Assembly (NCBI RefSeq): GCF_001544615.1
Contig: NZ_FCNV02000012.1
Span: forward strand, 98,708-162,707
Source of the DNA: Caballeronia concitans
GTDB taxonomy: Bacteria; Pseudomonadota; Gammaproteobacteria; Burkholderiales; Burkholderiaceae
Reading direction: 5' to 3'
Length of the DNA stretch: 64,000 nucleotides
The position numbers were made by a program, and so were the translations under genes. The notes below the pieces were generated by a model, which saw nothing but the letters and a program-made list of their open reading frames with translations, ran no database searches and was not told the origin of the DNA. This document shows, piece after piece, positions 1-64,000 of the stretch; the first letter of the stretch is position 1, and each line of letters starts with the position of its first letter.

Positions 1-864
1 CGCGCCAAGATCACGGCGATGTTCATGACCGGCATTCCCATTGCCGGCGTCATCGGCGGTCCGCTGTCGGGCTGGATATTGAACAGCTTCACCGGTGTCG
101 GCGGCATGGCGGGATGGCGCTGGCTGTTTCTGCTGGAGGCGCTGCCTTCGATCATCGGCGGCATCGTGGTTCTGATGTATCTCGACGACAACATCCGTGG
201 GGCGAAATGGCTGAGCGCGGACGAGAAAGACCTGCTGCACAAAGGGCTTGCGAACGAGTCCGAGCATATCGAGGTGCATAGCGCGAAGGGCGCATTCAGC
301 AATCGTCGAGTATGGGTGCTGTGTCTTTGCTACTTTGGCATCATCATGGGCCTCTACGGGATCGGCTTCTGGCTGCCGACGCTCATCAAGGCAACGGGCG
401 TAGCCGATGCATTCAACGTCGGTCTCTTGACGACGATTCCGTATGGCGCCGCAGCGGTCGCGATGGTGCTGCTGGGACGCAGCTCGGACCGCAGCAAGGA
501 ACGGCGCTGGCATGTGGCGTTGCCGGCCATCGTCGGCGCAGCGGGTCTCGTGGCGAGCACGCTCGTGCCGCATAACGTCGCGCTGGCAGTGGGTTCGCTC
601 ACGTTCGCCACCATCGGCATACTCGGCGCACTGTGTCAGTTCTGGGCGATTCCGCCCGCGTTTCTCGGCGGCGTCGCGGCGGCGGCGGGCATCGCGCTGA
701 TTAACTCGGTCGGCAATCTGGCGGGTTTCGTGAGTCCGTATCTCGTCGGATGGATCAAGGATGTGACGCATAGCACCGACATGGGACTGTATTGCGTCGC
801 GATCTCTTTGGTCGTGGCGGCGGGCGTTGTCTTGACGATGCCGAAAAAGGTAGTGAATCGATAG
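1..864 (+). CDS. MFS transporter, anion:cation symporter type (5' end outside window)
   Basis: This is the C-terminal two thirds of a major facilitator superfamily permease. The frame is open from base 1 (Arg-Ala-Lys-Ile-Thr-Ala-Met...), so the gene begins upstream; the first Met at base 19 is internal. About 287 residues remain, against 430 or so for the family, with roughly eight or nine membrane segments, including the GVIGGPLSGWIL helix typical of the ACS subfamily that takes up sugar acids and aromatic acids. It converges on the GH88 hydrolase gene, which would fit uronate uptake, but the substrate cannot be read from the sequence. Confidence 0.9.
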   Translation, partial: RAKITAMFMTGIPIAGVIGGPLSGWILNSFTGVGGMAGWRWLFLLEALPSIIGGIVVLMYLDDNIRGAKWLSADEKDLLHKGLANESEHIEVHSAKGAFSNRRVWVLCLCYFGIIMGLYGIGFWLPTLIKATGVADAFNVGLLTTIPYGAAAVAMVLLGRSSDRSKERRWHVALPAIVGAAGLVASTLVPHNVALAVGSLTFATIGILGALCQFWAIPPAFLGGVAAAAGIALINSVGNLAGFVSPYLVGWIKDVTHSTDMGLYCVAISLVVAAGVVLTMPKKVVNR

Positions 865-928
865 AGCGCGCACCAGACGTCGCTCGCAAAAGAGGAACGC
901 ATGACATGCATGCGTTCCTCTTTGTCAT

Positions 929-2140
929 TTAGCGCATGGAGAGACGCGGCGCCGACAGCGGCCGCAACTTGCCCGGATGCACGGCCCGGCACAACGCTTC
1001 GACGAAAAAGAAATCGCCGAACATCGTCGCACCGTCCACGCCAATGTTATGCGGCTTCGAATAGCATGAGTTATGCAGCAACCCGTGCTGCCCCTCCTTC
1101 GTGAACTCGTCGCGGCACAGCGCTTCGAGCATCGCGAGACCGTGACGTCCCCACTTCTGCGCGGCTTGCGCATCCGGATGCACGCGCGCCATCTCGATCA
1201 ATGCCGACGCCACCACCGCCGCCGCAGCCGTGTCCTTGATCTCCGCGTCGCGCCCCGTTGCATCGAAATCCCATGGTGGGATCTGACGCCCATCAAGGCG
1301 ATGCAGATAGTATTCGGCGAGCCGCTCCGCGAGATCCAGATACGAACGCTTGCCCGTCTCGCGCGCGGAATTCACGTAGCCGTAGATGGCCCATGCCTGC
1401 CCCCGGCTCCACGCGGATTCGTCGAATGCGCCCTGAAACGTGTAACCGCGTTTCCGCTCGCCGCTTTCGAGGTCGTATTCGACGGCGTGATACGTCGATT
1501 CATCGGCGCGCACGAAGGCCCGCGCGGTCATCTCGGCATGCGCGTCGGCTGCATGACGATAACTGCCATCGTCGGCATAATCGGCGGCCCAGTAAAGCAG
1601 CGAGAGATTCGCCATGGTATCGATTGCGGATGCGCTGCGGCCGCGCGGGTCCGACAGCGGTCCCCATGACGCGATATACGCGCCGCCACGCGTCGTCACG
1701 AGTCGCGCGCGCAGCTTGTCGGCTGCCTCAAGCGCGATCTTCGCGAACCATTCGTCGCCGGTGATGTGATAGCCCGGCACCGCGCTGCTGTCGAAAATGA
1801 AGCCGATATCGTGCGTATTCGGATCGTGCGCGCGCTGCTCGACGAGACGCATGCGCGCGCGTGCCCATTCGAGAAAGCGCGCGTCGCCGGTATGCAGATG
1901 CGATGTCAGCAACAGGCCGACCCAGAAGCCGCAGAACCAGTTGCCGTGACTCCATGCATCGCCGTCATAGCCCGCCGAAAGCGATGCAGGCAGACGCACC
2001 CATTGACCATCCGGACCGGTGACTTGCGGAAACTCCACGCCAAATGTGAATTCGTCCGCCGCGACTTTTTGGGCAGTGCGATCGAGAATGCGATTGAAAA
2101 GCTGCTTCTGTTCATCGGTGATCAACAACGATTCGGACAC
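929..2140 (-). CDS. Glycoside hydrolase family 88, unsaturated glucuronyl hydrolase
   Basis: A 403-residue alpha/alpha-barrel enzyme that hydrolyses unsaturated uronic-acid oligosaccharides left by polysaccharide lyases. Family marks are HDIGFIFDSS, IDTMANLSLLYWA, which carries the Asp equivalent to the catalytic residue of characterised UGLs, and WSRGQAWAIYG. I place the start at GTG 2140 because AAGGAG lies 5 bases upstream; the ATG at 2176 lacks a ribosome site. There is no signal peptide, so it should act in the cytoplasm. The AraC gene just upstream on the same strand is the likely regulator. Confidence 0.88.
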   Translation of the reverse strand: MSESLLITDEQKQLFNRILDRTAQKVAADEFTFGVEFPQVTGPDGQWVRLPASLSAGYDGDAWSHGNWFCGFWVGLLLTSHLHTGDARFLEWARARMRLVEQRAHDPNTHDIGFIFDSSAVPGYHITGDEWFAKIALEAADKLRARLVTTRGGAYIASWGPLSDPRGRSASAIDTMANLSLLYWAADYADDGSYRHAADAHAEMTARAFVRADESTYHAVEYDLESGERKRGYTFQGAFDESAWSRGQAWAIYGYVNSARETGKRSYLDLAERLAEYYLHRLDGRQIPPWDFDATGRDAEIKDTAAAAVVASALIEMARVHPDAQAAQKWGRHGLAMLEALCRDEFTKEGQHGLLHNSCYSKPHNIGVDGATMFGDFFFVEALCRAVHPGKLRPLSAPRLSMR

Positions 2141-2206
2141 GATGTCTCCTTGATAGGTCGTCGGATGCGTGAGCATGCATGGCGGCGGCGTCGAAACGAA
2201 TCGCCG

Positions 2207-3103
2207 TCAGATATGCAGTTTTTCGAGGCTGCGCCGGTAATCGATCGGCGAGCGCCCCGTATGTTTGCGAAAACAGCGGCTGAAATAAGCGGGATCGTCG
2301 AATGACAGCATCGCGGCTATCTCGGCGATGTTCACCTCCGAATGCAGAAGCAGGCGCTTCGCTTCCAGCATCACGCGCTCGCGGATGAGCTTCGCCGCCG
2401 TACTGCCGAGCGCCTGGCGAGTGGCTTCGTTGAGCGCGCGTTCGGTCACGTTGAGCAGGCGCGCGTAATCGGCTGCTTCGTTTACCGAACGAAAGTGCTT
2501 TTCCAGAAGACTTCTGAAACGGCGCGACAGCAGCACGCTGCGCGACGCGCCCGCGTCGCGCATGGCGGCTGCATCGCACATGCGTGCGACCTTGATCAGA
2601 AAGACGTGCAGATACGCCCAGATGGCATCGGTGTAGCCGACTGCTTCTTCCTGATACTCCTGGCGAATGCCGTCCATCACGCGCGTGAGCTCGCGCACTT
2701 GCGCATCGCTCAAATGAAGGCACGCATTGAGCTTCTCGAAGTCGTACACGGGCACGTCCGTCTCCGAGTGCCGGTTCTGCACGCGAAACGCAAAGAACTC
2801 GGACGAGAAGCTGAGCGAATAGCCGAGCGTGTCCGCTGAAAGATCGAGATCGTGAATCGATCCCGGCGACATGAAATACAGCGTATGCGGCCGCACGTCG
2901 TAACGCACCGAATCGATCACGTGCGAGCCAGTGCCCGCGATGACCCACATCATGTGATAGAAGTCATGCCGATGCGGATAAGGCAGCGTCGACTTCAATG
3001 CTTCGATTGGCGCAAGATGAAAGTCGGGCGATTTGACGTGCGCCCCATATTCGTAATCCTCGATCCTGATGACAGGAACGTGGCAGCAACATGCGGTATC
3101 CAC
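2207..3103 (-). CDS. AraC-family transcriptional regulator
   Basis: A 298-residue regulator with an N-terminal cupin-like sensor half (HRHDFYHMMWVIAGTGSH) and two C-terminal helix-turn-helix motifs. The end has the classic AraC signature: NIAEIAAMLSFDDPAYFSR followed by CFRKHTGRSPIDYR. The start is set at GTG 3103, which follows GGAGGAGA at good spacing; a longer reading to 3274 would run almost to the next gene and has no ribosome site. It sits 66 bases before the GH88 gene and probably senses a sugar or uronate and activates it. That link is inferred from position. Confidence 0.88.
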   Translation of the reverse strand: MDTACCCHVPVIRIEDYEYGAHVKSPDFHLAPIEALKSTLPYPHRHDFYHMMWVIAGTGSHVIDSVRYDVRPHTLYFMSPGSIHDLDLSADTLGYSLSFSSEFFAFRVQNRHSETDVPVYDFEKLNACLHLSDAQVRELTRVMDGIRQEYQEEAVGYTDAIWAYLHVFLIKVARMCDAAAMRDAGASRSVLLSRRFRSLLEKHFRSVNEAADYARLLNVTERALNEATRQALGSTAAKLIRERVMLEAKRLLLHSEVNIAEIAAMLSFDDPAYFSRCFRKHTGRSPIDYRRSLEKLHI

Positions 3104-3242
3104 CTGTCTCCTCCGGTCCAGCGGCGCCGCGTTTTCGTCGTAGTGTGCGCGCCCCGGCACCATAGGCATCCGCACGAGTGTATCGGTGCGTGCGCCCATG
3201 ACGTAAGTGGCGATAACACTATGCATCGCGTTGTGCGCGGGT

Positions 3243-3716
3243 TCATGCGACGGCGGTACGCGCCACGTTCGCATCGACGAATCTCAGCTCCTTCAGCGCG
3301 GAAAGGCCGCTCAGCACGACATGTCCATGCTGATTCCGCACCGTGGTGTCCATGACGAGCACGCGTTTGGCGGGCTTCTTCTCGACGACGCAAACGTTGA
3401 TCGTCACCGTGTCGCCGATATACACCGGCCCCGTGAAGCGCAACTCCTGACCGACATAAGCGAAGCCCGGCCCCGTCAGCTCCGTGTGAGCCGCTGAGAC
3501 AAGAGCTGCCGTGAGCAGCCCATGCACGACGCGCCGGCCGAATGGCGAGCGGCTCGCGAATGCATCGTCCATGTGCAGCGGATTCAAGTCGCCCGAAAGC
3601 TTTCCAAAGGCCTCGACTTCGGCCTCCGTCACGGTGTGATCGATCACCTGCGCGCGGCCGATTTCCACATCGTCGAAACGAAGCAATGCCGGCAGGTTAG
3701 GTGTGTTTGCGTTCAT
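3243..3716 (-). CDS. MaoC-family enoyl-CoA hydratase
   Basis: A 157-residue single hot-dog-fold protein. The hydratase-2 motif is present as GKLSGDLNPLHMD, with the Asp and His that activate water in (R)-specific enoyl-CoA hydratases, followed by RVVHGLLTAALVSA. Its ATG overlaps the stop of the CoA-transferase gene upstream by four bases (ATGA), so translation is coupled. It is the last gene of a five-gene minus-strand operon. Which enoyl-CoA it hydrates is not readable; an accessory 3-hydroxyacyl-CoA dehydratase role is also possible. Confidence 0.85.
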   Translation of the reverse strand: MNANTPNLPALLRFDDVEIGRAQVIDHTVTEAEVEAFGKLSGDLNPLHMDDAFASRSPFGRRVVHGLLTAALVSAAHTELTGPGFAYVGQELRFTGPVYIGDTVTINVCVVEKKPAKRVLVMDTTVRNQHGHVVLSGLSALKELRFVDANVARTAVA

Positions 3717-4906
3717 GCGGTTCTCCTCGAAGTCAATGCGATGCCGCGCTCGACATAGTCGTCGATCTCGTTCGGCGTATATCCCAGTTCCGCGAGCACC
3801 TCGCGGGTATGTTGTCCGTGACGCGGCGGATGCCGGCGCAACGGCGGCGCGGCCCCGTCATAGCGCACCGGATGCGCGAGCAGGCGCACCGGTCCCGCCT
3901 CTTCGTGTTCGAAACTCATGATCATCTGGTTGTGCTCGACTTGCGGATCGCGTTCGACCTGCTCGTAGTCGTTCACCGGCGCGAACCAGATGTCGTGTTC
4001 CTCGAAGACGCGCATCCATTCTTCGGTGGTGCGCGTCCTGAGCGTGTCATAGACGAGGCGGTTGATCTCGTCGCGGCGCCGCACGTTGTCCTTCGGATGC
4101 GTGAAGTCGGCAAGCGCGGGACATGACAGCGCGCCCGCGAGCTTTTGCGTCGGCGTGAGCGACATCGCGATATAGCCGTCTTTCGTGCGATATACGCCAT
4201 AGGGCGCGGGATGAAAGCGGCTTCCCGTCGGCGGTTGCGTGCGCTTCCACAGCGGCCCCTTGTTCATGTAGTACGTGAACGGTTCGATCTGCAAATCCAG
4301 TGCGGCGTTGAGCAGATTGCTCTCGACACGCGTGCCGACGCCCGTGCGCTCGCGCGCCTGCAACGCGGCGACCACGCCGAACGCAGCGAGCACGGCCGCA
4401 TGCTGATCGACGATCGCGGAACCGACGGGCGTGGGCGGCGAGTCGGCTTCGCCGGAGAGCATCGTCATGCCGCTCATCGCCTGCAGCAAGAGGTCCTGAC
4501 CGGGACGCTTCAAATAGGGCCCCGATGATCCATATCCGGTGCACGAGCAATAGACGAGACGCGGATTGACCTCGTGAACCTGCGCGTAGCCGAATCCCAT
4601 CTTGTCGAGCACGCCGGGGCGATAGTTTTCGATCAGCACGTCGGCTTCCTTGATCAGACGCCAGACGATCTCGCGCGCCGCTTCATCGCGCAAATCGAGC
4701 GATATGCTGCGCTGGTTGCGGTTGCCCAGCAGAAAGAACACGCTCACGCCTTCGACGAACGCATCGGCGCCTGTCCAACCGCGCTCGAATGCGCCGCCCG
4801 GCGGCTCGATCTTGATGACATCGGCGCCGACATCGGCAAGCATCTGCACGGCCGCCGGGCCTTGCAGGAAATGCGTGAAACTCAGGACCTTGATTCCTTC
4901 CAGCAT
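3713..4906 (-). CDS. Class III (CaiB/BaiF) CoA-transferase
   Basis: 397 residues, the usual length for family III CoA-transferases, which move CoA between carboxylic acids through an aspartyl-CoA thioester. The start LEGIKVLSFTHFLQGPAAVQMLADVGADVIKIE and the patch LIENYRPGVLDKMG are characteristic, and the likely catalytic Asp is residue 167 in AIVDQHAA. It probably activates the acid that the neighbouring acyl-CoA dehydrogenase oxidises. It follows that gene by 26 bases and overlaps the next MaoC gene by four. The donor CoA ester is unknown; succinyl-CoA is common in the family. Confidence 0.9.
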   Translation of the reverse strand: MLEGIKVLSFTHFLQGPAAVQMLADVGADVIKIEPPGGAFERGWTGADAFVEGVSVFFLLGNRNQRSISLDLRDEAAREIVWRLIKEADVLIENYRPGVLDKMGFGYAQVHEVNPRLVYCSCTGYGSSGPYLKRPGQDLLLQAMSGMTMLSGEADSPPTPVGSAIVDQHAAVLAAFGVVAALQARERTGVGTRVESNLLNAALDLQIEPFTYYMNKGPLWKRTQPPTGSRFHPAPYGVYRTKDGYIAMSLTPTQKLAGALSCPALADFTHPKDNVRRRDEINRLVYDTLRTRTTEEWMRVFEEHDIWFAPVNDYEQVERDPQVEHNQMIMSFEHEEAGPVRLLAHPVRYDGAAPPLRRHPPRHGQHTREVLAELGYTPNEIDDYVERGIALTSRRTA

Positions 4907-4932
4907 GAAACCCCCTTTGTGTCAGCGCGCGT

Positions 4933-6096
4933 TCATGCCAGCAGCGAACGCGCGATGATCATGCGCTGTATCTCGGATGTGCCTTCGACGATCTCGAGCA
5001 CCTTCGCATCGCCGAACGCGCGTGCGACCGGGAACTCTGCCATCACGCCGTATCCGCCGTGAATCTGCAGTGCCTGATGCGCAGCCTGCATCGCCATCTC
5101 GGAAGCAAAGAGCTTGGCTTGCGAGGCTTGCGTATCGAAGGGCGCGCCGGCGTCTTTGCAGGCGGCTGCGTCGTAGAGCATCAGACGCGCGGCGTGCGCA
5201 TGCGTGGCCATGTCGGCGATCTTGAACTGCAGCCCCTGAAACTCTGCGATCGCGCGGCCAAATGCACGGCGTGCCTTCATGTATTCGATCGAGCGATCCA
5301 GCGAGCCCTGCAGAATGCCCAGCGCAAGCGCGCCGATCAGAATGCGGCCCGTGTTGATTTGCGCGAGCGTCTGGCGCAGGCCCGCGCCGCGTTCGCCGAG
5401 CAGATGATCGGCGGGAATCGCGCAATGCTCGAAGAACAACTCATGCGTGATGGACGCGCGCCAGCCGATCTTGCGCAGCTTGCGGCCCGTCTGAAAGCCG
5501 GGCGTGCCCGAAGGGACGATGAAGTTGGATATCTCCTTGCGGCCATCCGCGCGCGTGCCCGTCACCGCGGCGATCACCACAGGGCCGCCTATCTCCGTGC
5601 CCGAATTGCTGATGAAGGTTTTGGCTCCGTCGATGATCCATCGCTCTCCATCGAATACCGCACGTGTGCCGATGTTCGCCGCATCGGACCCGGCATCCGG
5701 TTCTGAAAGTCCGATCGAGCCGATTTGCGTGCCGTTCATGATCGGCCGCAAGAAGCGGTCTTTTTGCTCGGGCGTGCCATAGTTCGAGAGCAGGCTCGCA
5801 ACCGTGGAGTTCGCCATCAATGCGTTGGCCACTGCGCAGTCCACGCGCGCAAGTTCCTCCAGCACGATGACGAACGAAAGCCAGTCGCCGCCTCCGCCGC
5901 CCCATTGCTCGGGATAGGGCAGGCCGGTGAAGCCGAGCTTGCCGGCTTGCGCCCAGATGTCGTAGGGAAAGGCCTCGTGCTCCCAGAGCCGCTCGGAAAT
6001 GGGCGCGATTTCCTTTTCCGCGAAGCGTCGCACGGCATCGCGAATCATCGCGTGTTGCTCGCCTAGCCAGTGAGGCAACGTCGAAAGAGTCGTCAT
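4933..6096 (-). CDS. Acyl-CoA dehydrogenase
   Basis: A 387-residue FAD flavoenzyme that introduces the alpha-beta double bond into an acyl-CoA. The three-domain layout is complete: helical N-terminus, central beta domain with GSIGLSEPDAGSD and TFISNSG, and C-terminal helices with QIHGGYGVMAEFPVAR and the catalytic-base region EIVEGTSEIQRMIIAR. The Glu of EGTSE matches the base of short- and medium-chain members. Its ATG overlaps the enoyl-CoA hydratase stop by four bases. Substrate is unknown; with a CoA-transferase and a TRAP importer next door, a short or branched acid is more likely than a long fatty acid. Confidence 0.92.
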   Translation of the reverse strand: MTTLSTLPHWLGEQHAMIRDAVRRFAEKEIAPISERLWEHEAFPYDIWAQAGKLGFTGLPYPEQWGGGGGDWLSFVIVLEELARVDCAVANALMANSTVASLLSNYGTPEQKDRFLRPIMNGTQIGSIGLSEPDAGSDAANIGTRAVFDGERWIIDGAKTFISNSGTEIGGPVVIAAVTGTRADGRKEISNFIVPSGTPGFQTGRKLRKIGWRASITHELFFEHCAIPADHLLGERGAGLRQTLAQINTGRILIGALALGILQGSLDRSIEYMKARRAFGRAIAEFQGLQFKIADMATHAHAARLMLYDAAACKDAGAPFDTQASQAKLFASEMAMQAAHQALQIHGGYGVMAEFPVARAFGDAKVLEIVEGTSEIQRMIIARSLLA

Positions 6097-6917
6097 GACG
6101 AAACCTGTTCAGTGCGTTGGTCGGATGCGTCTTCGCTCGCGCGCTTCGCGGGCCGACGCGCCATGAATTGCCGCAAGCCGGCGCGCGCGCCCTCGCTCGA
6201 GAAATTCACCGCGTATTGCGCGGCTTCGAAGTCGAGCCCTGCGGACAAGGGCAATTCGCTTGCGCGATTCAGCGCGCGCTTGCTCATCTCGGCTGCAAAG
6301 GGATCGAATGCCGCGAGCGTCGTCGCAAGGGAACGGACTGCGTCGAACAGGTCCTCGTGCGCGACGATGTCATGAATGAAGCCGAACGTCTCGCACTCGC
6401 TCGCCGAGAATCGACGGCCTGTCATGACGAAACGCTTCGCGCACGCAAGACCGAGCTTCGCGACGGCCAGTTGCGTGCCGCCCCAGCCAGGCATCGTGTT
6501 GAGCGTGATTTCGGGGAACGCGAAACTGGCGTTCCCGGACGCAACGATGAAGTCGCACGCGAGCGCGAGTTCGAAGCCTCCGCCGAGCGCGTAGCCATTG
6601 ACCATGGCGATGGTCGGCTTCGCACATTCGTGCAGGCGCAGCATCGTGCGCTGGCCGGCCAGCATGTCGCGATACGCGGCCACGCCGTCGAGCGATGAAA
6701 GCCGCTCGATGTCGTTGCCCGCGGCAAACGCCTTCGGCCCGCTGCCGGTAATGGCGATGACGCGCGTGGCTTCGTCGGCGAGTGCATCATCGAGTTCCGC
6801 TTCGAGCATGGCGAGCATCTCGGGCGTGAACGCATTGAGCTTGTCCGCGCGATTCAGCGTCAGCAGGCGCAGCGGTCCGTGTTGCGCGGAGAGTACGGGA
6901 GTCGTGTCCGTCAGCAT
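6093..6917 (-). CDS. Enoyl-CoA hydratase/isomerase
   Basis: A crotonase-fold protein of 274 residues. The oxyanion-hole region GSGPKAFAAGNDIERL and the active-site block FAFPEITLNTMPGWGGTQLAVAKLG, with its Pro-Glu and GGTQ, are intact. The start is Met 6917, four bases after the stop of the MaoC gene; the longer reading to 6965 would run inside that gene and gives a basic, unlikely N-terminus. Both a crotonase-type and two MaoC-type hydratases in one operon is redundant for simple beta-oxidation, so one may be an isomerase, a hydrolase or act on a second intermediate. Confidence 0.9.
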   Translation of the reverse strand: MLTDTTPVLSAQHGPLRLLTLNRADKLNAFTPEMLAMLEAELDDALADEATRVIAITGSGPKAFAAGNDIERLSSLDGVAAYRDMLAGQRTMLRLHECAKPTIAMVNGYALGGGFELALACDFIVASGNASFAFPEITLNTMPGWGGTQLAVAKLGLACAKRFVMTGRRFSASECETFGFIHDIVAHEDLFDAVRSLATTLAAFDPFAAEMSKRALNRASELPLSAGLDFEAAQYAVNFSSEGARAGLRQFMARRPAKRASEDASDQRTEQVSS

Positions 6918-6921
6918 GGCA

Positions 6922-7347
6922 TCACAGCACTTTGAGGTACGTCTTGCCCGACGCGACGACGACACCGTCCTGACGCGTCACATCGGCGGCGAACACGCAC
7001 ACGTTGCGTTCCTCGTCCTTTTCCTCGAGCGTGAGGCGCGCAGTGACGGTATCGCCGATGAAGACGGGTGCATTGAACGTGATGTCATAGCGATACGACA
7101 CCGCGCCCGGACTCGGCGCTTTCGCAGCCATGTAACCCATGACCGTGGAGAGAAAGCCCACCGACAGACACCCTTGCGCAATGCGCTTTTCGAAGCGTGT
7201 CTGCTTCGCATACTCCTCGTTCAGATGCACCGCATAGAAATCGCCGACGATGCCGGCAAAACCATAGATGTCGTATTCGGAAACGGTCTTGGCGAAGTCG
7301 GCGGTGTCGCCGACTGCATAGCAATCCATATGGGGACGTTTGGCCAT
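6922..7347 (-). CDS. MaoC-like hydratase, first gene of the CoA operon
   Basis: A 141-residue hot-dog-fold protein with the hydratase-2 motif FAGIVGDFYAVHLNEEYA (Asp and His present) followed by RIAQGCLSVGFLSTVMGY. It is the promoter-proximal gene of the minus-strand operon running to 3243 and faces the TRAP transporter genes across 305 bases. The Phe-Tyr-Ala-Val-His version differs from the Leu-Asn-Pro-Leu-His version in the distal MaoC gene, so the two are not recent duplicates and probably act on different intermediates. Confidence 0.84.
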   Translation of the reverse strand: MAKRPHMDCYAVGDTADFAKTVSEYDIYGFAGIVGDFYAVHLNEEYAKQTRFEKRIAQGCLSVGFLSTVMGYMAAKAPSPGAVSYRYDITFNAPVFIGDTVTARLTLEEKDEERNVCVFAADVTRQDGVVVASGKTYLKVL

Positions 7348-7652
7348 GTCGAATAGAGGTGAATGGTTGGGTCAAAGCGCTGCGCGGTCAGCGTGCGCTG
7401 CTGTGTCAGTGTGGAAGCCACTTTAAAGAGCGGCCTCATTGAACCGGTAGGACGGTTCCAGCGATCTCTTGGACTTTCTTGCAGGAATGTCGTGGCTGCG
7501 TTTGCCGGGCGTTAAAAAGTCCAAGAATTTCGAAGCGTGGTCCTAACGCACCATCGCGCCGATCACAAATACTTGCGTCAACCCGCCGGACCTCGCACGA
7601 CTCGATTCGCGAGGCATACGAGAGGCGGTTTCCCTGTCGCAAAGGAGACAAA
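7348..7652. promoter_or_regulatory. Divergent promoter region with long inverted repeat
   Basis: 305 bases between the CoA operon (minus) and the TRAP genes (plus). Two perfect 11-base arms, TCTTGGACTTT at 7467-7477 and AAAGTCCAAGA at 7516-7526, face each other across 38 bases. A smaller inverted repeat, GAACCG/CGGTTC, lies at 7441-7458. The spacing of the 11-base arms looks like two half-operators of one regulator serving both operons. No regulator gene is adjacent; the AraC gene beyond the operon end is one candidate. A strong AAAGGAG ribosome site precedes dctP. Confidence 0.5.
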
Positions 7653-8684
7653 ATGAATTCGCTCTTCAAGGCGCAACACATGCTGCGCGTCGCAATGGGC
7701 GCGGCCGTGACCGCGATGTGCGTGGCTGCATCCACGAGTGCGTTCGCGGACGAGATCGTCATGAAGCTCGGCCACACGCTCGCACCGGACAATCACTACC
7801 AGCTCACCGCGCAAGTGTTCGCGAAGGAAGTGGCGCAGCGCACGCATGGTCACGTGAAGATCGAGTTGTTCCCGCAGTCCCAGTTGGGCGGCGAAGTGCA
7901 GATGACGCAGGCGTTGCGCACCGGCACGCAAGACCTCATGATTTCCGCGCAGGCGCCGATCGACAACACGATCAAGCAGTGGCAGATCTTCGACATGCCG
8001 TATCTGTTTTCGAGCATGGACGAAGCGAACGGCGTGCTGCAAGGTCCCGTCGGCCGCAAGTATCTCGACATGATGCAGCCCGTGAACATGATCGGTCTCA
8101 CGTGGCTCGCGGTGGGCGAGCGCAATCTCTTCACGAGCAAGCGGCCGGTAACTTCGCTCGCGGACATGAAGGATCTGAAAGTGCGCGTGATGCAGAGCCC
8201 CGGTTATATCGCCGGTTATAAGGCGCTCGGTGCGAATCCCACGCCGCTCGCTTATAACCAGTTGTTTCTCGCGCTTTCGCAAGGTCTCGTCGACGGCGCG
8301 GATACATCGCCCGAGCAGTTCGTGCAGGACAAGTTCTCCGACGTCGCCAAGCATTTCTATGTGACGCACGTGAACTATCTGCCGGTCGTGCTCGCGATGA
8401 GCAAGGCATCGTGGAGCAAGCTCTCGCCCGCCGATCAGAAGGCATTCCAGGAATCCGCCGCGATCGCCGCGCAATTCGATCTCAAGGAATACAAGCGCGA
8501 ATACGATGCAGCCATCGCGACCATGAAGCAAAAGGGCATTCAGGTCACCGTCGTCGATACGACGTCGTGGGCGCAGGCGACGAAGGCAGCACGCGATGAA
8601 CTCGTCGCGAAGATCCCCGATGGCGCGGCGCTGTATCAGGAGATCAACGCGGCGAAGCAGTCGTCGGCGGTTGCATCGAAATGA
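7653..8684 (+). CDS. TRAP transporter substrate-binding protein, DctP family
   Basis: A 343-residue periplasmic solute receptor of a tripartite ATP-independent transporter. A signal peptide covers roughly residues 1-29 (hydrophobic stretch ending TSAFA) and the mature start DEIVMKLGHTLAPDNHY is typical DctP. The conserved core VRVMQSPGYIAGYKALGANPTPLAYNQL includes the Arg that clamps the substrate carboxylate. The start is ATG 7653 with AAAGGAG six bases upstream; an ORF extension upstream is not credible. It leads a dctPQM operon divergent from the CoA-catabolic operon, so it probably imports that operon's substrate. Confidence 0.93.
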   Translation: MNSLFKAQHMLRVAMGAAVTAMCVAASTSAFADEIVMKLGHTLAPDNHYQLTAQVFAKEVAQRTHGHVKIELFPQSQLGGEVQMTQALRTGTQDLMISAQAPIDNTIKQWQIFDMPYLFSSMDEANGVLQGPVGRKYLDMMQPVNMIGLTWLAVGERNLFTSKRPVTSLADMKDLKVRVMQSPGYIAGYKALGANPTPLAYNQLFLALSQGLVDGADTSPEQFVQDKFSDVAKHFYVTHVNYLPVVLAMSKASWSKLSPADQKAFQESAAIAAQFDLKEYKREYDAAIATMKQKGIQVTVVDTTSWAQATKAARDELVAKIPDGAALYQEINAAKQSSAVASK

Positions 8685-8734
8685 TGGAAGGGGCAGACGG
8701 ACAGGGCATAACGCAGGGGACGGAGGTGACCCGT

Positions 8735-9268
8735 ATGGAAAAGATCGCGCGCGGCTTGATGTTCGCCGACGATATCGTGCTCAAGATCAATCTCTTCGTG
8801 TGCAGCTGTCTGCTGCTCGCGGCGGTGATGGTGGCGGGGCTCGGTGTCGTCTATCGCTTCGTGCTGCACGATTCGCTTTCATGGTCCGACGAGGTCGCGG
8901 CTTATCTCTTCGTCTGGCTCACGTGTCTGGGCGCGGCGGCCGGCGTGAAGCTGCGCGCGCATCCCGAAGTGCGCGTGCTGGCGGACCGCGTGCCGGCCGC
9001 AATCGCGCCCTTGCTCAAGGACTTCTCGGATTGCGCGATCCTCGCGCTAGGCGCGGTGTTCCTGATGTGGGGCTCGGACATGCTGGCGCTGATGGGTACC
9101 GAGACGGCCGCGTCGGTTCCGATCTCGATGGTCTACCCGTATCTTTCCATTCCCGTGTGCGGTGGACTGCTCGTGTTTCATTCGCTCGTGCGTATCGTGG
9201 TTTCGCATCTCGCACCGCAGGCGCAGGCGAATGCCGCGATGGTCGAAGGCGTCTCCGAACACCTCTAG
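8735..9268 (+). CDS. TRAP transporter small permease, DctQ family
   Basis: A 177-residue protein with four membrane helices and the family motif RFVLHDSLSWSDEVAAYLFVWLTCLGAA. It forms the membrane complex with the large permease. I prefer ATG 8735 because GGAGG stands eight bases upstream. An ATG at 8681 overlapping the dctP stop would add 18 unusual residues. The gene lies between dctP and dctM with short gaps, so the three are co-transcribed. Confidence 0.9.
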   Translation: MEKIARGLMFADDIVLKINLFVCSCLLLAAVMVAGLGVVYRFVLHDSLSWSDEVAAYLFVWLTCLGAAAGVKLRAHPEVRVLADRVPAAIAPLLKDFSDCAILALGAVFLMWGSDMLALMGTETAASVPISMVYPYLSIPVCGGLLVFHSLVRIVVSHLAPQAQANAAMVEGVSEHL

Positions 9269-9278
9269 GATAAACATC

Positions 9279-10550
9279 ATGTGGGCAATCGCTTTGGGAG
9301 CAGGGCTGCTCGGCCTGGGCGTGCCGGTGGCCATTTGCATCGGCATCGCGGCGACGATCGCGCTGTCGGTCAACGGCACGCCGCTGCTCGTCATTCCGCA
9401 GCAACTCTTCTCCAACCTCAATAACGTGGGACTGCTCGCCATTCCGTTTTTCATGCTGACGGGCGCGATCATGGATTCGGGCGGCGTGTCGAAGCGCATC
9501 ATCGAGTTCTCGCAGGCGCTGGTGGGCTTCATGCGCGGCGGCATCGGGCAGGTCACGATCGTCGCGAGCATGTTCTTCGCGGATCTCTCCGGCTCCGCTA
9601 CCGCCGATACCGCCGCAATCGGCTCCGTGATGATTCCCGGCATGGTCAAGAAGGGCTATAACCGGGCGTTCGCAGTGGCCTTGCAATCGGCGGCGGGTTC
9701 GCTCGGCCTGTTGTCACCGGTGTCGATGAGCATGCTGGTCTATGCGTACACAGCGAACGTTTCGGTGGGCACAATGTTCATTGCGGGCATCATTCCCATG
9801 CTGCTCGTCGTTGCGTCGTTCATGATCGTCAACTACGTGACTGCCGTGCGTCATGACTACAGCGCGGTCGAACCGTTCGATGCACGCAAGCTGTGGAAGA
9901 CCTTCCGCGAAGCGTTCTGGGCGCTGCTCACGCCGGTGATCATCCTGGGCGGCATTCTCGGCGGCATCTTCACGCCGGTCGAAGCAGGCGTGGTCGCGGC
10001 CGTGTACGTGACGCTCGTCAGCGCGTTCATCTTCCGCACGCTCAAGCTTTCGCACTTCAAGGACATTCTCGTGCGCACGTCGGTGAACACGACGCGCGTG
10101 TCGTGCCTGTTGGGCCTCGCTTTCGTGCTGGGACGCTATCTGATCGAAGCGCAGATTCCGCTGCATGTCGCGAACAGCTTTCTTGCGATCACGACGAGCG
10201 CCATCGTGCTGCTCATCCTGATCAATCTGTTCCTGATCGCAGCGCATACCGTGCTCGAAACCATCTCGAGCATCGCGGTGGTGATTCCCGTGTTCCTGCC
10301 GCTCATCGTGCAGATGCACATCGATCCGATCGTGTTCGGCGTGATCGTGCTGATCAACTCGGCCATCGGCATCAATCTGCCGCCGATCGGTTTCTGTCTG
10401 TTCACGGCGGCGTCCATTGGCGGTGTGTCGGTGGAGAAAGCGACGCGTGCGATTCTTCCGTTCATCCTCGCGCTCGTGATCGACCTCATGCTGATCATTT
10501 TCTTTCCGCACATTCCTCAATTCCTGCCGCATCTTCTGGCCGGCCGGTGA
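9279..10550 (+). CDS. TRAP transporter large permease, DctM family
   Basis: A 423-residue membrane protein with about twelve helices that carries the substrate with sodium ions. Typical stretches are IPFFMLTGAIMDSGGVSKRI, MFFADLSGSATADTAAIGSVMIP and INLPPIGFCLFTAASIGGVSVEKA. The start is ATG 9279, eleven bases after the dctQ stop; upstream in-frame residues overlap dctQ and are rejected. Together with dctP and dctQ it makes a complete uptake system. Confidence 0.93.
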   Translation: MWAIALGAGLLGLGVPVAICIGIAATIALSVNGTPLLVIPQQLFSNLNNVGLLAIPFFMLTGAIMDSGGVSKRIIEFSQALVGFMRGGIGQVTIVASMFFADLSGSATADTAAIGSVMIPGMVKKGYNRAFAVALQSAAGSLGLLSPVSMSMLVYAYTANVSVGTMFIAGIIPMLLVVASFMIVNYVTAVRHDYSAVEPFDARKLWKTFREAFWALLTPVIILGGILGGIFTPVEAGVVAAVYVTLVSAFIFRTLKLSHFKDILVRTSVNTTRVSCLLGLAFVLGRYLIEAQIPLHVANSFLAITTSAIVLLILINLFLIAAHTVLETISSIAVVIPVFLPLIVQMHIDPIVFGVIVLINSAIGINLPPIGFCLFTAASIGGVSVEKATRAILPFILALVIDLMLIIFFPHIPQFLPHLLAGR

Positions 10551-10562
10551 ACGCTCACCGAG

Positions 10563-10595
10563 GTATCGCCGCGAGTGCCCTATTCGCGGCGATAC
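10563..10595. repeat. Perfect 12-base inverted repeat after dctM
   Basis: GTATCGCCGCGA and its exact reverse complement flank a 9-base spacer just after the dctM stop. RNA from either strand would form a strong hairpin. No run of T follows, so it is not a standard intrinsic terminator; it may be a processing or stabilising hairpin, or an operator for the ABC genes that follow. Confidence 0.5.
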
Positions 10596-10769
10596 TTACG
10601 ACTGTCAGACCGCCCCGCATTCATGACATTTCGGCATGACCGTCTTTTATCGTAACTACTGATTTAGCGCGCGACACGCGAGTGTTACTGTTTGTCGGCA
10701 GATCCTTAATTGCTGAACGTGATGTGTCTGGCTGGCGTCGCTCCACGATGGACTACAAAGAGGAGACGG

Positions 10770-12038
10770 ATGATGTCAAAGGGCAGGACGTGGCGGGGGA
10801 TGAGTACGGTTATCGCAACCGGTACGGCAATGGCTGGGCTGAGTCTATCGGGCACGGCGCACGCGGCAGGAGAGCCGATCAAGATCGGCGTCATCAGCGA
10901 GGAGTCCGCGGTTGCGGGCGCTTCCATCAGCAAGGCCGCGCAGCTCGCGGCGGAAGAGATCAACGCGAAGGGCGGCGTCGACGGCCGGCAAATACAAATC
11001 ATCGCGTATGACGATCATTCATCGGCGTCCGACGGCGTGCGCGCGTTCCAGCGCGCGGCGAGCCAGGACAAGGTGGTCGCCATCATCGGCAGCTATATCA
11101 GCGAAGTCGCGCTTGCGATGGAGCCGTGGTCCGCGCGACTGAAAATGCCGTTCATCACGCCGGGCGCGGCGAGCAACGAAATCTCCAAGCGCGTTCACGA
11201 CGACTACAACAACTACAAATACACGTTCCACGGCTGGATGACATCGGCATTCATCGCGCAGTCCATCTGCGATTTCTCGCATGACGTGCTCGTCGGCGAG
11301 TTCAAGATGAAGACGACCGTCGTGATGAGCGAGGACGCCGCGTGGACCAAGCCGCTCGACGAACGCTACCTCGAATGCCTGCCGAAAGCCGGCCTCAAGG
11401 TGCTGGACCATATCCGCTTCAATCCGGATACGTCGGACTTCACGCCGATCTTCAACCAGATCGAAGCGAAGCATCCGGACACGATCACCACGGGTATCAG
11501 TCACGTGGGCGTGCAGCCGACCGTGCAATGGCACGATCAGCAAGTGCCTATTCCGATGACCGGGCAAAGCTCGCAAGCCACGACGACGAGCTTCTGGAAA
11601 GACACCAACGGCGCGACCGAGGGCGTCATCACCGCATCGGCGGCGGCGCCGGGCGTCGCGGTGACGCCGAAGACCGTGCCTTTCATCGATTCGTATCAGA
11701 AGCACTTCGCCGGGGTATCGCCCGCCTATGACGGCTTCACGAGCTATGACCTCGTGTACATCATCGCGGATGCGATTCATCGCAACCAGGGCTCGACCGA
11801 TCCCGACAAGATGGTCGATGCACTGGAGAAGAGCGACTATGTCGGCACGATAGGGCGCTGGCAGTTCTATGGCAAGAACGATCAGTTCACGCATGCGCTG
11901 AAGTACGGTGAAGGCTATATCACCGGCATCAACCTGCAATGGCAGAACGGCAAGCAAGTGGCGATCTGGCCCAAGTCGGTGGCGAATGCGAAGGTGAAGT
12001 TTCCGGCCTTCGTGAAGGTGCAGTCCGCCGCGAACTGA
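10770..12038 (+). CDS. ABC transporter substrate-binding protein, branched-chain amino acid (HAAT) type
   Basis: A 422-residue periplasmic-binding protein fold type I receptor. A signal peptide ending near GTAHA precedes the mature start GEPIKIGVISEESAVAGA. The sequence has the family core AAEEINAKGGVDGRQIQII and GSYISEVALAMEPW. Two Met codons at 10770 and 10773 follow AGGAGA; the second has the better spacing. It heads a five-component ABC operon. Members of this family bind leucine-type amino acids but also amides, urea and aromatic acids, so the ligand is open. Confidence 0.9.
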   Translation: MMSKGRTWRGMSTVIATGTAMAGLSLSGTAHAAGEPIKIGVISEESAVAGASISKAAQLAAEEINAKGGVDGRQIQIIAYDDHSSASDGVRAFQRAASQDKVVAIIGSYISEVALAMEPWSARLKMPFITPGAASNEISKRVHDDYNNYKYTFHGWMTSAFIAQSICDFSHDVLVGEFKMKTTVVMSEDAAWTKPLDERYLECLPKAGLKVLDHIRFNPDTSDFTPIFNQIEAKHPDTITTGISHVGVQPTVQWHDQQVPIPMTGQSSQATTTSFWKDTNGATEGVITASAAAPGVAVTPKTVPFIDSYQKHFAGVSPAYDGFTSYDLVYIIADAIHRNQGSTDPDKMVDALEKSDYVGTIGRWQFYGKNDQFTHALKYGEGYITGINLQWQNGKQVAIWPKSVANAKVKFPAFVKVQSAAN

Positions 12039-12142
12039 GCGCATCGAAGCGGCGAGCGCATGCGTCCCGCTGCGCTCGCTCCTTCGCGCGAGCGGCGGGG
12101 ATCGTTTCCCTTTGCATCGTCATCGACACATGAAGGGCCGTT

Positions 12143-13018
12143 ATGTTGCCACTGCAAATACTGATCGACGGCTTCGCGATCAGCTCGCTCTATGCGCTCG
12201 GCGCGATCGGTTTCACGCTGATCTTCGGCGTGTCCGGCGTGCTCAATCTCGCGCACGGGGGCGTCATGCTGGTTGCGGCGCTGCTTGGCTGGGCGCTCGC
12301 GGGCGAAGCGGGACTGGGTACGTATCTGGGCACGCTGCTCGGCATCATCTGCGGAATGATCGCCGCGTTCATCACCTATTTCATGGTGGTGCGGCCCATT
12401 CAGCGTTCGGCTGCCATCCCGCGTGAAGAGAAAGAGATCTTCGTGCTGACGGGCACGCTGCTGTGGGGCATCATGATCCAGCAGGGCATGGCCTACCTTT
12501 TCTCCGACAACCCGATCACGATGCGCCCGCTCATTCCCGGCGTGTTGAGCATCGCGGGCGTGCGCGTGCCTTACAACGAGATCATGATCGCGCTCGTATG
12601 CTGGGTGGTGATCGGCTTGTTGTGGCTCTTCGTGAACCGCACGAAAGCGGGCAAGGCGCTGCTCGCGGCGTCGATGAATCCGCGCGGTCTCACGCTGCTC
12701 GGCTTCGAGCTTTCGCGCATCTATCTGCTTGCGTGGACGCTTTATGGCGTGCTGGCCGGCGTCGCGGGCGTGCTGCTCGCGTCCTTCCTCGGCGTGAGCA
12801 CGAACAACACCGGGCAACTCACGGCGAGCGCATTTTCCATCGTCGTGCTGGGCGGATTGGGAAGCGTATCCGGCTCGTTGATGGCCGCTTACGTCGTCGG
12901 CTATCTCGAGACCGTTACCGCGTATCTCATCGCGCCGACGCTGCGGCCGCTGCCCGCGCTGCTGCTGCTCGTGCTCGTCGTGTATGTGCGGCCGCAAGGC
13001 TTTCTCGGACGGCGCTAA
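12143..13018 (+). CDS. Branched-chain amino acid ABC permease, LivH type
   Basis: A 291-residue integral membrane protein with about eight helices. The opening ILIDGFAISSLYALGAIGFTLIFGVSGVLNLAHGG is a standard LivH signature, and AFSIVVLGGLGSVSGSLMAAY is the conserved EAA-like loop that contacts the ATPase. It lies between the binding protein and livM, with two bases separating it from livM. Confidence 0.92.
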   Translation: MLPLQILIDGFAISSLYALGAIGFTLIFGVSGVLNLAHGGVMLVAALLGWALAGEAGLGTYLGTLLGIICGMIAAFITYFMVVRPIQRSAAIPREEKEIFVLTGTLLWGIMIQQGMAYLFSDNPITMRPLIPGVLSIAGVRVPYNEIMIALVCWVVIGLLWLFVNRTKAGKALLAASMNPRGLTLLGFELSRIYLLAWTLYGVLAGVAGVLLASFLGVSTNNTGQLTASAFSIVVLGGLGSVSGSLMAAYVVGYLETVTAYLIAPTLRPLPALLLLVLVVYVRPQGFLGRR

Positions 13019-13020
13019 TC

Positions 13021-13947
13021 ATGAAAGACATCGTTCGTTCGCGTCTGACATGGGCAGCCGTGCTGCTCGCGATCGTCGCCATGACGTTGCCGTGGTGGCT
13101 CACCGGATACATCCTCGGTGTGCTCACCGTGGCGTATTACTTCGGCGTCTTCGCGATGTCCTGGGACTTGCTCTTCGGCTTCGCGGGTGAAGTCAATTTC
13201 GGGCCGACGTTTCTGATCGGCTTAGGCGCTTACTCCGCGGCGATACTCAACGCGCACGCCGCCGCGCCGATACCCGTGTGCGTGATCGCGGGCGGACTCG
13301 TGGCGCTCGTCGGCGGCCTGCTGCTCGCGGTGCCAGCGTTGCGATTACGCGGACCGTACTTCGGTCTCGTCACGCTCGTCGCGGTCCTGTTGTTGCAGAA
13401 CGCGATCGTGATCTTCGCGGGCATCACGGGCGGCGAGATCGGCATGATGGTGCCCGATGTCATGTCCGTCGATGCAAGCGTCAACTACTGGATCGCGCTC
13501 GTGTTCCTGATTGTCTGCGCGATCCTTCTGTTCGGCCTGTCGCGCTCGGCGATCGGTCTCATCTTGCAGGCGAGCGGTCAGGATACGGTCGGCGCGCAGG
13601 CGCTCGGCTTCAACATCGTGAAGCACAAGCTCGCGGCGTTCTGCATCAGCGCATTGTTCTCGGGCGTCGCCGGCGCGATGCTCGTGTTCTATCAGGGCAC
13701 GGCGTCGGTGAGCACGGTGGTCGATATCGGCATCGGCGTGCAGATCATCATCGCGGCGGTGCTCGGCGGAAGACGCACGATACTCGGCGCGGTGCTCGGC
13801 TCGATCTTCCTGATCGTCGCGGGCGAGTTCCTGCGGCCGCTCGGACAGATCAACACCTTCGTGGTCGCGGCCGTCGCGCTCGCGGTCATCCTGTTCTTTC
13901 CGGATGGATTGCTCGGCAACCTTCTGCGCGTGAGGGAGCGTGAATGA
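13021..13947 (+). CDS. Branched-chain amino acid ABC permease, LivM type
   Basis: A 308-residue membrane permease, partner of the LivH-type gene. The marks are FGFAGEVNFGPTFLIGLGAYSAA, LRGPYFGLVTLVAVLLLQN and IIAAVLGGRRTILGAVLGS. Start ATG 13021 is two bases after the LivH stop; the long upstream extension in this frame runs antiparallel to nothing real and lies inside livH, so I drop it. Its stop overlaps the ATPase start by four bases (ATGA), indicating coupled translation. Confidence 0.92.
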   Translation: MKDIVRSRLTWAAVLLAIVAMTLPWWLTGYILGVLTVAYYFGVFAMSWDLLFGFAGEVNFGPTFLIGLGAYSAAILNAHAAAPIPVCVIAGGLVALVGGLLLAVPALRLRGPYFGLVTLVAVLLLQNAIVIFAGITGGEIGMMVPDVMSVDASVNYWIALVFLIVCAILLFGLSRSAIGLILQASGQDTVGAQALGFNIVKHKLAAFCISALFSGVAGAMLVFYQGTASVSTVVDIGIGVQIIIAAVLGGRRTILGAVLGSIFLIVAGEFLRPLGQINTFVVAAVALAVILFFPDGLLGNLLRVRERE

Positions 13948-15458
13948 ACGATAGGGCTCTGCTCTCGGTGCGTGGCCTCACGAAGCGTTTCGGCGGCCTC
14001 GTCGCGGTGAAGGACATCGGCTTCGATATACGGGCCGGCGAGATACTCGGTCTCATCGGTCCGAACGGTTCGGGCAAATCCACGGTGATGAAGCTCATCA
14101 TGGGTATCGAGCGGCCCAACGCGGGATCGGTCAAGGTCGATGGCGTCGAGATGGCCGGCTGGCTGCCGCATCGCATCGCGCGTGCGGGCGTGGGCATCGT
14201 GTTTCAGCATTCGCGGCCGCTGCATCGGCAAACGGTGCTCGAGCATATCAAGCTCGCGTTGCTGCCCGATTCGCTCATCAAGCTCGCCGCCGATCCTCAC
14301 GTGAATCGACGCGCGCGGGAGATCGCGGAGCGCGTGGGCCTTGCCCGCGTGATGCATCGTCATCCCGCGACGCTGCCCTTCGCCGATCTGCGCCGCATGG
14401 AGATGGCCAAGGCCATTGCACGCGATCCGCGCGTCGTGCTCGTCGATGAACCGTTCGCGGGCTTGACCGCTGCGGAGTCCGAAGTATTTGCCGACCTCAT
14501 TCGCGGCTTTCGCGCGGAAGGCCGTGCGGTGCTGCTCGTCGATCACAATGTGAAGAGCCTGGCGGCGCTCGCGGATCGCGTGCTCGCGATGTATCTCGGC
14601 GAGCATGTCGCCGAAGGCACGGCGGAAGAGGTGATGCGCAACGAGACCGTGCGGCGCGTGTATCTCGGCGGCAAGATCGAGGCGCGAGAGCGTGGCGCGG
14701 AGATTGCGAGCAACAGGCCGCCTATTCTGCAGGTCGATAACGTCGGCGTGCTCTACGGCAAGGCGCGCGCGCTCGATAACGTCAGCATGCATGTGCGCGA
14801 AGGCGAGTTCGTGTCGGTCGTCGGCCTGAACGGCGCAGGCAAGACGACGCTCTTCAACGCCATCTCCGGGCTCGTGCCGTATGAAGGCACCATTCGCTAT
14901 GGATCGCAGGAACTGAAGGGCATGAGCGGCGCGGCGATCGCGCGCGCGGGAATCGTGCAATGCCCGGAAACACGCGAGCTTTTCGGCGACATGACCGTGC
15001 GCGAGAACCTCGATCTCGGCGGCTATCATCTCGCCGACAAGGTCCGCGCCGATCAGCTCAAGTGGCTCTTCGAACTCTTTCCGATACTCCAATCGCGTGA
15101 GAAACAGACCGCGCGCACCTTATCGGGCGGCGAACAGCAGATGCTCGCCATCGCGCGTGCGCTGATGATGCAGCCGAAGCTGCTGATTCTCGACGAACCC
15201 ACGCTCGGCCTTGCGCCGGTGATTCTCGAGCAATTGTCGAAGGCGATGGAACTCATGCAGAAGACCACGCCGATCACCGTGCTGCTCGGCGAGCAGAACG
15301 TGACCTTCGCGCTTCCCCATGCGGATCGCGTGTATGTGCTGGAGCATGCGCGCATCGTGTGGGAAGGAAGCCCTTCGCGCTTCGAGAAGGAGATGGGGCG
15401 CGGCTTTCTCGAAGCGGCGCCGACGGAGTCCGCGCTGGCGTCACGCGCGAAGGCGTAG
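13944..15458 (+). CDS. Fused LivG-LivF ABC ATPase
   Basis: 504 residues holding both ATPases of a branched-chain amino acid type importer, normally two proteins of about 250 each. Domain 1 has Walker A GPNGSGKST (39-47), Walker B VVLVDE (164-169) and a switch His (201). Its signature loop is LPFADL (144-149) instead of the usual LSYGQ or LSGGQ. Domain 2 starts near 262, with Walker A GLNGAGKTT (294-302) and an intact LSGGEQQ. The two halves thus may be unequal in activity. ATGA overlap with livM. Confidence 0.9.
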   Translation: MNDRALLSVRGLTKRFGGLVAVKDIGFDIRAGEILGLIGPNGSGKSTVMKLIMGIERPNAGSVKVDGVEMAGWLPHRIARAGVGIVFQHSRPLHRQTVLEHIKLALLPDSLIKLAADPHVNRRAREIAERVGLARVMHRHPATLPFADLRRMEMAKAIARDPRVVLVDEPFAGLTAAESEVFADLIRGFRAEGRAVLLVDHNVKSLAALADRVLAMYLGEHVAEGTAEEVMRNETVRRVYLGGKIEARERGAEIASNRPPILQVDNVGVLYGKARALDNVSMHVREGEFVSVVGLNGAGKTTLFNAISGLVPYEGTIRYGSQELKGMSGAAIARAGIVQCPETRELFGDMTVRENLDLGGYHLADKVRADQLKWLFELFPILQSREKQTARTLSGGEQQMLAIARALMMQPKLLILDEPTLGLAPVILEQLSKAMELMQKTTPITVLLGEQNVTFALPHADRVYVLEHARIVWEGSPSRFEKEMGRGFLEAAPTESALASRAKA

Positions 15459-15523
15459 CGCCGCTCGCATCATCGAAATCCTTGGCGTGATACGCTGGCC
15501 TCTGGAATTCACGAGGCTGAGGC

Positions 15524-16048
15524 ATGAAGGTCGCATCGCAATTCGTCGCGTTGCTGCTGCTTATCGCGTGCAGCATGCGCGCGCACGGCCAGGACACGCG
15601 TCTCACGGATGCGCAAATGGTCGGCGTCGTCATCGTCGCGAATCAGGCCGACATGGCAGCGGGCGAACTTGCCTTGCGCCGATCGCAATCGCGCAGCGTT
15701 CAGAGCTACGCGCGCAGGCTCATTGCCGAGCATGACGACGTGAATCGTCAGGTGGCCGCCATGCTCGATCGGCTCGATGAGCAGGCGCGTCCCAGCGCCA
15801 TGAGTGAAGCGCTCACGAAACAGACACGCGATGACCTGTCCGCGCTCGACGACGTGCAGAGCCGCGATTTCGACCTCGCGTATCTGCAGCATGAGATCGC
15901 GTGGCATCAGCAATGGATCGCGACGATCGAGCGTTTCATCCGCACGACGACGAGCGCCGACGTCAAGGCGCTGCTGGCTGCGTCGCGGCCCGCTTGCATA
16001 TTGCATCTCGATCAGGCGCAAAGGCTCGAATGGGCGTTGCGCCGATAA
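15524..16048 (+). CDS. DUF4142 (ferritin-like) secreted protein
   Basis: A 174-residue protein with a signal peptide (about 1-22, ending AHG) and a helical body of the DUF4142 type: NQADMAAGELALRRSQSRSVQSYA, then LIAEHDDVN and a later LQHEIAWHQQWI. These spaced His and Glu residues sit as in ferritin-like folds. Proteins of this family are common periplasmic proteins in Burkholderia with no settled function. It stands alone, 65 bases after the ABC operon and convergent with the phytochrome gene. Confidence 0.8.
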   Translation: MKVASQFVALLLLIACSMRAHGQDTRLTDAQMVGVVIVANQADMAAGELALRRSQSRSVQSYARRLIAEHDDVNRQVAAMLDRLDEQARPSAMSEALTKQTRDDLSALDDVQSRDFDLAYLQHEIAWHQQWIATIERFIRTTTSADVKALLAASRPACILHLDQAQRLEWALRR

Positions 16049-16062
16049 GAAGCGGCACGCCG

Positions 16063-18276
16063 TTACGCCGCGCGCTGTTCGGCAAGGCGTGCGAGGCGAA
16101 TGACCACGCGCGCATGCGTGGCGTCGAAGTATCCGTCGAGTTGCGCGTCGTGTCCCTTGATGATGGCATTGGCAATATAAAGCCCCAGTCCCAGTCCGCC
16201 GCGATTGTTCGTGTTGTCGAGCGAGCCGCTCTTGAACGGATCGAGCAGCCGCTGAAAGCTCGTGCCGGGACGCTCGCGTAGCCGGTTGCTGATTTCGACG
16301 ACTTGTATCGAACCTTCGGCGCGCGCCTTCAACTCGATGGGATGCGAAATGTCGCCATGCTGGCGCGCATTGCTGATGAGGTTTGTGAGCGCCTGACCGA
16401 AGCGGTCTTCATCGATATACGCGTCGCCGATGTCATCCGTCACATGCGCGCGGATGGTCACGCCCGGATGCGCGAGCCGATTCTGTTCGACCGTGCTCTC
16501 GATCACATCCTTCAAGCCGACGACTTGCCGGCTCAGACCCAGGCCCAGACCCGAACGAATGCGGCTCACATCGAGTATGTAGTTGATGAGCGACTGCATA
16601 CGCCGCGTCGAACCCTCCACGCGCTTCGCGGTGTCCGTCGACGTGGCGAGGCCGCGCCCCATCAGCAGCATCGCCATGTTGATGGCCTGCAGCGGATTGC
16701 GCAGGTCGTGGCCGAGCGTGGCGAGCAGCGTGGTGCGGGCGCGTTCGGCTTCACGCATCCGTTGAAGCGCGACGTCCTGCAGGACCGCCTTCAGTTCTCG
16801 CGCGGCGCGCTGGTCGGCATCGCTCCATTCGCGGCTGGAACCCGTCACAGTCTGCTTCCACACTTCGAACGATCCGCGCGGCGTGAGCCGTGGACCGTTC
16901 GGCCCCTGAGCGATGATCTTCTCGGGTGGCCCGGCCCAATTGATGGTTTCGACGAGTTCATCACGCAGCCACACGATCGTGACCGGCGCTTCGCCGCCGA
17001 CATGAACCGCCATGCATCCGGCCGCCGTGCCGCTCGTGGAGGGAATCGGCGCGAGAGCGGGAATGTCGCGTTGCCATGAGTCGGTCACGAGCGTATCAGT
17101 GCGCGTGTCGATCATGTGCGTGGCGAGCGCGCAAAGCTCCGTGCGGTGCACGAGCCGCGAGCCGCCGAGCGGTAGCACTTCGTGATCGACGACGGCGAAC
17201 GCCGCGTCGCAATCGACGAGACCGACGATCGCCGGCCCCGCGCGCACGAGTCCCGATCCGAAATCGTCGGCGTGCGCAAGCTCCGACATGATGCGTTGCG
17301 CGGATTCATGCGTGCGATGGTCATGCGACAGACTCAGCCGCGCCTCGGTCTGCGATACGAGAATCGACACCACCTGTGTCAGCACGGTGCACGAAAGCCG
17401 CACCGCATGCGATGCGCGATACGGGCTCATGTGGTGACACGCGAACAGGCCCCACAACTTGCCTTCGACGATGATCGACACGCTCATCGACGCGCACACG
17501 CCCATGTTCTTCAGATATTCGATGTGTACCGGGGAAACGCTTCGTAGTACGGAATGACTCAAATCGAACGGGGCTTGCGTTTCAGGATTCAGGCTCGGCA
17601 CGATCGCCACCGGCTTGCACGCCACCGAGGCGATCTGCCGAATGGGATTGAGCAGATAGAGACGCCGCGCCTGCGCGGGAATATCGCTGGCGGGATAGCG
17701 CTGATGCAGATACGGCGGAAGATCGTCGCGATGCGCTTCCGCGATGACTTCACCGCTTCCGTCGCCGAGAAAACGATAGCCCATCACGCGGTCGAAGCCG
17801 GTCATCGTGCGGATGGCCTCGGCGGTCTCCTGCAGCAAGTCGGCCACGTTCGCATATTGCCGCGCTTGCAAGCGCTGAATGGCGCGTTGGGAATACATCG
17901 CGAATTGCGATGCGCCCGGCGTATCCGGCGGCACCTGTTCGAACTCGACGACGAGCGTATCGCCGGACCAGTGCATGACGAGATCGAAACGTTCGCCGGA
18001 TTGCGTCATGCATTCGACGCTCTCGAGGCTCTCGTTGCGCGCAAGCATCGCCTTGCCGATCGCAAGACGCGCGCAGCGGTCGAGATGGTCTTCCGACAGC
18101 GCATCTCGTAGCGCGGGCAGCGGCCCGAGCAAGGTCGCGGCGTTCTCGCTTCGCGCGATCAGGGCGCCGTTGCGGTCGAAGCAAAGCAACGCGCCGTGCG
18201 GCTGCACGAGACCGAGTGCATGGATGGGTTCCTGATCGCAGTTCGCTACGTTTTCTGGGAGCGTGGGATTCTTCAT
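16063..18276 (-). CDS. Bacteriophytochrome sensor histidine kinase
   Basis: A complete 737-residue PAS-GAF-PHY-kinase. Cys13, in a CDQEPIHALGLVQPHG context, is the biliverdin attachment residue of bacteriophytochromes. The GAF domain has PASDIP (195-200) and chromophore-contacting His251 and His281. The PHY tongue motif PRGSF is at 466-470. The HisKA box GHDLRNPL has His523 and the ATPase domain has NLISNARQHG and GGLGLGLYIA. It should sense red/far-red light. The start Met 18276 places Cys13 correctly; the longer frame adds 81 residues of unrelated character. No response regulator gene is adjacent. Confidence 0.94.
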   Translation of the reverse strand: MKNPTLPENVANCDQEPIHALGLVQPHGALLCFDRNGALIARSENAATLLGPLPALRDALSEDHLDRCARLAIGKAMLARNESLESVECMTQSGERFDLVMHWSGDTLVVEFEQVPPDTPGASQFAMYSQRAIQRLQARQYANVADLLQETAEAIRTMTGFDRVMGYRFLGDGSGEVIAEAHRDDLPPYLHQRYPASDIPAQARRLYLLNPIRQIASVACKPVAIVPSLNPETQAPFDLSHSVLRSVSPVHIEYLKNMGVCASMSVSIIVEGKLWGLFACHHMSPYRASHAVRLSCTVLTQVVSILVSQTEARLSLSHDHRTHESAQRIMSELAHADDFGSGLVRAGPAIVGLVDCDAAFAVVDHEVLPLGGSRLVHRTELCALATHMIDTRTDTLVTDSWQRDIPALAPIPSTSGTAAGCMAVHVGGEAPVTIVWLRDELVETINWAGPPEKIIAQGPNGPRLTPRGSFEVWKQTVTGSSREWSDADQRAARELKAVLQDVALQRMREAERARTTLLATLGHDLRNPLQAINMAMLLMGRGLATSTDTAKRVEGSTRRMQSLINYILDVSRIRSGLGLGLSRQVVGLKDVIESTVEQNRLAHPGVTIRAHVTDDIGDAYIDEDRFGQALTNLISNARQHGDISHPIELKARAEGSIQVVEISNRLRERPGTSFQRLLDPFKSGSLDNTNNRGGLGLGLYIANAIIKGHDAQLDGYFDATHARVVIRLARLAEQRAA

Positions 18277-18551
18277 TGGATGGCGATGCGGGTTCACGGG
18301 CTCCTTCGCTGAAAGAGGCGGTGACCGCGGGCTCGTTGATGATCGGGCAGTGCGACCGTCGATGTTCTTGACGACGTAAGCAGGCCGCTGCGCAAGCTGC
18401 GTGCCCGCGTGGGCATCATGGTCGGTGACATGACGCGGAGACAAGCAATGCATGGTACGCAAGCGAAGGCCATTCGTCAGGCACGTGCCATGCACTTCCA
18501 CATGGCCGTTCTCTTTCACCCAGAAGGGTTCAACCCAAAGGGGATTCGCCT

Positions 18552-19004
18552 ATGACTCCGCTTCGCCCGCGATACCGTTCGCGACTGGCCACGGCGCTCT
18601 TCGACTGGCTCAATCCGGTCCCGTATGGCCTCTTCGTCGGCACGCTGATCTTCGACATCATCTATGCGAACACTGCCGTGGTCCTATGGGCCAAGGCGGC
18701 GTCATGGCTCGTGACTGTCGGACTTCTGTTCGCCATCGTTCCGCGTTTCATCAACCTCGGTCATGTATGGTTCGGTCCTCGCGGCACGGTCACGGGCCTG
18801 GAACGTACGGACTTCTGGCTGAATCTCCTCGGCATCGTCGCGGCGATCGTCAATGCTTTCGTGCATTCGCGCGATGGCTACGCGATCATCCCGCTCGCCG
18901 TCATTCTCTCGGTCGTCACCGTTGCGCTGCTGAGCATCGCGCAGGTCGCGCTGGCGCTCGACAAGTACAACCGCTTCAGCCTGCCGGAGGCCGCCCGTGA
19001 ATAA
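18552..19004 (+). CDS. DUF2231-type membrane protein
   Basis: 150 residues with four predicted membrane helices: the segments around LFDWLNPVPYGLFVGTLIFD, AASWLVTVGLLFAIV, FWLNLLGIVAAIVNAFVHS and IIPLAVILSVVTVALLS. This matches the DUF2231 family. Its end overlaps the start of the sorbosone-dehydrogenase-like gene by eight bases. The two form a recurrent pair, so the protein may be a membrane electron acceptor or anchor for that dehydrogenase; that role is inferred. Confidence 0.78.
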   Translation: MTPLRPRYRSRLATALFDWLNPVPYGLFVGTLIFDIIYANTAVVLWAKAASWLVTVGLLFAIVPRFINLGHVWFGPRGTVTGLERTDFWLNLLGIVAAIVNAFVHSRDGYAIIPLAVILSVVTVALLSIAQVALALDKYNRFSLPEAARE

Positions 19005-20310
19005 AGCCATGTTGATCGGCGTCCTTTCGATGGCCATCGCCGCGTGCCTCGCCGGATGCGACGAACGCGCCTCGTACGATTCCGCGCATCAGGCAGGCGG
19101 CAATCCGCCGTTGCCGAGTCCGCACAACTTCTTGAAGCCGCCGATGCAGGTGCCGAAGCACGTCGGCTGGAAGAGCGGCGAAGCGCCCAGGGTCGCCGAC
19201 GGCCTGAAGATCGAGAACATCGCGTCGGGGCTGGAGCATCCGCGTCAGGTGCTTGCGCTGCCGAATGGCGACATACTCGTTGCCGAATCGAGCAGCCCGC
19301 AGGAGGAGCCCGTCACCACGCCGAAGCAGCTGATCGCGGGCATGGTCCAGAGCCGCTCGGGCAAGGAAGCGAAGGGCGGCAATCGCATCACGCTGCTGCG
19401 CCGGGGCAGCGGCGGCGCGTGGGAGAAGCATGTGTTCATCGATCATCTGCATTCGCCGTTCGGCATGCAGTTGATCGGCAATACGCTCTATGTCGCCGAT
19501 ACCGATGCGATCCTCTCCTTCCCGTATCAGACCGGCGCCACGAGCATTGCGCAGCCGGGCGTCGAGCTGACCGATCTGCCGAGCACGGTCAATCATCACT
19601 GGACGAAGGCGCTGCTCGCGAGTCCCGACGGCAAGAAGCTGTATGTGGGCGTCGGATCGAACAGCAATGTCGGCGAGAACGGCCTCGAAGTGGAATATCG
19701 GCGCGCGGTCGTGCTCGAAGTCGATATCGCGACGGGCGGCAGCCGCGTGTTCGCGGCGGGCATTCGCAATCCGACCGGCCTGCAATGGGAGCCGAAGACC
19801 GGCAAGCTGTGGACGGTCGCCAACGAGCGCGACGAGATCGGCGCCGATCTCGTCCCCGACTATCTGACGTCGGTTCAGGAGCACGGCTTCTATGGCTGGC
19901 CTTACAGCTATTACGGGCAACATCTCGATGAGCGCGTGCATCAGCAGCGGCCGGATCTGGTCTCGAAGGCGCTGAAGCCGGATTACGCGATCGGCTCGCA
20001 CGTCGCGCCGCTCGGCCTCCTGTTCTATACCGGCGACAACCTGCCGGCGCAGTATCGCGGTGGCGCGTTCATCGGCGAGCACGGAAGTTGGGATCGCTCG
20101 CCGCTGTCGGGCTATGCGGTCGCGTACGTGGCGTTCGAGAACGGCAAGCCGGTCGGTGCGCCGAAGCCGGTCGTCACAGGGTTTGTTTCCGACGACGAAA
20201 AGGAATTGCGCGGCGCGCCCGTCGGACTGGCGCAGGACAAGGACGGCGCGCTCATCATCGCGGACGACGCGGGCAACGCCGTTTGGCGGGTAACGAAAGC
20301 AGGAGGGTGA
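18997..20310 (+). CDS. L-sorbosone/PQQ-type sugar dehydrogenase lipoprotein
   Basis: 437 residues from GTG 18997, which follows GGAGG. The N-terminus is a lipoprotein signal with lipobox LAGC. The rest is a six-bladed propeller of the glucose/sorbosone dehydrogenase family: GLEHPRQVLALPNGDILVAE near the start, LHSPFGMQLIGNTLYVADTD, GIRNPTGLQWEPKTGKLWTV and FIGEHGSWDRSP. Such enzymes oxidise sugar aldoses in the periplasm with PQQ. Catalytic details cannot be confirmed by eye. It is co-transcribed with the DUF2231 gene. Confidence 0.85.
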   Translation: MNKAMLIGVLSMAIAACLAGCDERASYDSAHQAGGNPPLPSPHNFLKPPMQVPKHVGWKSGEAPRVADGLKIENIASGLEHPRQVLALPNGDILVAESSSPQEEPVTTPKQLIAGMVQSRSGKEAKGGNRITLLRRGSGGAWEKHVFIDHLHSPFGMQLIGNTLYVADTDAILSFPYQTGATSIAQPGVELTDLPSTVNHHWTKALLASPDGKKLYVGVGSNSNVGENGLEVEYRRAVVLEVDIATGGSRVFAAGIRNPTGLQWEPKTGKLWTVANERDEIGADLVPDYLTSVQEHGFYGWPYSYYGQHLDERVHQQRPDLVSKALKPDYAIGSHVAPLGLLFYTGDNLPAQYRGGAFIGEHGSWDRSPLSGYAVAYVAFENGKPVGAPKPVVTGFVSDDEKELRGAPVGLAQDKDGALIIADDAGNAVWRVTKAGG

Positions 20311-20434
20311 CGCCTCGATGAAAAATGATAGAAATGGAAGTTGGTTCAGATGTCCGCCGCCTTCTTGACCCTAAAAAGTCGTAAAAATGGAGGTCAACAG
20401 AGCGAAGACGGTCACATTCCGCTATACTTCAGTT

Positions 20435-20540
20435 CATTGCCGCGCGTCAAATCGCGCGGCAAACCTTTCTCTCAGGTTCTGGCACGGCCCCTCGGATTGG
20501 CCAGAACTTTCAAGCCGGCTCTCGAAGCCGGCTTTTTTTC
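20435..20540 (+). ncRNA. Candidate trans-acting small RNA with three hairpins
   Basis: A TATACT box at 20423-20428 is followed by three stem-loops in a row. Stem 1 pairs 20437-20446 with 20453-20462 (10 perfect pairs, loop TCAAAT). Stem 2 pairs 20476-20483 with 20500-20507. Stem 3 is the terminator at 20513-20533 followed by seven T. No open reading frame with a ribosome site fits inside. The -35 region is weak. The layout is that of a roughly 100-base independently transcribed small RNA; I do not recognise its family. Confidence 0.5.
20513..20539 (+). terminator. Intrinsic terminator
   Basis: Stem AGCCGGCT / AGCCGGCT with loop CTCGA followed by a run of seven T. It ends the candidate small RNA. 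Confidence 0.85.
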
Positions 20541-20589
20541 GCCCTAAATCATCGGCGGTAATAAGGTTATTGCGAAAAACGATGCGACT

Positions 20590-20640
20590 TTGGAACCGGT
20601 TCCAAGGTATTCTGCGCTCGCAGCGTTGGAAACCGTTTTC
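20590..20640. promoter_or_regulatory. Two LacI-type operator-like palindromes
   Basis: TTGGAACCGGTTCCAA at 20590-20605 is a perfect 16-base palindrome with a central CG. TGGAAACCGTTTTC at 20627-20640 is a near match. Their centres are 36 bases apart. Both fit the general LacI/GalR operator shape. No LacI gene is in the window, and the next gene, DUF2000, starts 227 bases away. Confidence 0.4.
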
Positions 20641-20866
20641 GGCCAGCTAGAACCTGAGAGAGCGCCGAGGATCACGAGCAACGGCCGGCGCTGCACCTTC
20701 TTCAAGTGTGAACCGCGCCGTATGCCGTTCGGCGAAAGCGGCGCCGCACGAATCAACCCGCGCCGCCTTCCCGAACCGCGTTCGCATTTTGCGACGCCCC
20801 CGCGCACGCCGGCCTCGCGGCGCCTAACATCGTCTTCCATTCACGATCCGAACCAAGACTCAAGCA

Positions 20867-21277
20867 ATGGAATTCGAAACCAAGGTATCCATCGTCGTGC
20901 TGGACGAACTCGCGATCTGGCAGAAGCTCAACGTCACCGCGTTCCTCGCGACGCGCATCGCGGGTGCAGCGCCCGAAGCGATGGGCGAGCCGTACGAGGA
21001 CGCCGTGGGCCGCAGCCATGCGCGTCTGCTCGGCCAGCCGATGATGATCTACAAGGCCGATCCCGCTGGCTTGTTGCGCGCATGGCGGCAAAGCATCGAA
21101 CGGGAATTGACGCGTGCCGTGTACGTGCGCGCGATGTTCGCGACCGGCCACGATCAGGCGAACCGCGACGCCTTTCGCCAGGAACCGGCTGACGAGCCGG
21201 ACCTCGTGGGTATCGCGATGCGCGGGCCGAAGAAGAGCGTCGACAAGGCCGTGAAAGGACTGGCCCTGCACGACTAG
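20867..21277 (+). CDS. DUF2000 family protein
   Basis: 136 residues. The start VSIVVLDELAIWQKLNVTAFLATRIAG and the end LVGIAMRGPKKSVDKAVKGLALHD match the DUF2000 family, which has a peptidyl-tRNA hydrolase-2-like fold and no proven function. The gene converges on a Lrp/AsnC regulator with nine bases between the stops. Family members are often next to Lrp-type regulators, which may reflect a link to amino acid metabolism. Confidence 0.78.
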   Translation: MEFETKVSIVVLDELAIWQKLNVTAFLATRIAGAAPEAMGEPYEDAVGRSHARLLGQPMMIYKADPAGLLRAWRQSIERELTRAVYVRAMFATGHDQANRDAFRQEPADEPDLVGIAMRGPKKSVDKAVKGLALHD

Positions 21278-21286
21278 GACGATCGC

Positions 21287-21793
21287 CTATTCGGCGGGAC
21301 TCGGCCCGCGCTCCAGATACGTCGAGAGCGCGATATAGCTGCGCGTGCCCGTGAAGCCTTCGATGGAGTGGATGCGTTCGAGCAGATCTTCGAGCGTTTG
21401 CGTATCGCGGGTGCGCACTTTGAGCAGCATGGCGCTCTCGCCCGTCACGGTGTGAATCTCTTCGACATCCGGCAGCTCCTTGAGCGCGAGCAACTGGCGC
21501 GTGACGTTCCAGCTCGTCGTATCGACGTGTACGAACGCGAGCAGCGGACGCCCGAGCTTCGCGCCATCCAGCGACGCGACCGTGGCCGTGATCACGCGTT
21601 CGCGCTTGAGCCGCTTCACGCGCTCATGAACGGCCGGCGGCGACAAATGCAGCGCTTCGCCGAGTTCCGCGTAGCTGCGCGTGGCGTCCTCGGCGAGGAG
21701 GGCGAGCAGCTTGCGGTCGGTGTCGTCGAGACGCGCGGGCGGCGAGTAGGCCTTGCGCATGCTCTGCGCCTTCGGAGTCGTGGCATCAGGCAT
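21287..21793 (-). CDS. Lrp/AsnC family transcriptional regulator
   Basis: 168 residues from Met 21793. An N-terminal helix-turn-helix (LDDTDRKLLALLAEDATRSYAELGEALHLSPPAVHERVKRL) is followed by a RAM ligand domain (HTVTGESAMLLKVRTRDTQTLEDLLERIHSIEG). The reading to 21859 adds 22 unrelated residues. Such proteins respond to amino acids. It converges with DUF2000 and faces the DUF3253 gene across about 120 bases, so it may control that gene and itself. Confidence 0.9.
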   Translation of the reverse strand: MPDATTPKAQSMRKAYSPPARLDDTDRKLLALLAEDATRSYAELGEALHLSPPAVHERVKRLKRERVITATVASLDGAKLGRPLLAFVHVDTTSWNVTRQLLALKELPDVEEIHTVTGESAMLLKVRTRDTQTLEDLLERIHSIEGFTGTRSYIALSTYLERGPSPAE

Positions 21794-21914
21794 TGTTTTG
21801 TTGAATGTCACGTTGTGTCGTAGGAACATCGACTCTAGCAAAGATGCCGGCGTTCCCAATCGGCCTGACGAAGGAAGCGCGTCATGACCACTCCGTCAAG
21901 CGAGCCGTTCCACG

Positions 21915-22181
21915 ATGACCGTATCGAACCTGGACATTGAACGTTGCTTGATCGACTTGCTGAGCCGGCGTGCGGCAACGGCGTCGATCTGTCCGTCGGA
22001 TGTGGCGCGCGCGCTCGTGTCCGATGAAGACGGATGGCGCGCACTGATGCCGTCCGTGCGGCAAACGGCCGCGAAACTGGCGCGCGAGGAAAGGATCTCG
22101 ATCACGCAAGGCAGCGAGACGTTGACGCCGGATCGAATCGATCATGGCCCGATCCGCTTGCGACGTGGCCCCAAGTTCTAG
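21915..22181 (+). CDS. DUF3253 small protein
   Basis: 88 residues with a winged-helix-like pattern: IERCLIDLLSRRAATASICPSDVARALV then WRALMPSVRQTAAKLAREERISITQGSETL, ending GPIRLRRGPKF. This is the DUF3253 family, widespread in Proteobacteria and of unknown role. The fold suggests nucleic acid binding. It is divergent from the Lrp-type gene. Confidence 0.8.
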   Translation: MTVSNLDIERCLIDLLSRRAATASICPSDVARALVSDEDGWRALMPSVRQTAAKLAREERISITQGSETLTPDRIDHGPIRLRRGPKF

Positions 22182-22446
22182 CCATGTTCAATGCCGCACG
22201 GCACGACCACGCCGCTTGATCGTGCCTGGCAGCAGCGTTCACGCCGAATCCGCAGCCGACCGTAGGCAGATCAATGCCTTCCATGAAACATATTTAGGAC
22301 ATTTGATGGTTCAAATGCGATCGACTCAAACCTATCATCGATGCTTGCGGTCACACGGTATCGACGTGGAACGATGCCGGCCAAGGCCGGAGAGTTGTCG
22401 GAACGCGGTGGATCGGCCGCATCACATCATGAAGAGGACTTTGACA

Positions 22447-22638
22447 ATGCAAAAGATCGAGCGCAACGCACTGGCTCACGCGAACATCGCTGGCGGCGCC
22501 GCGAAGAGCGGTACCTTCACCCTTCCGGCTGGCGGCGCGAGCGTGCCGGCTGCCGGCACCACCACGCAAAGCGGCTCGGCCAGTTCGACCATCACCGTCA
22601 ACGGTCAGACGGTCATCAGCCAGACGGTCACGTTCTGA
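22447..22638 (+). CDS. Ser/Thr/Gly-rich 63-residue peptide, unknown
   Basis: A short reading frame starting at ATG 22447, eight bases after GAGGA, and closed by a strong terminator 28 bases downstream. The first 15 residues are charged and helical-looking (MQKIERNALAHANIAGG); the rest alternates Ala, Gly, Ser, Thr and Val, ending NGQTVISQTVTF, like a beta-strand-forming or surface segment. There is a Gly-Gly after residue 15. It has no cysteine. I do not recognise it. It could be a small secreted or structural protein, or a precursor peptide, though no modifying enzyme is adjacent. Confidence 0.5.
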   Translation: MQKIERNALAHANIAGGAAKSGTFTLPAGGASVPAAGTTTQSGSASSTITVNGQTVISQTVTF

Positions 22639-22666
22639 CCGCTCTCAGCCGATAGCCGAAGAAGCA

Positions 22667-22696
22667 AAAGGCGGATCATGCGATCCGCCTTTCTTC
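22667..22696 (+). terminator. Intrinsic terminator after the small peptide gene
   Basis: Stem AAAGGCGGATC / GATCCGCCTTT with loop ATGC, then TTTCTTC. It also reads as a terminator for the minus-strand desaturase gene, whose stop is close by. Confidence 0.85.
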
Positions 22697-22713
22697 ATTC
22701 CGGCGTTCCGGGC

Positions 22714-23625
22714 TCAGGAAGCCTCGATCGCCTTGTCACCGCGCTTCGCGCGCTTTTGCAGTTCCTCCGTCGTTTCGCCTTCGCCGTTCGGCAGCCAGCC
22801 CGGCGGACGGAACACGAAACCCACCGCATCCGACACGCTCTTCGCGTTCACCACGTCCTTCGCGAGGCTCTTCCAGTGCTCCGTTTCCACGACGATCGGA
22901 TTGCGCGAGGTCGTCGGCGTCGTGAGTCCGTAGCGGCAGGGTTCATCCGCGCGCTCCTCGACATACGTGCCGAACAGGCGATCGAAAATAATCAGCACGC
23001 CGCCGAAGTTCGCATCGAGATAGGCCGCGTTCGACGCATGATGCACGCGGTGCGACGAAGGCGTGTTGAGCACGTATTCGAGCCAGCCGAGCTTCGGAAT
23101 CCACGTGGCGTGCAGCCAGAACTGATAGAGCAGGTTGATCGACAGCGCCGCCAGCACCACTTCCGGCCGCACTCCGAACCAGACGAGCGGCGTGAAGAAC
23201 ATCGCAGCGCCGGTGATCTTGCTCGTCCAGCCGAGCCGGTACGCGGAAGAAAGCGTCAGCTGGTTGGGCGAATGATGCACGGCATGCGTCGCCCAGAAGA
23301 ATCGCACCGTGTGCGATACACGGTGATACCAGTAGTAGCAGAACTCCATGCCGATGAAGAGCAGGATCACGGTCAGCGCCGAATTGGTCGTGACCGTGTG
23401 GATGCGATGCTCCCACGCGAAAGCGAACACCGGCGTCGCGAGCGAAAGCGGGAGGAACGCGAGCAGCTTGCGGCCGACGAGATCGGCGAGAGAAATCCAG
23501 ACTTCGTGCCAGTCGAATGCCTTGTCGGTGCCTTTGTGCATGCGGCTCAAGACGAACGCTTCGAGCATTGACGCGGCCAGCACGATGACCAGCACGTATA
23601 TCGATAATTTTCCGATCAGTTCCAT
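22714..23625 (-). CDS. Sterol desaturase/fatty acid hydroxylase family membrane protein
   Basis: A 303-residue membrane enzyme with a non-haem di-iron site marked by His boxes: WYHRVSH, ATHAVHHSPNQ and SHRVHHASN. About four helices precede and separate them. Family members hydroxylate or desaturate lipids. I take Met 23625 (MELIGKLSIYVLV) as start because it begins directly with a membrane helix; Met 23655 adds ten residues without a ribosome site. It has no operon partner. Substrate unknown. Confidence 0.86.
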   Translation of the reverse strand: MELIGKLSIYVLVIVLAASMLEAFVLSRMHKGTDKAFDWHEVWISLADLVGRKLLAFLPLSLATPVFAFAWEHRIHTVTTNSALTVILLFIGMEFCYYWYHRVSHTVRFFWATHAVHHSPNQLTLSSAYRLGWTSKITGAAMFFTPLVWFGVRPEVVLAALSINLLYQFWLHATWIPKLGWLEYVLNTPSSHRVHHASNAAYLDANFGGVLIIFDRLFGTYVEERADEPCRYGLTTPTTSRNPIVVETEHWKSLAKDVVNAKSVSDAVGFVFRPPGWLPNGEGETTEELQKRAKRGDKAIEAS

Positions 23626-23794
23626 GATGTCGCTCTCGGTGAGTTGCGGATGCACGCACTGTAGTGATCGGGCGGATTAAAAACCACGCAGGATTTATGT
23701 CGCGCGATGTCGCGACGTCGGCACGCGCGGCGCGCCCAGCAGCCAGGCGGCTCCGGCGCGCTTTACGAAACGCTTGTCGGTATCGCGCGAGGTC

Positions 23795-23822
23795 TATAAT
23801 ATTGCGAATAATTCCCATTTAC
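23795..23822 (+). promoter_or_regulatory. Promoter with Fur-box-like operator
   Basis: A perfect TATAAT at 23795-23800 is followed directly by TGCGAATAATTCCCATTTAC (23803-23822). This resembles the GCGAATGATTCTCATT-type Fur box of Burkholderia. The site overlaps the likely transcription start, so iron-loaded Fur would block the PepSY gene. Confidence 0.6.
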
Positions 23823-23881
23823 GCAATAGAAGGTCGAATGAGCGCAGCCGCCCCGCATCTCCCGTCGAAGGCATTCCAGGC

Positions 23882-25105
23882 ATGAGGCCGGTTCTCGTTC
23901 GACTGCATCGCTGGTTCGGCGTCGCCTCCGCGCTGTTTCTGTTCGTCTCGGGGCTCACGGGCGCGATCATCGCGTGGGAGCACGAAATCGACGCGGTGCT
24001 CAATCCGTCGTTCTTCCTTGCGCGCACGGACGGCGCGCCGCTGCCGCCGCTCGAACTCGCTCGCCGCGTGGAAGCCGCCGATCCGCGCGTCGAAGTGACG
24101 TATCTGCCGCTCGGCGTCGAGCCGGGGCACACCGCGCAGATGATGGTCTGGCCGCGCACGAATCCGTCGACGGGCGCGCCGTATGCCGTCGATTACAACC
24201 AGATCGCCGTCGATCCGGCCACCGGCGACGTGCAGGCGCGCCGCATGTGGGGCGCGGTATCGCTCGCGCGCATCGATCTGATGCCGTTTCTCTACAAGCT
24301 CCACTACACGCTGCATCTGCCCGTGCTCGGCGGCGTCGATGTCGGCACATGGCTGCTGGGCATCGTCGGGATCGTCTGGTTCCTCGATAGCGGCATCGCG
24401 CTCGTGCTGTCGTTCCCGAGCGTGAAGGCGTGGCGCAAGTCGCTCGCGTTCCGCTTCCGGCGCGGCGGGTATGCGCTGACGTTCGATCTGCACCGCTCCG
24501 GCGGCGTCTGGATTTGGGGCCTGCTGCTGGTGATGGCGCTCACGTCCGTCTCGATGAACCTGAGCGATCCGGTCGTGCGGCCGATCGTTTCCGCGTTCTC
24601 GAAGCTGTCGCCATCGTTCTTCGAAAACGCCGATCTCGTTCGCGCCGGTCCGACGGGCCACGCAACCGTGACGCGCGCGCAGATTCTAGACACCGCCGCG
24701 CGCGATGCGAAGCGCGAAAACATCGCGGAGCCGATGGGCGCGCTGTACTACGTTCCCGCCATGCAGGCGTACGGCGTCGGCTTTTTCGCGCCGGGGCGCG
24801 ATCACGGCGACGGCGGCCTCGGCAACGCGTGGCTGTACTACAACGGGCACACGGGCGCGCTCGCGGGATCGTCGATTCCGGGGCGCGGCTCGGCCGGCGA
24901 CATCTTCATGCAGGCGCAGTTTCCGCTGCATTCGGGGCGCATCGTCGGGATCGCGGGGCGGATTCTCGTCAGCGCGGTGGGCGTCGCCGTGGCCGTTCTG
25001 AGCGCGACCGGACTCCTCATCTGGATGCGAAAACGCGCGGCGCGGCGGCATTCGGCGGCGGCAGCGGACGCGCGGGCGCCGCGGGGGCGGTCGTTGTCGT
25101 CGTGA
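23882..25105 (+). CDS. PepSY-associated TM protein (iron uptake, FegA/FsrB type)
   Basis: 407 residues. MRPVLVRLHRWFGVASALFLFVSGLTGAIIAWEHEID is the standard start of PepSY-TM proteins that sit in the inner membrane beside siderophore receptors and probably reduce imported ferric siderophore. Four membrane helices are seen near 10-35, 150-175, 200-225 and 350-375. The start is ATG 23882. It lies 110 bases before a TonB siderophore receptor and behind a Fur-box-like promoter, so it belongs to the same iron system. Confidence 0.85.
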   Translation: MRPVLVRLHRWFGVASALFLFVSGLTGAIIAWEHEIDAVLNPSFFLARTDGAPLPPLELARRVEAADPRVEVTYLPLGVEPGHTAQMMVWPRTNPSTGAPYAVDYNQIAVDPATGDVQARRMWGAVSLARIDLMPFLYKLHYTLHLPVLGGVDVGTWLLGIVGIVWFLDSGIALVLSFPSVKAWRKSLAFRFRRGGYALTFDLHRSGGVWIWGLLLVMALTSVSMNLSDPVVRPIVSAFSKLSPSFFENADLVRAGPTGHATVTRAQILDTAARDAKRENIAEPMGALYYVPAMQAYGVGFFAPGRDHGDGGLGNAWLYYNGHTGALAGSSIPGRGSAGDIFMQAQFPLHSGRIVGIAGRILVSAVGVAVAVLSATGLLIWMRKRAARRHSAAAADARAPRGRSLSS

Positions 25106-25152
25106 GCGCGGACTGCCGCGGGGTTGCGCGACCGCAAATTTCGCGCATTTTG

Positions 25153-25173
25153 AAATGATAACAAGTATCATTT
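25153..25173 (+). promoter_or_regulatory. Fur box before the siderophore receptor
   Basis: AAATGATA and TATCATTT form a perfect 8-base inverted repeat around ACAAG, a typical ferric uptake regulator site, 43 bases before the receptor reading frame. It suggests the receptor has its own iron-repressed promoter besides that of the upstream gene. Confidence 0.65.
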
Positions 25174-25215
25174 ACGTTAAAATTCCGCGCACAGTCGAGC
25201 CGCCGTCCGCACAGG

Positions 25216-27483
25216 ATGGACGAACGACATAGAAAAATGCCGCCCGGATTCCAACAATGCCCGGGACGGAACCGACCACCACCGACGCTTCTCCGATTCA
25301 TGCCCGTTCTCCGTTCGCAAACCCTGCAGGCCGCGCCTGCACAGGCGCTGGCGCATCGCGCCGTCATCGTCGCGGCGATTGCCGTCGCTTTCTCCGCTCC
25401 CGCTTATGCGCAGGACGCCTCTCCATCGGCTGACAACACGCTGGCGGCGGTCAAGGTTCAAGCGAGCAAAGAGCAGCTTCCCGGCGACCTCGCGCCGACA
25501 TTCGCGGGCGGCCAGGTCGCGCGCGGCGCGGACTTCGGCGTGCTCGGCCAGCAACGCACGCTCGACGTGCCGTTCAGCATGACGACGTACACCTCGAAGC
25601 TGATCGAAGACCAGCAGGCGCGCACCATCGGCGACGTGCTCGCGAACGATCCGGCCGTGCGCACCGCGTACGGCTTCGGCAATTTCGCGGAGACGTACAT
25701 CATTCGCGGCTTCCAGCTCGACGGCGACGATGTCTCGCTCAACGGCCTCTACGGCATCACGCCGCGCCAGCTCGTCGCCACCGATGCGCTCGAGCGCGTC
25801 GACGTGTTCAAGGGCGCGAACACGTTTCTGAACGGGGCGTCGCCGAACGGATCGGCGGTGGGCGGCGGGTTGAACCTGCAATTGAAGCGCGCCGACGACA
25901 AGCCGCTCACGCGCGTCACGCTCGACGGCACGGCGTCGGGGGAAATCGGCGCGCATGTCGATGTGGGCCGGCGTTTCGGCAGCGAAGGGCAGTTCGGCAT
26001 CCGCGTGAATCAGGCGAATCACGACGGCGAAACGAGCATCGACGGCGAACATCGGCGGGACAACACGACGGCCGTTTCGCTCGACTGGCGCGGCGACAAG
26101 CTGCGTCTGTACGGCGATTTCCTGTATCAGCGCCAGCGCGTGAACGACGGCCGGCCGACCGTGAACGTGAGCGGCGGCTTCATTCCCGAGACGCCCTCGG
26201 CCACCTACAACTATGCGCAGACCTGGAGCTACAGTTCGATCGAGGATACGGTCGGCATCCTGCGCGCCGAATACGACTTCCTGCCGGGCTGGACCGCCTA
26301 TATCGCGGGCGGCATGCGCCACACGGACGAGCACGGCGAATACTCGTCGCCGACGGTTTCCGCCACGGGCACGACCGCGTCGCGGCTCGGCGTGCCGCAC
26401 AAGGAAGACGGCAGTTCCGCCGAAGCCGGCGTGCGCGGCCACTTCAATACCGGACCGGTCTCGCATTTCGTGACGGCGGGCGCGTCGATCGTACGCGTCG
26501 ATTCGATGTCGGCGTACACGTTCGCCGGCGCGTTTCCGACGAGCCTCTACGACACGCCGCAGGTGCCGTATCCGGCGAGCACGCTGTCGGCCGGCAATCT
26601 CGCGAATCCGGGCACGGTCGGTCTGAACCTGATGCGCAGCGCATCGGTGTCGGACACGCTCGGCTTCCTGAACGACCGCGTGCTGTTCACGGTCGGCGCG
26701 CGCTATCAGGAACTGCACACCGACACGTTCGATTACACCGGCAAGCCGACGCGCGCCTACGACGATTCGATCACGACGCCGCTCTTCGGCCTCGTCGTCA
26801 AGCCGTGGCAGAACGTGGCGTTCTTCGCGAATCGCAGCGAGGCGCTGGCTATCGGCGATTCCGCGCCGAACACGGCGGTGAACTTCGGCGAGCAGTTGCC
26901 GCCCGAGAAGTCGAAGCAATACGAAGTCGGCGCGAAGTACGACAACGGCAAGTACGGCGCATCGCTTGCGCTGTTCCAGATCGAAAAGCCGCTGACGTAC
27001 ACGAACAGCGCGGGCTTCTTCGTCGATAACGGACGCGAGCGGCATCGCGGCGTGGAGGCGTCGGTCTATGGCGAGCCGTTGCGCGGCGTGCGCCTGATCG
27101 CGGGCGCGACGTATATTCATGGCACGCAGCTCGACACCGGCAGCGCGACGACGGACGGCAACATGCCCATCGGCGTGCCGACCTTCATGTTCAACGTCAA
27201 CGCGGAATACGACGTGCCGGTGCTGAACGGCCTCACGCTGACGGCGCGCTGGATCCACACCGGATCGCAATATCTGAACGTGACGAACACGCTGTCGATT
27301 CCCGCGTGGGACCGGTTCGATCTCGGCGCGCGCTATGCGACCGTGCTGTTCGGCAAGCCGACGACGTTCCGCGCGAGCGTGCTCAACGTGGCGAACAAGT
27401 CGTACTGGTCGTCGACGATCGGCGGTTATCTGACGCAAGGCGCGCCGCGCACGGTGCTCCTTTCGATGACGACGGACTTCTGA
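25216..27483 (+). CDS. TonB-dependent siderophore receptor
   Basis: A 755-residue outer-membrane receptor. A signal peptide ends near APAYA (about residue 66 of this reading), which argues that the true start is Met 25300, 28 residues in; no start has a clear ribosome site. A plug domain follows (VPFSMTTYTSKLIEDQQARTIGD, then ANDPAVRTAYGFGNFAETYIIRGF), then a beta barrel ending in an aromatic residue (MTTDF). It imports a ferric siderophore; which one cannot be told. Iron repression is supported by the upstream Fur box. Confidence 0.92.
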   Translation: MDERHRKMPPGFQQCPGRNRPPPTLLRFMPVLRSQTLQAAPAQALAHRAVIVAAIAVAFSAPAYAQDASPSADNTLAAVKVQASKEQLPGDLAPTFAGGQVARGADFGVLGQQRTLDVPFSMTTYTSKLIEDQQARTIGDVLANDPAVRTAYGFGNFAETYIIRGFQLDGDDVSLNGLYGITPRQLVATDALERVDVFKGANTFLNGASPNGSAVGGGLNLQLKRADDKPLTRVTLDGTASGEIGAHVDVGRRFGSEGQFGIRVNQANHDGETSIDGEHRRDNTTAVSLDWRGDKLRLYGDFLYQRQRVNDGRPTVNVSGGFIPETPSATYNYAQTWSYSSIEDTVGILRAEYDFLPGWTAYIAGGMRHTDEHGEYSSPTVSATGTTASRLGVPHKEDGSSAEAGVRGHFNTGPVSHFVTAGASIVRVDSMSAYTFAGAFPTSLYDTPQVPYPASTLSAGNLANPGTVGLNLMRSASVSDTLGFLNDRVLFTVGARYQELHTDTFDYTGKPTRAYDDSITTPLFGLVVKPWQNVAFFANRSEALAIGDSAPNTAVNFGEQLPPEKSKQYEVGAKYDNGKYGASLALFQIEKPLTYTNSAGFFVDNGRERHRGVEASVYGEPLRGVRLIAGATYIHGTQLDTGSATTDGNMPIGVPTFMFNVNAEYDVPVLNGLTLTARWIHTGSQYLNVTNTLSIPAWDRFDLGARYATVLFGKPTTFRASVLNVANKSYWSSTIGGYLTQGAPRTVLLSMTTDF

Positions 27484-27528
27484 TTACCGTCGCCTGACAT
27501 CTTCTGTACGAACGCAGCAAGGACAAAC

Positions 27529-27565
27529 GCCGCCGGTTCATGTCGCGAACCGGCGGCGCTGTTTT
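27529..27565 (+). terminator. Intrinsic terminator after the receptor gene
   Basis: An 11-base stem GCCGCCGGTTC / GAACCGGCGGC with a seven-base loop, followed by GCTGTTTTTG. Confidence 0.8.
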
Positions 27566-27655
27566 TGCCTGAAATGGATGCATATCGGGCCGACGCGGCA
27601 TCGGGCGCGGTATAAAATTTATCGTATCTGCCTTGCGCGTCAGGCGCACATCATC

Positions 27656-27874
27656 ATGGAACCGACCTCGAGTAAAGAACCGTCTCGCCGGCGCTTGTCG
27701 AAGCGCTCGCTCAATGTCCTCTCGGCGCTGGTCGGCATCGGCACGCTGGCGCTCGGAGTCGGCTGGCTGATCTATAGCTGGATCGTCGATCTGGAGGTGC
27801 CGTACTTCGCCATTCCGCTCGTGCTGACGGTGCCCGTGATCGCGGCCGTGGCGTTCAGGAACATGTGGGACTAG
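27656..27874 (+). CDS. Small two-helix membrane protein, unknown
   Basis: 72 residues: a charged N-terminus (EPSRRRLSKRS) and two membrane helices, LSALVGIGTLALGVGWLIYSWIV and FAIPLVLTVPVIAAVAF. The start is taken at ATG 27656; the reading from 27578 adds a basic leader with no ribosome site. Seen as a lone gene before the tRNA. Function unknown. Confidence 0.6.
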   Translation: MEPTSSKEPSRRRLSKRSLNVLSALVGIGTLALGVGWLIYSWIVDLEVPYFAIPLVLTVPVIAAVAFRNMWD

Positions 27875-27914
27875 CGATCGTTCGATCGACATTGAAAATG
27901 AGCCGCACAAAAAC

Positions 27915-27946
27915 AAATCGCCGCGATATACGCGGCGATTTGTTTT
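27915..27946 (+). terminator. Intrinsic terminator (bidirectional)
   Basis: Stem AAATCGCCGCG / CGCGGCGATTT with loop ATATA, then TGTTTT on the plus strand and a run of T on the minus strand. It can end both the small membrane gene and the tRNA transcript. Confidence 0.8.
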
Positions 27947-27975
27947 GATGCGATTTGCTTCTGATGCATATGCGT

Positions 27976-28052
27976 TGGTAGGCTCGATTGGACTCGAACC
28001 AACGACCCCCACCATGTCAAGGTGGTGCTCTAACCAGCTGAGCTACGAGCCT
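27976..28052 (-). tRNA. tRNA-Val (anticodon GAC)
   Basis: A full cloverleaf on the minus strand: acceptor AGGCTCG pairing with CGAGCCT, D-arm GCTCAGCTGGTTAGAGC, anticodon stem ACCTTGACATGGT with anticodon GAC, T-arm GGTTCGAGTCC, and an encoded CCA end. It reads valine codons GTC and GTT. It is intact, with no sign of an integrated element beside it. Confidence 0.96.
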
Positions 28053-28135
28053 GTTGAGCCGCGCATTATAGAGAGCCCCAACGCGATATACAAGCCCGGC
28101 CGCGAAAATTCTTTCCAGGGGCAATGAGACGCGCC

Positions 28136-31120
28136 TTAGATCGCGTTTTCCTGCTGCACGCGTGCGTTCTTGCCGTTGGTCCGGGCGTCTCCGTCCAACG
28201 CGTCTTCGGCATCGAGATAACGCTTGACCTCGGCGTTCGTCACGAAGCTCGCAGCGGATGACGCCGTGAGAATGTCGCGAGCTTCCTGCGGTCTTGCGAT
28301 CGCAAAGCCCTGCACGTAATCGACGCCCAGTTCCTTCAACGCATCCAGCGTCTGCAGGTCTTCGACCCATTCGGCGATGCTGCGCATGCCGAGATTGCGC
28401 GCGAGATTGATGATCGCCTCGACGATCGCGATGTCGGCCGGATGATTGCACATCGTGCGGACGAACTCGCCGTCGATCTTGAGCGCATCCGCCGACAGCT
28501 TCTTCAGGTAGCGCAGCGACGTCTGGCCCGCGCCGAAATCGTCGATGGCGATCTTCGCGCCCATGTCGTGCACGCGCGCGATGAATCGCTCCGTATGTTC
28601 GAGATCATGCAGCGCGACGCTCTCCGTGATCTCGATGCACAGGTAATGCACGACATCCGCGTAACGCGAGAAGAGCGCGAAGAGTTCGTCGAGGAAATGC
28701 TCGTCGTTGAGCGAGCCGCCGCTCAGGTTCACGCACACGAAGCGCGTCTTGGTGAGCGACGCGCGGTTCTCCGCGAGCCACGCGAGTGTCGTGGACAGCA
28801 CCCAGCGGTCGATCTGCACGATGGTGCCCGAATCCTCCGCGGCGGCGATCAGCTTGCCGGCGGTCGCGACCGCTCCGTCCTGAGTGCGCAGGCGCAGCAG
28901 CACTTCGAAGTCGAGCGCCTCGTTGGGAGCGTGCATCGACATGATCGGCTGCATCACGAGGAAGAGGCCGTCGGGCAGGCGGCTTTCGCCCAGCGCCTCG
29001 ATGAGGCTGATTTCGGCGGCGCGCTCTTCGAACGCTGGCGCGCCCCGGCGCAGCGCGACGAGCCGCGCATTGCCGCCGCGTTTGGCGGCGCGGCACGCGC
29101 GGTCCGCATAGGCGAGGGCGTCCTGTCCGCGCTCGTCCTGCGAGCATTCCACGACGCCGATCGATCCCCTGACCTGGAACGCACGCGTATCCACGACGAA
29201 CGGCGCCGCGTTCAGCGCGGTGACGAGTTCGCGGCAGCGCGCGATGGCCTCGTCGATGGTCATGCCCGCGAGCACGCACACGAACTCGTCGCCGCCGATG
29301 CGCCCGATCGGCACATGCGAGCCGAGCCGTTCCACGAGCCGCGTCGTGACATGCCGAAGTATTTCGTCGCCCGTGCTGTGGCCGAACAGGTCGTTGAACA
29401 CCTTGAAGCGGTCGAGATCGAGATACGCGAGCGCCCACGTGCCGCCTTCGCCGCATTGGCGCGCGATGGCGTGCTCGATGCCGCGCCGGTTCAAGAGGCC
29501 CGTGAGCGAGTCGTGCTCGGCAAGGAAATGGAGCCGCTCGACCGCCTTCGAGCGGTCCGTGACGTCTTCCAGCGAGCCTTCGATGAAACCGTTCGCGCGA
29601 ATGGCCCGAAGCGAATAGCGGCGCACGTCGGCGCTCGCGCCCGACGCGCCAGACGCACCCGATGCCCCCGGCGTGCCTTCGATTTCGATCGACGCCGAAT
29701 CGTCGCCCTCGAGCAGTTCGTTGAGCGCACGTTCGGCGCCCGGCGCGAAGTAATCGGCCCAGCGATGCGTGCCGTATCGCCCTTGCGGGAGGCCCAGCAT
29801 TGAATGCAGCGCCGGATTTGCGCGAACGAAGCAGTTGTCGCCGTTCAGCGTGAAGAGGCCGATCGGCGTGACGTCATAGGTGTTGCGCAGTTCGATCTGC
29901 ATCTGGCGACGGCGCTCGCGTTCGTCGCGCATGCGTTCGGCGATGGCGAACGCGCACAGCATGCTCGAGGACAGCGCCGTCACGACCGGGCTATGCGTGC
30001 CCGCGAGTCCCTTGAGCCCGAACGCGGCGGCGAGCACTTCCGAGAGCGTCGCGAAGAGCACGATGCCCATCGACGCGACATACCAGAGCACCGTGCGCGA
30101 CCGCGCCTTGACGACGAGTTGCGCCAGAAAGTACGTCAGCACCAGAATGCAAAAGCTCGCGCTCGCCCACAGCACGGGAATGAAATGCGCGTAGCTCAGC
30201 GTGAATGCAGCGGCCATCAGCAGGCATCCGCCATAGCGCACGGCGTGCAGCGTCCAGCGCAGGCCGATGGCTTTCAGCTCGCGCCGGAACAGTTCGACGA
30301 AGAGCGTCGTGGTCAGCACGTAATACGACGCGAATGTGAATTCCCGCAGAAACTCGATATGGCCGGGCGGAATGAGCCGGCCCATCCATTCGGTATCGAA
30401 ACCCATTGCGTTGGCCGTCAGGCGCAGATTGCCGACGAGCCACGCGGCAAAAATGACGTACGTCCATTCGTGGTTGATGATGGCCGTCACGAACACGAAG
30501 ATGGCAAGTGTCAGCAGGCCGCCCGTGATCAGCGACGCGCCCTGGTGAAAATCGAGAGTGCTTTCTTCGAGCTTGTCGCGGCTGAGTGCGGTCGCGGTGA
30601 TGTATGCGGGGCCGGAGAAGGTGCCGCGGCAAAGCACTTGCGTTTGCCGCGTATCGCCGTCGAGCCTGAGCGCGAAACCGGCCTTGTTGAAGCGGATGTC
30701 GCCGCTCGTGCCGTAGCGGTTGCCGGCGCCGAGAAGCGTCGGGGCGGGATTCGTTTTCCAGCAGGATATCGTTTGCGCGTGCCGCGACGGAAGATCGATG
30801 AAGGTGCTTGCCTCAGGGCCGAGCGAAGGCGCATCGAGCAGGAACCAGAAGGGCGTTTCCGCGAGATGCGTGCTGAAACGCGCGGTGCGCGGCGTATCGC
30901 GCAGCCGGGCGATGGCATCGGCGGGTTGAAGTTTCGCGGATGGATCGGCGATCACGTGAAAGCCGAGCGGGACCGTGCCCGTCGTATCGAACTGACGCGG
31001 CGCCCAGAAAATGACCGCAAGCGTGCCGAGCGCGATCACGCACGGCGCCACGTACACCGAGAAACGCAGGAACGCCCAACTGGTCAGCCGGTCCCGAAAC
31101 GCCCGCTTGTCGCTTGTCAT
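28136..31120 (-). CDS. Membrane-bound diguanylate cyclase/phosphodiesterase (GGDEF-EAL)
   Basis: 994 residues. An N-terminal helix, a periplasmic part of about 150 residues, then about seven membrane helices (about 190-395), a PAS-like region, GGDEF (609-613) and EAL (EVLLR, 739-743; later DDFGAGQTSLRYL). Both catalytic motifs look intact, so it may make and break cyclic di-GMP. No RxxD inhibitory site precedes GGDEF. A Gly-Ala-Ser repeat links PAS and GGDEF. Start Met 31120 follows AAGGGCGG; the longer reading adds 23 residues. Confidence 0.9.
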   Translation of the reverse strand: MTSDKRAFRDRLTSWAFLRFSVYVAPCVIALGTLAVIFWAPRQFDTTGTVPLGFHVIADPSAKLQPADAIARLRDTPRTARFSTHLAETPFWFLLDAPSLGPEASTFIDLPSRHAQTISCWKTNPAPTLLGAGNRYGTSGDIRFNKAGFALRLDGDTRQTQVLCRGTFSGPAYITATALSRDKLEESTLDFHQGASLITGGLLTLAIFVFVTAIINHEWTYVIFAAWLVGNLRLTANAMGFDTEWMGRLIPPGHIEFLREFTFASYYVLTTTLFVELFRRELKAIGLRWTLHAVRYGGCLLMAAAFTLSYAHFIPVLWASASFCILVLTYFLAQLVVKARSRTVLWYVASMGIVLFATLSEVLAAAFGLKGLAGTHSPVVTALSSSMLCAFAIAERMRDERERRRQMQIELRNTYDVTPIGLFTLNGDNCFVRANPALHSMLGLPQGRYGTHRWADYFAPGAERALNELLEGDDSASIEIEGTPGASGASGASGASADVRRYSLRAIRANGFIEGSLEDVTDRSKAVERLHFLAEHDSLTGLLNRRGIEHAIARQCGEGGTWALAYLDLDRFKVFNDLFGHSTGDEILRHVTTRLVERLGSHVPIGRIGGDEFVCVLAGMTIDEAIARCRELVTALNAAPFVVDTRAFQVRGSIGVVECSQDERGQDALAYADRACRAAKRGGNARLVALRRGAPAFEERAAEISLIEALGESRLPDGLFLVMQPIMSMHAPNEALDFEVLLRLRTQDGAVATAGKLIAAAEDSGTIVQIDRWVLSTTLAWLAENRASLTKTRFVCVNLSGGSLNDEHFLDELFALFSRYADVVHYLCIEITESVALHDLEHTERFIARVHDMGAKIAIDDFGAGQTSLRYLKKLSADALKIDGEFVRTMCNHPADIAIVEAIINLARNLGMRSIAEWVEDLQTLDALKELGVDYVQGFAIARPQEARDILTASSAASFVTNAEVKRYLDAEDALDGDARTNGKNARVQQENAI

Positions 31121-31272
31121 TTGCCGCCCTTTCCCATTAACTCCGACTTCCGTCCCTTTCATTGTTGCGGCAGCCCGCAGCGACGGCACGAACGCGCCGA
31201 CGCTGGGGAACCGCGAGTCCGCCCGGATCGCTCCGGGCAGAAGTGTGCCACCTTACACGTCGCTCAACGATT

Positions 31273-32034
31273 TCAGGCCATTACACCCGGCGCGGTTGCG
31301 GTTGTAACCGCTACAGCAACCGGATTCGAGGCGACGCTGACATCGATGTCGACGTGATCCGTTTCGAAAAAGAAGCCATAGAACGAGTGATTAACCGCCG
31401 CCCAGCGCTGGCGCACGAGCGCCACCGGCTTCGCCATCACGCGATGAGGCATGCCGCCGACGTGCGTCATCGGCAGAAATTCGTTCTGGCCGTACACATC
31501 GCCGAAAAGCATCGCTTCATATTCCCGATCGAGCGGCGAACGCGCCGTAATCAACATCCAGTCGATACCGTTCTGCACGCAATACTGGTAATACGCCTTG
31601 CATAGCGCCACCTTGACCATTCGGCCGATCGCGCCGCGCGCGACGCCGAGCCGCGTCGCCTCGGCGAGGTTTGCATCGGCGAGCCACTCCGGCAAGCGGA
31701 CCGACTGCTCGACCGCAAGCGGTCCGAACGTGTTCGTCTGAATCCGCATGGTGCCGAGCGGACCGCCATCCAGCCGCGATTGCGCGAGCAGCACGACGGT
31801 GCCAGGCGCGGCGTCCAGCGCTTCCACGCCCATTGTTTCTGCGAACTCCGGCAAGTGTCGCCCATAGGCGGCGCGGCGCATTTCGACGGCTTTGCCGAGT
31901 TCAGTCGGATCACTCACCACCTTAATCGTAAACGGCAATCTTTCCGTTTTCTTGACCGTGTCCGCAGGCCAGTCTGCTTGGAGTGACGTTAATCCCATAT
32001 GTTGCGTCAAAAGCGCTGAATCGATGCGATCCAT
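31273..32034 (-). CDS. N-acyl amino acid synthase, FeeM-like (GNAT)
   Basis: 253 residues of the acyl-homoserine-lactone-synthase-like GNAT fold. Typical are the middle MRIQTNTFGPLAVEQSV and EATRLGVARGAIGRMVKVALCKAYYQYCVQNGIDWMLI. FeeM-type enzymes join a fatty acyl group from acyl carrier protein to an amino acid. No LuxR regulator is adjacent, so a homoserine lactone product is not indicated. It is divergent from a porin gene across 300 bases. Product and role are inferred from family. Confidence 0.72.
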   Translation of the reverse strand: MDRIDSALLTQHMGLTSLQADWPADTVKKTERLPFTIKVVSDPTELGKAVEMRRAAYGRHLPEFAETMGVEALDAAPGTVVLLAQSRLDGGPLGTMRIQTNTFGPLAVEQSVRLPEWLADANLAEATRLGVARGAIGRMVKVALCKAYYQYCVQNGIDWMLITARSPLDREYEAMLFGDVYGQNEFLPMTHVGGMPHRVMAKPVALVRQRWAAVNHSFYGFFFETDHVDIDVSVASNPVAVAVTTATAPGVMA

Positions 32035-32333
32035 TTTTTTTATCCCGTTGTTAGAGGAGGAAAAAAGTACATCGCGCCAAGGGCATAGGGGCTCTGAGCG
32101 CGACGAACTAGATTCTCACGAACGTTAAGGACGTGATGTGTCTCGCCGTTCGAGCGAAAGCAGCGTTTCAAAAAGACGCGAGTAGGTTTTACATGCGGGA
32201 TGGCGCATCGGCTTTTTTGACGCGCGGGCTTAGTCGGGAAAAGTCAAGTCGTTTTCGACTCACTCGGCAGAGAGTTACGCGCGCTCGTGCGTTGCTGGTA
32301 GTCTGCGGCCTTCGCAACGCATTCGGACAGACG
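32035..32333. other. Intergenic region between FeeM-like and porin genes
   Basis: 299 bases that must hold both promoters. It contains a GAGGAGGAAAAAAG purine tract at about 32054-32068, followed by no reading frame. The frame preceding the porin start is open but basic and lacks a signal peptide. I see no clear operator. Confidence 0.4.
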
Positions 32334-33470
32334 ATGAACCTGGAGATGACGCGCGGACCGCGACCGCTGAGTGTGTTTTTGACGGGCCTCGCGCTATATG
32401 GCGCAACGGAGGCGGCGCGCGCGCAGTCTTCGGTGACACTGTACGGACTCGTCGACACGGCCGTGCGCTACACGACTCATGCGGACACCGCGGGCAACGA
32501 CCGGCTGCAACTCGCTAACGGCGGTCTTGGCGAAAGTCACTGGGGGCTGCTCGGATCGGAAGACATCGGCGGGGGAAACAGCGTCGTGTTTCAACTCGAG
32601 AACCGCTTCTTTCCGAACGGCGGCACGAGCGATCCCTCTTATCCGTTCTTCAATACGGCGTTTGTCGGCGTCCGCTCGTCGACGTTAGGGCGGCTGACTT
32701 TGGGACGGCAAGTCAATCCGTTTGCGTCGGCCGTGCTGAGAAGCTACGTCACCAATGCGTGGCTGCCGACGGTTTATCTGTTCAGGCCCGAAGTCGGCAT
32801 GGCACAGGGCGTGTGGGCCAGCAACATGGCGAAGTACACGGTGCGCTGGCAGGACCTGACGATGGAACTCTCGTATGCGTTCGGCGGCGCGGCTGGGGCA
32901 TTCGGCGCGGGCAGCCAGATTGGTGCATCGGTGTCGTATGCGCCGGCCTGGCCGTTGCGGCTCGGGGCCGGATATCTCGATACGCGCGATGCAGTGAATT
33001 CTTCCGCGCACTTTAAATCTTGGACCGCGGGCGGCGCTTATACCTTCGGCAACACGACGGTGAGCGCCGGTTGGGCCATGAATCGCGAAGACCGTGCATA
33101 TCTCGGCAATGCGCCGAACGGACCGTACACGCCCGCGCAACTCACGGCGCTGGGATTCACGCAATTGTCATCGCGCGAGATGTTCTTTGGCGGCGTGACG
33201 CAGTTGGTCGGAACGCGAACGCATGTGTCCGCCAATGTGTGGCGCACGCTTCAGGTCGGCAAGACCGCGAGCGGGAACGGCAACGCGACGCAGTTTCAGG
33301 TGGTCGCGGATCATGGCGTGTCGCGTCGCACGAGTCTTTATATCGAAGCCGATTATTCGCTGTATCGCGGCGGATTGGTTGGCGCGCAATTGCAGGGAGT
33401 GAGTGGCGTTAGCGCAGCGAGTGGGTCGACTCAGCTCGGCGTCATGGGCGGGCTGCGGCATGCTTTTTGA
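32334..33470 (+). CDS. Outer-membrane porin, Gram-negative trimeric type
   Basis: 378 residues from ATG 32334. A signal peptide ends at EAARA, then QSSVTLYGLVDTAVRYTTHA is the universal Burkholderia porin start. SHWGLLGSEDIGGGNSVVFQLE and the C-terminal GLRHAF, ending in Phe as outer-membrane barrels do, complete the pattern. It forms a diffusion channel. Longer in-frame starts from 32133 add a basic stretch without export features and are rejected. Confidence 0.93.
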   Translation: MNLEMTRGPRPLSVFLTGLALYGATEAARAQSSVTLYGLVDTAVRYTTHADTAGNDRLQLANGGLGESHWGLLGSEDIGGGNSVVFQLENRFFPNGGTSDPSYPFFNTAFVGVRSSTLGRLTLGRQVNPFASAVLRSYVTNAWLPTVYLFRPEVGMAQGVWASNMAKYTVRWQDLTMELSYAFGGAAGAFGAGSQIGASVSYAPAWPLRLGAGYLDTRDAVNSSAHFKSWTAGGAYTFGNTTVSAGWAMNREDRAYLGNAPNGPYTPAQLTALGFTQLSSREMFFGGVTQLVGTRTHVSANVWRTLQVGKTASGNGNATQFQVVADHGVSRRTSLYIEADYSLYRGGLVGAQLQGVSGVSAASGSTQLGVMGGLRHAF

Positions 33471-33778
33471 TGACGAGTTGGTTCGACTGCATGGTTTCAG
33501 ATGATACGGACGACGAAATAATCGAAACGCGCCTGCGATGGGGGGTGAGTTTTCTATTCCTTCATGGTCCGGTAAAAGTCGGACGAGGCACCAACACCGA
33601 TCAAGGAAATAAGGATTCCTTTTCAAGAAGCGGAGGGACGATGGCTTCTTGCGCGCATCCATCGCAGGCGTTGCGGCGTTCAAGAGAATATGCGGTTTCG
33701 GCATCGTGAGGCGAACGGGCCATTCGTAGGCTCCAAGCGATAGGAACCGCCGCGCGTCGAAGATGACGCAGGCCCATG
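33471..33778. other. Intergenic region without recognised features
   Basis: 308 bases between the porin stop and the minus-strand small gene. I see no gene, repeat or clear promoter. Confidence 0.5.
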
Positions 33779-34027
33779 TCACGCAGCCGATTCGTCTTCG
33801 TCTTGCGCTGCCTGAGCATGCGGTTTGACGGCAGCGAGATGCGGAATGTCTTTGCTCGGAGCGTGAAAGAACACGCGTTCCTCGAGCGATGTGACGGTGT
33901 GAAACGCGTGAGGATTTTCGTGGCGCAACCGTGCGATGAAGGCATCGATTTCAGCCATTCGCCGACGCGCATCACGCAGAACGGCAATTTGCATCAGGGA
34001 TTTACGTTGGTCGGATGTCAGATACAC
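33779..34027 (-). CDS. Small helical protein, unknown
   Basis: 82 residues from GTG 34027 with GGAAG five bases upstream. The first half is helical and charged (KSLMQIAVLRDARRRMAEIDAFIARLRHENP); the tail is acidic (AAQDEDESAA). It has no signal peptide or membrane helix. I do not recognise the family; conservation in related genomes would decide whether it is real. Confidence 0.5.
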   Translation of the reverse strand: MYLTSDQRKSLMQIAVLRDARRRMAEIDAFIARLRHENPHAFHTVTSLEERVFFHAPSKDIPHLAAVKPHAQAAQDEDESAA

Positions 34028-34284
34028 GTTACTTCCTTTCCATCGTGGGACGCGGGCTCAAAAGGCGGCGGGGCGACGTTTGATGCTATCGCCGCCGCGA
34101 TACGCAGCGCGGATTCGAGCTAAAAATTCTGATCAACCCGGCATCTGCGTCCCATCAGAAAAACCTTAAACTTCAGCAACGTTGCATTACGCGATGAGAT
34201 GCCCGATGCGCATATCGATTAATGAAACAGCGCTATTGGACGTATCTCACTCATCTCAATCCAGCGACTTGAGCCAGCGCCGCG

Positions 34285-34557
34285 TTACTCCGGGCGCCGA
34301 TCCCGCTCCGGCGCACATTCGCCACGAAGCAGTGCCCACTCCTCGCACGACTGGCCGCTCGGAAATATGCACACGCCGATCTGTCCGTCGCCGGTATCGA
34401 CGATTTGCAGCGTGCCGCCTTGCCGGACGCAATTGACGGAGGCCGGATTGGCTCGTCCTGTTTGCGAAGTCGGCTGCTCCGTGCGAAACGGTGAAGGCTG
34501 CGTGCAGGCCGTCAACAAGGAAATTGCGGCAAACAGGGCAGTGAAAAGCTTATGCAT
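34285..34557 (-). CDS. DUF333-type small lipoprotein
   Basis: 90 residues. A lipoprotein signal (MHKLFTALFAAISLLTAC, lipobox LTAC) is followed by the DUF333 motif: ASVNCVRQGGTLQIV then GQIGVCIFPSGQSCEEWALLRGEC, with paired cysteines. Such proteins are small periplasmic lipoproteins of unknown role, sometimes called putative hemolysin. It is a single gene in a region of modest GC. Confidence 0.82.
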   Translation of the reverse strand: MHKLFTALFAAISLLTACTQPSPFRTEQPTSQTGRANPASVNCVRQGGTLQIVDTGDGQIGVCIFPSGQSCEEWALLRGECAPERDRRPE

Positions 34558-34851
34558 GGGCGGGCTTATCCGACTAAAAGTCCAGAATTTCGACTATACC
34601 AACCGTCATTAGTGATATTAAGGTTTGGTGAGGATGTTCGATCCGCCAACTGGCGCAGCGCTTTTCATATCGGAAATCGCGATTAATCGAGCGATCGTTA
34701 CACGCGCGAACTGGAAGAATTTCGAGGCAAAATCAGCAACAAAAATTTACATGATCAGAAAGTTCTGTATGCGGTCGTATGCCGTATTCTTTGAATCCCC
34801 GCGCGTGGTTGCGCAGGAGCAGGTTTAGCAGCCTGCAACCGTTCGAACCCG

Positions 34852-34904
34852 CGACGCCCGAGGAATGGGGGCGAAGCGCTGACCCCGTGTGCCTACGGCT
34901 GACT
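34852..34904. repeat. Diverged direct repeat, left copy
   Basis: Begins CGACGCCCGAG and ends with CTGACCCCGTGTGCCTACG plus GCTGACT. The copy at 36260-36313 has the same two blocks at the same distance; the last 26 bases differ at three places. Just upstream, 34808-34853 holds tRNA-like pieces: TGGTTGCGCAGGAGCAGG and GTTCGAACCCGCGAC. Confidence 0.5.
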
Positions 34905-34958
34905 ATCATTTCGCAGTCAGAACAGGCTTTCACTCACATCAGCACTAACGGAAAAGAA

Positions 34959-35987
34959 ATGGGGAAAAGCAAATTCATTTCGTCGCTTGCGACACTGTCG
35001 TTCCTGGCAGCGATCCACGCAGTCCACGCGCAGCCGAATCCCGTTCCGGTCACCGCCGACAACTTCGTTCGCGCGGAATCGGACGAGGAACTCAACAAAG
35101 TGGTCAAGTCCGATGGATTCGGGAAGTTCTTCCACAACCGGGAACTTGCGCCTGTCGACCAGCAGATCGTGGTGCGCGTGAACCGGGACACGCTGTACTC
35201 GTCGGCGGTGTTCGACCTCGACGCCGGCCCGGTGACGATCACTTTGCCTGACGCCGGGAAGCGCTTCCGTTCGATGATCGTCATCAACGAAGATCACTAC
35301 GCGCAGGAAGTCGTCTACAACGCCGGCAAGTACACGCTGGACAAGCAGAAGATCGGCACGCGCTATGTGCTCGCCACGGTTCGCACGCTCGTGAATTCTG
35401 CCGACCCGAGCGACGTCGCCAAGGCTCACGCCTTGCAGGACGCCATCAAGATCGACCAGAAGCACCTCGGTACTTTCGAAGTGCCGAACTGGGACCCGGT
35501 CAGTCAGAAGAAGGTCCGCGACGCGTTGCTGGTCCTCGGTTCCACCATTCCCGACACGCGCAAGTCGTTCGGCACGAAGAACGAAGTGGATCCCGTCCGT
35601 CATCTGATCGGTGCTGCAACGTTGTGGGGCGGCAATCCGGAAAAGGATGCGCTCTATCTGACCCGGGTTCCCCAGAAAAACGACGGCTCGACGGTCTACA
35701 AGATTCACGTCAATCCTGACGTGCCCGTCGATGGTTTCTGGTCGATCACCGTGTATAACGCGGCAGGTTTGATTGACCCGAATCCGCTCAACGCCTATTC
35801 CCTGAACAACACGACCGCACACAAGAATAGCGACGGGTCCGTCGACATTCAGTTCGGCGCGTGCGATGGGAAAGTGCCTAACTGCCTGCCCATCGCATCG
35901 GGATGGAACTACACGGTTCGCTTGTATCGTCCGCGCGCGCAGATCGTGAGCGGGCAGTGGACGTTTCCCGAAGCACAGCCTAAGTAA
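34959..35987 (+). CDS. DUF1254/DUF1214 exported protein
   Basis: 342 residues from ATG 34959 after a short leader. The signal peptide ends AVHA before QPNPVPVTADNF. The body has DUF1254 marks (NRDTLYSSAVFDLDAGPVTITLPDAGKRF) and DUF1214 marks (VPVDGFWSITVYNAAGLIDPNPLNAYSLNN). The family is common in soil bacteria and of unknown biochemical role. It is a lone gene between two copies of a diverged direct repeat, so it may have been moved or duplicated as a unit. Confidence 0.85.
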   Translation: MGKSKFISSLATLSFLAAIHAVHAQPNPVPVTADNFVRAESDEELNKVVKSDGFGKFFHNRELAPVDQQIVVRVNRDTLYSSAVFDLDAGPVTITLPDAGKRFRSMIVINEDHYAQEVVYNAGKYTLDKQKIGTRYVLATVRTLVNSADPSDVAKAHALQDAIKIDQKHLGTFEVPNWDPVSQKKVRDALLVLGSTIPDTRKSFGTKNEVDPVRHLIGAATLWGGNPEKDALYLTRVPQKNDGSTVYKIHVNPDVPVDGFWSITVYNAAGLIDPNPLNAYSLNNTTAHKNSDGSVDIQFGACDGKVPNCLPIASGWNYTVRLYRPRAQIVSGQWTFPEAQPK

Positions 35988-36674
35988 GCCGCGTATCGCT
36001 CGCCTCGTTTGATCGGGCGGCTGCTGGTCAGCGCGAAGTAAATCTTCGCGCTGACTCGTTCGGTTCGCCGCCGCTGGGTGATCGCAACCGGACGGTAACG
36101 CTAGTCATCGAGAACGGTTGGAACTCCGTCGGTGGAAAGCTCGTGCAAAACAAAACGTTACACGTTCGAAAGCTTTTGCCACGACGAGATATCGTAAGCT
36201 TTGATGCCTTCTGCGTAATGCGCTGAAACAGGTTAGTAGGGCGAACGAGTTCGATACTTCGATGCCCGAGCCGTTTTCGAAAATGCACTGACCTCGTGCG
36301 CCTACGCCTGACTGGAGATGCTGCCGCTTGTCAATGGGCGGGAAGTGACAGGGGAGCCGCAAGGCTCGCCGGTGATGGTTCAACGGTCCGGTCTGCTAAC
36401 CCTGCTATTGTTCCCGCCCGCCCCTTTTCTCCGAGCAGATGGGCGCGCTGTCTGATAGTGAGAAGGCCGTTCCTTCGGGCGAAGAGCTGCCATGCCGCCG
36501 CCTACGTCAGAACCCGCCCGCCGCGACGCCCCGTCGCAGTTCATGTTAGCCTCTCGTTTCCGCGCGGACGGCAACGCCGCGGCCGACGGTGCAACCCCCG
36601 CGCCGCCTGCATCGACATTTCTCGCCCCGCCAGATGCGGGCGCCGACATCGAACACCCGACGCACATCACGAAC
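35988..36674. other. Intergenic stretch before the H-NS-like gene
   Basis: 687 bases. It holds the right repeat copy (36260-36313). The last 183 bases are open in the H-NS frame (from ATG 36492) with an Ala/Pro-rich translation and might be a 61-residue N-terminal extension. The stretch 36000-36250 shows nothing I recognise. Confidence 0.45.
36260..36313. repeat. Diverged direct repeat, right copy
   Basis: CGATGCCCGAG, a 17-base spacer, then CTGACCTCGTGCGCCTACG and CCTGACT. Partner of 34852-34904, about 1.4 kb away on the far side of the DUF1254 gene. Confidence 0.5.
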
Positions 36675-37034
36675 ATGACGTACAGAAGTCCGCAAGTCGC
36701 CGAGTTGATGGCGCAAAGAGAATCGCTGGAAAAGGAACTCGCCGAAGCACGGCGCAAAGAAGAGCGGCTCGCGCTAATAGAAATCGTGCAAAAGATGCGC
36801 GAATACGGCATCACACTGAATGAGTTGCTGGGCCGCAAGCCCGAGGCGCCGCACGCTGCGCCGGACGTCGCGATCAAGTACCGCGATCCGGCGAGCGGCG
36901 CGACGTGGAGCGGACGCGGTCGCGCGCCGCACTGGATTGCCGGAAAAGACCGGGACGCGTTTCTCGCCAGCCGGCCTGCTGCCGGTTCGTCGCGATGGGC
37001 CGCACAGGCCTCCTTGTTCGCGGACGAAGAGTAA
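36675..37034 (+). CDS. H-NS family nucleoid protein
   Basis: 119 residues. An N-terminal coiled coil (LMAQRESLEKELAEARRKEERLALIEIVQKMREYGI) drives oligomers, and the C-terminal DNA-binding motif YRDPASGATWSGRGRAPHWI is the H-NS core. Burkholderia members are about 100 residues, which favours Met 36675; an open frame from 36492 would add a disordered 61-residue leader. H-NS proteins silence AT-rich foreign DNA, which fits the lower-GC surroundings. Confidence 0.86.
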   Translation: MTYRSPQVAELMAQRESLEKELAEARRKEERLALIEIVQKMREYGITLNELLGRKPEAPHAAPDVAIKYRDPASGATWSGRGRAPHWIAGKDRDAFLASRPAAGSSRWAAQASLFADEE

Positions 37035-37099
37035 ATCGGCGCGGGCGAGCGGGGCGCTCCCGCTACGCCGCCTACGAAGCCGACCGCGCCCGATACCGC

Positions 37100-37501
37100 T
37101 TACTGCGACAGCACCACCTGCGCGATCAGCCCCGTGCCGACGGCCACGAGCAGATAATCCGCGCCCACGCCGACCCACTGATAACCGCGCGGCGGCTGAC
37201 GCAGGCCGTGGCCGTGCCAGTCGTCGACGACATATTGACGGTTCCGGTAATCGCCCGACAGGCGATCGCCCCTGTGCCAGTCCGGATGCCCGCGGTCGTG
37301 TTCCGCGTGTTGTTCGGGACGTGGCGCGTCGTGGCCGTTCATCGCCGGTCCGTGGCCGGGGCCGTGATCCGGTCCATGATCGTTCCCGTGTTCGTGATTC
37401 CAGTCCGGGCCGTTATGCGACGGCTGCGCGAAGCTCGCGCCCGCTGTGAGCCCCAGGCTTGCGCACAGAAGCGCCGCGACGATTCGATTCTTCTTCATCA
37501 A
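37100..37501 (-). CDS. RcnB-family His-rich periplasmic protein
   Basis: 133 residues with a signal peptide ending ASFA. The mature part has a His/Asp/Gly/Pro-rich stretch (about residues 28-75) that could bind metal, then the RcnB domain: WHRGDRLSGDYRNRQYVVDDWHGHGLRQPPRGYQWVGVGADYLLVAVGTGLI. Characterised RcnB takes part in nickel/cobalt balance. No rcnA exporter is adjacent, so that role is uncertain. Confidence 0.82.
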   Translation of the reverse strand: MMKKNRIVAALLCASLGLTAGASFAQPSHNGPDWNHEHGNDHGPDHGPGHGPAMNGHDAPRPEQHAEHDRGHPDWHRGDRLSGDYRNRQYVVDDWHGHGLRQPPRGYQWVGVGADYLLVAVGTGLIAQVVLSQ

Positions 37502-37672
37502 ACACTTCTCCTCTATAGCTGAATTGCCGACCGCGTCTTCGGCATGCGATGCCTTCCCACGCGGCCTGCCGCCACTCTACGTGCTGCCAACGCGCGCTGC
37601 CGTGAGATTGTGTAAGTAACGCTTACTTCGTATTACTCGCCTCGCGTCGCAGGCAGCCTGAAGCGGTCCATA

Positions 37673-37686
37673 CATTCAGCTGAATG
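37673..37686. promoter_or_regulatory. Perfect palindrome upstream of the aldehyde dehydrogenase
   Basis: CATTCAGCTGAATG is an exact 14-base palindrome 80 bases before the gene. A TGCTATCGT extended -10-like sequence follows at about 37706. It is a good candidate operator. Confidence 0.4.
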
Positions 37687-37766
37687 CGAACAATAAAAAT
37701 GTTTTGCTATCGTGAATGGTCTTTCTGGCCCACCATGAGGCGATTCGATAAAGGCTGGAGGAAGAC

Positions 37767-39218
37767 ATGGAAAGCACTGCGGATCTCAAGCGTTATGAGC
37801 TGTTGATCGGAGGCGAATTCGTCGCGCCGAGCGGCGGCGAGTATTCGACGAATCTCGATCCCGCGACCGAAAACGCGATCGCGTACGTGGCGCAGGGCAC
37901 ATCGGCGGATGTCGATCGCGCGGTTCAGGCGGCCCGGGCGGCGCTCAAGCCGTGGAACGCAATCCGCGCCGCCGAACGCGGCCGCATCCTGATGCGGCTC
38001 GCCGAACTGCTGCGCGAGAATCAGGAAGAGCTTGCCGCGCTCGAAAGCCTCGACGCGGGCAAGCCGATCGCGGGCGTGCAGCGCCAGGACGTGCCCGCGG
38101 CCATCGATACGCTCGCCTATTACGCCGGCTGGTGCGACAAGATCAACGGCCAGGTCGTGCCGGCGCGCCCCGATGCGCTGACTTACACGGTGCGCGAGCC
38201 GGTCGGCGTCGTGGGGGCGATCGTGCCCTGGAATTTCCCGCTGATGATCGGCATGTGGAAGATCGCACCCGCGCTCGCGTGCGGCTGCACGCTCATCGTC
38301 AAGCCCGCCGAAATCACGCCGCTTTCCGCGCTCATGGTCGGACGGCTCGCGCTCGAAGCGGGCGTGCCGCCGGGCGTGCTCAATATCGTGACGGGAAAGG
38401 GTTCCGTCGTCGGCGATGCCCTTGTCGCGCATCCGGGCGTCGACAAGGTGACGTTCACCGGCTCGCCGTCGGTCGGGCGCGGGATTCTGCAGGGCGCGGC
38501 GGGCAACTTCAAACGCGTGACGCTCGAACTCGGCGGTAAATCGGCGAACGTGATTTTCGCGGATGCGAACATCGACAGCGCCGTGCGCGCCGCGGCCTCC
38601 GGCATCTTCTTCAACGCGGGACAGGTGTGTTCCGCCGGATCGCGCGTGCTGGTGCAGCGCGCGGTATATGACGATGTCGTCGAACGCCTCGGGCAGCGTG
38701 CGCAAAGCATCAAGCTCGGCGACCCCTCGAAACGCGAGACCAACATGGGGCCGCTCATTTCCGCGAAGCAGATGAAAAGCGTGCTGGATTACGTGGACAT
38801 CGGCAAGGGCGAGGGCGCGTCGCTCGTGACGGGCGGACGGCGGTCGGGCGAGCGCGGCTATTTCGTCGAGCCGACCGTGTTCGCGAACGTCGAGCACGAG
38901 ATGCGAATATCGCAGGAAGAGATTTTCGGTCCGGTCGCGAGCGTCATTCCGTTCGACGACGAAGCCGACGCGCTGCGCATCGCCAACGGAACGGCGTACA
39001 GCCTCGCGGCGGGCGTGTGGAGCGCGGACATCGGCCGGGTGCATCGTATGGCGGCGGAACTGAAGGCCGGCACGGTCTGGGTCAACACGTACGGCTACAC
39101 GGATGTGCGGCTGCCGTGGGGCGGCTCGGGCGATTCGGGCTTCGGCCGCGAACACGGCGATGTCGCGATCGAGAACTTCACCGAGCCGAAAGCGGTGTGG
39201 GTGTCGTTGGCGCCTTAA
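37767..39218 (+). CDS. NAD-dependent aldehyde dehydrogenase
   Basis: 483 residues. The catalytic Cys288 lies in NAGQVCSAGSR and the general base Glu254 in LELGGKSANV, 34 residues apart as in the superfamily. The NAD-binding motif FTGSPSVGRGI and the VPWNFPLMIG helix start are present. The closest style is gamma-aminobutyraldehyde or betaine-aldehyde type enzymes. It is a single gene with a palindromic operator candidate. An aldehyde released by the downstream ThDP lyase could be its substrate, but nothing in the sequence ties them. Confidence 0.9.
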   Translation: MESTADLKRYELLIGGEFVAPSGGEYSTNLDPATENAIAYVAQGTSADVDRAVQAARAALKPWNAIRAAERGRILMRLAELLRENQEELAALESLDAGKPIAGVQRQDVPAAIDTLAYYAGWCDKINGQVVPARPDALTYTVREPVGVVGAIVPWNFPLMIGMWKIAPALACGCTLIVKPAEITPLSALMVGRLALEAGVPPGVLNIVTGKGSVVGDALVAHPGVDKVTFTGSPSVGRGILQGAAGNFKRVTLELGGKSANVIFADANIDSAVRAAASGIFFNAGQVCSAGSRVLVQRAVYDDVVERLGQRAQSIKLGDPSKRETNMGPLISAKQMKSVLDYVDIGKGEGASLVTGGRRSGERGYFVEPTVFANVEHEMRISQEEIFGPVASVIPFDDEADALRIANGTAYSLAAGVWSADIGRVHRMAAELKAGTVWVNTYGYTDVRLPWGGSGDSGFGREHGDVAIENFTEPKAVWVSLAP

Positions 39219-39303
39219 GGAATCGAAGACCGGTGTCCCTTCGCGGCAAGCGTCGCGAAGGGCAAAAGGCGTTCGAACGCATCATGCGGATCAAACGAAC
39301 AAA

Positions 39304-39321
39304 GGGCGGCCGAAGCCGCCC
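39304..39321 (-). terminator. Hairpin after the minus-strand unknown gene
   Basis: Stem GGGCGGC / GCCGCCC with a four-base loop; on the minus strand it is followed by TTTGTT, a weak T tract. Confidence 0.5.
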
Positions 39322-39351
39322 GTCCTCCCGCCCGCGAGCCTGATTGCAGGC

Positions 39352-39693
39352 TCAGACCTGCACGCGCTGTCCGTCTTCGTGGCGCGAACGCCAGAGCCGC
39401 GCGCGTTGCGTGCTGTCCTCGTACTGGACCGTGTTCTGGCGGCAAGCCTCGATCGTCGAGTTCTTCCGCTCGATGATCGCCTGACACAGAAACTCCGCGC
39501 TATAAGCGGTCAGCAGATGCGGGCAGTGCGTGCCGATGTACTGCGCGAGCTTGCCGTAATCGCTATCCGCCGATGCCAGCGAGCGGTACGTTTGTGCGTC
39601 CCAGCGGAACATCAGGTCGAGTTCTTCGAAAGCGGTATTGAACGCGCACACTTGCGCCTGAATTTCGCGGTCGTCGCTATGAGAGTGGATCAT
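39352..39693 (-). CDS. Conserved-looking protein of unknown function
   Basis: 113 residues, soluble, helical in pattern: IQAQVCAFNTAFEELDLMFRWDAQTYRSLAS, then YIGTHCPHLLTAYSAEFLCQAIIERKNS. It has three cysteines and no signal peptide. I do not recognise the family. It reads toward the aldehyde dehydrogenase and has a hairpin after its stop. Confidence 0.55.
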   Translation of the reverse strand: MIHSHSDDREIQAQVCAFNTAFEELDLMFRWDAQTYRSLASADSDYGKLAQYIGTHCPHLLTAYSAEFLCQAIIERKNSTIEACRQNTVQYEDSTQRARLWRSRHEDGQRVQV

Positions 39694-39790
39694 GTTCGTC
39701 TCCTGAATGGCCGGGGGGCTTCATTGCAGGATAGGGAACATCATCCATACAGGACAGTTAAACTTTCTTCTGCTAGCTATACGGCTTTGT

Positions 39791-40738
39791 TTATAAGTCC
39801 GGCTTTCCTGTCTTCGCGACGATATGCGTGATCGCCTCGATCTGCGCCGCGCCTTCCTCGATGAGGAATTCCTTGAACGCGAGCGCCACGGGCGGAAGCC
39901 GCTTGTTATTCCGATGCACGACGAACCAGTTGAGCATCACGGGAAAACCCTCGATATCCAGCACGGCCAGCTTGCCGACCTGCAATTCCATGCTAATGGT
40001 ATGCGCAGACAAGAAGCTCACGCCCATCCCGGCGATGACCGCCTGCTTGATCGTCTCCGTGCTCGTGATTTCCATCGCGACATTGAGATTGGCGAGCCGT
40101 CCCGCGAAGCCTTCTTCCATCGAGTTCCACGTGTCCGAGCCGCGTTCGCGAACGATGAACGGCTCATCGGCGAGCGCTTCCAGCGGAAGGTTCTTTCGTC
40201 CGACGAGCGGATGATCCGGCGGCGCCACGATCACATAAGGATGCGGCGCGAAGGAAACGTTGACGGTATCCATGTCGCGCGGCGGACGGACCATCACGGC
40301 GAGATCGGTGAGATTGTCGGTGAGCTGGTGCAGCAATTCCTCGCGGTTGTGCACCGCGAGGTTCAGTCGGACATCGGTATTGCGCTTGGTGAAGGCCGCC
40401 AGCAGGCGAGGAAAGAAATAGTCGCCCGCGCTGATCACCGCCACGTTGAGCGTGCCGCCGGAAATGCCCTTGAGGCGCGCCATGGCGTCGTCGGCTTCGC
40501 GGAACTGTTCGAGGATCGCCCTGCTGTAATGGAGCATTTCATTGCCGGCAGGAGTGAGGTAGATTCTTTTACCAAGTTGCTCGAAAAGCGGTAAGCCTGC
40601 ATGTTCCTCGAGCTGCTTGACCTGCGTCGAAACCGCAGGCTGTGTGAGATAGAGCTCTTCCGCGGCCCGTGAAAAGCTGAGCCGGCGCGCGACCGTTTCG
40701 AAGATCTTCAGTTGACGCAGGGTGGCGTTACGCAGCAC
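39791..40738 (-). CDS. LysR-family regulator, CbbR-like
   Basis: 315 residues. The N-terminal helix-turn-helix LRQLKIFETVARRLSFSRAAEELYLTQPAVSTQVKQLE and the CbbR-like substrate domain are complete. It is divergent from the OxlT-like transporter gene across 384 bases, the usual arrangement for a LysR activator and its target. CbbR itself controls the Calvin cycle; no such genes are present here, so the ligand is likely another metabolite. Confidence 0.9.
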   Translation of the reverse strand: MLRNATLRQLKIFETVARRLSFSRAAEELYLTQPAVSTQVKQLEEHAGLPLFEQLGKRIYLTPAGNEMLHYSRAILEQFREADDAMARLKGISGGTLNVAVISAGDYFFPRLLAAFTKRNTDVRLNLAVHNREELLHQLTDNLTDLAVMVRPPRDMDTVNVSFAPHPYVIVAPPDHPLVGRKNLPLEALADEPFIVRERGSDTWNSMEEGFAGRLANLNVAMEITSTETIKQAVIAGMGVSFLSAHTISMELQVGKLAVLDIEGFPVMLNWFVVHRNNKRLPPVALAFKEFLIEEGAAQIEAITHIVAKTGKPDL

Positions 40739-41122
40739 GGCAGGCCCTCATCCATTCACGATAGCTAACTTATACAATAAATTTTTTTAACTTTCCCTAA
40801 TCGTTTTTCTCCCCCACGATGCTTTCACGCCCCTCGCAGTTGTAAGCCAGCGGCAACTCCGGCAGCACACGAGAGCCTGTAGAGGCTCATCGACCATCCG
40901 GACTCTATTGGGAATCGCTTGAAATGATTCTTCGATCGCCTGACGCGGATGTTGGCCAGATGTGCACCCGCATCGCCCTCTTCGACACGCGCCGGCTCGC
41001 CCGTGCCGCGTGGCCCGAGCATCTTCCCTGACCGACCGCTCGCCCGCAGGCGCAAAGCGCCCGCGTTTCCCGCAGTGCATCAGGCGCCGCACGAGCGCCG
41101 AAAACAGATAATGGAGACAGAC
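40739..41122. other. Divergent region between lysR and the OxlT-like gene
   Basis: 384 bases. It starts with an AT-rich tract (40760-40802, with TTATACAATAAA and a run of T) that suits a LysR-controlled promoter. The rest is GC-rich with an open frame fused to the transporter, which I consider non-coding. AATGGAGACAGAC supplies the ribosome site for the transporter start. Confidence 0.45.
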
Positions 41123-42475
41123 ATGGCAAGCGCAGACACGGTTGTGTCCGGGCAGTCGCACGGGCGTCATCACAACAGGTGGATTCAGCTAGCGATCGGC
41201 ATTGCATGCATGGGCCTCGTCGCGAACCTGCAGTACGCCTGGACCCTTTTCGTCGTTCCAATGGATGCCAAGCATCATTGGGGACAAGCGGCGATCCAGA
41301 CGGCCTTCACCATTTTCATCGTCACCGAAACGTGGCTCGTGCCCGTCGAAGGCTGGCTCGTCGACAAGTTCGGTCCGCGGCCGGTCGTCATCGGCGGATC
41401 GGTGTGCGCGGCGCTCGGCTGGGTCATCGACGCCCACGCCACGAGCCTCATGCATCTCTACATCGCGGCGGTGATCGCGGGCATCGGCGCGGGCTGCGTG
41501 TACGGCACGTGCGTCGGCACCGCGCTCAAGTGGTTCCCGGATAAGCGCGGTCTCGCGGCGGGCCTGACGGCAGCCGGCTTCGGCGCGGGCGCGGCGGTCA
41601 CGGTCATTCCCATCTCGAACATGATCCAAAGCTCCGGCTACGAGCACGCGTTCATGTTCTTCGGCATCTTCCAGGGCGTGTGCATCTTCATTCTCGCGAT
41701 GGCGCTCGTGCGTCCGAAGCCGCCGGTGAACGTGGTGCCGGCCAAGCGCATCGTGTCGACGAAGATCGATTACACGACCGGGCAGATGGTGCGCTCGCCG
41801 CTTTTCTGGGTCCTGTATCTGATGTTCGTGTTCGTTGCGGCGGGCGGCGTGATCGCCACGGCGCAGTTCGGGCCGATCGCGAAGGAATACGGCTTCGCGA
41901 AGATGCCGGTGAACCTGCTCGGCGTGACGCTGCCGCTGCTCGCGATGACGCTTTCCATCGACAACCTCTGCAACGGCTTCACGCGTCCGCTGTGCGGCTT
42001 CATCTCCGACAAGATCGGCCGCGAGAACACGATGTTCATCATCTTCCTGGGCGAAGGCATCGCGCTGCTCGGGCTGATGGAATTCGGACATCACCCGTAT
42101 CTCTTCATGCTGTTCGCCGCGCTGACCTTCCTGTGCTGGGGCGAGATCTTCTCGATCTTCCCCGCGACCTGCGCCGATACCTTCGGCAGCAAGTACGCAG
42201 CGGCCAACGCCGGTACGCTCTACACGGCGAAGGGCACGGCCTCGATGCTCGTGCCGCTGGCCTCCGTGCTGGCGTCGGTCGGATCGTGGAACGCGGTGTT
42301 CATCGCGGCGGCGGTGACGTCGATTGCGGCGGGCCTGTGCGCGAAGTTCGTGCTCGCGCCGATGCGCAAGCGCTGGATCGAGAACACGGTCGCCGCGACG
42401 TCGGACGATTCGCCGATGAACGCGTCGTTTCAGGCCGGATGGTCGGAAACGCCGCGCAACCCGTCGGTGCAATAA
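41123..42475 (+). CDS. MFS oxalate/formate antiporter-like transporter
   Basis: 450 residues, twelve membrane helices. LVANLQYAWTLFVVPM, WFPDKRGLAAGLTAAGFGAGAAV and TLYTAKGTASMLVPLAS follow the OxlT family; the Lys in TAKGTAS corresponds to the substrate-binding Lys of OxlT. OxlT swaps oxalate for formate. The start is ATG 41123, because the GGAGA within the codons of the upstream ATG 41111 serves as its ribosome site. The formyl-CoA transferase 9 kb away supports an oxalate-type substrate, by inference. Confidence 0.85.
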   Translation: MASADTVVSGQSHGRHHNRWIQLAIGIACMGLVANLQYAWTLFVVPMDAKHHWGQAAIQTAFTIFIVTETWLVPVEGWLVDKFGPRPVVIGGSVCAALGWVIDAHATSLMHLYIAAVIAGIGAGCVYGTCVGTALKWFPDKRGLAAGLTAAGFGAGAAVTVIPISNMIQSSGYEHAFMFFGIFQGVCIFILAMALVRPKPPVNVVPAKRIVSTKIDYTTGQMVRSPLFWVLYLMFVFVAAGGVIATAQFGPIAKEYGFAKMPVNLLGVTLPLLAMTLSIDNLCNGFTRPLCGFISDKIGRENTMFIIFLGEGIALLGLMEFGHHPYLFMLFAALTFLCWGEIFSIFPATCADTFGSKYAAANAGTLYTAKGTASMLVPLASVLASVGSWNAVFIAAAVTSIAAGLCAKFVLAPMRKRWIENTVAATSDDSPMNASFQAGWSETPRNPSVQ

Positions 42476-42486
42476 GGAAGCCGGGC

Positions 42487-43434
42487 ATGCGCGATCGAAC
42501 GCTCGACCTCGCGCATGCGCCTTCCGTTTCACTGCATCAATTGCGTCTGTTCATCACGCTCGCGCGCTACCGCAGTTTCACGCGCGTGGGCGATGAATTC
42601 GGCATCACGCAGTCGGCAGTCAGCCGCGGCATTCGAGAACTCGAAGACGAAATCGCGCTGCGGCTTTTCGATCGCACCACGCGCCAGGTAACGCTCACCG
42701 ACACCGGACGCAGGCTGCTCTCGCGCGTCGCGCCGCTCGTCGAGGAACTGGAAGCGACGCTGCGGCCCCGCGCGCACGAATCGGGCGAGCCGGGCGTTGT
42801 GAACCTCGCGTGCAGTTGCGGGCTGACCGCGAGCGTGTTGCCGCCGCTCCTGGCATCGTGCGGCGAGCGGCTTCCGGAAACGACCATCGTGCTGATGGAC
42901 CGGCCGCAGAACGCCGTGCTCCAGCTCGTGCGATCCGGCGAGGCGGAACTGGGCGTCGTCATCGCTCCCGACAATCTGGATGGTCTCGCCACCGAGCCGC
43001 TTTTCGCAGACGGGCTCGCCGCCGTGGTCGGCGCGTCGCACAGGCTGTCCGGGGCAGGGCGCATCGACTGGCAGCAGTTGCGCGGCATGCCGCTGCTTCT
43101 TCTCGACGACGACACCGGCAGCCTCGCCGCCATCGAAGCCGCGCTCACGCGCCACGCGGTGACGGGCGCGGTGCGGCAACGGCTCACGCAGCCGGCGGCG
43201 GTCGCGCGAATGGCGGAAGCGGGCCTCGGGATCGGTATTCTGCCGATGCACGCGCGCAGTGCTTCCGACAGCGATCGCGTGCGCTTCATCCCGCTCGAAC
43301 CCGACGAGTCGCGCACGATCATGCTCGTGCGCCGGCGCGGCCGCGCGCTGCGTGCAAGCGCGGCGGGCGTCTGGTCGCACTTCATCGCGTCGTCGACGCA
43401 TACTCTTATTGCAGCTCAGGCCATCGAGGCCTGA
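42487..43434 (+). CDS. LysR-family transcriptional regulator
   Basis: 315 residues from ATG 42487, six bases after GGAAG. Helix-turn-helix SLHQLRLFITLARYRSFTRVGDEFGITQSAVSRGIRELE, then a type-2 periplasmic-binding fold sensor (EPGVVNLACSCGLTASVLPPLL; GEAELGVVIAPDNL). It lies 11 bases after the OxlT-like gene on the same strand, so the two are probably one transcript. It is a second LysR in the locus. Confidence 0.9.
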   Translation: MRDRTLDLAHAPSVSLHQLRLFITLARYRSFTRVGDEFGITQSAVSRGIRELEDEIALRLFDRTTRQVTLTDTGRRLLSRVAPLVEELEATLRPRAHESGEPGVVNLACSCGLTASVLPPLLASCGERLPETTIVLMDRPQNAVLQLVRSGEAELGVVIAPDNLDGLATEPLFADGLAAVVGASHRLSGAGRIDWQQLRGMPLLLLDDDTGSLAAIEAALTRHAVTGAVRQRLTQPAAVARMAEAGLGIGILPMHARSASDSDRVRFIPLEPDESRTIMLVRRRGRALRASAAGVWSHFIASSTHTLIAAQAIEA

Positions 43435-43543
43435 TCGCGCGCTTTTTCTTTTTCTCGATTGTGGATTCGCGTACCGCGAGACGTCGCGTGCGGGTTTCCG
43501 CTCGTGCGAATCGCCTTGTTTGGTCTGCATCTGGAATGTAGTA

Positions 43544-43557
43544 TCTGGTATATCAGA
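43544..43557. promoter_or_regulatory. GntR-type operator site 1
   Basis: TCTGGTATATCAGA, a near-palindrome 33 bases before the ketopantoate-reductase-like gene. It matches three other sites in this locus (44632, 47866, 48039), all near promoters. The FCD-type GntR protein encoded at 44930 is the likely ligand-responsive binder. Confidence 0.55.
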
Positions 43558-43590
43558 AGGCTATCAGGCTACTTACTCAGGAGACGAACC

Positions 43591-44604
43591 ATGAAAATCT
43601 GCGTATACGGCGCCGGCGCCATCGGCGGTTACATGGGGGCGCAACTCGCGCGCGCCGGAGCCGATGTCAGCTTCGTGGCGCGCGGGCCGCATCTGGCGGC
43701 GATGCAGGCAAACGGCGTGCGCCTGAGGATCGATGGGGAAGAGCACACGGTCAAGGTCCGCTGCACGAATAATCCCGCCGAGCTTGGGCCGCAGGATTAC
43801 GTGATCATCGCGCTGAAGGCGCACTCGGTGCCCGGTGTGGTCGATCTGATTCCGCCGCTCCTCGGCCCCGATACGGCCATCGTCACCGCGGTCAACGGCC
43901 TGCCTTACTGGTACTTCTACGAGCACGGCGGCGAGTTTGCCGGGACGAAGCTGCAAAGCATCGATCCGGGCGGCCGGCAGTGGGACGTGTTCGGCCCGGA
44001 ACGCGCGATCGGCTGCGTGCTGCTGCCGGCGGCGGAAATCGCGGAGCCGGGTGTGATCGAGCATCACTACGGCAAGAAGTTTCCGATCGGCGAGCCGAGC
44101 GGCCAGATCACGCCGCGCTTGCAGGCGCTGCACGACATCATGGTCGCCGCCGACATGGAAGCGCCGATGCGCGACAACATCCGCGACGAAATCTGGCTCA
44201 AGCTGTGGGGCAATCTCTGCTTCAACCCCATCAGCGCGCTCACGCACGCGACGCTCGACGTCCTCACGAGCGATCCCGGCACGCGCGCGCTCTCCAAGGC
44301 GATGATGCTGGAGGCGAAGGCCATCGGCGACAGGATCGGCGTGAATTTCCGCGTGGACGTGGAGCGGCGGATCAACGGCGCGGGCGCGGTGGGTGCGCAC
44401 AAGACATCGATGCTGATGGATTGCGAAGCGGGCCGTCCGATGGAAATCGACCCGCTCATCACGGTCGTGCAGGAGATCGGCCGTCTGGTGAAGATCGACA
44501 CGCCGATGATCGATGCCGTCCTTGCATTGATCAAATTGCGAGAGGCGGTGAACCAAGGCACGGCGCGTGCGCTACCACTCCCGCAAGCGCAGAAAGCGGC
44601 ATAA
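43591..44604 (+). CDS. Ketopantoate reductase (PanE/ApbA) family oxidoreductase
   Basis: 337 residues. N-terminal NADPH-binding GAGAIGGYMGAQLARAGADVSFVARG, then IALKAHSVPGV and the catalytic-region LKLWGNLCFNPISALTHAT (the Lys is the family acid/base candidate), with KTSMLMDCEAGRPMEIDPL near the end. The start at ATG 43591 follows CAGGAGA. Its place between regulators of a formyl-CoA locus suggests reduction of a 2-oxo acid other than ketopantoate; that is inference. Confidence 0.88.
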   Translation: MKICVYGAGAIGGYMGAQLARAGADVSFVARGPHLAAMQANGVRLRIDGEEHTVKVRCTNNPAELGPQDYVIIALKAHSVPGVVDLIPPLLGPDTAIVTAVNGLPYWYFYEHGGEFAGTKLQSIDPGGRQWDVFGPERAIGCVLLPAAEIAEPGVIEHHYGKKFPIGEPSGQITPRLQALHDIMVAADMEAPMRDNIRDEIWLKLWGNLCFNPISALTHATLDVLTSDPGTRALSKAMMLEAKAIGDRIGVNFRVDVERRINGAGAVGAHKTSMLMDCEAGRPMEIDPLITVVQEIGRLVKIDTPMIDAVLALIKLREAVNQGTARALPLPQAQKAA

Positions 44605-44631
44605 ACTGCACTCGACGGCCCACGCGTTGTT

Positions 44632-44645
44632 TCTGATATACAAGA
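44632..44645. promoter_or_regulatory. GntR-type operator site 2
   Basis: TCTGATATACAAGA lies just upstream of the promoter of the small membrane gene and gntR. It matches site 1 at 11 of 14 positions, so gntR may regulate itself. Confidence 0.5.
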
Positions 44646-44651
44646 TGCAAA

Positions 44652-44685
44652 ATATGTTGCGTCCTGCTGCGACGCAACATATACT
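44652..44685 (+). promoter_or_regulatory. Promoter inside a perfect 12-base inverted repeat
   Basis: ATATGTTGCGTC (44652-44663) and GACGCAACATAT (44671-44682) are exact reverse complements seven bases apart. TTGCGT (44657-44662) and TATACT (44680-44685), 17 bases apart, look like the -35 and -10 boxes, so a protein on the repeat would cover the promoter. It precedes the small membrane gene and gntR. Confidence 0.55.
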
Positions 44686-44718
44686 AGGGGCTCTTGAGTG
44701 ATTTAACCGGAGCCTGAG

Positions 44719-44940
44719 ATGAGCATCGCCTTGTTGGTAGTTGTCGGATTCGCGTTGGTGGCCGTTGGTGTGGGCGTTACCTTTATGATTGCGTCCGCGG
44801 TGCCGCAGGACATGCTGCAGCGCGCACAGGAACACGGTCGTTTCGCCGGTCTCGCGGCGGACGAGCGGAACGGCGGTTCGGGCAAGCGCGTCACTGCAGA
44901 CCGGCCGCAAATGGGAAATCAAGTCATCAATGCCATCTGA
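44719..44940 (+). CDS. Small single-helix membrane protein, unknown
   Basis: 73 residues: MSIALLVVVGFALVAVGVGVTFMIAS is a membrane helix, followed by a hydrophilic tail. CGGAG stands about six bases before the ATG. The stop overlaps the gntR start by eleven bases, which suggests coupled translation. No family recognised. It could be a small regulator or only a leader reading frame. Confidence 0.5.
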   Translation: MSIALLVVVGFALVAVGVGVTFMIASAVPQDMLQRAQEHGRFAGLAADERNGGSGKRVTADRPQMGNQVINAI

Positions 44941-45655
44941 TACTCAATCCGTAGAACGGCCGGAAGTTCGAGGGCTCACGCTCTCGCTGGAGCCGATCAA
45001 TGCCACGGTTTCGCTGCGCGACCAGGCGTACGCGAAACTGCGGCAGGCAATCGCGGAGGCGGATATCTACCGCTCGCGCGAGGAAATCCGTCTGGACGAA
45101 AAAGAGCTGACGGAGGCGCTCGGGGTGAGCCGCACGCCCATTCGCGAGGCCATGACGTTGCTGGAGCAGGAAGGCTTTCTGCGCACGGTGCCGCGCCGGG
45201 GCGTGTATATCTTGCGCAAGACCAAGCGCGAGATCGTCGAGATGATTCACATGTGGGCGGCGCTCGAAAGCATGGCGGCGCGCCTTGCCACGCAGCGCGC
45301 GACGGACGAGGAAATCGCCCATCTGCGCCACATGTTCGACAATTTCCGCGATTCCACGCCCGCCGAGCATATCGACGAGTATTCGGAAGCGAACATCGCG
45401 TTCCATCAGGCGATCGTGCGGCTTTCGAAGTCGCAGATCATCTTCGATACGATCAAGAACATCTTCGTGCACGTGCGCGCCATCCGAAAGATGACGATCT
45501 CGCAGAGCGACCGCGCGTCGCGCTCGATCGTCGATCACATGCGGATCATCGAGGCGCTGGAGAAGCGCGATACGGAACTGGTCGAACGGCTCGTGAAGCA
45601 GCATTCGCTCGATCTGGCGGCGTTCGTCGAGGCGAATTGCGATTTTCTGGATTGA
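44930..45655 (+). CDS. GntR-family regulator, FCD subfamily
   Basis: 241 residues from ATG 44930. The winged helix has IRLDEKELTEALGVSRTPIREAMTLLEQEGFLRTVPRRGVYI; the C-terminal FCD domain has metal-ligand-like FHQAIVRLSKSQII and DHMRIIEALEKRDTELVERLVKQH. FCD regulators usually sense organic acids and bind short palindromes. Four TGNTATATCANA-type sites nearby (43544, 44632, 47866, 48039) mark its probable regulon: the PanE-like gene, itself, sucCD and the ThDP lyase operon. Confidence 0.9.
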   Translation: MPSDTQSVERPEVRGLTLSLEPINATVSLRDQAYAKLRQAIAEADIYRSREEIRLDEKELTEALGVSRTPIREAMTLLEQEGFLRTVPRRGVYILRKTKREIVEMIHMWAALESMAARLATQRATDEEIAHLRHMFDNFRDSTPAEHIDEYSEANIAFHQAIVRLSKSQIIFDTIKNIFVHVRAIRKMTISQSDRASRSIVDHMRIIEALEKRDTELVERLVKQHSLDLAAFVEANCDFLD

Positions 45656-45680
45656 GGCGGGTTCAGCTAGTTAGTAAGAG

Positions 45681-45714
45681 AAAAGGCCGCGCGGTGTTTG
45701 CCGCGCGGCCTTTT
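45681..45714. terminator. Bidirectional terminator between gntR and sucD
   Basis: A 14-base perfect stem AAAAGGCCGCGCGG / CCGCGCGGCCTTTT with loop TGTTTG. It gives T runs on both strands and ends the two convergent transcripts. Confidence 0.88.
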
Positions 45715-45733
45715 GCTTTCGTGCCTCAGAACG

Positions 45734-46606
45734 TTACCGCAGCGCCCGCACCATCGTTTCCCCCAGCGTCGCGGGCGAATCCGCGACATGAATCCCCGCC
45801 GACCTCATCGCGTCGATCTTCGCGCTCGCCGTCCCTGAGCCGCCGGAAATGATCGCGCCCGCGTGGCCCATGCGCCGTCCGGGCGGCGCGCTCGTTCCCG
45901 CGATGAATCCGACCACCGGCTTCCTCGATTTCGCGTCCTTCAGGAACTGCGCGGCTTCCTCTTCCGCCGATCCGCCGATCTCGCCGATCATGATGATGCC
46001 TTCGGTGGCGTCATCGGCGAGAAAGAGCGCGAGGCAGTCGATGAAATTCGTCCCGTTCACCGGATCGCCGCCAATGCCGATGCACGTGGTCTGCCCGAGC
46101 CCCGCGGCGGTCGTCTGCGCGACGGCCTCGTACGTCAGCGTGCCCGACCGCGACACGACGCCGATCTTCCCCGGCCGATGAATATGCCCCGGCATGATGC
46201 CGATCTTGCATTCGCCAGGCGTGATGACGCCCGGACAGTTCGGCCCGACGAGACGGCTCTTCGACCCCGCGAGCGCGCGCTTCACGCGCAGCATGTCGAG
46301 CACCGGAATGCCTTCGGTGATGCAGACGATGAACGGCACTTCCGCATCGATGGCTTCGAGGATCGCATCGGCGGCGAAGGGCGGCGGCACGTAAATCACG
46401 GACGCCTCCGCGCCCGTTCGGGCGACCGCGTCGGCCACCGTGTCGAACACCGGCAGCTCCAGATGCGTCGTGCCGCCCTTGCCGGGCGTGACGCCGCCGA
46501 CCATGCGCGTGCCGTACGCGATCGCCTGCTCGGAATGAAATGTGCCCTGCGCGCCGGTGAAGCCCTGGCAAATGACCTTCGTATCTTTATTGATGAGAAC
46601 GCTCAT
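45734..46606 (-). CDS. sucD: Succinyl-CoA ligase alpha subunit (SucD-like)
   Basis: 290 residues with the CoA-binding Rossmann domain ([19 protein letters not shown]), [20 protein letters not shown] and the phosphohistidine region [18 protein letters not shown]. Its ATG overlaps the sucC stop (ATGA). The sequence has the look of alphaproteobacterial SucD (for example [33 protein letters not shown]). With a formyl-CoA locus divergent to it, it may be a dedicated second copy acting on succinyl-CoA or a related dicarboxylyl-CoA such as malyl-CoA. Confidence 0.9.
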
Positions 46607-47805
46607 TTCGACTCTCCCACGGCAACGGCGGAAACGATCTTGTCGGCGGCATCGGCGAGATTTTCTGCCGGGATGATGGCGAGGCCCGAGCTGCGGAGAA
46701 TTTCGCGTCCGGCGTCGACGTTGGTGCCCGCGAGACGCACGACGAGCGGCACGTGCAGGTCGATCTCGCGCGCCGCCGCGACCACGCCTTGCGCGATCAC
46801 GTCGCACCGCATGATGCCGCCGAAGATGTTGACGAGGATGCCGCGCACTTTCGGGTCGCGCAGGATCAGCTTGAACGCGGTCGCGACGCGTTCTTGCGTC
46901 GCGCCGCCGCCCACGTCGAGAAAGTTCGCGGGTTCGCCGCCGTACAGCTTGATGATGTCCATCGTCGCCATCGCGAGGCCCGCGCCGTTCACCATGCAGC
47001 CGATGTTGCCGTCGAGCTTCACGTAGTTCAGGCCGTGCTTCGCCGCTTCGATTTCGGCGGGATCTTCCTCGTCCTCGTCGCGCAACGCTTCGATGTCCGG
47101 ATGCCGGTAGAGCGCGTTGTCGTCGAAATTGAGCTTGGCGTCGAGCGCCATCACGTCGCCGGAACCGGTCACGACGAGCGGATTCACTTCGACGACGGAC
47201 GCGTCCAGATCGACGAACGCCTGATACAGCGCCGCGATGAACTTCGACGCCGCCGCGACCTGCTTGCCGCTGAGCCCGAGCCCGAACGCCACTTGCCGCG
47301 CATGATACGGCTGGAGGCCGGTCGCCGGATCGATCGCTACTTTCAGGATTTTCTCCGGCGTGCGGTGCGCGACTTCCTCGATCTCCATCCCGCCTTCGGT
47401 CGACGCCATGATCGTGATGCGCGACGTGGCGCGATCGACGAGCATCCCGAGATACAGCTCGCGCGCGATGTCGCAGCCTTCCTCGATATAGAGCCGCTTC
47501 ACTTCCTTGCCTGCCGCGCCGGTCTGCTTGGTCACGAGCACGGAGGACAGCATCTTCTGCGCGTTCGCGCGCACGTCATCGACCGATTTGACGACGCGCA
47601 CCCCGCCCTTGCCGTCGGGGTCGTTTGAAAAGCGTCCGGCGCCCCGGCCGCCCGCGTGAATCTGTGATTTCACGACCCATACCGGACCGCCGAGCGCGGT
47701 CGCGGCGTCCGCGGCTTCCTGCGCATTGAAGGCGACGCGGCCTTGCGGGACCGCGACGCCGTACTTTCGCAGCAGCGCCTTCGCCTGGTACTCATGGATG
47801 TTCAT
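46603..47805 (-). CDS. sucC: Succinyl-CoA ligase (ADP-forming) beta subunit (SucC-like)
   Basis: 400 residues with an ATP-grasp domain ([51 protein letters not shown]) and the C-terminal ligase domain ([35 protein letters not shown]). The C-terminal [19 protein letters not shown] resembles both alphaproteobacterial SucC and malate-CoA ligase MtkA. It starts 60 bases from a perfect GntR-type operator shared with the divergent ThDP lyase operon. Confidence 0.9.
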
Positions 47806-47865
47806 TGCGTCTCCTGTTTTGATGGCTGTGGCGCGAGAAGGATGAGCGGGGCGTTCGCGCTGGTA

Positions 47866-47879
47866 TGTGATATATCACA
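47866..47879. promoter_or_regulatory. GntR-type operator site 3 (perfect palindrome)
   Basis: TGTGATATATCACA is exact; with flanking bases the palindrome extends to 47865-47880. It lies between sucCD (minus) and the lyase operon (plus), nearer to sucC. Confidence 0.6.
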
Positions 47880-48038
47880 TTTCACGACGATCAAAAAAGA
47901 TCGGCAAGGCGGGGATTTTTGCTGCGCTGCGACCAAAACGAAAGCGAAAGTCAAGCGGGAAAAGCCACGCAGCCCATGACGCACTGCATCACAGGGTTTT
48001 CGCCCTCGCCGAACGCTTGACTAATACTGTGTGTGGAA

Positions 48039-48052
48039 TATTGTATATCACA
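48039..48052. promoter_or_regulatory. GntR-type operator site 4
   Basis: TATTGTATATCACA, matching the right half of the perfect site 3. It is 63 bases before the ThDP lyase start and followed by a strong AGGAGGAGA ribosome site at 48101. Confidence 0.5.
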
Positions 48053-48114
48053 GAAACCGGGCGGCAGCGCGACGCCCGGGATCGCACACAACCCCCATCG
48101 AGGAGGAGACAACA

Positions 48115-49881
48115 ATGTCCGAAGTCGTCAGCAGCCGTCCGGAAACCGCTCCCGCCAGCACCACCGCCGAAGACACGCTCAAACAGAAAACACGCGGCGC
48201 GGGCGTCGTTTCGGGCGGCCACCTGGTCGCGCGAGCACTCAAGAACGAAGGCGTCGACACCATTTTCACCCTGTGCGGCGGCCACATCATCGACATCTAT
48301 GACGGTTGCGTCGATGAAGGCATCCGCATCATCGACGTTCGCCACGAGCAGGTCGCCGCCCATGCCGCCGACGGCTACGCGCGTCAGACCGGCAAGCTCG
48401 GCTGCGTCGTCACGACGGCCGGCCCCGGCTGCACCAACGCCGTGACGGGCGTCGCCACGGCATTCCGCTCGGAAAGCCCGATCATCCACATCGGCGGTCA
48501 GGGCGCGCTCACGCAGCACAAGATGGGTTCGCTGCAAGACCTGCCGCACGTCGACATGATGGCGCCGATCACCAAGTTCGCCGCCACCGTGCCGAGCACC
48601 GAGCGCGTCGCCGACATGGTGTCGATGGCCGCGCGCGAAGCGTTCAACGGCGCGCCCGGCCCGGCGTATCTGGAAATTCCGCGCGACGTGCTCGACCGTG
48701 AAATCGACATCAGCAAGGCCGTGATTCCGCAGCCGGGGCGCTATCGCGCATCGACGAAATCGGTCGGCGATCCGAAGGACATCGAAAAGCTCGCCGATCT
48801 GCTCGTCAACTCCGAGCGTCCGGCGATTCTCTACGGCCAGCAAGTCTGGACGGCGCGCGGTCACGAAGAAGCCGTCGCGCTGCTGCGCGGTCTCGATATT
48901 CCCGGCTACTTCAACGGCGCGAGCCGCGGCCTGCTGCCGCCGGGCGATCCGCATCACTTCGACCGCACGCGCTCGCAGGCTTTCGCGAAGGCGGATCTGA
49001 TCGTGATCGTCGGCACGCCGTTCGATTTCCGCATGGGTTACGGCAAGCGCATCAGCAAGGATCTGAAGCTCGTTCAGATCGACATGGATTACCGCACGGT
49101 CGGCAAGAACCGCGAGATCGACCTGGGCCTCGTCGGCGATCCGGGCGCGATTCTCGGCGCGGTGCTGCAGGCCGCGAGCGGGCGTCTCAAGAACGACAAG
49201 CGCCAGTCGCGCCAGGCTTGGATGCGCGAACTCGCGGCAGCCGAGGAAACCGCGACCGCCAAGCTCATGCCGCTTTTCACGTCGAACGCGAGCCCGATCC
49301 ATCCGTATCGCGTCGCGCATGAAATCAATCAGTTCCTGTCCGACGACACCATCTACATCGGCGATGGCGGCGACGTCGTCACCATCTCCGCGCAAGCGGT
49401 GCGTCCGCGCCGCCCCGGCCAGTGGATGGACCCGGGCGCGCTCGGATCGCTCGGCGTCGGCACCGGCTTCGCGATCGCGGCGGGCCTGGCGAATCCCGAG
49501 AAGGAAGTGCTCTGCTACTACGGCGACGGCGCGTTCTCAATGACCTCGTTCGACATGGAAACGGCGAATCGCTTCGGCGTGCCGTATATCGCGGTCGTCG
49601 GCAACAACTCGGCGATGAACCAGATCCGCTACGGCCAGCTCGCCAAGTACGGGGAAGAGCGCGGCAACGTCGGCAATCTGCTCTCGGACGTGCCGTACGG
49701 ACGCTTCGCGGAAATGCTCGGCGGCTACGGCGAAGAGGTGTACGAAGCGTCGAAGATCGCGGGTGCGTTGCAGCGGGCGCGCGAGTCGATCGCGAAGACA
49801 GGCAAGAGCGCGGTCATCAACATCTGGGTCGATCCTACGGTTTATGCCCCTGGCACGATGGCGCAAACCATGTACAAATAA
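48115..49881 (+). CDS. ThDP-dependent 2-hydroxyacyl-CoA lyase/oxalyl-CoA decarboxylase-like enzyme
   Basis: 588 residues with all three ThDP-enzyme domains. The cofactor-activating Glu78 is in RHEQVAAHAADGYAR; the Mg/ThDP motif runs from GDG (470-472) to NN (497-498). The region WMDPGALGSLGVGTGFAIAAGL is like 2-hydroxyacyl-CoA lyases. It lacks the GDSAFGFSGME signature of YfdU-type oxalyl-CoA decarboxylases. Next to a formyl-CoA transferase it probably makes or uses formyl-CoA: by decarboxylating oxalyl-CoA or by splitting a 2-hydroxyacyl-CoA. An acetolactate-synthase-like annotation would be less fitting. Confidence 0.78.
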   Translation: MSEVVSSRPETAPASTTAEDTLKQKTRGAGVVSGGHLVARALKNEGVDTIFTLCGGHIIDIYDGCVDEGIRIIDVRHEQVAAHAADGYARQTGKLGCVVTTAGPGCTNAVTGVATAFRSESPIIHIGGQGALTQHKMGSLQDLPHVDMMAPITKFAATVPSTERVADMVSMAAREAFNGAPGPAYLEIPRDVLDREIDISKAVIPQPGRYRASTKSVGDPKDIEKLADLLVNSERPAILYGQQVWTARGHEEAVALLRGLDIPGYFNGASRGLLPPGDPHHFDRTRSQAFAKADLIVIVGTPFDFRMGYGKRISKDLKLVQIDMDYRTVGKNREIDLGLVGDPGAILGAVLQAASGRLKNDKRQSRQAWMRELAAAEETATAKLMPLFTSNASPIHPYRVAHEINQFLSDDTIYIGDGGDVVTISAQAVRPRRPGQWMDPGALGSLGVGTGFAIAAGLANPEKEVLCYYGDGAFSMTSFDMETANRFGVPYIAVVGNNSAMNQIRYGQLAKYGEERGNVGNLLSDVPYGRFAEMLGGYGEEVYEASKIAGALQRARESIAKTGKSAVINIWVDPTVYAPGTMAQTMYK

Positions 49882-49923
49882 AGAGCGATCAAGACGCGAA
49901 CGGACAGACTTAGGGAGACAGCC

Positions 49924-51183
49924 ATGAGCAACACCTCGGGCAAGGCACTCGACGGAGTGCGCATTCTCGACTTCACGCACGTTCAATCGGGCCCGACCTG
50001 CACGCAACTGCTGGCGTGGTTCGGCGCGGACGTCATCAAGGTGGAGCGCGCCGGCGCGGGCGACATCACGCGGGAGCAACTGCGCGATATTCCCGACGCC
50101 GACAGCCTCTACTTCACGATGCTGAACCACAACAAGCGGTCGATCACCATCGACACGAAGAATCCCGAGGGCAAGAAAGTGCTCGAGACGCTCGTCAAGA
50201 AGTGCGACGTGCTCGTCGAGAACTTCGCGCCGGGCGCGCTGGATCGCATGGGCTTCACGTGGGAGCGCATCCAGGAGCTGAATCCGGCGATGATCGTCGC
50301 GTCCGTGAAGGGCTTCGGCCCGGGGCCGTACGAAGACTGCAAGGTCTACGAGAACGTCGCGCAGTGCGCGGGCGGCGCGGCATCGACCACCGGTTTCGAC
50401 GACGGCCCGCCCGTCGTCACCGGCGCGCAGATCGGCGATTCGGGCACGGGGCTGCATCTCGCGCTCGGCATCGTGACGGCGCTTTATCAGCGCAATCGCA
50501 CGGGACGCGGACAGAAAGTGCTCGCGGCGATGCAGGACGGCGTGCTCAACCTCTGCCGCGTGAAGCTGCGCGACCAGCAGCGGCTCGAACGCACCGGCGT
50601 GATGAAGGAGTATCCGCAGTATCCGAACGGCACGTTCGGCGAGGCGGTGCCGCGCGCGGGCAACGCATCGGGCGGCGGCCAGCCGGGCTGGATCCTGAAG
50701 TGCAAGGGCTGGGAAACCGATCCGAACGCGTACATCTACTTCATCACGCAGGCGCCGGTGTGGGGCGAAATCTGCAAGGTGATCGGCAAGGAGGAGTGGA
50801 TCGATCATCCGGACTTCAAGACGCCCAACGCGCGGCTGCCGCATCTGAAGGACATCTTCGCCGAGATCGAACGCTGGACCATGACGAAGACCAAGTTCCA
50901 GGCAATGGAAATCCTCAACAAGCACGACATTCCGTGCGGTCCGATCCTGTCGATGAAGGAGATCGCGGAAGAGCCGTCGCTCAGAAAGACGGGCACGGTC
51001 GTGGAAGTCGATCATCCGGTGCGCGGCAAGTACCTGACGGTCGGCAATCCGATCAAGCTGTCCGATAGCCCGACCGACGTGGTGCGCTCGCCGCTGCTTG
51101 GCGAGCACACCGAAGAAGTCATGGCCGAGCTCGGCTACTCGCCCGACCAGATCGCGACGCTGAGAAGCCTCGGCGCGATCTGA
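49924..51183 (+). CDS. frc: Formyl-CoA:oxalate CoA-transferase, YfdW type
   Basis: 419 residues, very close in pattern to E. coli Yfd[17 protein letters not shown], then [45 protein letters not shown] and the glycine loop [25 protein letters not shown]. The aspartyl-CoA catalytic residue is Asp172 (QIGDSGTG). Where Oxalobacter Frc has Trp48 in its glycine-loop switch, this protein has Gln52, as YfdW does. It moves CoA from formyl-CoA to an acid. It is second in the operon after the ThDP lyase. Confidence 0.93.
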
Positions 51184-51267
51184 CCCGCCTCACTCGATGT
51201 TGACGCCGCCGCCCCCGCAAGAGGGGCGGCGCGGACCGGCACGCCCCTACACACGGAGACATACCAA

Positions 51268-53475
51268 ATGAACAGCACCGTCGTCCAGGAACGCAGTGAA
51301 GCCCGCAACGAATCCACGCAGACCGCCAACGTCGTGCCGCTGCATGCCGCCGATGCAAAACGCCGCGTTTCCGAGATTTTCGATCGCGTGAAGGCCGAGG
51401 GCCGCACGTCGCTGACCGCGCCGGAAGGCAAGCTCGTCTGCGATGCATACGGCATTTCCGTGCCGCAGGAAGGCGTGGCGACGAGCGCGGACGATGCAGC
51501 CAAGCTCGCGTCGTTCATCGGCTATCCGGTGGTGCTGAAGATCGTCTCGCCGGAAATCCTGCACAAGACGGAGGCGGGCGGCGTGCTCGTCGGCGTGAAG
51601 AACGAGGCCGACGTGCGGGCCGGCTACGCGACGATCATCGAGAACGCGAAGAAGTACGATCCGAACGCGACGATCGTCGGCGTGCAGGTGCAGCAGATGG
51701 TCGGCGCGGGGCAGGAAGTGATCATCGGCGCGGTGACGGACCCGTCGTTCGGCAAGCTGATCGCGTTCGGTCTCGGCGGCGTGCTGGTCGAAGTGCTGAA
51801 GGACGTGACGTTCCGCCTGGCGCCCGTCACGCGCGAAGAAGCCGCGTCGATGCTCGACGGCATTCAGGCCGCCGAGGTGCTGCGCGGCGTGCGCGGCGCG
51901 GAACCCGTGAATCGCGAGGCGCTCATCACGCTGGTCGAGCGCGTGTCGCGTCTCGTCGACGATTTCCCGCAAATCTCCGAGATGGACCTGAATCCGGTCT
52001 TCGCGAGCCCGAGCGGCGCGGTCGCGGCGGACGTGCGCATCGTGATGGACTTCGAGCCGGCCGCGCCGCGCTATCGTCCGACGCAGGAGCAGATCGTCAC
52101 GCAGATGAACCGCATCATGAAGCCGGATGCGGTCGCGGTGATCGGCGCGTCAAACGAGGACGGCAAGATCGGCAATTCGGTGATGAAGAACCTGATCAAC
52201 GGCGGCTATCAGGGCACGATCTATCCGATCCACCCGAAAGCCGACGAGATCATGGGCCGCAAGGCGTACAAGAGCGTGAAGGACGTGCCGGGCGTCATCG
52301 ACGTGGCCGTGTTCGCGATTCCCGCGAAGTTCGTCGCGCAGGCGCTCGTCGAAGTGGGCGAGAAGAAGATTCCGGGCGCGGTGCTGATTCCGTCGGGTTT
52401 CGCGGAGACGGGCAATCACGAAGGCCAGGAGGAGATCGTCAAGATCGCGCGTCAGTACGACATTCGCATGATGGGCCCGAACATCTACGGCTTCTACTAC
52501 ACGCCGAAGAATCTCTGCGCGACGTTCTGCACGCCGTACGACGTGAAGGGCAAGGCGGCACTGTCGTCGCAGTCGGGCGGGATCGGCATGGCGATTATCG
52601 GCTTCTCGCGTTCGGCGAAAATGGGCGTGTCCGCGATCGTCGGCCTCGGCAACAAGAGCGATATCGACGAAGACGATCTGCTCACGTTCTTCGAGCAGGA
52701 CGACAACACCGAGATCATCGCGCAGCATTGCGAAGATCTGAAGGATGGCCGCTCGTTCGCGGAAGCGGCGAAGCGCGTATCGAAGAAGAAGCCGGTCGTC
52801 GTGCTGAAGGCGGGCCGCACGAGCCTCGGGGCGCGCGCGGCGAGTTCGCACACCGGCGCGCTCGCGGGCAACGACAAGATCTACGAGGACGTGTTCCAGC
52901 AATGCGGCGTGATCCGCGCGCGGTCGCTGCGCGATCTGCTCGAATTCGCGCGCGGCATTCCGAAGCTGCCGACGCCGAAGGGCGAGAACGTCGTCATCAT
53001 CACGGGCGCGGGCGGATCGGGCGTGCTGCTTTCGGATGCGTGCGTGGACAACAATCTGTCCTTGATGACGATGCCCGACGACCTCGACGCCGCGTTCCGC
53101 AAGTTCATTCCGCCGTTCGGCGCGGCGGGCAATCCGGTCGATATCACGGGCGGCGAGCCGCCGAGCACGTACAAGAACACGATCAAGCTCGGGCTGGAAG
53201 ACGACCGCATTCATTCGATCATTCTCGGCTACTGGCACACGATCATCACGCCGCCGATGGTCTTTGCGAAGCTGGTTATCGAAGTGAAGGAGGAAATGAA
53301 GGCGCGCGGCATCGAGAAGCCGATCGTGGCGTCGCTCGCGGGCGACGTGCAGGTGGAGGAGGCCGCCGAGTATCTGTATGAACACGGCGTGCCGGCCTAT
53401 GCGTATTCGACCGAATTGCCGGTTGCCGTGCTCGGTGCGAAATATAAGTGGGCGCGTGGCGCGGGTTTGATCTGA
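51268..53475 (+). CDS. Fused ADP-forming acyl-CoA synthetase (acetate-CoA ligase family)
   Basis: 735 residues combining both parts of an NDP-forming acyl-CoA ligase. The ATP-grasp domain comes first (about 35-245: VVLKIVSPEILHKTEAGGVLVGV; EMDLNPVFA). The CoA-binding domain follows (AVIGASNEDGKIGNSVMKNLI) and then the ligase domains with SSQSGGIG and the phospho-His candidate in AASSHTGALAG. Most fused relatives have the order CoA-binding then ATP-grasp. It could activate the pathway acid with ATP or recover ATP from formyl-CoA or another acyl-CoA. Confidence 0.87.
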   Translation: MNSTVVQERSEARNESTQTANVVPLHAADAKRRVSEIFDRVKAEGRTSLTAPEGKLVCDAYGISVPQEGVATSADDAAKLASFIGYPVVLKIVSPEILHKTEAGGVLVGVKNEADVRAGYATIIENAKKYDPNATIVGVQVQQMVGAGQEVIIGAVTDPSFGKLIAFGLGGVLVEVLKDVTFRLAPVTREEAASMLDGIQAAEVLRGVRGAEPVNREALITLVERVSRLVDDFPQISEMDLNPVFASPSGAVAADVRIVMDFEPAAPRYRPTQEQIVTQMNRIMKPDAVAVIGASNEDGKIGNSVMKNLINGGYQGTIYPIHPKADEIMGRKAYKSVKDVPGVIDVAVFAIPAKFVAQALVEVGEKKIPGAVLIPSGFAETGNHEGQEEIVKIARQYDIRMMGPNIYGFYYTPKNLCATFCTPYDVKGKAALSSQSGGIGMAIIGFSRSAKMGVSAIVGLGNKSDIDEDDLLTFFEQDDNTEIIAQHCEDLKDGRSFAEAAKRVSKKKPVVVLKAGRTSLGARAASSHTGALAGNDKIYEDVFQQCGVIRARSLRDLLEFARGIPKLPTPKGENVVIITGAGGSGVLLSDACVDNNLSLMTMPDDLDAAFRKFIPPFGAAGNPVDITGGEPPSTYKNTIKLGLEDDRIHSIILGYWHTIITPPMVFAKLVIEVKEEMKARGIEKPIVASLAGDVQVEEAAEYLYEHGVPAYAYSTELPVAVLGAKYKWARGAGLI

Positions 53476-53528
53476 CGTGAAACGAGGGAGCGCGGCCCGC
53501 GCTCCCTCATCCAACGAGGACCGCATAA

Positions 53529-54308
53529 GTGACCACCTGGATACGCTTTCGCGATGGCGACGGCCGCATCGGCTTCGGCACGCTCGATTCGCACTCGGGG
53601 CGCGTCGTGCAGCACGACGGCGCGCTTTTCGATCGTCCGCGCCCGACCGACATCTCCTTCGCCGCCGACGACCTCACGCTGCTCGCGCCGTGCGAGCCGA
53701 GCAAGATCGTCGCGTTGTGGAACAACTATTACGCGCTGTCGCAGAAGCTCGACAAGGCGCCGCCGCAGCATCCGCTCTTTCTCATCAAGCCGCCGATGTC
53801 GGTCATCGGACCGAACGAGTCGATCAGGCGACCGCGCAGCTATCACGGCAAGATCGCGTATGAAGGCGAACTGGGGATCGTGATCGGCAAGACGGTGTCG
53901 GCGGCGTCGGTGGAAGAGGCCGAGGACGCGATCTTCGGCTACACATGCGTGAACGACGTCACCGCGATCGAACTGCTGCAGGAGGATCCCAACTTCGCGC
54001 AGTGGTGCCGCTCGAAGGGCTTCGACACATTCACGTGCCTGGGGCCGGCTATCGTGAGCGGCTTCGACTGGCGCAGCGCGACGCTCACGACGACGGTGGA
54101 TGGCGTCGAACGGCAGAACTATCCGCTCGACGACATGATCTTCTCGCCCGCCGAGCAGGTGAGCCTGATCTCGCACGACATGACGCTCGTTCCCGGCGAT
54201 GTGATCGCGTGCGGCACGTCGGTCGGCGTCGGGTCGATCAAGGACGGGGCGCGCGTGGATGTATCGATTGCGGGAATCGGCATGCTCTCCAACGTGCTTG
54301 CCGTCTAG
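53529..54308 (+). CDS. Fumarylacetoacetate hydrolase (FAH) family enzyme
   Basis: 259 residues from GTG 53529 with GAGGA upstream. The C-terminal FAH domain has FLIKPPMSVIGPNESI, the metal-binding ELGIVIGKT, GYTCVNDVTA and PGDVIACGTSVGVGSI. Members hydrolyse C-C bonds of acylpyruvates, decarboxylate oxaloacetate, or isomerise. As last gene of the formyl-CoA operon it may process an oxo-acid side product such as oxaloacetate; this is a guess from family. Confidence 0.85.
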   Translation: MTTWIRFRDGDGRIGFGTLDSHSGRVVQHDGALFDRPRPTDISFAADDLTLLAPCEPSKIVALWNNYYALSQKLDKAPPQHPLFLIKPPMSVIGPNESIRRPRSYHGKIAYEGELGIVIGKTVSAASVEEAEDAIFGYTCVNDVTAIELLQEDPNFAQWCRSKGFDTFTCLGPAIVSGFDWRSATLTTTVDGVERQNYPLDDMIFSPAEQVSLISHDMTLVPGDVIACGTSVGVGSIKDGARVDVSIAGIGMLSNVLAV

Positions 54309-54325
54309 CGCGACCGCAGCAACGA

Positions 54326-54361
54326 CAAAGCCGACGCGCGATGCGTCGGCTTTGTTTTTTT
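54326..54361 (+). terminator. Intrinsic terminator of the formyl-CoA operon
   Basis: A 12-base stem CAAAGCCGACGC / GCGTCGGCTTTG with a five-base loop and seven T. Confidence 0.9.
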
Positions 54362-54397
54362 CAGGCCGATGCGCCGGCTAAGCAGCGCACGTCATGC

Positions 54398-54652
54398 TCA
54401 ACGATCGCGATTCCACAACGCGCCGAGCACGAAGCCGACAGCCGCCGCGATCAACACGCCGTTGATCGGCTGATTCGACACAGCGGAGCGCACGTTGTCG
54501 AGCGTCTGCCCGTAGCTCTCCTGAAGCGAGCCGAACGCCTGCCGGGCCTTGCCTTCGACCTGCGCGCCCGCGTCGCCCGTCAGCGCGCCGACCGCATCCT
54601 GCACCTTGCCGACCACGTTCTGCGCCGTGCCTTCCACTTGATCTTGCACCAT
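54398..54652 (-). CDS. CsbD-like stress protein with C-terminal membrane helix
   Basis: 84 residues. A CsbD-type first half (DQVEGTAQNVVGKVQDAVGALTGDAGAQVEGKARQAFG) and a C-terminal helix INGVLIAAAVGFVLGALWNR like the ElaB/YqjD group. The start ATG 54652 follows GGGAGG by four bases; Met 54664 overlaps that site. Such proteins are induced by general stress in many bacteria. No operon partners. Confidence 0.82.
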   Translation of the reverse strand: MVQDQVEGTAQNVVGKVQDAVGALTGDAGAQVEGKARQAFGSLQESYGQTLDNVRSAVSNQPINGVLIAAAVGFVLGALWNRDR

Positions 54653-54794
54653 GGTGCCTCCCATTCTGGTTGAAGCGGTTTGCGTTGGAATTGCCTCGAA
54701 ACTGCGTCGATGCTGCTTCGATACAACCGGCAGTGCCGGAGCGGACGATAGAGCACGCTTCGTGCCCGGCGCTTCATCGCACGTGTTTCGCGAT

Positions 54795-55151
54795 TCAGGC
54801 CGGACCGATCAAATGGTTCACGAGTGCGATCAGATCGTCAATGGAAAACGGCTTGCGGCGAAACCGCGCGGACGGATGCTCTAACTCCGGCGCATTCGCC
54901 GCCGCGCTCATCAGGATCACCGGCACCTTGCGCAGCGACTCGCTTGCCGCCAGGTCGCGGATCAGCTCGACGCCGTCCTTGTGCGGCATCATCCAGTCGG
55001 TGATGACGAGATCCGGCGCGTTCATGTTCGCGGCTTCGAGCGCGACGCGTCCGTTGGACGCGGTCGTCACCTCGTAGCCCTCCATTTCGAGCACGAGCCG
55101 CCAGGTGGTCAGGATGTCGAATTCGTCGTCGACGACGAGGATCTTTTTCAT
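54795..55151 (-). CDS. Single-domain response regulator
   Basis: 118 residues, receiver domain only: acidic pocket Asp8/Asp9, phosphoacceptor Asp52 (DLVITDWMMP), Ser82 and Lys100 (RRKPFS). It has no output domain. Its ATG overlaps the stop of the KaiC-like gene by four bases, so the two are made together and probably work together in a signalling relay. Confidence 0.92.
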   Translation of the reverse strand: MKKILVVDDEFDILTTWRLVLEMEGYEVTTASNGRVALEAANMNAPDLVITDWMMPHKDGVELIRDLAASESLRKVPVILMSAAANAPELEHPSARFRRKPFSIDDLIALVNHLIGPA

Positions 55152-56659
55152 GCGCGCGCGCCGGGATCCGACACGGAAAGCGCGGGCGAGAGCGACGGAT
55201 GCCCGGACAGGATGCCCGTCGGTCCGATGAATCCCTCGCTCAAGTGCAGCCCGCGCGAATCGATCGTCAGCCGGCGGATCGCCGAATCGTGCGCGCCTTC
55301 GCGCTGCTTGACGACCGCCACCATGCGATGAAGCGCCGAATTCAGTTCGACGTAACGCATCAGCACGATGTTCTCGGTCATCGCGGAGGCGCGCAGCGTC
55401 GCGGGCGCGGCGAATTCGTTGTAGAGCGGCAGTTCCTCGGTCAGCAAGGCGGTCACGCCGGCGCTGCGCAGCCGCTGCGTGAGCGCGTTGATGAACAGGC
55501 CGAAGCGCTCGATGCGGTTTGCCGACTGCAGAAAGCCGTCGATGCCGTCCACCACGAGCCGCGTCGCGTTCGTGCGCGCGACGACGGCCATCAGTTCGGA
55601 GGCGAGTTCGTCGATGGCGAGTTCGACTGCCGAATGCCACTGGATCGCGAGGCGTCCGTCGTTCACGGCCGCGGTCAGGTCGATGCCCACCGACTGCGCC
55701 TTGGCGACCAGCCGATCGGGCGATTCGTAAAGGCCGAAGTACACGCAGCGCTCGCCGCGATCGACGCCCGCCTGCAGGAACTTCAACGCCAGCAGCGTCT
55801 TGCCGACGCCCGACGGCCCGATGATCGTCGTGGTCGAGCCGCGCATCACGCCGCCGCCGAGCATGCGGTCGAAGCTCGGGAAGCCGAAGTCGAGCCTGCC
55901 TTCGAAATGGGACGGGTTGGCCGTGTGCCCGCGCGATGCTTCGAGGCGCGGGAACGTGACGAGCCCGTTTTCGGTGATATTGAAGAAATGCTTGCCGAGC
56001 AGATGATCGCGGGCGCGCAGCTTGTGGACTTCGATTTCGCGCGCGCGGCGCATGCCGGTGTTGAACCGGTTCAGCTCGATGAGCCCGTCCACCAGCGTGT
56101 GCTCCGGATGCGGCTCGTTGCCCGACAGCGGCGCGAGGATCAGCGTCGTGCAGCGCGCGGCGGACACGAACGCGGACAACTCGTGGATGAACTGCGAGAG
56201 TTCGAGTTCGGTCGAGCTGAACTCGCGGGCGCTGCGAAAACCGTCGATGACCATGAAGCGCGGGCGGCTCGTCTTGATCGTCGAGGCGATGAGCGCGAGA
56301 AAACCCGAGAGGCCGTCGCGCATCAGCTCGTGGTAGCCGCTCACGAACAGCATGCGGTCCGAGATGGCGTCGGCGTTGTAGAACGACAGCGCGCGCAGAT
56401 GCGACAGCAGCTTCGTATGCGATTCCGCGATCAGCGTGACGTACAGCACCTTGTCGCCCTTCGCGACGCGGTGAAAGCCGACTTGCGAAGAGAGAATCGT
56501 CTTGCCGGCGCCCGCCATGCCTTCGATCAGATACAGACCGCCTTCGACCAGACCGCCGCCGAGGATATCGTCGAGGCCCGGCACGCCCGTCGTGACGTTG
56601 CCGTCGCTGGCGACCGGTTGCGGCGATGGATCGGGCGGGAGATTGTCGTCTTGGCTCAT
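55148..56659 (-). CDS. KaiC-like double-domain ATPase
   Basis: 503 residues with two RecA/KaiC domains. Walker A motifs are GMAGAGKT (47-54) and GPSGVGKT (281-288); Walker B-like ends are RFMVIDGFRS and RLVVDGIDGFL. The start is Met 56659 (MSQDDNLPPDP). In non-cyanobacteria such KaiC homologues pair with response regulators or kinases in stress signalling rather than a full clock; no KaiA or KaiB is present. It is coupled to the receiver gene downstream. Confidence 0.9.
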   Translation of the reverse strand: MSQDDNLPPDPSPQPVASDGNVTTGVPGLDDILGGGLVEGGLYLIEGMAGAGKTILSSQVGFHRVAKGDKVLYVTLIAESHTKLLSHLRALSFYNADAISDRMLFVSGYHELMRDGLSGFLALIASTIKTSRPRFMVIDGFRSAREFSSTELELSQFIHELSAFVSAARCTTLILAPLSGNEPHPEHTLVDGLIELNRFNTGMRRAREIEVHKLRARDHLLGKHFFNITENGLVTFPRLEASRGHTANPSHFEGRLDFGFPSFDRMLGGGVMRGSTTTIIGPSGVGKTLLALKFLQAGVDRGERCVYFGLYESPDRLVAKAQSVGIDLTAAVNDGRLAIQWHSAVELAIDELASELMAVVARTNATRLVVDGIDGFLQSANRIERFGLFINALTQRLRSAGVTALLTEELPLYNEFAAPATLRASAMTENIVLMRYVELNSALHRMVAVVKQREGAHDSAIRRLTIDSRGLHLSEGFIGPTGILSGHPSLSPALSVSDPGARA

Positions 56660-57043
56660 GAAATTTTCGTTTTTACCCGGCGGACCGCTTTTTTCGAGAT
56701 GGCGAATTATGGCTGACGAAAGGCAGACTGTCGCCGTTCGATGCATAAATTCGCTCACCGCGATGCCGTGCTGCATGGGTTCGGCGTCGGTCACGCACGA
56801 ACCGGACGCGTCGTGGCGCTGCGAAGCTCGGAATCGCAGGCGCAATCTAGCGGACTGTCGCTGCATTATTCGCGCCCGCTCGGGCCCCATGCGGCGTTTC
56901 GTCGTGGACAGACCGATTTGAGACGCTTCTCATGGTTCGCGAGCGTGCGGGCTGGTGAAATGGCGGCCATTCGTTTTCGTGGACGCCGTGAACTTCCGGC
57001 CGTCCTTCCGGCGCGCGCCGCGCCAGTCACTGCCTTTCACGCC
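56660..57043. other. Intergenic region between kaiC-like gene and small secreted protein
   Basis: 384 bases. Frames on both strands stay partly open but have the basic, Arg/Ser-rich character of non-coding GC-rich DNA. I see no clear operator. Confidence 0.4.
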
Positions 57044-57319
57044 ATGCACCATCCGCATTCAGTTTCGGCCGCCGTCGCGCGCGCCGCTTTTTTCGTTTCC
57101 CTGTTGTCGTCGCCTGTTCTGGCGCGGACCGCCGAACCTTTGATCGATCCGCATATTCTTTCCAGCGCGCCGTTCAGGTTTCAGGCGGACAGGGGAATCT
57201 TCTCGCGCTTGTCCGAACCGCCATCGGATTCGCGCATCATGGCGCCGCGTGAATCGCTCGATGCGAAGCCGTCGTCGCAATCTTCTCAAACCGATTCGAA
57301 GCGCCAAAAACTGCGCTAG
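57044..57319 (+). CDS. Possible small exported protein, unknown
   Basis: 91 residues. HSVSAAVARAAFFVSLLSSPVLA is a plausible signal peptide; the mature part (RTAEPLIDPHILSSAPFRFQADRG...) is polar and ends in a Ser/Gln/Lys-rich tail. No clear ribosome site and no known family. It may be spurious. Confidence 0.35.
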   Translation: MHHPHSVSAAVARAAFFVSLLSSPVLARTAEPLIDPHILSSAPFRFQADRGIFSRLSEPPSDSRIMAPRESLDAKPSSQSSQTDSKRQKLR

Positions 57320-57511
57320 CTAATCTCATTAATCGAGCGTCGGATTAGTTCGATAAATTGGGATTTATCTTCTGCGACGAGCGCGATCGCGCTTGTAGAA
57401 TCGCCCCGCTTATGAACGCCCGCGTTGCCGTACGAGGCGGGCAAGGCAAGCACCGCTCTCAATAACGACGTGTCGTCGCAGACGCGTTGCGCTTCCCTGA
57501 TAAAAATCGAG

Positions 57512-58219
57512 ATGTTCAAGAAAACCGTCGCCGCTGTCTTTGCTATTTCTGCCGTGCTTTCCGGCTGTGCGTCCAATTCCGGGGCTACGTTCAATATTCA
57601 GCCGATCACAACGTCGAGCGGGCAGCAGGCGTTTCGCGCCGAATGCTACGGCCTTTTCGAAAGCGGCAGCGCCTGCATGAAGGCCGTGCAAAGCGCCTGC
57701 GGCAATCAGCCATACACCGTGCTGCAGAACGTCACGGGCACGCGCGCACCGGGCGATGCGCGCGAAGTCGTCTTCATGTGCGGCGCGCCCGCTCAACCCG
57801 CGCCCGCGCCTGCACCGGCCGCTCAGCCGGCGCCGCCGCCTGCCGCCGCGCCCGTCGCGCCGGCTCCGGCGTCCACACGCAAGGTCACGCTCGATGAAAA
57901 GACCAACTTCGCCTTCGATAGCGCTCAATTGACGCCGAATGCCCGGACCATTCTCGACAGGCTCATCGCCGAAGTCCGCGACGTGACCTTCGCTTCGGTC
58001 ACGGTCGAAGGCTTCACCGACGCCGTCGGTCCCGCGCAATACAACGTCGCGCTGTCGGAGCGCCGCGCGCAAGCCGTGCTCGGGTATCCGAAGAGCCACG
58101 GCCTTCAGGCGCAGGCGTTCGCGATGAAGGGTTACGGCAAGGCACGCCCGGTTGCATCGAATGCGACGAGCGATGGCCGCGCCGAGAATCGCCGCGTGGA
58201 AATTCTGCTGAAGCAGTAA
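57512..58219 (+). CDS. OmpA-family lipoprotein
   Basis: 235 residues. Lipobox LSGC at about 15-18, a Cys-containing globular part, a Pro/Ala linker (about 93-125) and a C-terminal OmpA peptidoglycan-binding domain: TNFAFDSAQLTPNARTILDRLI and YNVALSERRAQAVL. It should tie the outer membrane to peptidoglycan. The start is ATG 57512; the longer frame puts 29 residues ahead of the lipoprotein signal. Confidence 0.9.
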   Translation: MFKKTVAAVFAISAVLSGCASNSGATFNIQPITTSSGQQAFRAECYGLFESGSACMKAVQSACGNQPYTVLQNVTGTRAPGDAREVVFMCGAPAQPAPAPAPAAQPAPPPAAAPVAPAPASTRKVTLDEKTNFAFDSAQLTPNARTILDRLIAEVRDVTFASVTVEGFTDAVGPAQYNVALSERRAQAVLGYPKSHGLQAQAFAMKGYGKARPVASNATSDGRAENRRVEILLKQ

Positions 58220-58240
58220 GCCGCATCGCAAGGCGCCCGG

Positions 58241-58277
58241 AAAAAAGCTCGCGCACCGCATGGCCGCGAGCTTTTTT
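58241..58277. terminator. Bidirectional terminator between ompA-like gene and ogt
   Basis: AAAAAAGCTCGCG / CGCGAGCTTTTTT with an 11-base loop; six T on each strand. Confidence 0.88.
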
Positions 58278-58292
58278 GTGCAGTTGAAATAG

Positions 58293-58802
58293 TCAGAACA
58301 GCTGCAACTGCTCGCGGCCCGGTCCGCCTTCGAGCGTGAGCAGCCAGCGCTTGCGATCGACGCCGCCCGCGTAGCCCGTCAACTCGCCGTCGCCGCCGAT
58401 CACGCGATGACACGGCACGATGATCGCCACCGGATTGCGCCCGTTCGCGCCGCCGACGGCCCGCGATGCGCCCGGCGGCAAACCCAGCCGGCGCGCGAGA
58501 TCGCCGTAGGTCCAGGCATCGCCGAAAGGAATCTGGCGCAACAACTCCCAGACCTGCTGCTGGAACGCCGTGCCGTGCAGTCGCGTGGGCACTGAGAATG
58601 CCCGGCGCCCGCCCGCGAGGTATTCGCCAATCTCTTCCCGCGCCTGATCGATCACGCGCGGCGCGGGGCGATCTTCAGCGGGCATCGTCACGCCCGGCGG
58701 AAAATGCTTCTGCCCGACGAAGAAAAGCCCGGTCAGGCAGTCGCCTTCCGCGCGATAAAGAATCGGCCCGAGCGGACTCGGGCTCACGTGGCATTCGATC
58801 AC
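58293..58802 (-). CDS. ogt: Methylated-DNA-protein cysteine methyltransferase
   Basis: 169 residues. The acceptor Cys131 is in IIVPCHRVIGGDGELTGYAGG, the universal AGT motif; RAVGGANGRNP carries the Asn hinge and Arg finger. It transfers the methyl group of O6-methylguanine onto itself. There is no Ada regulatory domain, so it is the constitutive Ogt type. The next gene's stop lies one base upstream. Confidence 0.94.
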   Translation of the reverse strand: MIECHVSPSPLGPILYRAEGDCLTGLFFVGQKHFPPGVTMPAEDRPAPRVIDQAREEIGEYLAGGRRAFSVPTRLHGTAFQQQVWELLRQIPFGDAWTYGDLARRLGLPPGASRAVGGANGRNPVAIIVPCHRVIGGDGELTGYAGGVDRKRWLLTLEGGPGREQLQLF

Positions 58803-58803
58803 G

Positions 58804-59064
58804 TCAGATGAACGGATTGTCGGCGGTGCCGGTGGGCGCGGGCGGTTCGTCCGGCAGCTTCGCGGGAAGGTTCGATTCCTTCTTCAGCGCCTCGACGATC
58901 GCGCCCAGCGCATCGTGGAGCGCCTGCGCGGCGGCCAGTCCCGCCTGGTCCCGCGCGATGGTCAGGTCGCCGCTGACCGTCACGCGCGTCTTGCCGTTGA
59001 CGATGTTGATGGCGTCGCCCGCGATGTTCATCGCGTCGGTATCGTTGGCAAATGGCTTAAACAC
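58804..59064 (-). CDS. Small protein of unknown function
   Basis: 86 residues: FANDTDAMNIAGDAINIVNGKTRVTVSGDLTIARDQAGLAAAQALHDALGAIVEALKKESNLPAKLPDEPP, then a short tail. It has a beta-rich first half and one helix; the DxxAMNIAGDxINIVNG pattern does not ring a known family for me. It lies between ogt and the nuclease fragment and overlaps the latter by eight bases. Confidence 0.6.
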   Translation of the reverse strand: MFKPFANDTDAMNIAGDAINIVNGKTRVTVSGDLTIARDQAGLAAAQALHDALGAIVEALKKESNLPAKLPDEPPAPTGTADNPFI

Positions 59065-59404
59065 CTCTCAATCCTCCAATTCGTTTGTCTTTCAGTGCGT
59101 CGGGAATGCCGGGAAACGCGAGGCCGCTCATTGCTTCGAGTTCGCGCACGGTCTTCATCGTATAGGTTTTGGTCGGCATGTTCTCGACGACCACCGCGAA
59201 AGCAATCTGCCGCTGCGGCAGATACACGACCTTGTACAGTTGCGTCGGCACGAGCACGCGCGATTCGCCGATGGTCTGCAATTGCCGGCCCGAGAACAGC
59301 GGCCCGGTGACGACGTACGCTTCGCCCGATTCCTCGGTGAGCCGGCGCACCGCTTCTTCGATGCGCGACCAGATGCTCCGGTTGTTCGACGGATCCTGCG
59401 GCAC
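59057..59404 (-). pseudogene. 3' fragment of a DNA/RNA non-specific endonuclease
   Basis: 115 residues matching only the C-terminal half of NUC1-type secreted nucleases: IVPQDPSNNRSIWSRIEEAVRR (metal-binding Asn region), YVVTGPLFSG, ENMPTKTYTMKTVRELEAMSGLAFPGI. The signal peptide and the catalytic DRGHxxP part are absent. In frame, a TAA codon lies just before Asn-Ile-Val-Pro-Gln (about base 59410), and beyond it the DNA is unrelated. The gene was cut at that point, at the edge of what looks like an inserted island. Confidence 0.75.
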
Positions 59405-59690
59405 GATGTTTTATGCAGACCCAAGGTGTTCACTTTACTTCGCGAACACCCTTAGTTCGCGAGGGTTGAAGGTTTTGCTTTTGTGTTTTCGGTCCTCTAT
59501 CTCTTTCCTCCTACAGGGGGTGCAGGGGGGGGCGGGCCGAAAGTTATCCACACAAAACGGTGCTGGCGGACACGTGCGGTCGCGAACAGTGCGGACCAGT
59601 AACGGAAAACGCCAAGCCTAAAGCAGCGCTCAAGAAGGAGTTTGTTTGGTAACGTAACGCGTGCGACAACCACTACTTCCGCAAGCGCTA
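59405..59690. other. Island edge: hairpin, pyrimidine and G tracts, DnaA box
   Basis: 286 bases without a gene. From 59420 an imperfect inverted repeat AAGGTGTTC ... GAACACCCTT occurs. A pyrimidine tract, then a G-rich tract (59515-59537), then TTATCCACA at 59544-59552, an exact DnaA box. The mix recalls plasmid replication or transfer regions. Confidence 0.45.
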
Positions 59691-60275
59691 ATGAAACTGA
59701 AGTTTGCAGTTCTCGCATCGATCGTCGTTGCGGCCATTTGCAGCACGTTCGCTCCGTCCGCCGGCGCGCTTGACCTTTTGCATTGGGGCCCCGCCGCCGG
59801 CACTAAGCCCGCCGATTTCGAGGATGGCGCTTCGTACCAACTGTGCTTCGTGCCCGACGGTGCAAGCTGCCAGGACCTCCTCGTTTCAGCAATCGACCAG
59901 ACGCGTTCGCAGCTCCGCGTGCAGGCCTACTCGTTCACGAGCGCTCCGATCGCGGCTGCAATCAAGCGTGCGAAGGACCGCGGTGTCGACGTGAGGGTCA
60001 TCCTCGATAAGAGCCAGGTTTCGCAGAAGTATTCTGGAGCGACCTATCTGCGCAATGCTGGCATCGATGTCGCCATCGACATCAAGCCGGCTATCGCGCA
60101 CAACAAGGTCATGATTTTCGACGGCAAGGCGGTGTTCACTGGCTCTTTCAACTTCACAAAGGCAGCGCAGCAGCGGAACGCGGAGAATGGCATGCTTGTT
60201 CGTGGTGACCATGCGCTGACGAAGGCATATCTTTCGAACTGGGACAAGCGCTACAGCGTTTCGAGCCGCTTCTAA
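59691..60275 (+). CDS. Phospholipase D-family nuclease (Nuc type)
   Basis: 194 residues. A signal peptide (about 1-26, ending SAGA) is followed by a single HKD motif: His-Asn-Lys in AIAHNKVMIFDGKAVFTGSFNF. Ala-Tyr-Ser-Phe-Thr (QAYSFTSAPI) and the motif spacing are those of the dimeric, EDTA-resistant Nuc found in the transfer regions of plasmids such as pKM101. It should be a periplasmic endonuclease. It supports a plasmid or integrative-element origin for this end of the window. Confidence 0.85.
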   Translation: MKLKFAVLASIVVAAICSTFAPSAGALDLLHWGPAAGTKPADFEDGASYQLCFVPDGASCQDLLVSAIDQTRSQLRVQAYSFTSAPIAAAIKRAKDRGVDVRVILDKSQVSQKYSGATYLRNAGIDVAIDIKPAIAHNKVMIFDGKAVFTGSFNFTKAAQQRNAENGMLVRGDHALTKAYLSNWDKRYSVSSRF

Positions 60276-60671
60276 TCAAAGGCAAACGGAAGCCCGTAGG
60301 CTACTGCCTCATACTGCGGCGCGGGACGCCCGCGTCGACGTGATCATTCCACCTGCAGCAAGTTGCGGCGTTACTAAAGTGAGCGCGGCCTCCTGGAGCC
60401 GTTATGTTCGACGAGGGCCTTGTCTACAGGACGGCACCGGATGCCGCGCGGATCCACTTCCTAAACTGAGTCGAAGCACCCTTGGAAGTATCCGCCTTGC
60501 CGACGCCGCAATCTAGCGCTTGGAGAAGACCGCCGCTGGACCGGTCGATCGCATCGCCCGTCAGCCAAGAGACGCCCTCAAAGTCGATCGTCGTTGGCGA
60601 AGGCGAGCAAAGTTGATAGACATTGCATCGTCGGAGACGTCTGCGGCCAAGGCAATCCTGCGTACAGGTCG
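60276..60671. other. Gap without a supported gene
   Basis: 396 bases. On the minus strand pieces of open frame exist (for example one reading TIDFEGVSWLTGDAID at about 60545-60595), but stops interrupt them. This may be a decayed gene; I cannot name it. Confidence 0.4.
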
Positions 60672-60980
60672 TTATTGCTGAGCCTTCCTTGTACGCTTCT
60701 TGGCTGGCTTCCTTAGGCTTGCCTTCATCGCTTCAAGTCTGGAAATGCCGACTTCGATCTCATCCAACAACGTAGTCAGGGGAAGACCTATTGCCCGGCA
60801 CCACTCCCGGACCTCGATAAAGTCCAGACGGCGCTCCCCGACCTCGCACTTGCTGACTTTTGACTGAGTGAGATCCAATCGCAAAGCCAGTTCCGCCTGT
60901 GAAATCCCAGCGGTTTTCCTGGCGTTGCGGAGGATTTCTAGCATGAGCTCGTATTGTTGGGTGTAAATCGACTTTTCCAC
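60672..60980 (-). CDS. XRE-family transcriptional regulator
   Basis: 102 residues. Helix-turn-helix ARKTAGISQAELALRLDLTQSKVSKCEVGERRLDFIEVREW and a Lys/Arg-rich tail. GTG 60980 is chosen so as to keep SIYTQQYELMLEIL, which is typical just before the helix-turn-helix; TTG 61037 is possible but lies next to the operator. A perfect inverted repeat upstream (61042-61064) is its likely autoregulatory site. In this setting it may regulate or belong to the neighbouring antitoxin-like genes. Confidence 0.82.
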   Translation of the reverse strand: MEKSIYTQQYELMLEILRNARKTAGISQAELALRLDLTQSKVSKCEVGERRLDFIEVREWCRAIGLPLTTLLDEIEVGISRLEAMKASLRKPAKKRTRKAQQ

Positions 60981-61026
60981 TTTTCGACCAAGCTGGCAGA
61001 GGCGGAAAAGCTTGCCGACAAACTTC

Positions 61027-61064
61027 GAATAGTCCAAAATCGAATAGTCGAAAATCGACTATTC
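61027..61064. promoter_or_regulatory. XRE operator: perfect inverted repeat plus extra half-site
   Basis: GAATAGTCG (61042-61050) and CGACTATTC (61056-61064) are exact reverse complements around AAAAT. Fifteen bases to the left another half-site, GAATAGTCC (61027-61035), repeats the left arm. It lies between the XRE gene and the divergent antitoxin-like array. Confidence 0.6.
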
Positions 61065-61315
61065 ACTGTGCGAGGGGCGCACGAGTGTGCCAGCTTTCTG
61101 AGAATGCAGGGTGAGTCCACCGCGTAGGTAGTGGGGACGCGTTGGAAGTGCACTGCGAGGGCCTTCCGGCTAATGACCAGGGCGGGCCCGGCGAATTGGG
61201 CCGCCGGCTGCCCAAACCCAACTGTGGCAGTTCGCTGACTCGAGGTAGTTCCCTGTCCGAATCGGCGTCCTGCCACGCGGACGGCGTTACTCGAGGTCGA
61301 CCAGAGGAACTGATG
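61065..61315. other. Leader region of the antitoxin-domain array
   Basis: 251 bases. It holds no supported gene; an open frame runs into the first antitoxin-domain gene from 61142 but has no helix-turn-helix and no ribosome site. It should contain the promoter for the plus-strand array. Confidence 0.4.
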
Positions 61316-61513
61316 ATGGATGTTCTAGTGTTGAGCACTATAACGGAGCAGGCGATCAGCGTGCTCGGGTCCGTACAAGCAGCGCAAGACTGGCTCGCTG
61401 CGCCAGCTATCGCCTTGGACGGCCGCCGACCGCTCGACATGCTGTACGACCCGAGCGGAATGCGCGCGGTCATGACTCTGCTCTTACGCATGGACTTTTG
61501 CGTCTACGCCTAA
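61316..61513 (+). CDS. Stand-alone MbcA/ParS/Xre-type antitoxin domain (DUF2384), copy 1
   Basis: 65 residues that are almost only the toxin-binding domain: ITEQAISVLGSVQAAQDWLAAPAIALDGRRPLDMLYDPSGMRAV, then MTLLLRMDFCVYA. The WL-P-aLdGrrPldmL-G-V order is the DUF2384 signature. GAGGA stands seven bases before ATG 61316 (also an ATG at 61313). Normal family antitoxins have an extra N-terminal helix-turn-helix of about 60 residues, missing here. No RES-type toxin gene follows. Confidence 0.72.
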   Translation: MDVLVLSTITEQAISVLGSVQAAQDWLAAPAIALDGRRPLDMLYDPSGMRAVMTLLLRMDFCVYA

Positions 61514-61544
61514 AGACGAAAACACGGCGGCGAGGAGTTGCCTT

Positions 61545-61805
61545 ATGGCCATCAGGGAGTTGCAGGTGCGCAGCGATGGTTGGGGTTGCGAGGAGTCAGC
61601 CGCATTGTTGCGCCTCGCACGTGTCCTGGCTCGCGCTGCCGAGACCTTTGAAGATTTCGATCTTGGATTTGCGTGGCTTAACTCGCCGGTCGCTGCATTT
61701 AAAGGCGCCACGTCGATGAGTTCGCGCGATAAGGAGTTTGGCGTCGAGTTCGTAATGGATGTGCTCGGACCGGTTGAGCACGGTGTGTTTCCCTTATGCA
61801 TTTGA
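61545..61805 (+). CDS. MbcA/ParS/Xre-type antitoxin-domain protein, copy 2
   Basis: 86 residues, ATG 61545 with GGAG seven bases upstream. LLRLARVLARAAETFEDFDLGFAWLNSPVAAFKGATSM and FGVEFVMDVLGPVEHGVFP follow the DUF2384 pattern from the helix before the domain to its usual end. The N-terminal half is too short for a full helix-turn-helix. It is 31 bases after copy 1. Confidence 0.72.
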   Translation: MAIRELQVRSDGWGCEESAALLRLARVLARAAETFEDFDLGFAWLNSPVAAFKGATSMSSRDKEFGVEFVMDVLGPVEHGVFPLCI

Positions 61806-61824
61806 CGCGAGCGCAGAGAATCTC

Positions 61825-62187
61825 ATGAGCACAAAAGCAACCCTTGCCTACCACTCAGCCGAAGGCGACGAACCGACTTGGCACCTTTACGAGGAACTCT
61901 TTGAGTCAGGCGTGGTGTACCTTGAGATTCGTGGCGTCGACGTTGAGTCGGTGACCGGCGAGAATCGTTCGGGTGCATGTGGCGGTGTGAACCTCGTGTT
62001 GCGCTTGCCCATCAAGACAGCAAGTCAACTCGGATTGCATTCTATCGCAGAGCCCGACCGGTGGCAGCGTGCCTCCGACCCGGACAAAGATGAGAGCCTT
62101 CGGAGGGGCCTCGAGCGATTCAGTCGGTTGCGCGGGTCCATTGCGCGCGGTGATTCTACCAAGAAGCCGGAGACGGATGAGTCATGA
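61825..62187 (+). CDS. Protein of unknown function in the antitoxin array
   Basis: 120 residues from ATG 61825 with AGAGA upstream. The central part is strand-rich (WHLYEELFESGVVYLEIRGVDVESV; GGVNLVLRLPIKTASQLGLHSI), the end is charged (SLRRGLERFSRLRGSIARG). Its stop overlaps the next start (ATGA), so it is co-translated with antitoxin-domain copy 3. I do not recognise the family. Confidence 0.65.
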   Translation: MSTKATLAYHSAEGDEPTWHLYEELFESGVVYLEIRGVDVESVTGENRSGACGGVNLVLRLPIKTASQLGLHSIAEPDRWQRASDPDKDESLRRGLERFSRLRGSIARGDSTKKPETDES

Positions 62188-62729
62188 CATCGCGCACCAC
62201 AGTCCTCCTCGCTATCGCCTCTACCGCGGCCCTTTGGCTTACACGAATCACTGGCGTGGCGACTGCACGTCGGACGGCGGATGTTGCGAAACGTGGGGCC
62301 GGTGCAGCGCTGGTCGCGGAAGGGAGTTTGCCGCTGGCGTCTCCGTCGAAATGTATATGCTTCGATGCCCATCGTCTGCGCGTCACGTCCGGCAACGGGG
62401 CGTATGGAAAGCAGGGACTCACCGCTTCACCAGAGCGCCCCAAGGAAGGAGAAAGGCGGTCAATTCTCAAGCTGGCTGGCTCGGTTAAGTCGGCGATCTC
62501 CGGTGTGTCCATCGAAGACATGAAGTCCTGGCGCCAAGGTCCGTCCTTGGCACGGCTGCTCCGCCTCGCACAGCATGTGTGGAGCGATTCGAGAGACGCC
62601 GCGGCGTGGATGTCGAATGCGCAGATTGCACTCGGCGGGAAAACGCCCATTCAGGCTGTCATGACCGACTCTGGCGCGGAAAGGGTGGAAGCTATCCTGT
62701 GGCGTCGTATTCATGGAGCTACAACATGA
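62184..62729 (+). CDS. MbcA/ParS/Xre-type antitoxin-domain protein with unusual N-terminus, copy 3
   Basis: 181 residues. The C-terminal 60, ARLLRLAQHVWSDSRDAAAWMSNAQIALGGKTPIQAVMTDSGAERV followed by EAILWRRIHGATT, are a clear DUF2384 domain. The N-terminus has a hydrophobic stretch (TTVLLAIASTAALWLT) and no evident helix-turn-helix; a frameshift or a foreign N-terminus is possible. The gene is coupled by ATGA overlaps to the genes before and after. Confidence 0.65.
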   Translation: MTSRTTVLLAIASTAALWLTRITGVATARRTADVAKRGAGAALVAEGSLPLASPSKCICFDAHRLRVTSGNGAYGKQGLTASPERPKEGERRSILKLAGSVKSAISGVSIEDMKSWRQGPSLARLLRLAQHVWSDSRDAAAWMSNAQIALGGKTPIQAVMTDSGAERVEAILWRRIHGATT

Positions 62730-62836
62730 GGGAAGCGGACCACGTGCAACGACGAGCGGTGTTGGAGCTGATCGCGCAAGTGCAGACCATGGTCGACGAG
62801 TCGGGCGACCCCGAAGGTTTCGACGCTGCAAAGTGA
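62726..62836 (+). CDS. 36-residue peptide coupled to copy 3
   Basis: A short frame whose ATG overlaps the stop of copy 3 (ATGA): MREADHVQRRAVLELIAQV, then QTMVDESGDPEGFDAAK. It is helical and acidic at the end. The overlap makes translation plausible; no family is known to me. Confidence 0.4.
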   Translation: MREADHVQRRAVLELIAQVQTMVDESGDPEGFDAAK

Positions 62837-63038
62837 GTGCACCGGTGGCTGCACACGCCGCTGCCCGCATTAGGCGGCAAACGACCAGCCGAATACATGA
62901 GCACGTGCGAGGGTCGTCAACTTTTTTCGAGATTGCTAGCTATGGCCCAAAGTGGGGCTTACGCTTAAAGGCTCGCTTGCAAACGGCGTCCAATACTGTC
63001 GTACATATGTGTGTCGCACTATTAAGGGAGACAACAGA

Positions 63039-63452
63039 ATGAGCCCGGGACTAGATGCCATGTTGCGCGCCAATTACCCGCTCATCTTCACAGTCAAGCG
63101 CGCTGCTCCTCGCGACGACTTCTGCATCCCTGATTCGCAGAGGCCAATTCACGCACGAGGTTTCGAATGCGGTGACGGATGGTTTGACCTCATCGACGCG
63201 CTTTGTGTGCAGTTGCAAGCCGCGACGAAGAACGGCGCGCCGCAAGTAGTTGCTACTCAGGTGAAGGAGAAGTTCGGCAGGCTTCGCTTCTATTCGTGCG
63301 GCCAAAATGACGAGCAAGAAGGCATGATCGAACTAGCCGAAGCGATAAGTGCTCGCCTTTGTGAAGTGTGCGGGAACCGAGGTCGTATCGTTGAAGACCG
63401 GTGGCTCCGGACGCGTTGTCCCGAGCACGCACAAAGCTTGTTTCGATCGTAA
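63039..63452 (+). CDS. Phage/plasmid-type conserved protein with zinc-ribbon-like end
   Basis: 137 residues from ATG 63039, which follows AAGGGAGA. The middle GFECGDGWFDLIDALCVQLQ and VKEKFGRLRFYSCG is a pattern seen in small proteins of phages and islands; the end has Cys-x2-Cys-Gly and a later Cys-x2-His (LCEVCGNRGRI; RTRCPEHAQ), likely a metal site. It lies between antitoxin-domain copies 3 and 4. Function unknown. Confidence 0.7.
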   Translation: MSPGLDAMLRANYPLIFTVKRAAPRDDFCIPDSQRPIHARGFECGDGWFDLIDALCVQLQAATKNGAPQVVATQVKEKFGRLRFYSCGQNDEQEGMIELAEAISARLCEVCGNRGRIVEDRWLRTRCPEHAQSLFRS

Positions 63453-63471
63453 CCCAACAGCGCAGAAGAAC

Positions 63472-63762
63472 ATGACCTCAAGTGACGTCAATCCGCTCGA
63501 CACGCTGGCTAGCGACGCTTGCGATTTGTACACGGCCCTCCAAGACACTGGCCATCGGGCAATGGATGCTTTGCGCGCGATGGACCCGGAAGTAGTCGAG
63601 GAACTGCTTGCGACGTTCGAGTCGGAAGACCGAGCGGCAGGCTGGCTCATCAGCCGGACCATTGGTTTCGGAGGTCACAGCGCATTGGACTTGCTCGCAC
63701 AGCGAAAGCGAGAACAGGTGATGGACGTCATTCATCACCTTCGCTATGGGTTTTGTGCGTGA
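63472..63762 (+). CDS. MbcA/ParS/Xre-type antitoxin-domain protein, copy 4
   Basis: 96 residues from ATG 63472 with AGAAG upstream. VVEELLATFESEDRAAGWLISRTIGFGGHSALDLLAQRKREQV, then MDVIHHLRYGFCA, is the GHSALDLL-type version of the DUF2384 domain. The N-terminal 40 residues (PLDTLASDACDLYTALQDTGHRAMDALRAM) are helical but lack a clear DNA-binding motif. It is 19 bases after the zinc-ribbon-like gene. Confidence 0.68.
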   Translation: MTSSDVNPLDTLASDACDLYTALQDTGHRAMDALRAMDPEVVEELLATFESEDRAAGWLISRTIGFGGHSALDLLAQRKREQVMDVIHHLRYGFCA

Positions 63763-64000
63763 GACCGGTGAGAGTAAAAGCTCTGTCGGCTCCTCTACCG
63801 GAACGAGGAGTAACGCCATGGTGGACACAAGTCTGCGGCTTTGCCGAGTCAGACAAAGGGCCCACCGTTTGTGTCGTCGGCCGGTCGGAGCGCTCCTGGC
63901 GCCGCCGCCGTCGCGGTGCTCCGCTAGTGCAGTGCGTCATTGAATTAGCACCCCTATCTATGCTTAGATATGGGTCATGGGCAAAATGAATTTAACCGAG
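63763..64000 (+). other. Window end: no firm gene, small inverted repeat
   Basis: 238 bases. An ATG at 63820 has a fine GAGGAG ribosome site but opens only about 41 basic codons; another frame across it stays open to 63989, so a frameshifted gene is possible. TATCTA/TAGATA (63955-63970), flanked by CCC and GGG, lies just before an ATG at 63977 that stays open to the window edge and may begin the next gene. Confidence 0.35.

What the first reader, a model, noticed from the sequence alone, without database searches (positions are those of the whole stretch)
61316..63762. Array of four antitoxin-domain proteins without a visible toxin
Four short genes each encode a DUF2384 (MbcA/ParS/Xre) toxin-binding domain, of different subtypes, within about 2.5 kb. 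They are interleaved with small unknown proteins and partly joined by ATGA overlaps. None has an obvious helix-turn-helix and no RES-type toxin is seen. Ordinary systems have one antitoxin and one toxin. The array could neutralise toxins of rival plasmids or phages (an anti-addiction store), or serve as adaptors in a defence system.
Basis: partly seen in the sequence, partly recalled or inferred. Interest (0 to 1): 0.85.

Follow-up and report, generated by a model that had tools for sequence, protein, structure and literature searches.

The report
Cluster of five toxin-less antitoxin domains
A Caballeronia bacterium carries, side by side in a foreign-looking stretch of its genome, five different cut-down antitoxins that kept only the part that grips a toxin, with no toxin next to them; at least two look worn, so it is either a small store of antidotes against other elements' toxins or a pile of antidote leftovers.

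Summary
One (E) is cut by an in-frame stop. Each matches only the C-terminal, toxin-binding half of the RES/Xre antitoxin model (positions 45-112 of 112). The nearest kin of A, B, D and E are full-length antitoxins, mostly seen next to a RES toxin and often on plasmids. The genome's three RES hits lie elsewhere, each beside another antitoxin. The conserved Caballeronia backbone stops at 59410 inside an endonuclease gene whose other part lies on contig C45, so the array sits in inserted DNA. Short stand-alone domain proteins occur in seven other sampled genomes, one family under clear purifying selection; two further tandem sets were seen. B and E look relaxed or decayed; A and D look constrained, A weakly. 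Best reading: an orphan-antitoxin array, partly decaying, that could plug RES toxins of other elements. Neutralisation is inferred, not shown. The strongest rival is debris of dead modules.

The parts
59057..59404 (-). one part of a split DNA/RNA non-specific endonuclease gene (PF01223 positions 109-216); the other part (12-109) is on contig C45
59405..59410 (.). 6-base repeat GATGTT, last bases of the conserved backbone; the same 6 bases start the right flank at C45:16710
59661..60275 (+). PLD-like protein, inside the inserted stretch
   Evidence: PF13091 88.8 bits
60672..61037 (-). Xre-type HTH regulator, points away from the array
   Evidence: PF01381 37 bits; present in G180 and G173 without the array
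61025..61064 (.). repeat block at the start of the Xre gene, kept in two other Caballeronia (probably its operator; inference)
61313..61513 (+). A: stand-alone toxin-binding domain, 65-66 aa from its ATGs
   Evidence: PF09722 43.2 bits; NF049845 positions 51-112; 60% to Paraburkholderia plasmid antitoxin ends
61545..61805 (+). B: stand-alone toxin-binding domain, 86 aa, strong Shine-Dalgarno match
   Evidence: NF049845 positions 45-111, 56.2 bits; about 61% to Caballeronia antitoxin ends; omega 0.52
61825..62187 (+). C: 120-aa protein of unknown function
   Evidence: no Pfam, PDB, NCBIfam or PHROG match; 54% copy at C7:3375
62184..62729 (+). D: toxin-binding domain in its last part (from about 62454); start open
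   Evidence: PF09722 46.6 bits; NF049845 positions 53-110
62726..62968 (+). E: toxin-binding domain cut by an in-frame TGA at 62834-62836
   Evidence: about 75% to a Caballeronia plasmid antitoxin end
63039..63452 (+). F: 137-aa protein of unknown function with Cys/His pairs; 2 of 8 relatives found in other genomes of the family are next to or fused with a divergent DUF2384-like protein
63472..63762 (+). G: most divergent toxin-binding domain, 96 aa
   Evidence: PF09722 32.8 bits; NF049845 positions 55-112; no close relative in the pattern-seeded genome-contig scan
63922..64000 (.). end of an IS630-type insertion sequence, cut by the contig end

Best explanation
An orphan-antitoxin array. Five RES/Xre antitoxins of different subfamilies have each been cut down to the C-terminal toxin-binding domain and sit as short genes in one direction inside inserted DNA. 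Shown: the domain content, the shared point of truncation, no HTH half and no RES up to the contig end, the backbone boundary at 59410, and closest kin of A, B, D and E among full-length, mostly RES-linked antitoxins. Inferred: if expressed, each intact domain binds a RES toxin of a matching subfamily and pushes its C-terminal helix into the NAD+ pocket, without DNA binding and without a toxin of its own, so that the cell or island escapes addiction to (or poisoning by) elements with RES toxins. The set is not kept perfectly: E is broken, B is drifting; A and D (perhaps G) are the candidates for working members.
For: Truncation near the same domain boundary in all five (model starts 51, 45, 53, 71 (second half of E) and 55; ends 110-112 of 112). 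B's DNA similarity to full-length genes starts abruptly near 61590, and its own start has a Shine-Dalgarno match among the best 2% of + strand ATGs. Kin of A, B, D and E lie beside RES genes. Short stand-alone domain proteins occur in G459 (65 and 70 aa), G278 (66), G580 (74), G746 (65), G842 (72 and 69), G376 (88-aa frame) and G310 (up to 107 aa); in none of these genomes is RES on the same contig, and G278, G376 and G842 have no RES match at all. The G278/G376/G580 family is under purifying selection (omega 0.12; 1 rejected, P = 9e-13). PDB 6d0h/6d0i hold a 72-residue ParS chain, in one entry called a fragment. NatR's last helix enters the NatT active site (PMC11535050, passages). A and D reject omega = 1 (P = 0.038 and 0.0026, uncorrected).
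Against: E has an in-frame stop; its branch differs from its kin (P = 0.027) and does not reject omega = 1 (P = 0.48). B's branch has omega 0.52 against 0.048 in its kin and does not reject 1. An open frame in B is no proof of use: 34-46% of neutral simulations stay open, indels ignored. A's P of 0.038 would not survive correction for the six genes tested, and the branches of A and D include time before truncation, so their constraint may be old. G has no close relatives. D's start is unclear. Shine-Dalgarno match ordinary for C, absent for G. No promoter beyond chance was found. No toxin was tested.
Confidence: 0.45

Rival explanations
1. Debris. The inserted stretch is a graveyard of RES/Xre modules that lost toxin and HTH; the C-terminal pieces are the last traces and do nothing.
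For: E is broken, B evolves like a neutral sequence; insertion sequences lie at the array's end and on C45; the own genome holds another module (C3) whose RES match covers only positions 16-56 of 157.
Against: All five remnants keep the same half and no RES or HTH trace was found; all point one way and lie close together with C and F; D rejects omega = 1, A weakly, F too (P = 0.01); stand-alone domain proteins elsewhere are conserved.
Confidence: 0.36
2. Orphan immunity genes against RES-type toxins injected by competitors (polymorphic toxins), rather than against plasmid addiction.
For: RES is listed as a toxin domain of T2SS, T5SS and T6SS polymorphic toxins (PMC3482391, passages); immunity-gene arrays are described in Vibrio (PMC5361080, passages).
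Against: That paper lists Imm51 for such toxins and DUF2384 for the antitoxin systems; nearest kin here are antitoxins in TA operons.
Confidence: 0.11
3. Adaptors or modulators: the domains bind the cell's own RES/Xre complexes (C3, C10, C27) or other partners and change their regulation, perhaps with C and F.
For: D and E have distant kin in the own modules at C10 (39%) and C3 (35%); F relatives are next to or fused with a divergent DUF2384-like protein in G112 and G055; in P. putida the Xre:RES stoichiometry decides DNA binding (PMC12204516, passages).
Against: Low identity to the own modules; A, B, D and E have closer foreign kin; six of eight F relatives and the Chitinibacter one show no such neighbour in the stretch held; of the relatives of C outside this window whose surroundings were held, only L084 has a DUF2384 antitoxin nearby and C7 the divergent form.
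Confidence: 0.08

Closest known systems
Type II RES/Xre (MbcTA, ParST, NatRT) toxin-antitoxin modules
   Same: the toxin-binding domain (PF09722; C-terminal half of NF049845)
   Different: no HTH half, no RES toxin seen, five members side by side; none reaches the NF049845 cut-off of 90 bits
Orphan antitoxins / anti-addiction antitoxins (review PMC7354431, passages read)
   Same: antitoxin-type proteins without toxin
   Different: five truncated members of one domain class in one array; neutralisation untested
Orphan immunity-gene arrays of T6SS clusters in Vibrio (PMC5361080, passages read)
   Same: row of neutraliser genes of different types left without toxins; explained there by displacement
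   Different: TA-type antitoxin domains, no T6SS cluster shown, members are domain fragments
Stand-alone DUF2384-domain proteins in other proteobacteria (found here: G459, G842, G278, G376, G580, G310, G746)
   Same: short, mostly the domain alone, no RES on the same contig
   Different: singles, a pair, or two plus a longer one; here five
GInt islands with ginABCD (PMC5385486, abstract and passages read)
   Same: three large genes in a row plus a small one on C45, the first a tyrosine recombinase by Pfam; captured cargo
   Different: gin-like genes are not at the right edge of the insertion and the joining stretch is missing; membership not shown

Membership tests
RES/Xre toxin-antitoxin module | C-terminal toxin-binding domain PF09722 | tested here: met
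   four of five over the Pfam cut-off; B under it but 56.2 bits to NF049845
RES/Xre toxin-antitoxin module | HTH half in the antitoxin | tested here: not met
RES/Xre toxin-antitoxin module | RES toxin gene next door | tested here: not met
   three RES hits in the genome, none on C16; contig ends at 64000, so the far side is unseen
RES/Xre toxin-antitoxin module | full-length antitoxin model NF049845 over its cut-off (90 bits) | tested here: not met
   27.6-56.2 bits (E given as its second half only)
Anti-addiction orphan antitoxin | antitoxin without cognate toxin at the locus | tested here: met
Anti-addiction orphan antitoxin | neutralises the toxin of another element | not testable with these tools
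   needs an experiment
T6SS orphan immunity array | lies in the 3' region of a T6SS cluster | not tested
   no profile search for T6SS genes was made
Integron cassette array | attC site (about 57-141 bases, recalled) after each gene | tested here: not met
   gaps between ORFs are 31, 19, -4, -4, 70 and 19 bases (from; D taken from 62184); no attC model was run
GInt island | ginABCD operon | tested here: inconclusive
   C45: ORFs of 450, 672, 734 and 159 aa in a row; only the first passes a Pfam cut-off as integrase
GInt island | operon at the 5' edge of the element, flanked by imperfect direct repeats of 10-17 bases | tested here: inconclusive
   gin-like genes lie about 6 kb from the right junction; repeat seen is 6 bases; part of the insertion is missing from the assembly

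The most novel reading that the evidence does not exclude
A multi-specific antidote store: an island that gathers the toxin-binding domains of several plasmid RES/Xre modules, strips their DNA-binding halves and drops the toxins, so that it can disarm the addiction systems of rival elements; the toxin-antitoxin counterpart of the orphan immunity arrays of secretion systems, with F and C as associated proteins.
Probability: 0.27. Interest if true: 0.78.

Novelty: new variant of a known kind. Interest (0 to 1): 0.5.

Why it matters
Orphan antitoxins are often annotated, and a review says that their use as anti-addiction devices remains to be demonstrated as common (PMC7354431, passages). Here four of five domains match distinct subfamilies whose full modules are sequenced on named plasmids, so neutralisation can be tested pair by pair. 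If several work, it shows that a bare toxin-binding domain is enough to escape plasmid addiction and that such domains are collected in arrays. If none works, it shows how RES/Xre modules die.

Tried and rejected
Integron cassettes: gaps too short for attC sites. Phage origin: no PHROG match better than E 0.03; for B alone, no phage record and nothing in viral contigs. Known defence system: PADLOC gave only generic HTH hits for the Xre gene. Same array elsewhere: in the 57 other genus genomes only parts of 60600-64000 matched (Xre gene, single members' domains, a bit of C, the IS630 end), in 16 of them; never the array. PF09722 or profile searches of 150, 399 and 369 genomes (slightly overlapping samples) showed no array of more than three. 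Limits: the row lists were cut, the first look scored only part of the candidates in larger genomes, and genomes with exactly three matches were not all read in full; the 12 others with four or more, and G459, were. A close relative of G: none in the pattern-seeded genome-contig scan. A profile scan of genome contigs failed. Codon-position GC as a test of D's start: useless, it is flat in both halves of D. Open frame of B as proof of function: rejected by simulation. Structures of A and G could not be predicted.
Full report
1. Observation. PF09722 (C-terminal toxin-binding domain of Xre/MbcA/ParS antitoxins, the former DUF2384) was sought in the whole own genome and in the window proteins. The own genome has eight matches at E up to 0.001; five lie at 61313-63762, all on the + strand. 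Bits: A 43.2, B 22.4, D 46.6, second half of E 37.4, G 32.8; cut-off 24.5. B, under the Pfam cut-off, scores 56.2 bits with NF049845 (type II RES/Xre antitoxin). So there are five, not four. Two other ORFs, C and F, have no significant family match. E has an in-frame stop in its middle; intact relatives exist.

The gaps between ORFs are 31, 19, -4, -4, 70 and 19 bases if D starts at 62184. Shine-Dalgarno energy against all 1018 + strand ATGs of the window: B and F among the best 2%, D at 62184 4%, A 5-6%, E 10%; C ordinary, G none. Similarity of D to other antitoxins begins only at about 62454-62547, so its start stays open; codon-position GC does not help.

2. What the members are. Every ORF of at least 70 aa in the loci then held, own-array loci left out, was compared with 60001-64000 at E up to 1e-3. 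The array members align with the C-terminal ends of full-length antitoxins: B with residues 88-154 of 155 (61%), D with 110-166 of 169 (39%), E with 135-201 of 201 (76%), A with 93-155 of 155 (35%); G aligns weakly (43% over 35 residues). One row (L017, 31% with gaps) carries A's similarity back to 61205 in the open frame. No row came from a RES reading frame, and no HTH half appeared. NF049845 (112 positions) gives the same picture: A 51-112, B 45-111, D 53-110, second half of E 71-112, G 55-112. In DNA, B's similarity to full-length Caballeronia genes starts abruptly near 61590.

Closest named kin: A, Paraburkholderia plasmids, 60%; B, Paraburkholderia plasmids, about 70% in DNA, annotated as antitoxin and RES; D, Cupriavidus plasmids, 46%; E, Caballeronia sp. 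Lep1P3 plasmid p2, 75%, with RES next to it. Twelve kin that I picked from the upper rows (five for A, four for E, three for D) are all full-length antitoxins directly followed by a RES gene; the lists hold 26, 199 and 41 records. In the 30 family loci L017-L046 given (best scorers) my RES profile found RES beside the antitoxin in 24; L019 and L046 have none; in L030-L033 it found none, though in the three that I read (L030-L032) the next ORF looks RES-like to my eye, untested. These 30 are top scorers, so they lean towards canonical modules. G has no close relative in the genome-contig scan (pattern-seeded, own genome left out).

3. Are stand-alone domain proteins real? Short ones turned up in G459 (65 and 70 aa, in tandem), G278 (66), G580 (74), G746 (65), G842 (72 and 69 aa in tandem, then a 129-aa ORF that looks like an HTH plus DUF2384 protein to my eye), G376 (88-aa frame without ATG) and G310 (up to 107 aa). 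None was scanned for HTH, but in those of 65-74 aa the domain fills nearly the whole length. In these seven genomes no RES match lies on the same contig, and G278, G376 and G842 have none at all. The G278/G376/G580 proteins are 58-65% identical over 57 residues and under purifying selection (omega 0.12; omega = 1 rejected, P = 9e-13). In the Protein Data Bank the ParS chain of 6d0h/6d0i is 72 residues long and one title calls it a fragment; that it was solved with its toxin ParT is recalled, and the paper is not held. In NatR-NatT the last helix of the antitoxin reaches into the substrate cavity (PMC11535050, passages). So the bare domain can plausibly neutralise.

4. Selection (own codon-model script; FastTree topologies; few and short sequences; P values uncorrected). 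B with 8 kin: omega 0.52 on its branch against 0.048, 2 delta lnL 15.7; omega = 1 not rejected. E with 5 kin (L119 was fetched but not used): branch differs from kin (P = 0.027), omega = 1 not rejected (P = 0.48), plus the stop. A with 5 kin: same as kin (P = 0.79), omega = 1 rejected (P = 0.038), which would not survive correction for six genes. D with 6 kin: same as kin (P = 0.16), omega = 1 rejected (P = 0.0026) (A, D, E). F: omega 0.13, omega = 1 rejected (P = 0.01). C: not decided. Several branches are saturated, and the branches of A and D include time before truncation. B's open frame says little: 34-46% of neutral simulations stay open, indels ignored.

5. Where it lies. The genus is Caballeronia (hit coordinates of G178 equal those of Lep1P3). 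Window 57400-60640 was sought in 58 genus genomes: 57 have some match, and in 49 of the 57 genomes other than the own one a matching row ends at query base 2011, that is 59410; no listed row of another genome reaches beyond it. In G108 and G179 the sequence goes on through an endonuclease gene; in the own genome that continuation is at C45:16710. Both parts match PF01223, positions 109-216 on C16 and 12-109 on C45. The two flanks share 6 bases, GATGTT, and the inner ends look like imperfect inverted repeats in one alignment, not tested against chance. So the array lies in an insertion of at least 21 kb, if both contigs belong to one insertion (inference; a rearrangement is not excluded). C45 holds four genes in a row (450, 672, 734, 159 aa) like ginABCD of GInts (PMC5385486, abstract and passages), but only the first passes Pfam as an integrase. 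The C16 end is an IS630 end.

6. Neighbours. The Xre gene with its repeat block is kept in G180 and G173, where the array is absent. Relatives of F: of eight found in other genomes of the family, in G055 one ORF joins F to a divergent DUF2384-like domain and in G112 the two are neighbours; the other six and the Chitinibacter one show nothing of the kind in the stretch held, about 3 kb or less for the six. The link of that domain to DUF2384 rests on weak cross-matches (E 0.057-0.43 among 11,014 ORFs; all non-seed hits but one lie in DUF2384 domains) and on one Pfam hit of 17.1 bits, under the cut-off.

7. Rarity. In 150 family genomes the own genome has the most PF09722 matches (8), the next 5; in 399 order genomes the next has 6. 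The 12 other genomes with four or more matches in those samples, and G459, were then listed in full: only G459 has two close together. In 369 class genomes, G842 has a further tandem set. Limits are given under Tried and rejected. The listings of the paper searches (titles and starts of abstracts) showed no report of such an array; only open-licence papers are held.

8. Verdict. An orphan-antitoxin array with partial decay is my best reading (0.45), debris is close behind (0.36). The domain-boundary pattern and the conserved stand-alone domain proteins elsewhere speak for function; the state of B and E speaks for decay.

Noticed in passing
G000:C45:4818-10850 (L153): Three large genes in a row and a small one, the first an integrase, resembling the ginABCD operon of GInts; the right flank of the insertion follows about 6 kb later.
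   Followed up: partly
G000:C7:1-8000 (L059): A second copy of ORF C (54%) amid three divergent DUF2384-like proteins and a T5orf172 protein, before genes that look by eye like imuA, imuB and dnaE2.
   Followed up: partly
L133:7843-8697 (G055) and L134:6484-7527 (G112): ORF F relatives fused with, or next to, a divergent DUF2384-like protein.
   Followed up: partly
L109:2915-3960 (G842) and L095:139-569 (G459): Other tandem sets of short stand-alone DUF2384 proteins without RES on the contig, both near contig starts.
   Followed up: partly
G000:C3:217-1100 (L013): Full-length antitoxin followed by a RES match covering only positions 16-56 of 157; the toxin gene may be damaged.
   Followed up: no
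window 61025-61064: Repeat and palindrome block at the start of the Xre gene, nearly identical in two other Caballeronia.
   Followed up: partly
L019 and L046: Full-length antitoxin-like proteins with a LysR-type gene (by eye), not RES, next door in two related genomes.
   Followed up: no
window about 41000-51200: Genes that look by eye like an oxalate transporter and oxalyl-CoA enzymes.
   Followed up: no
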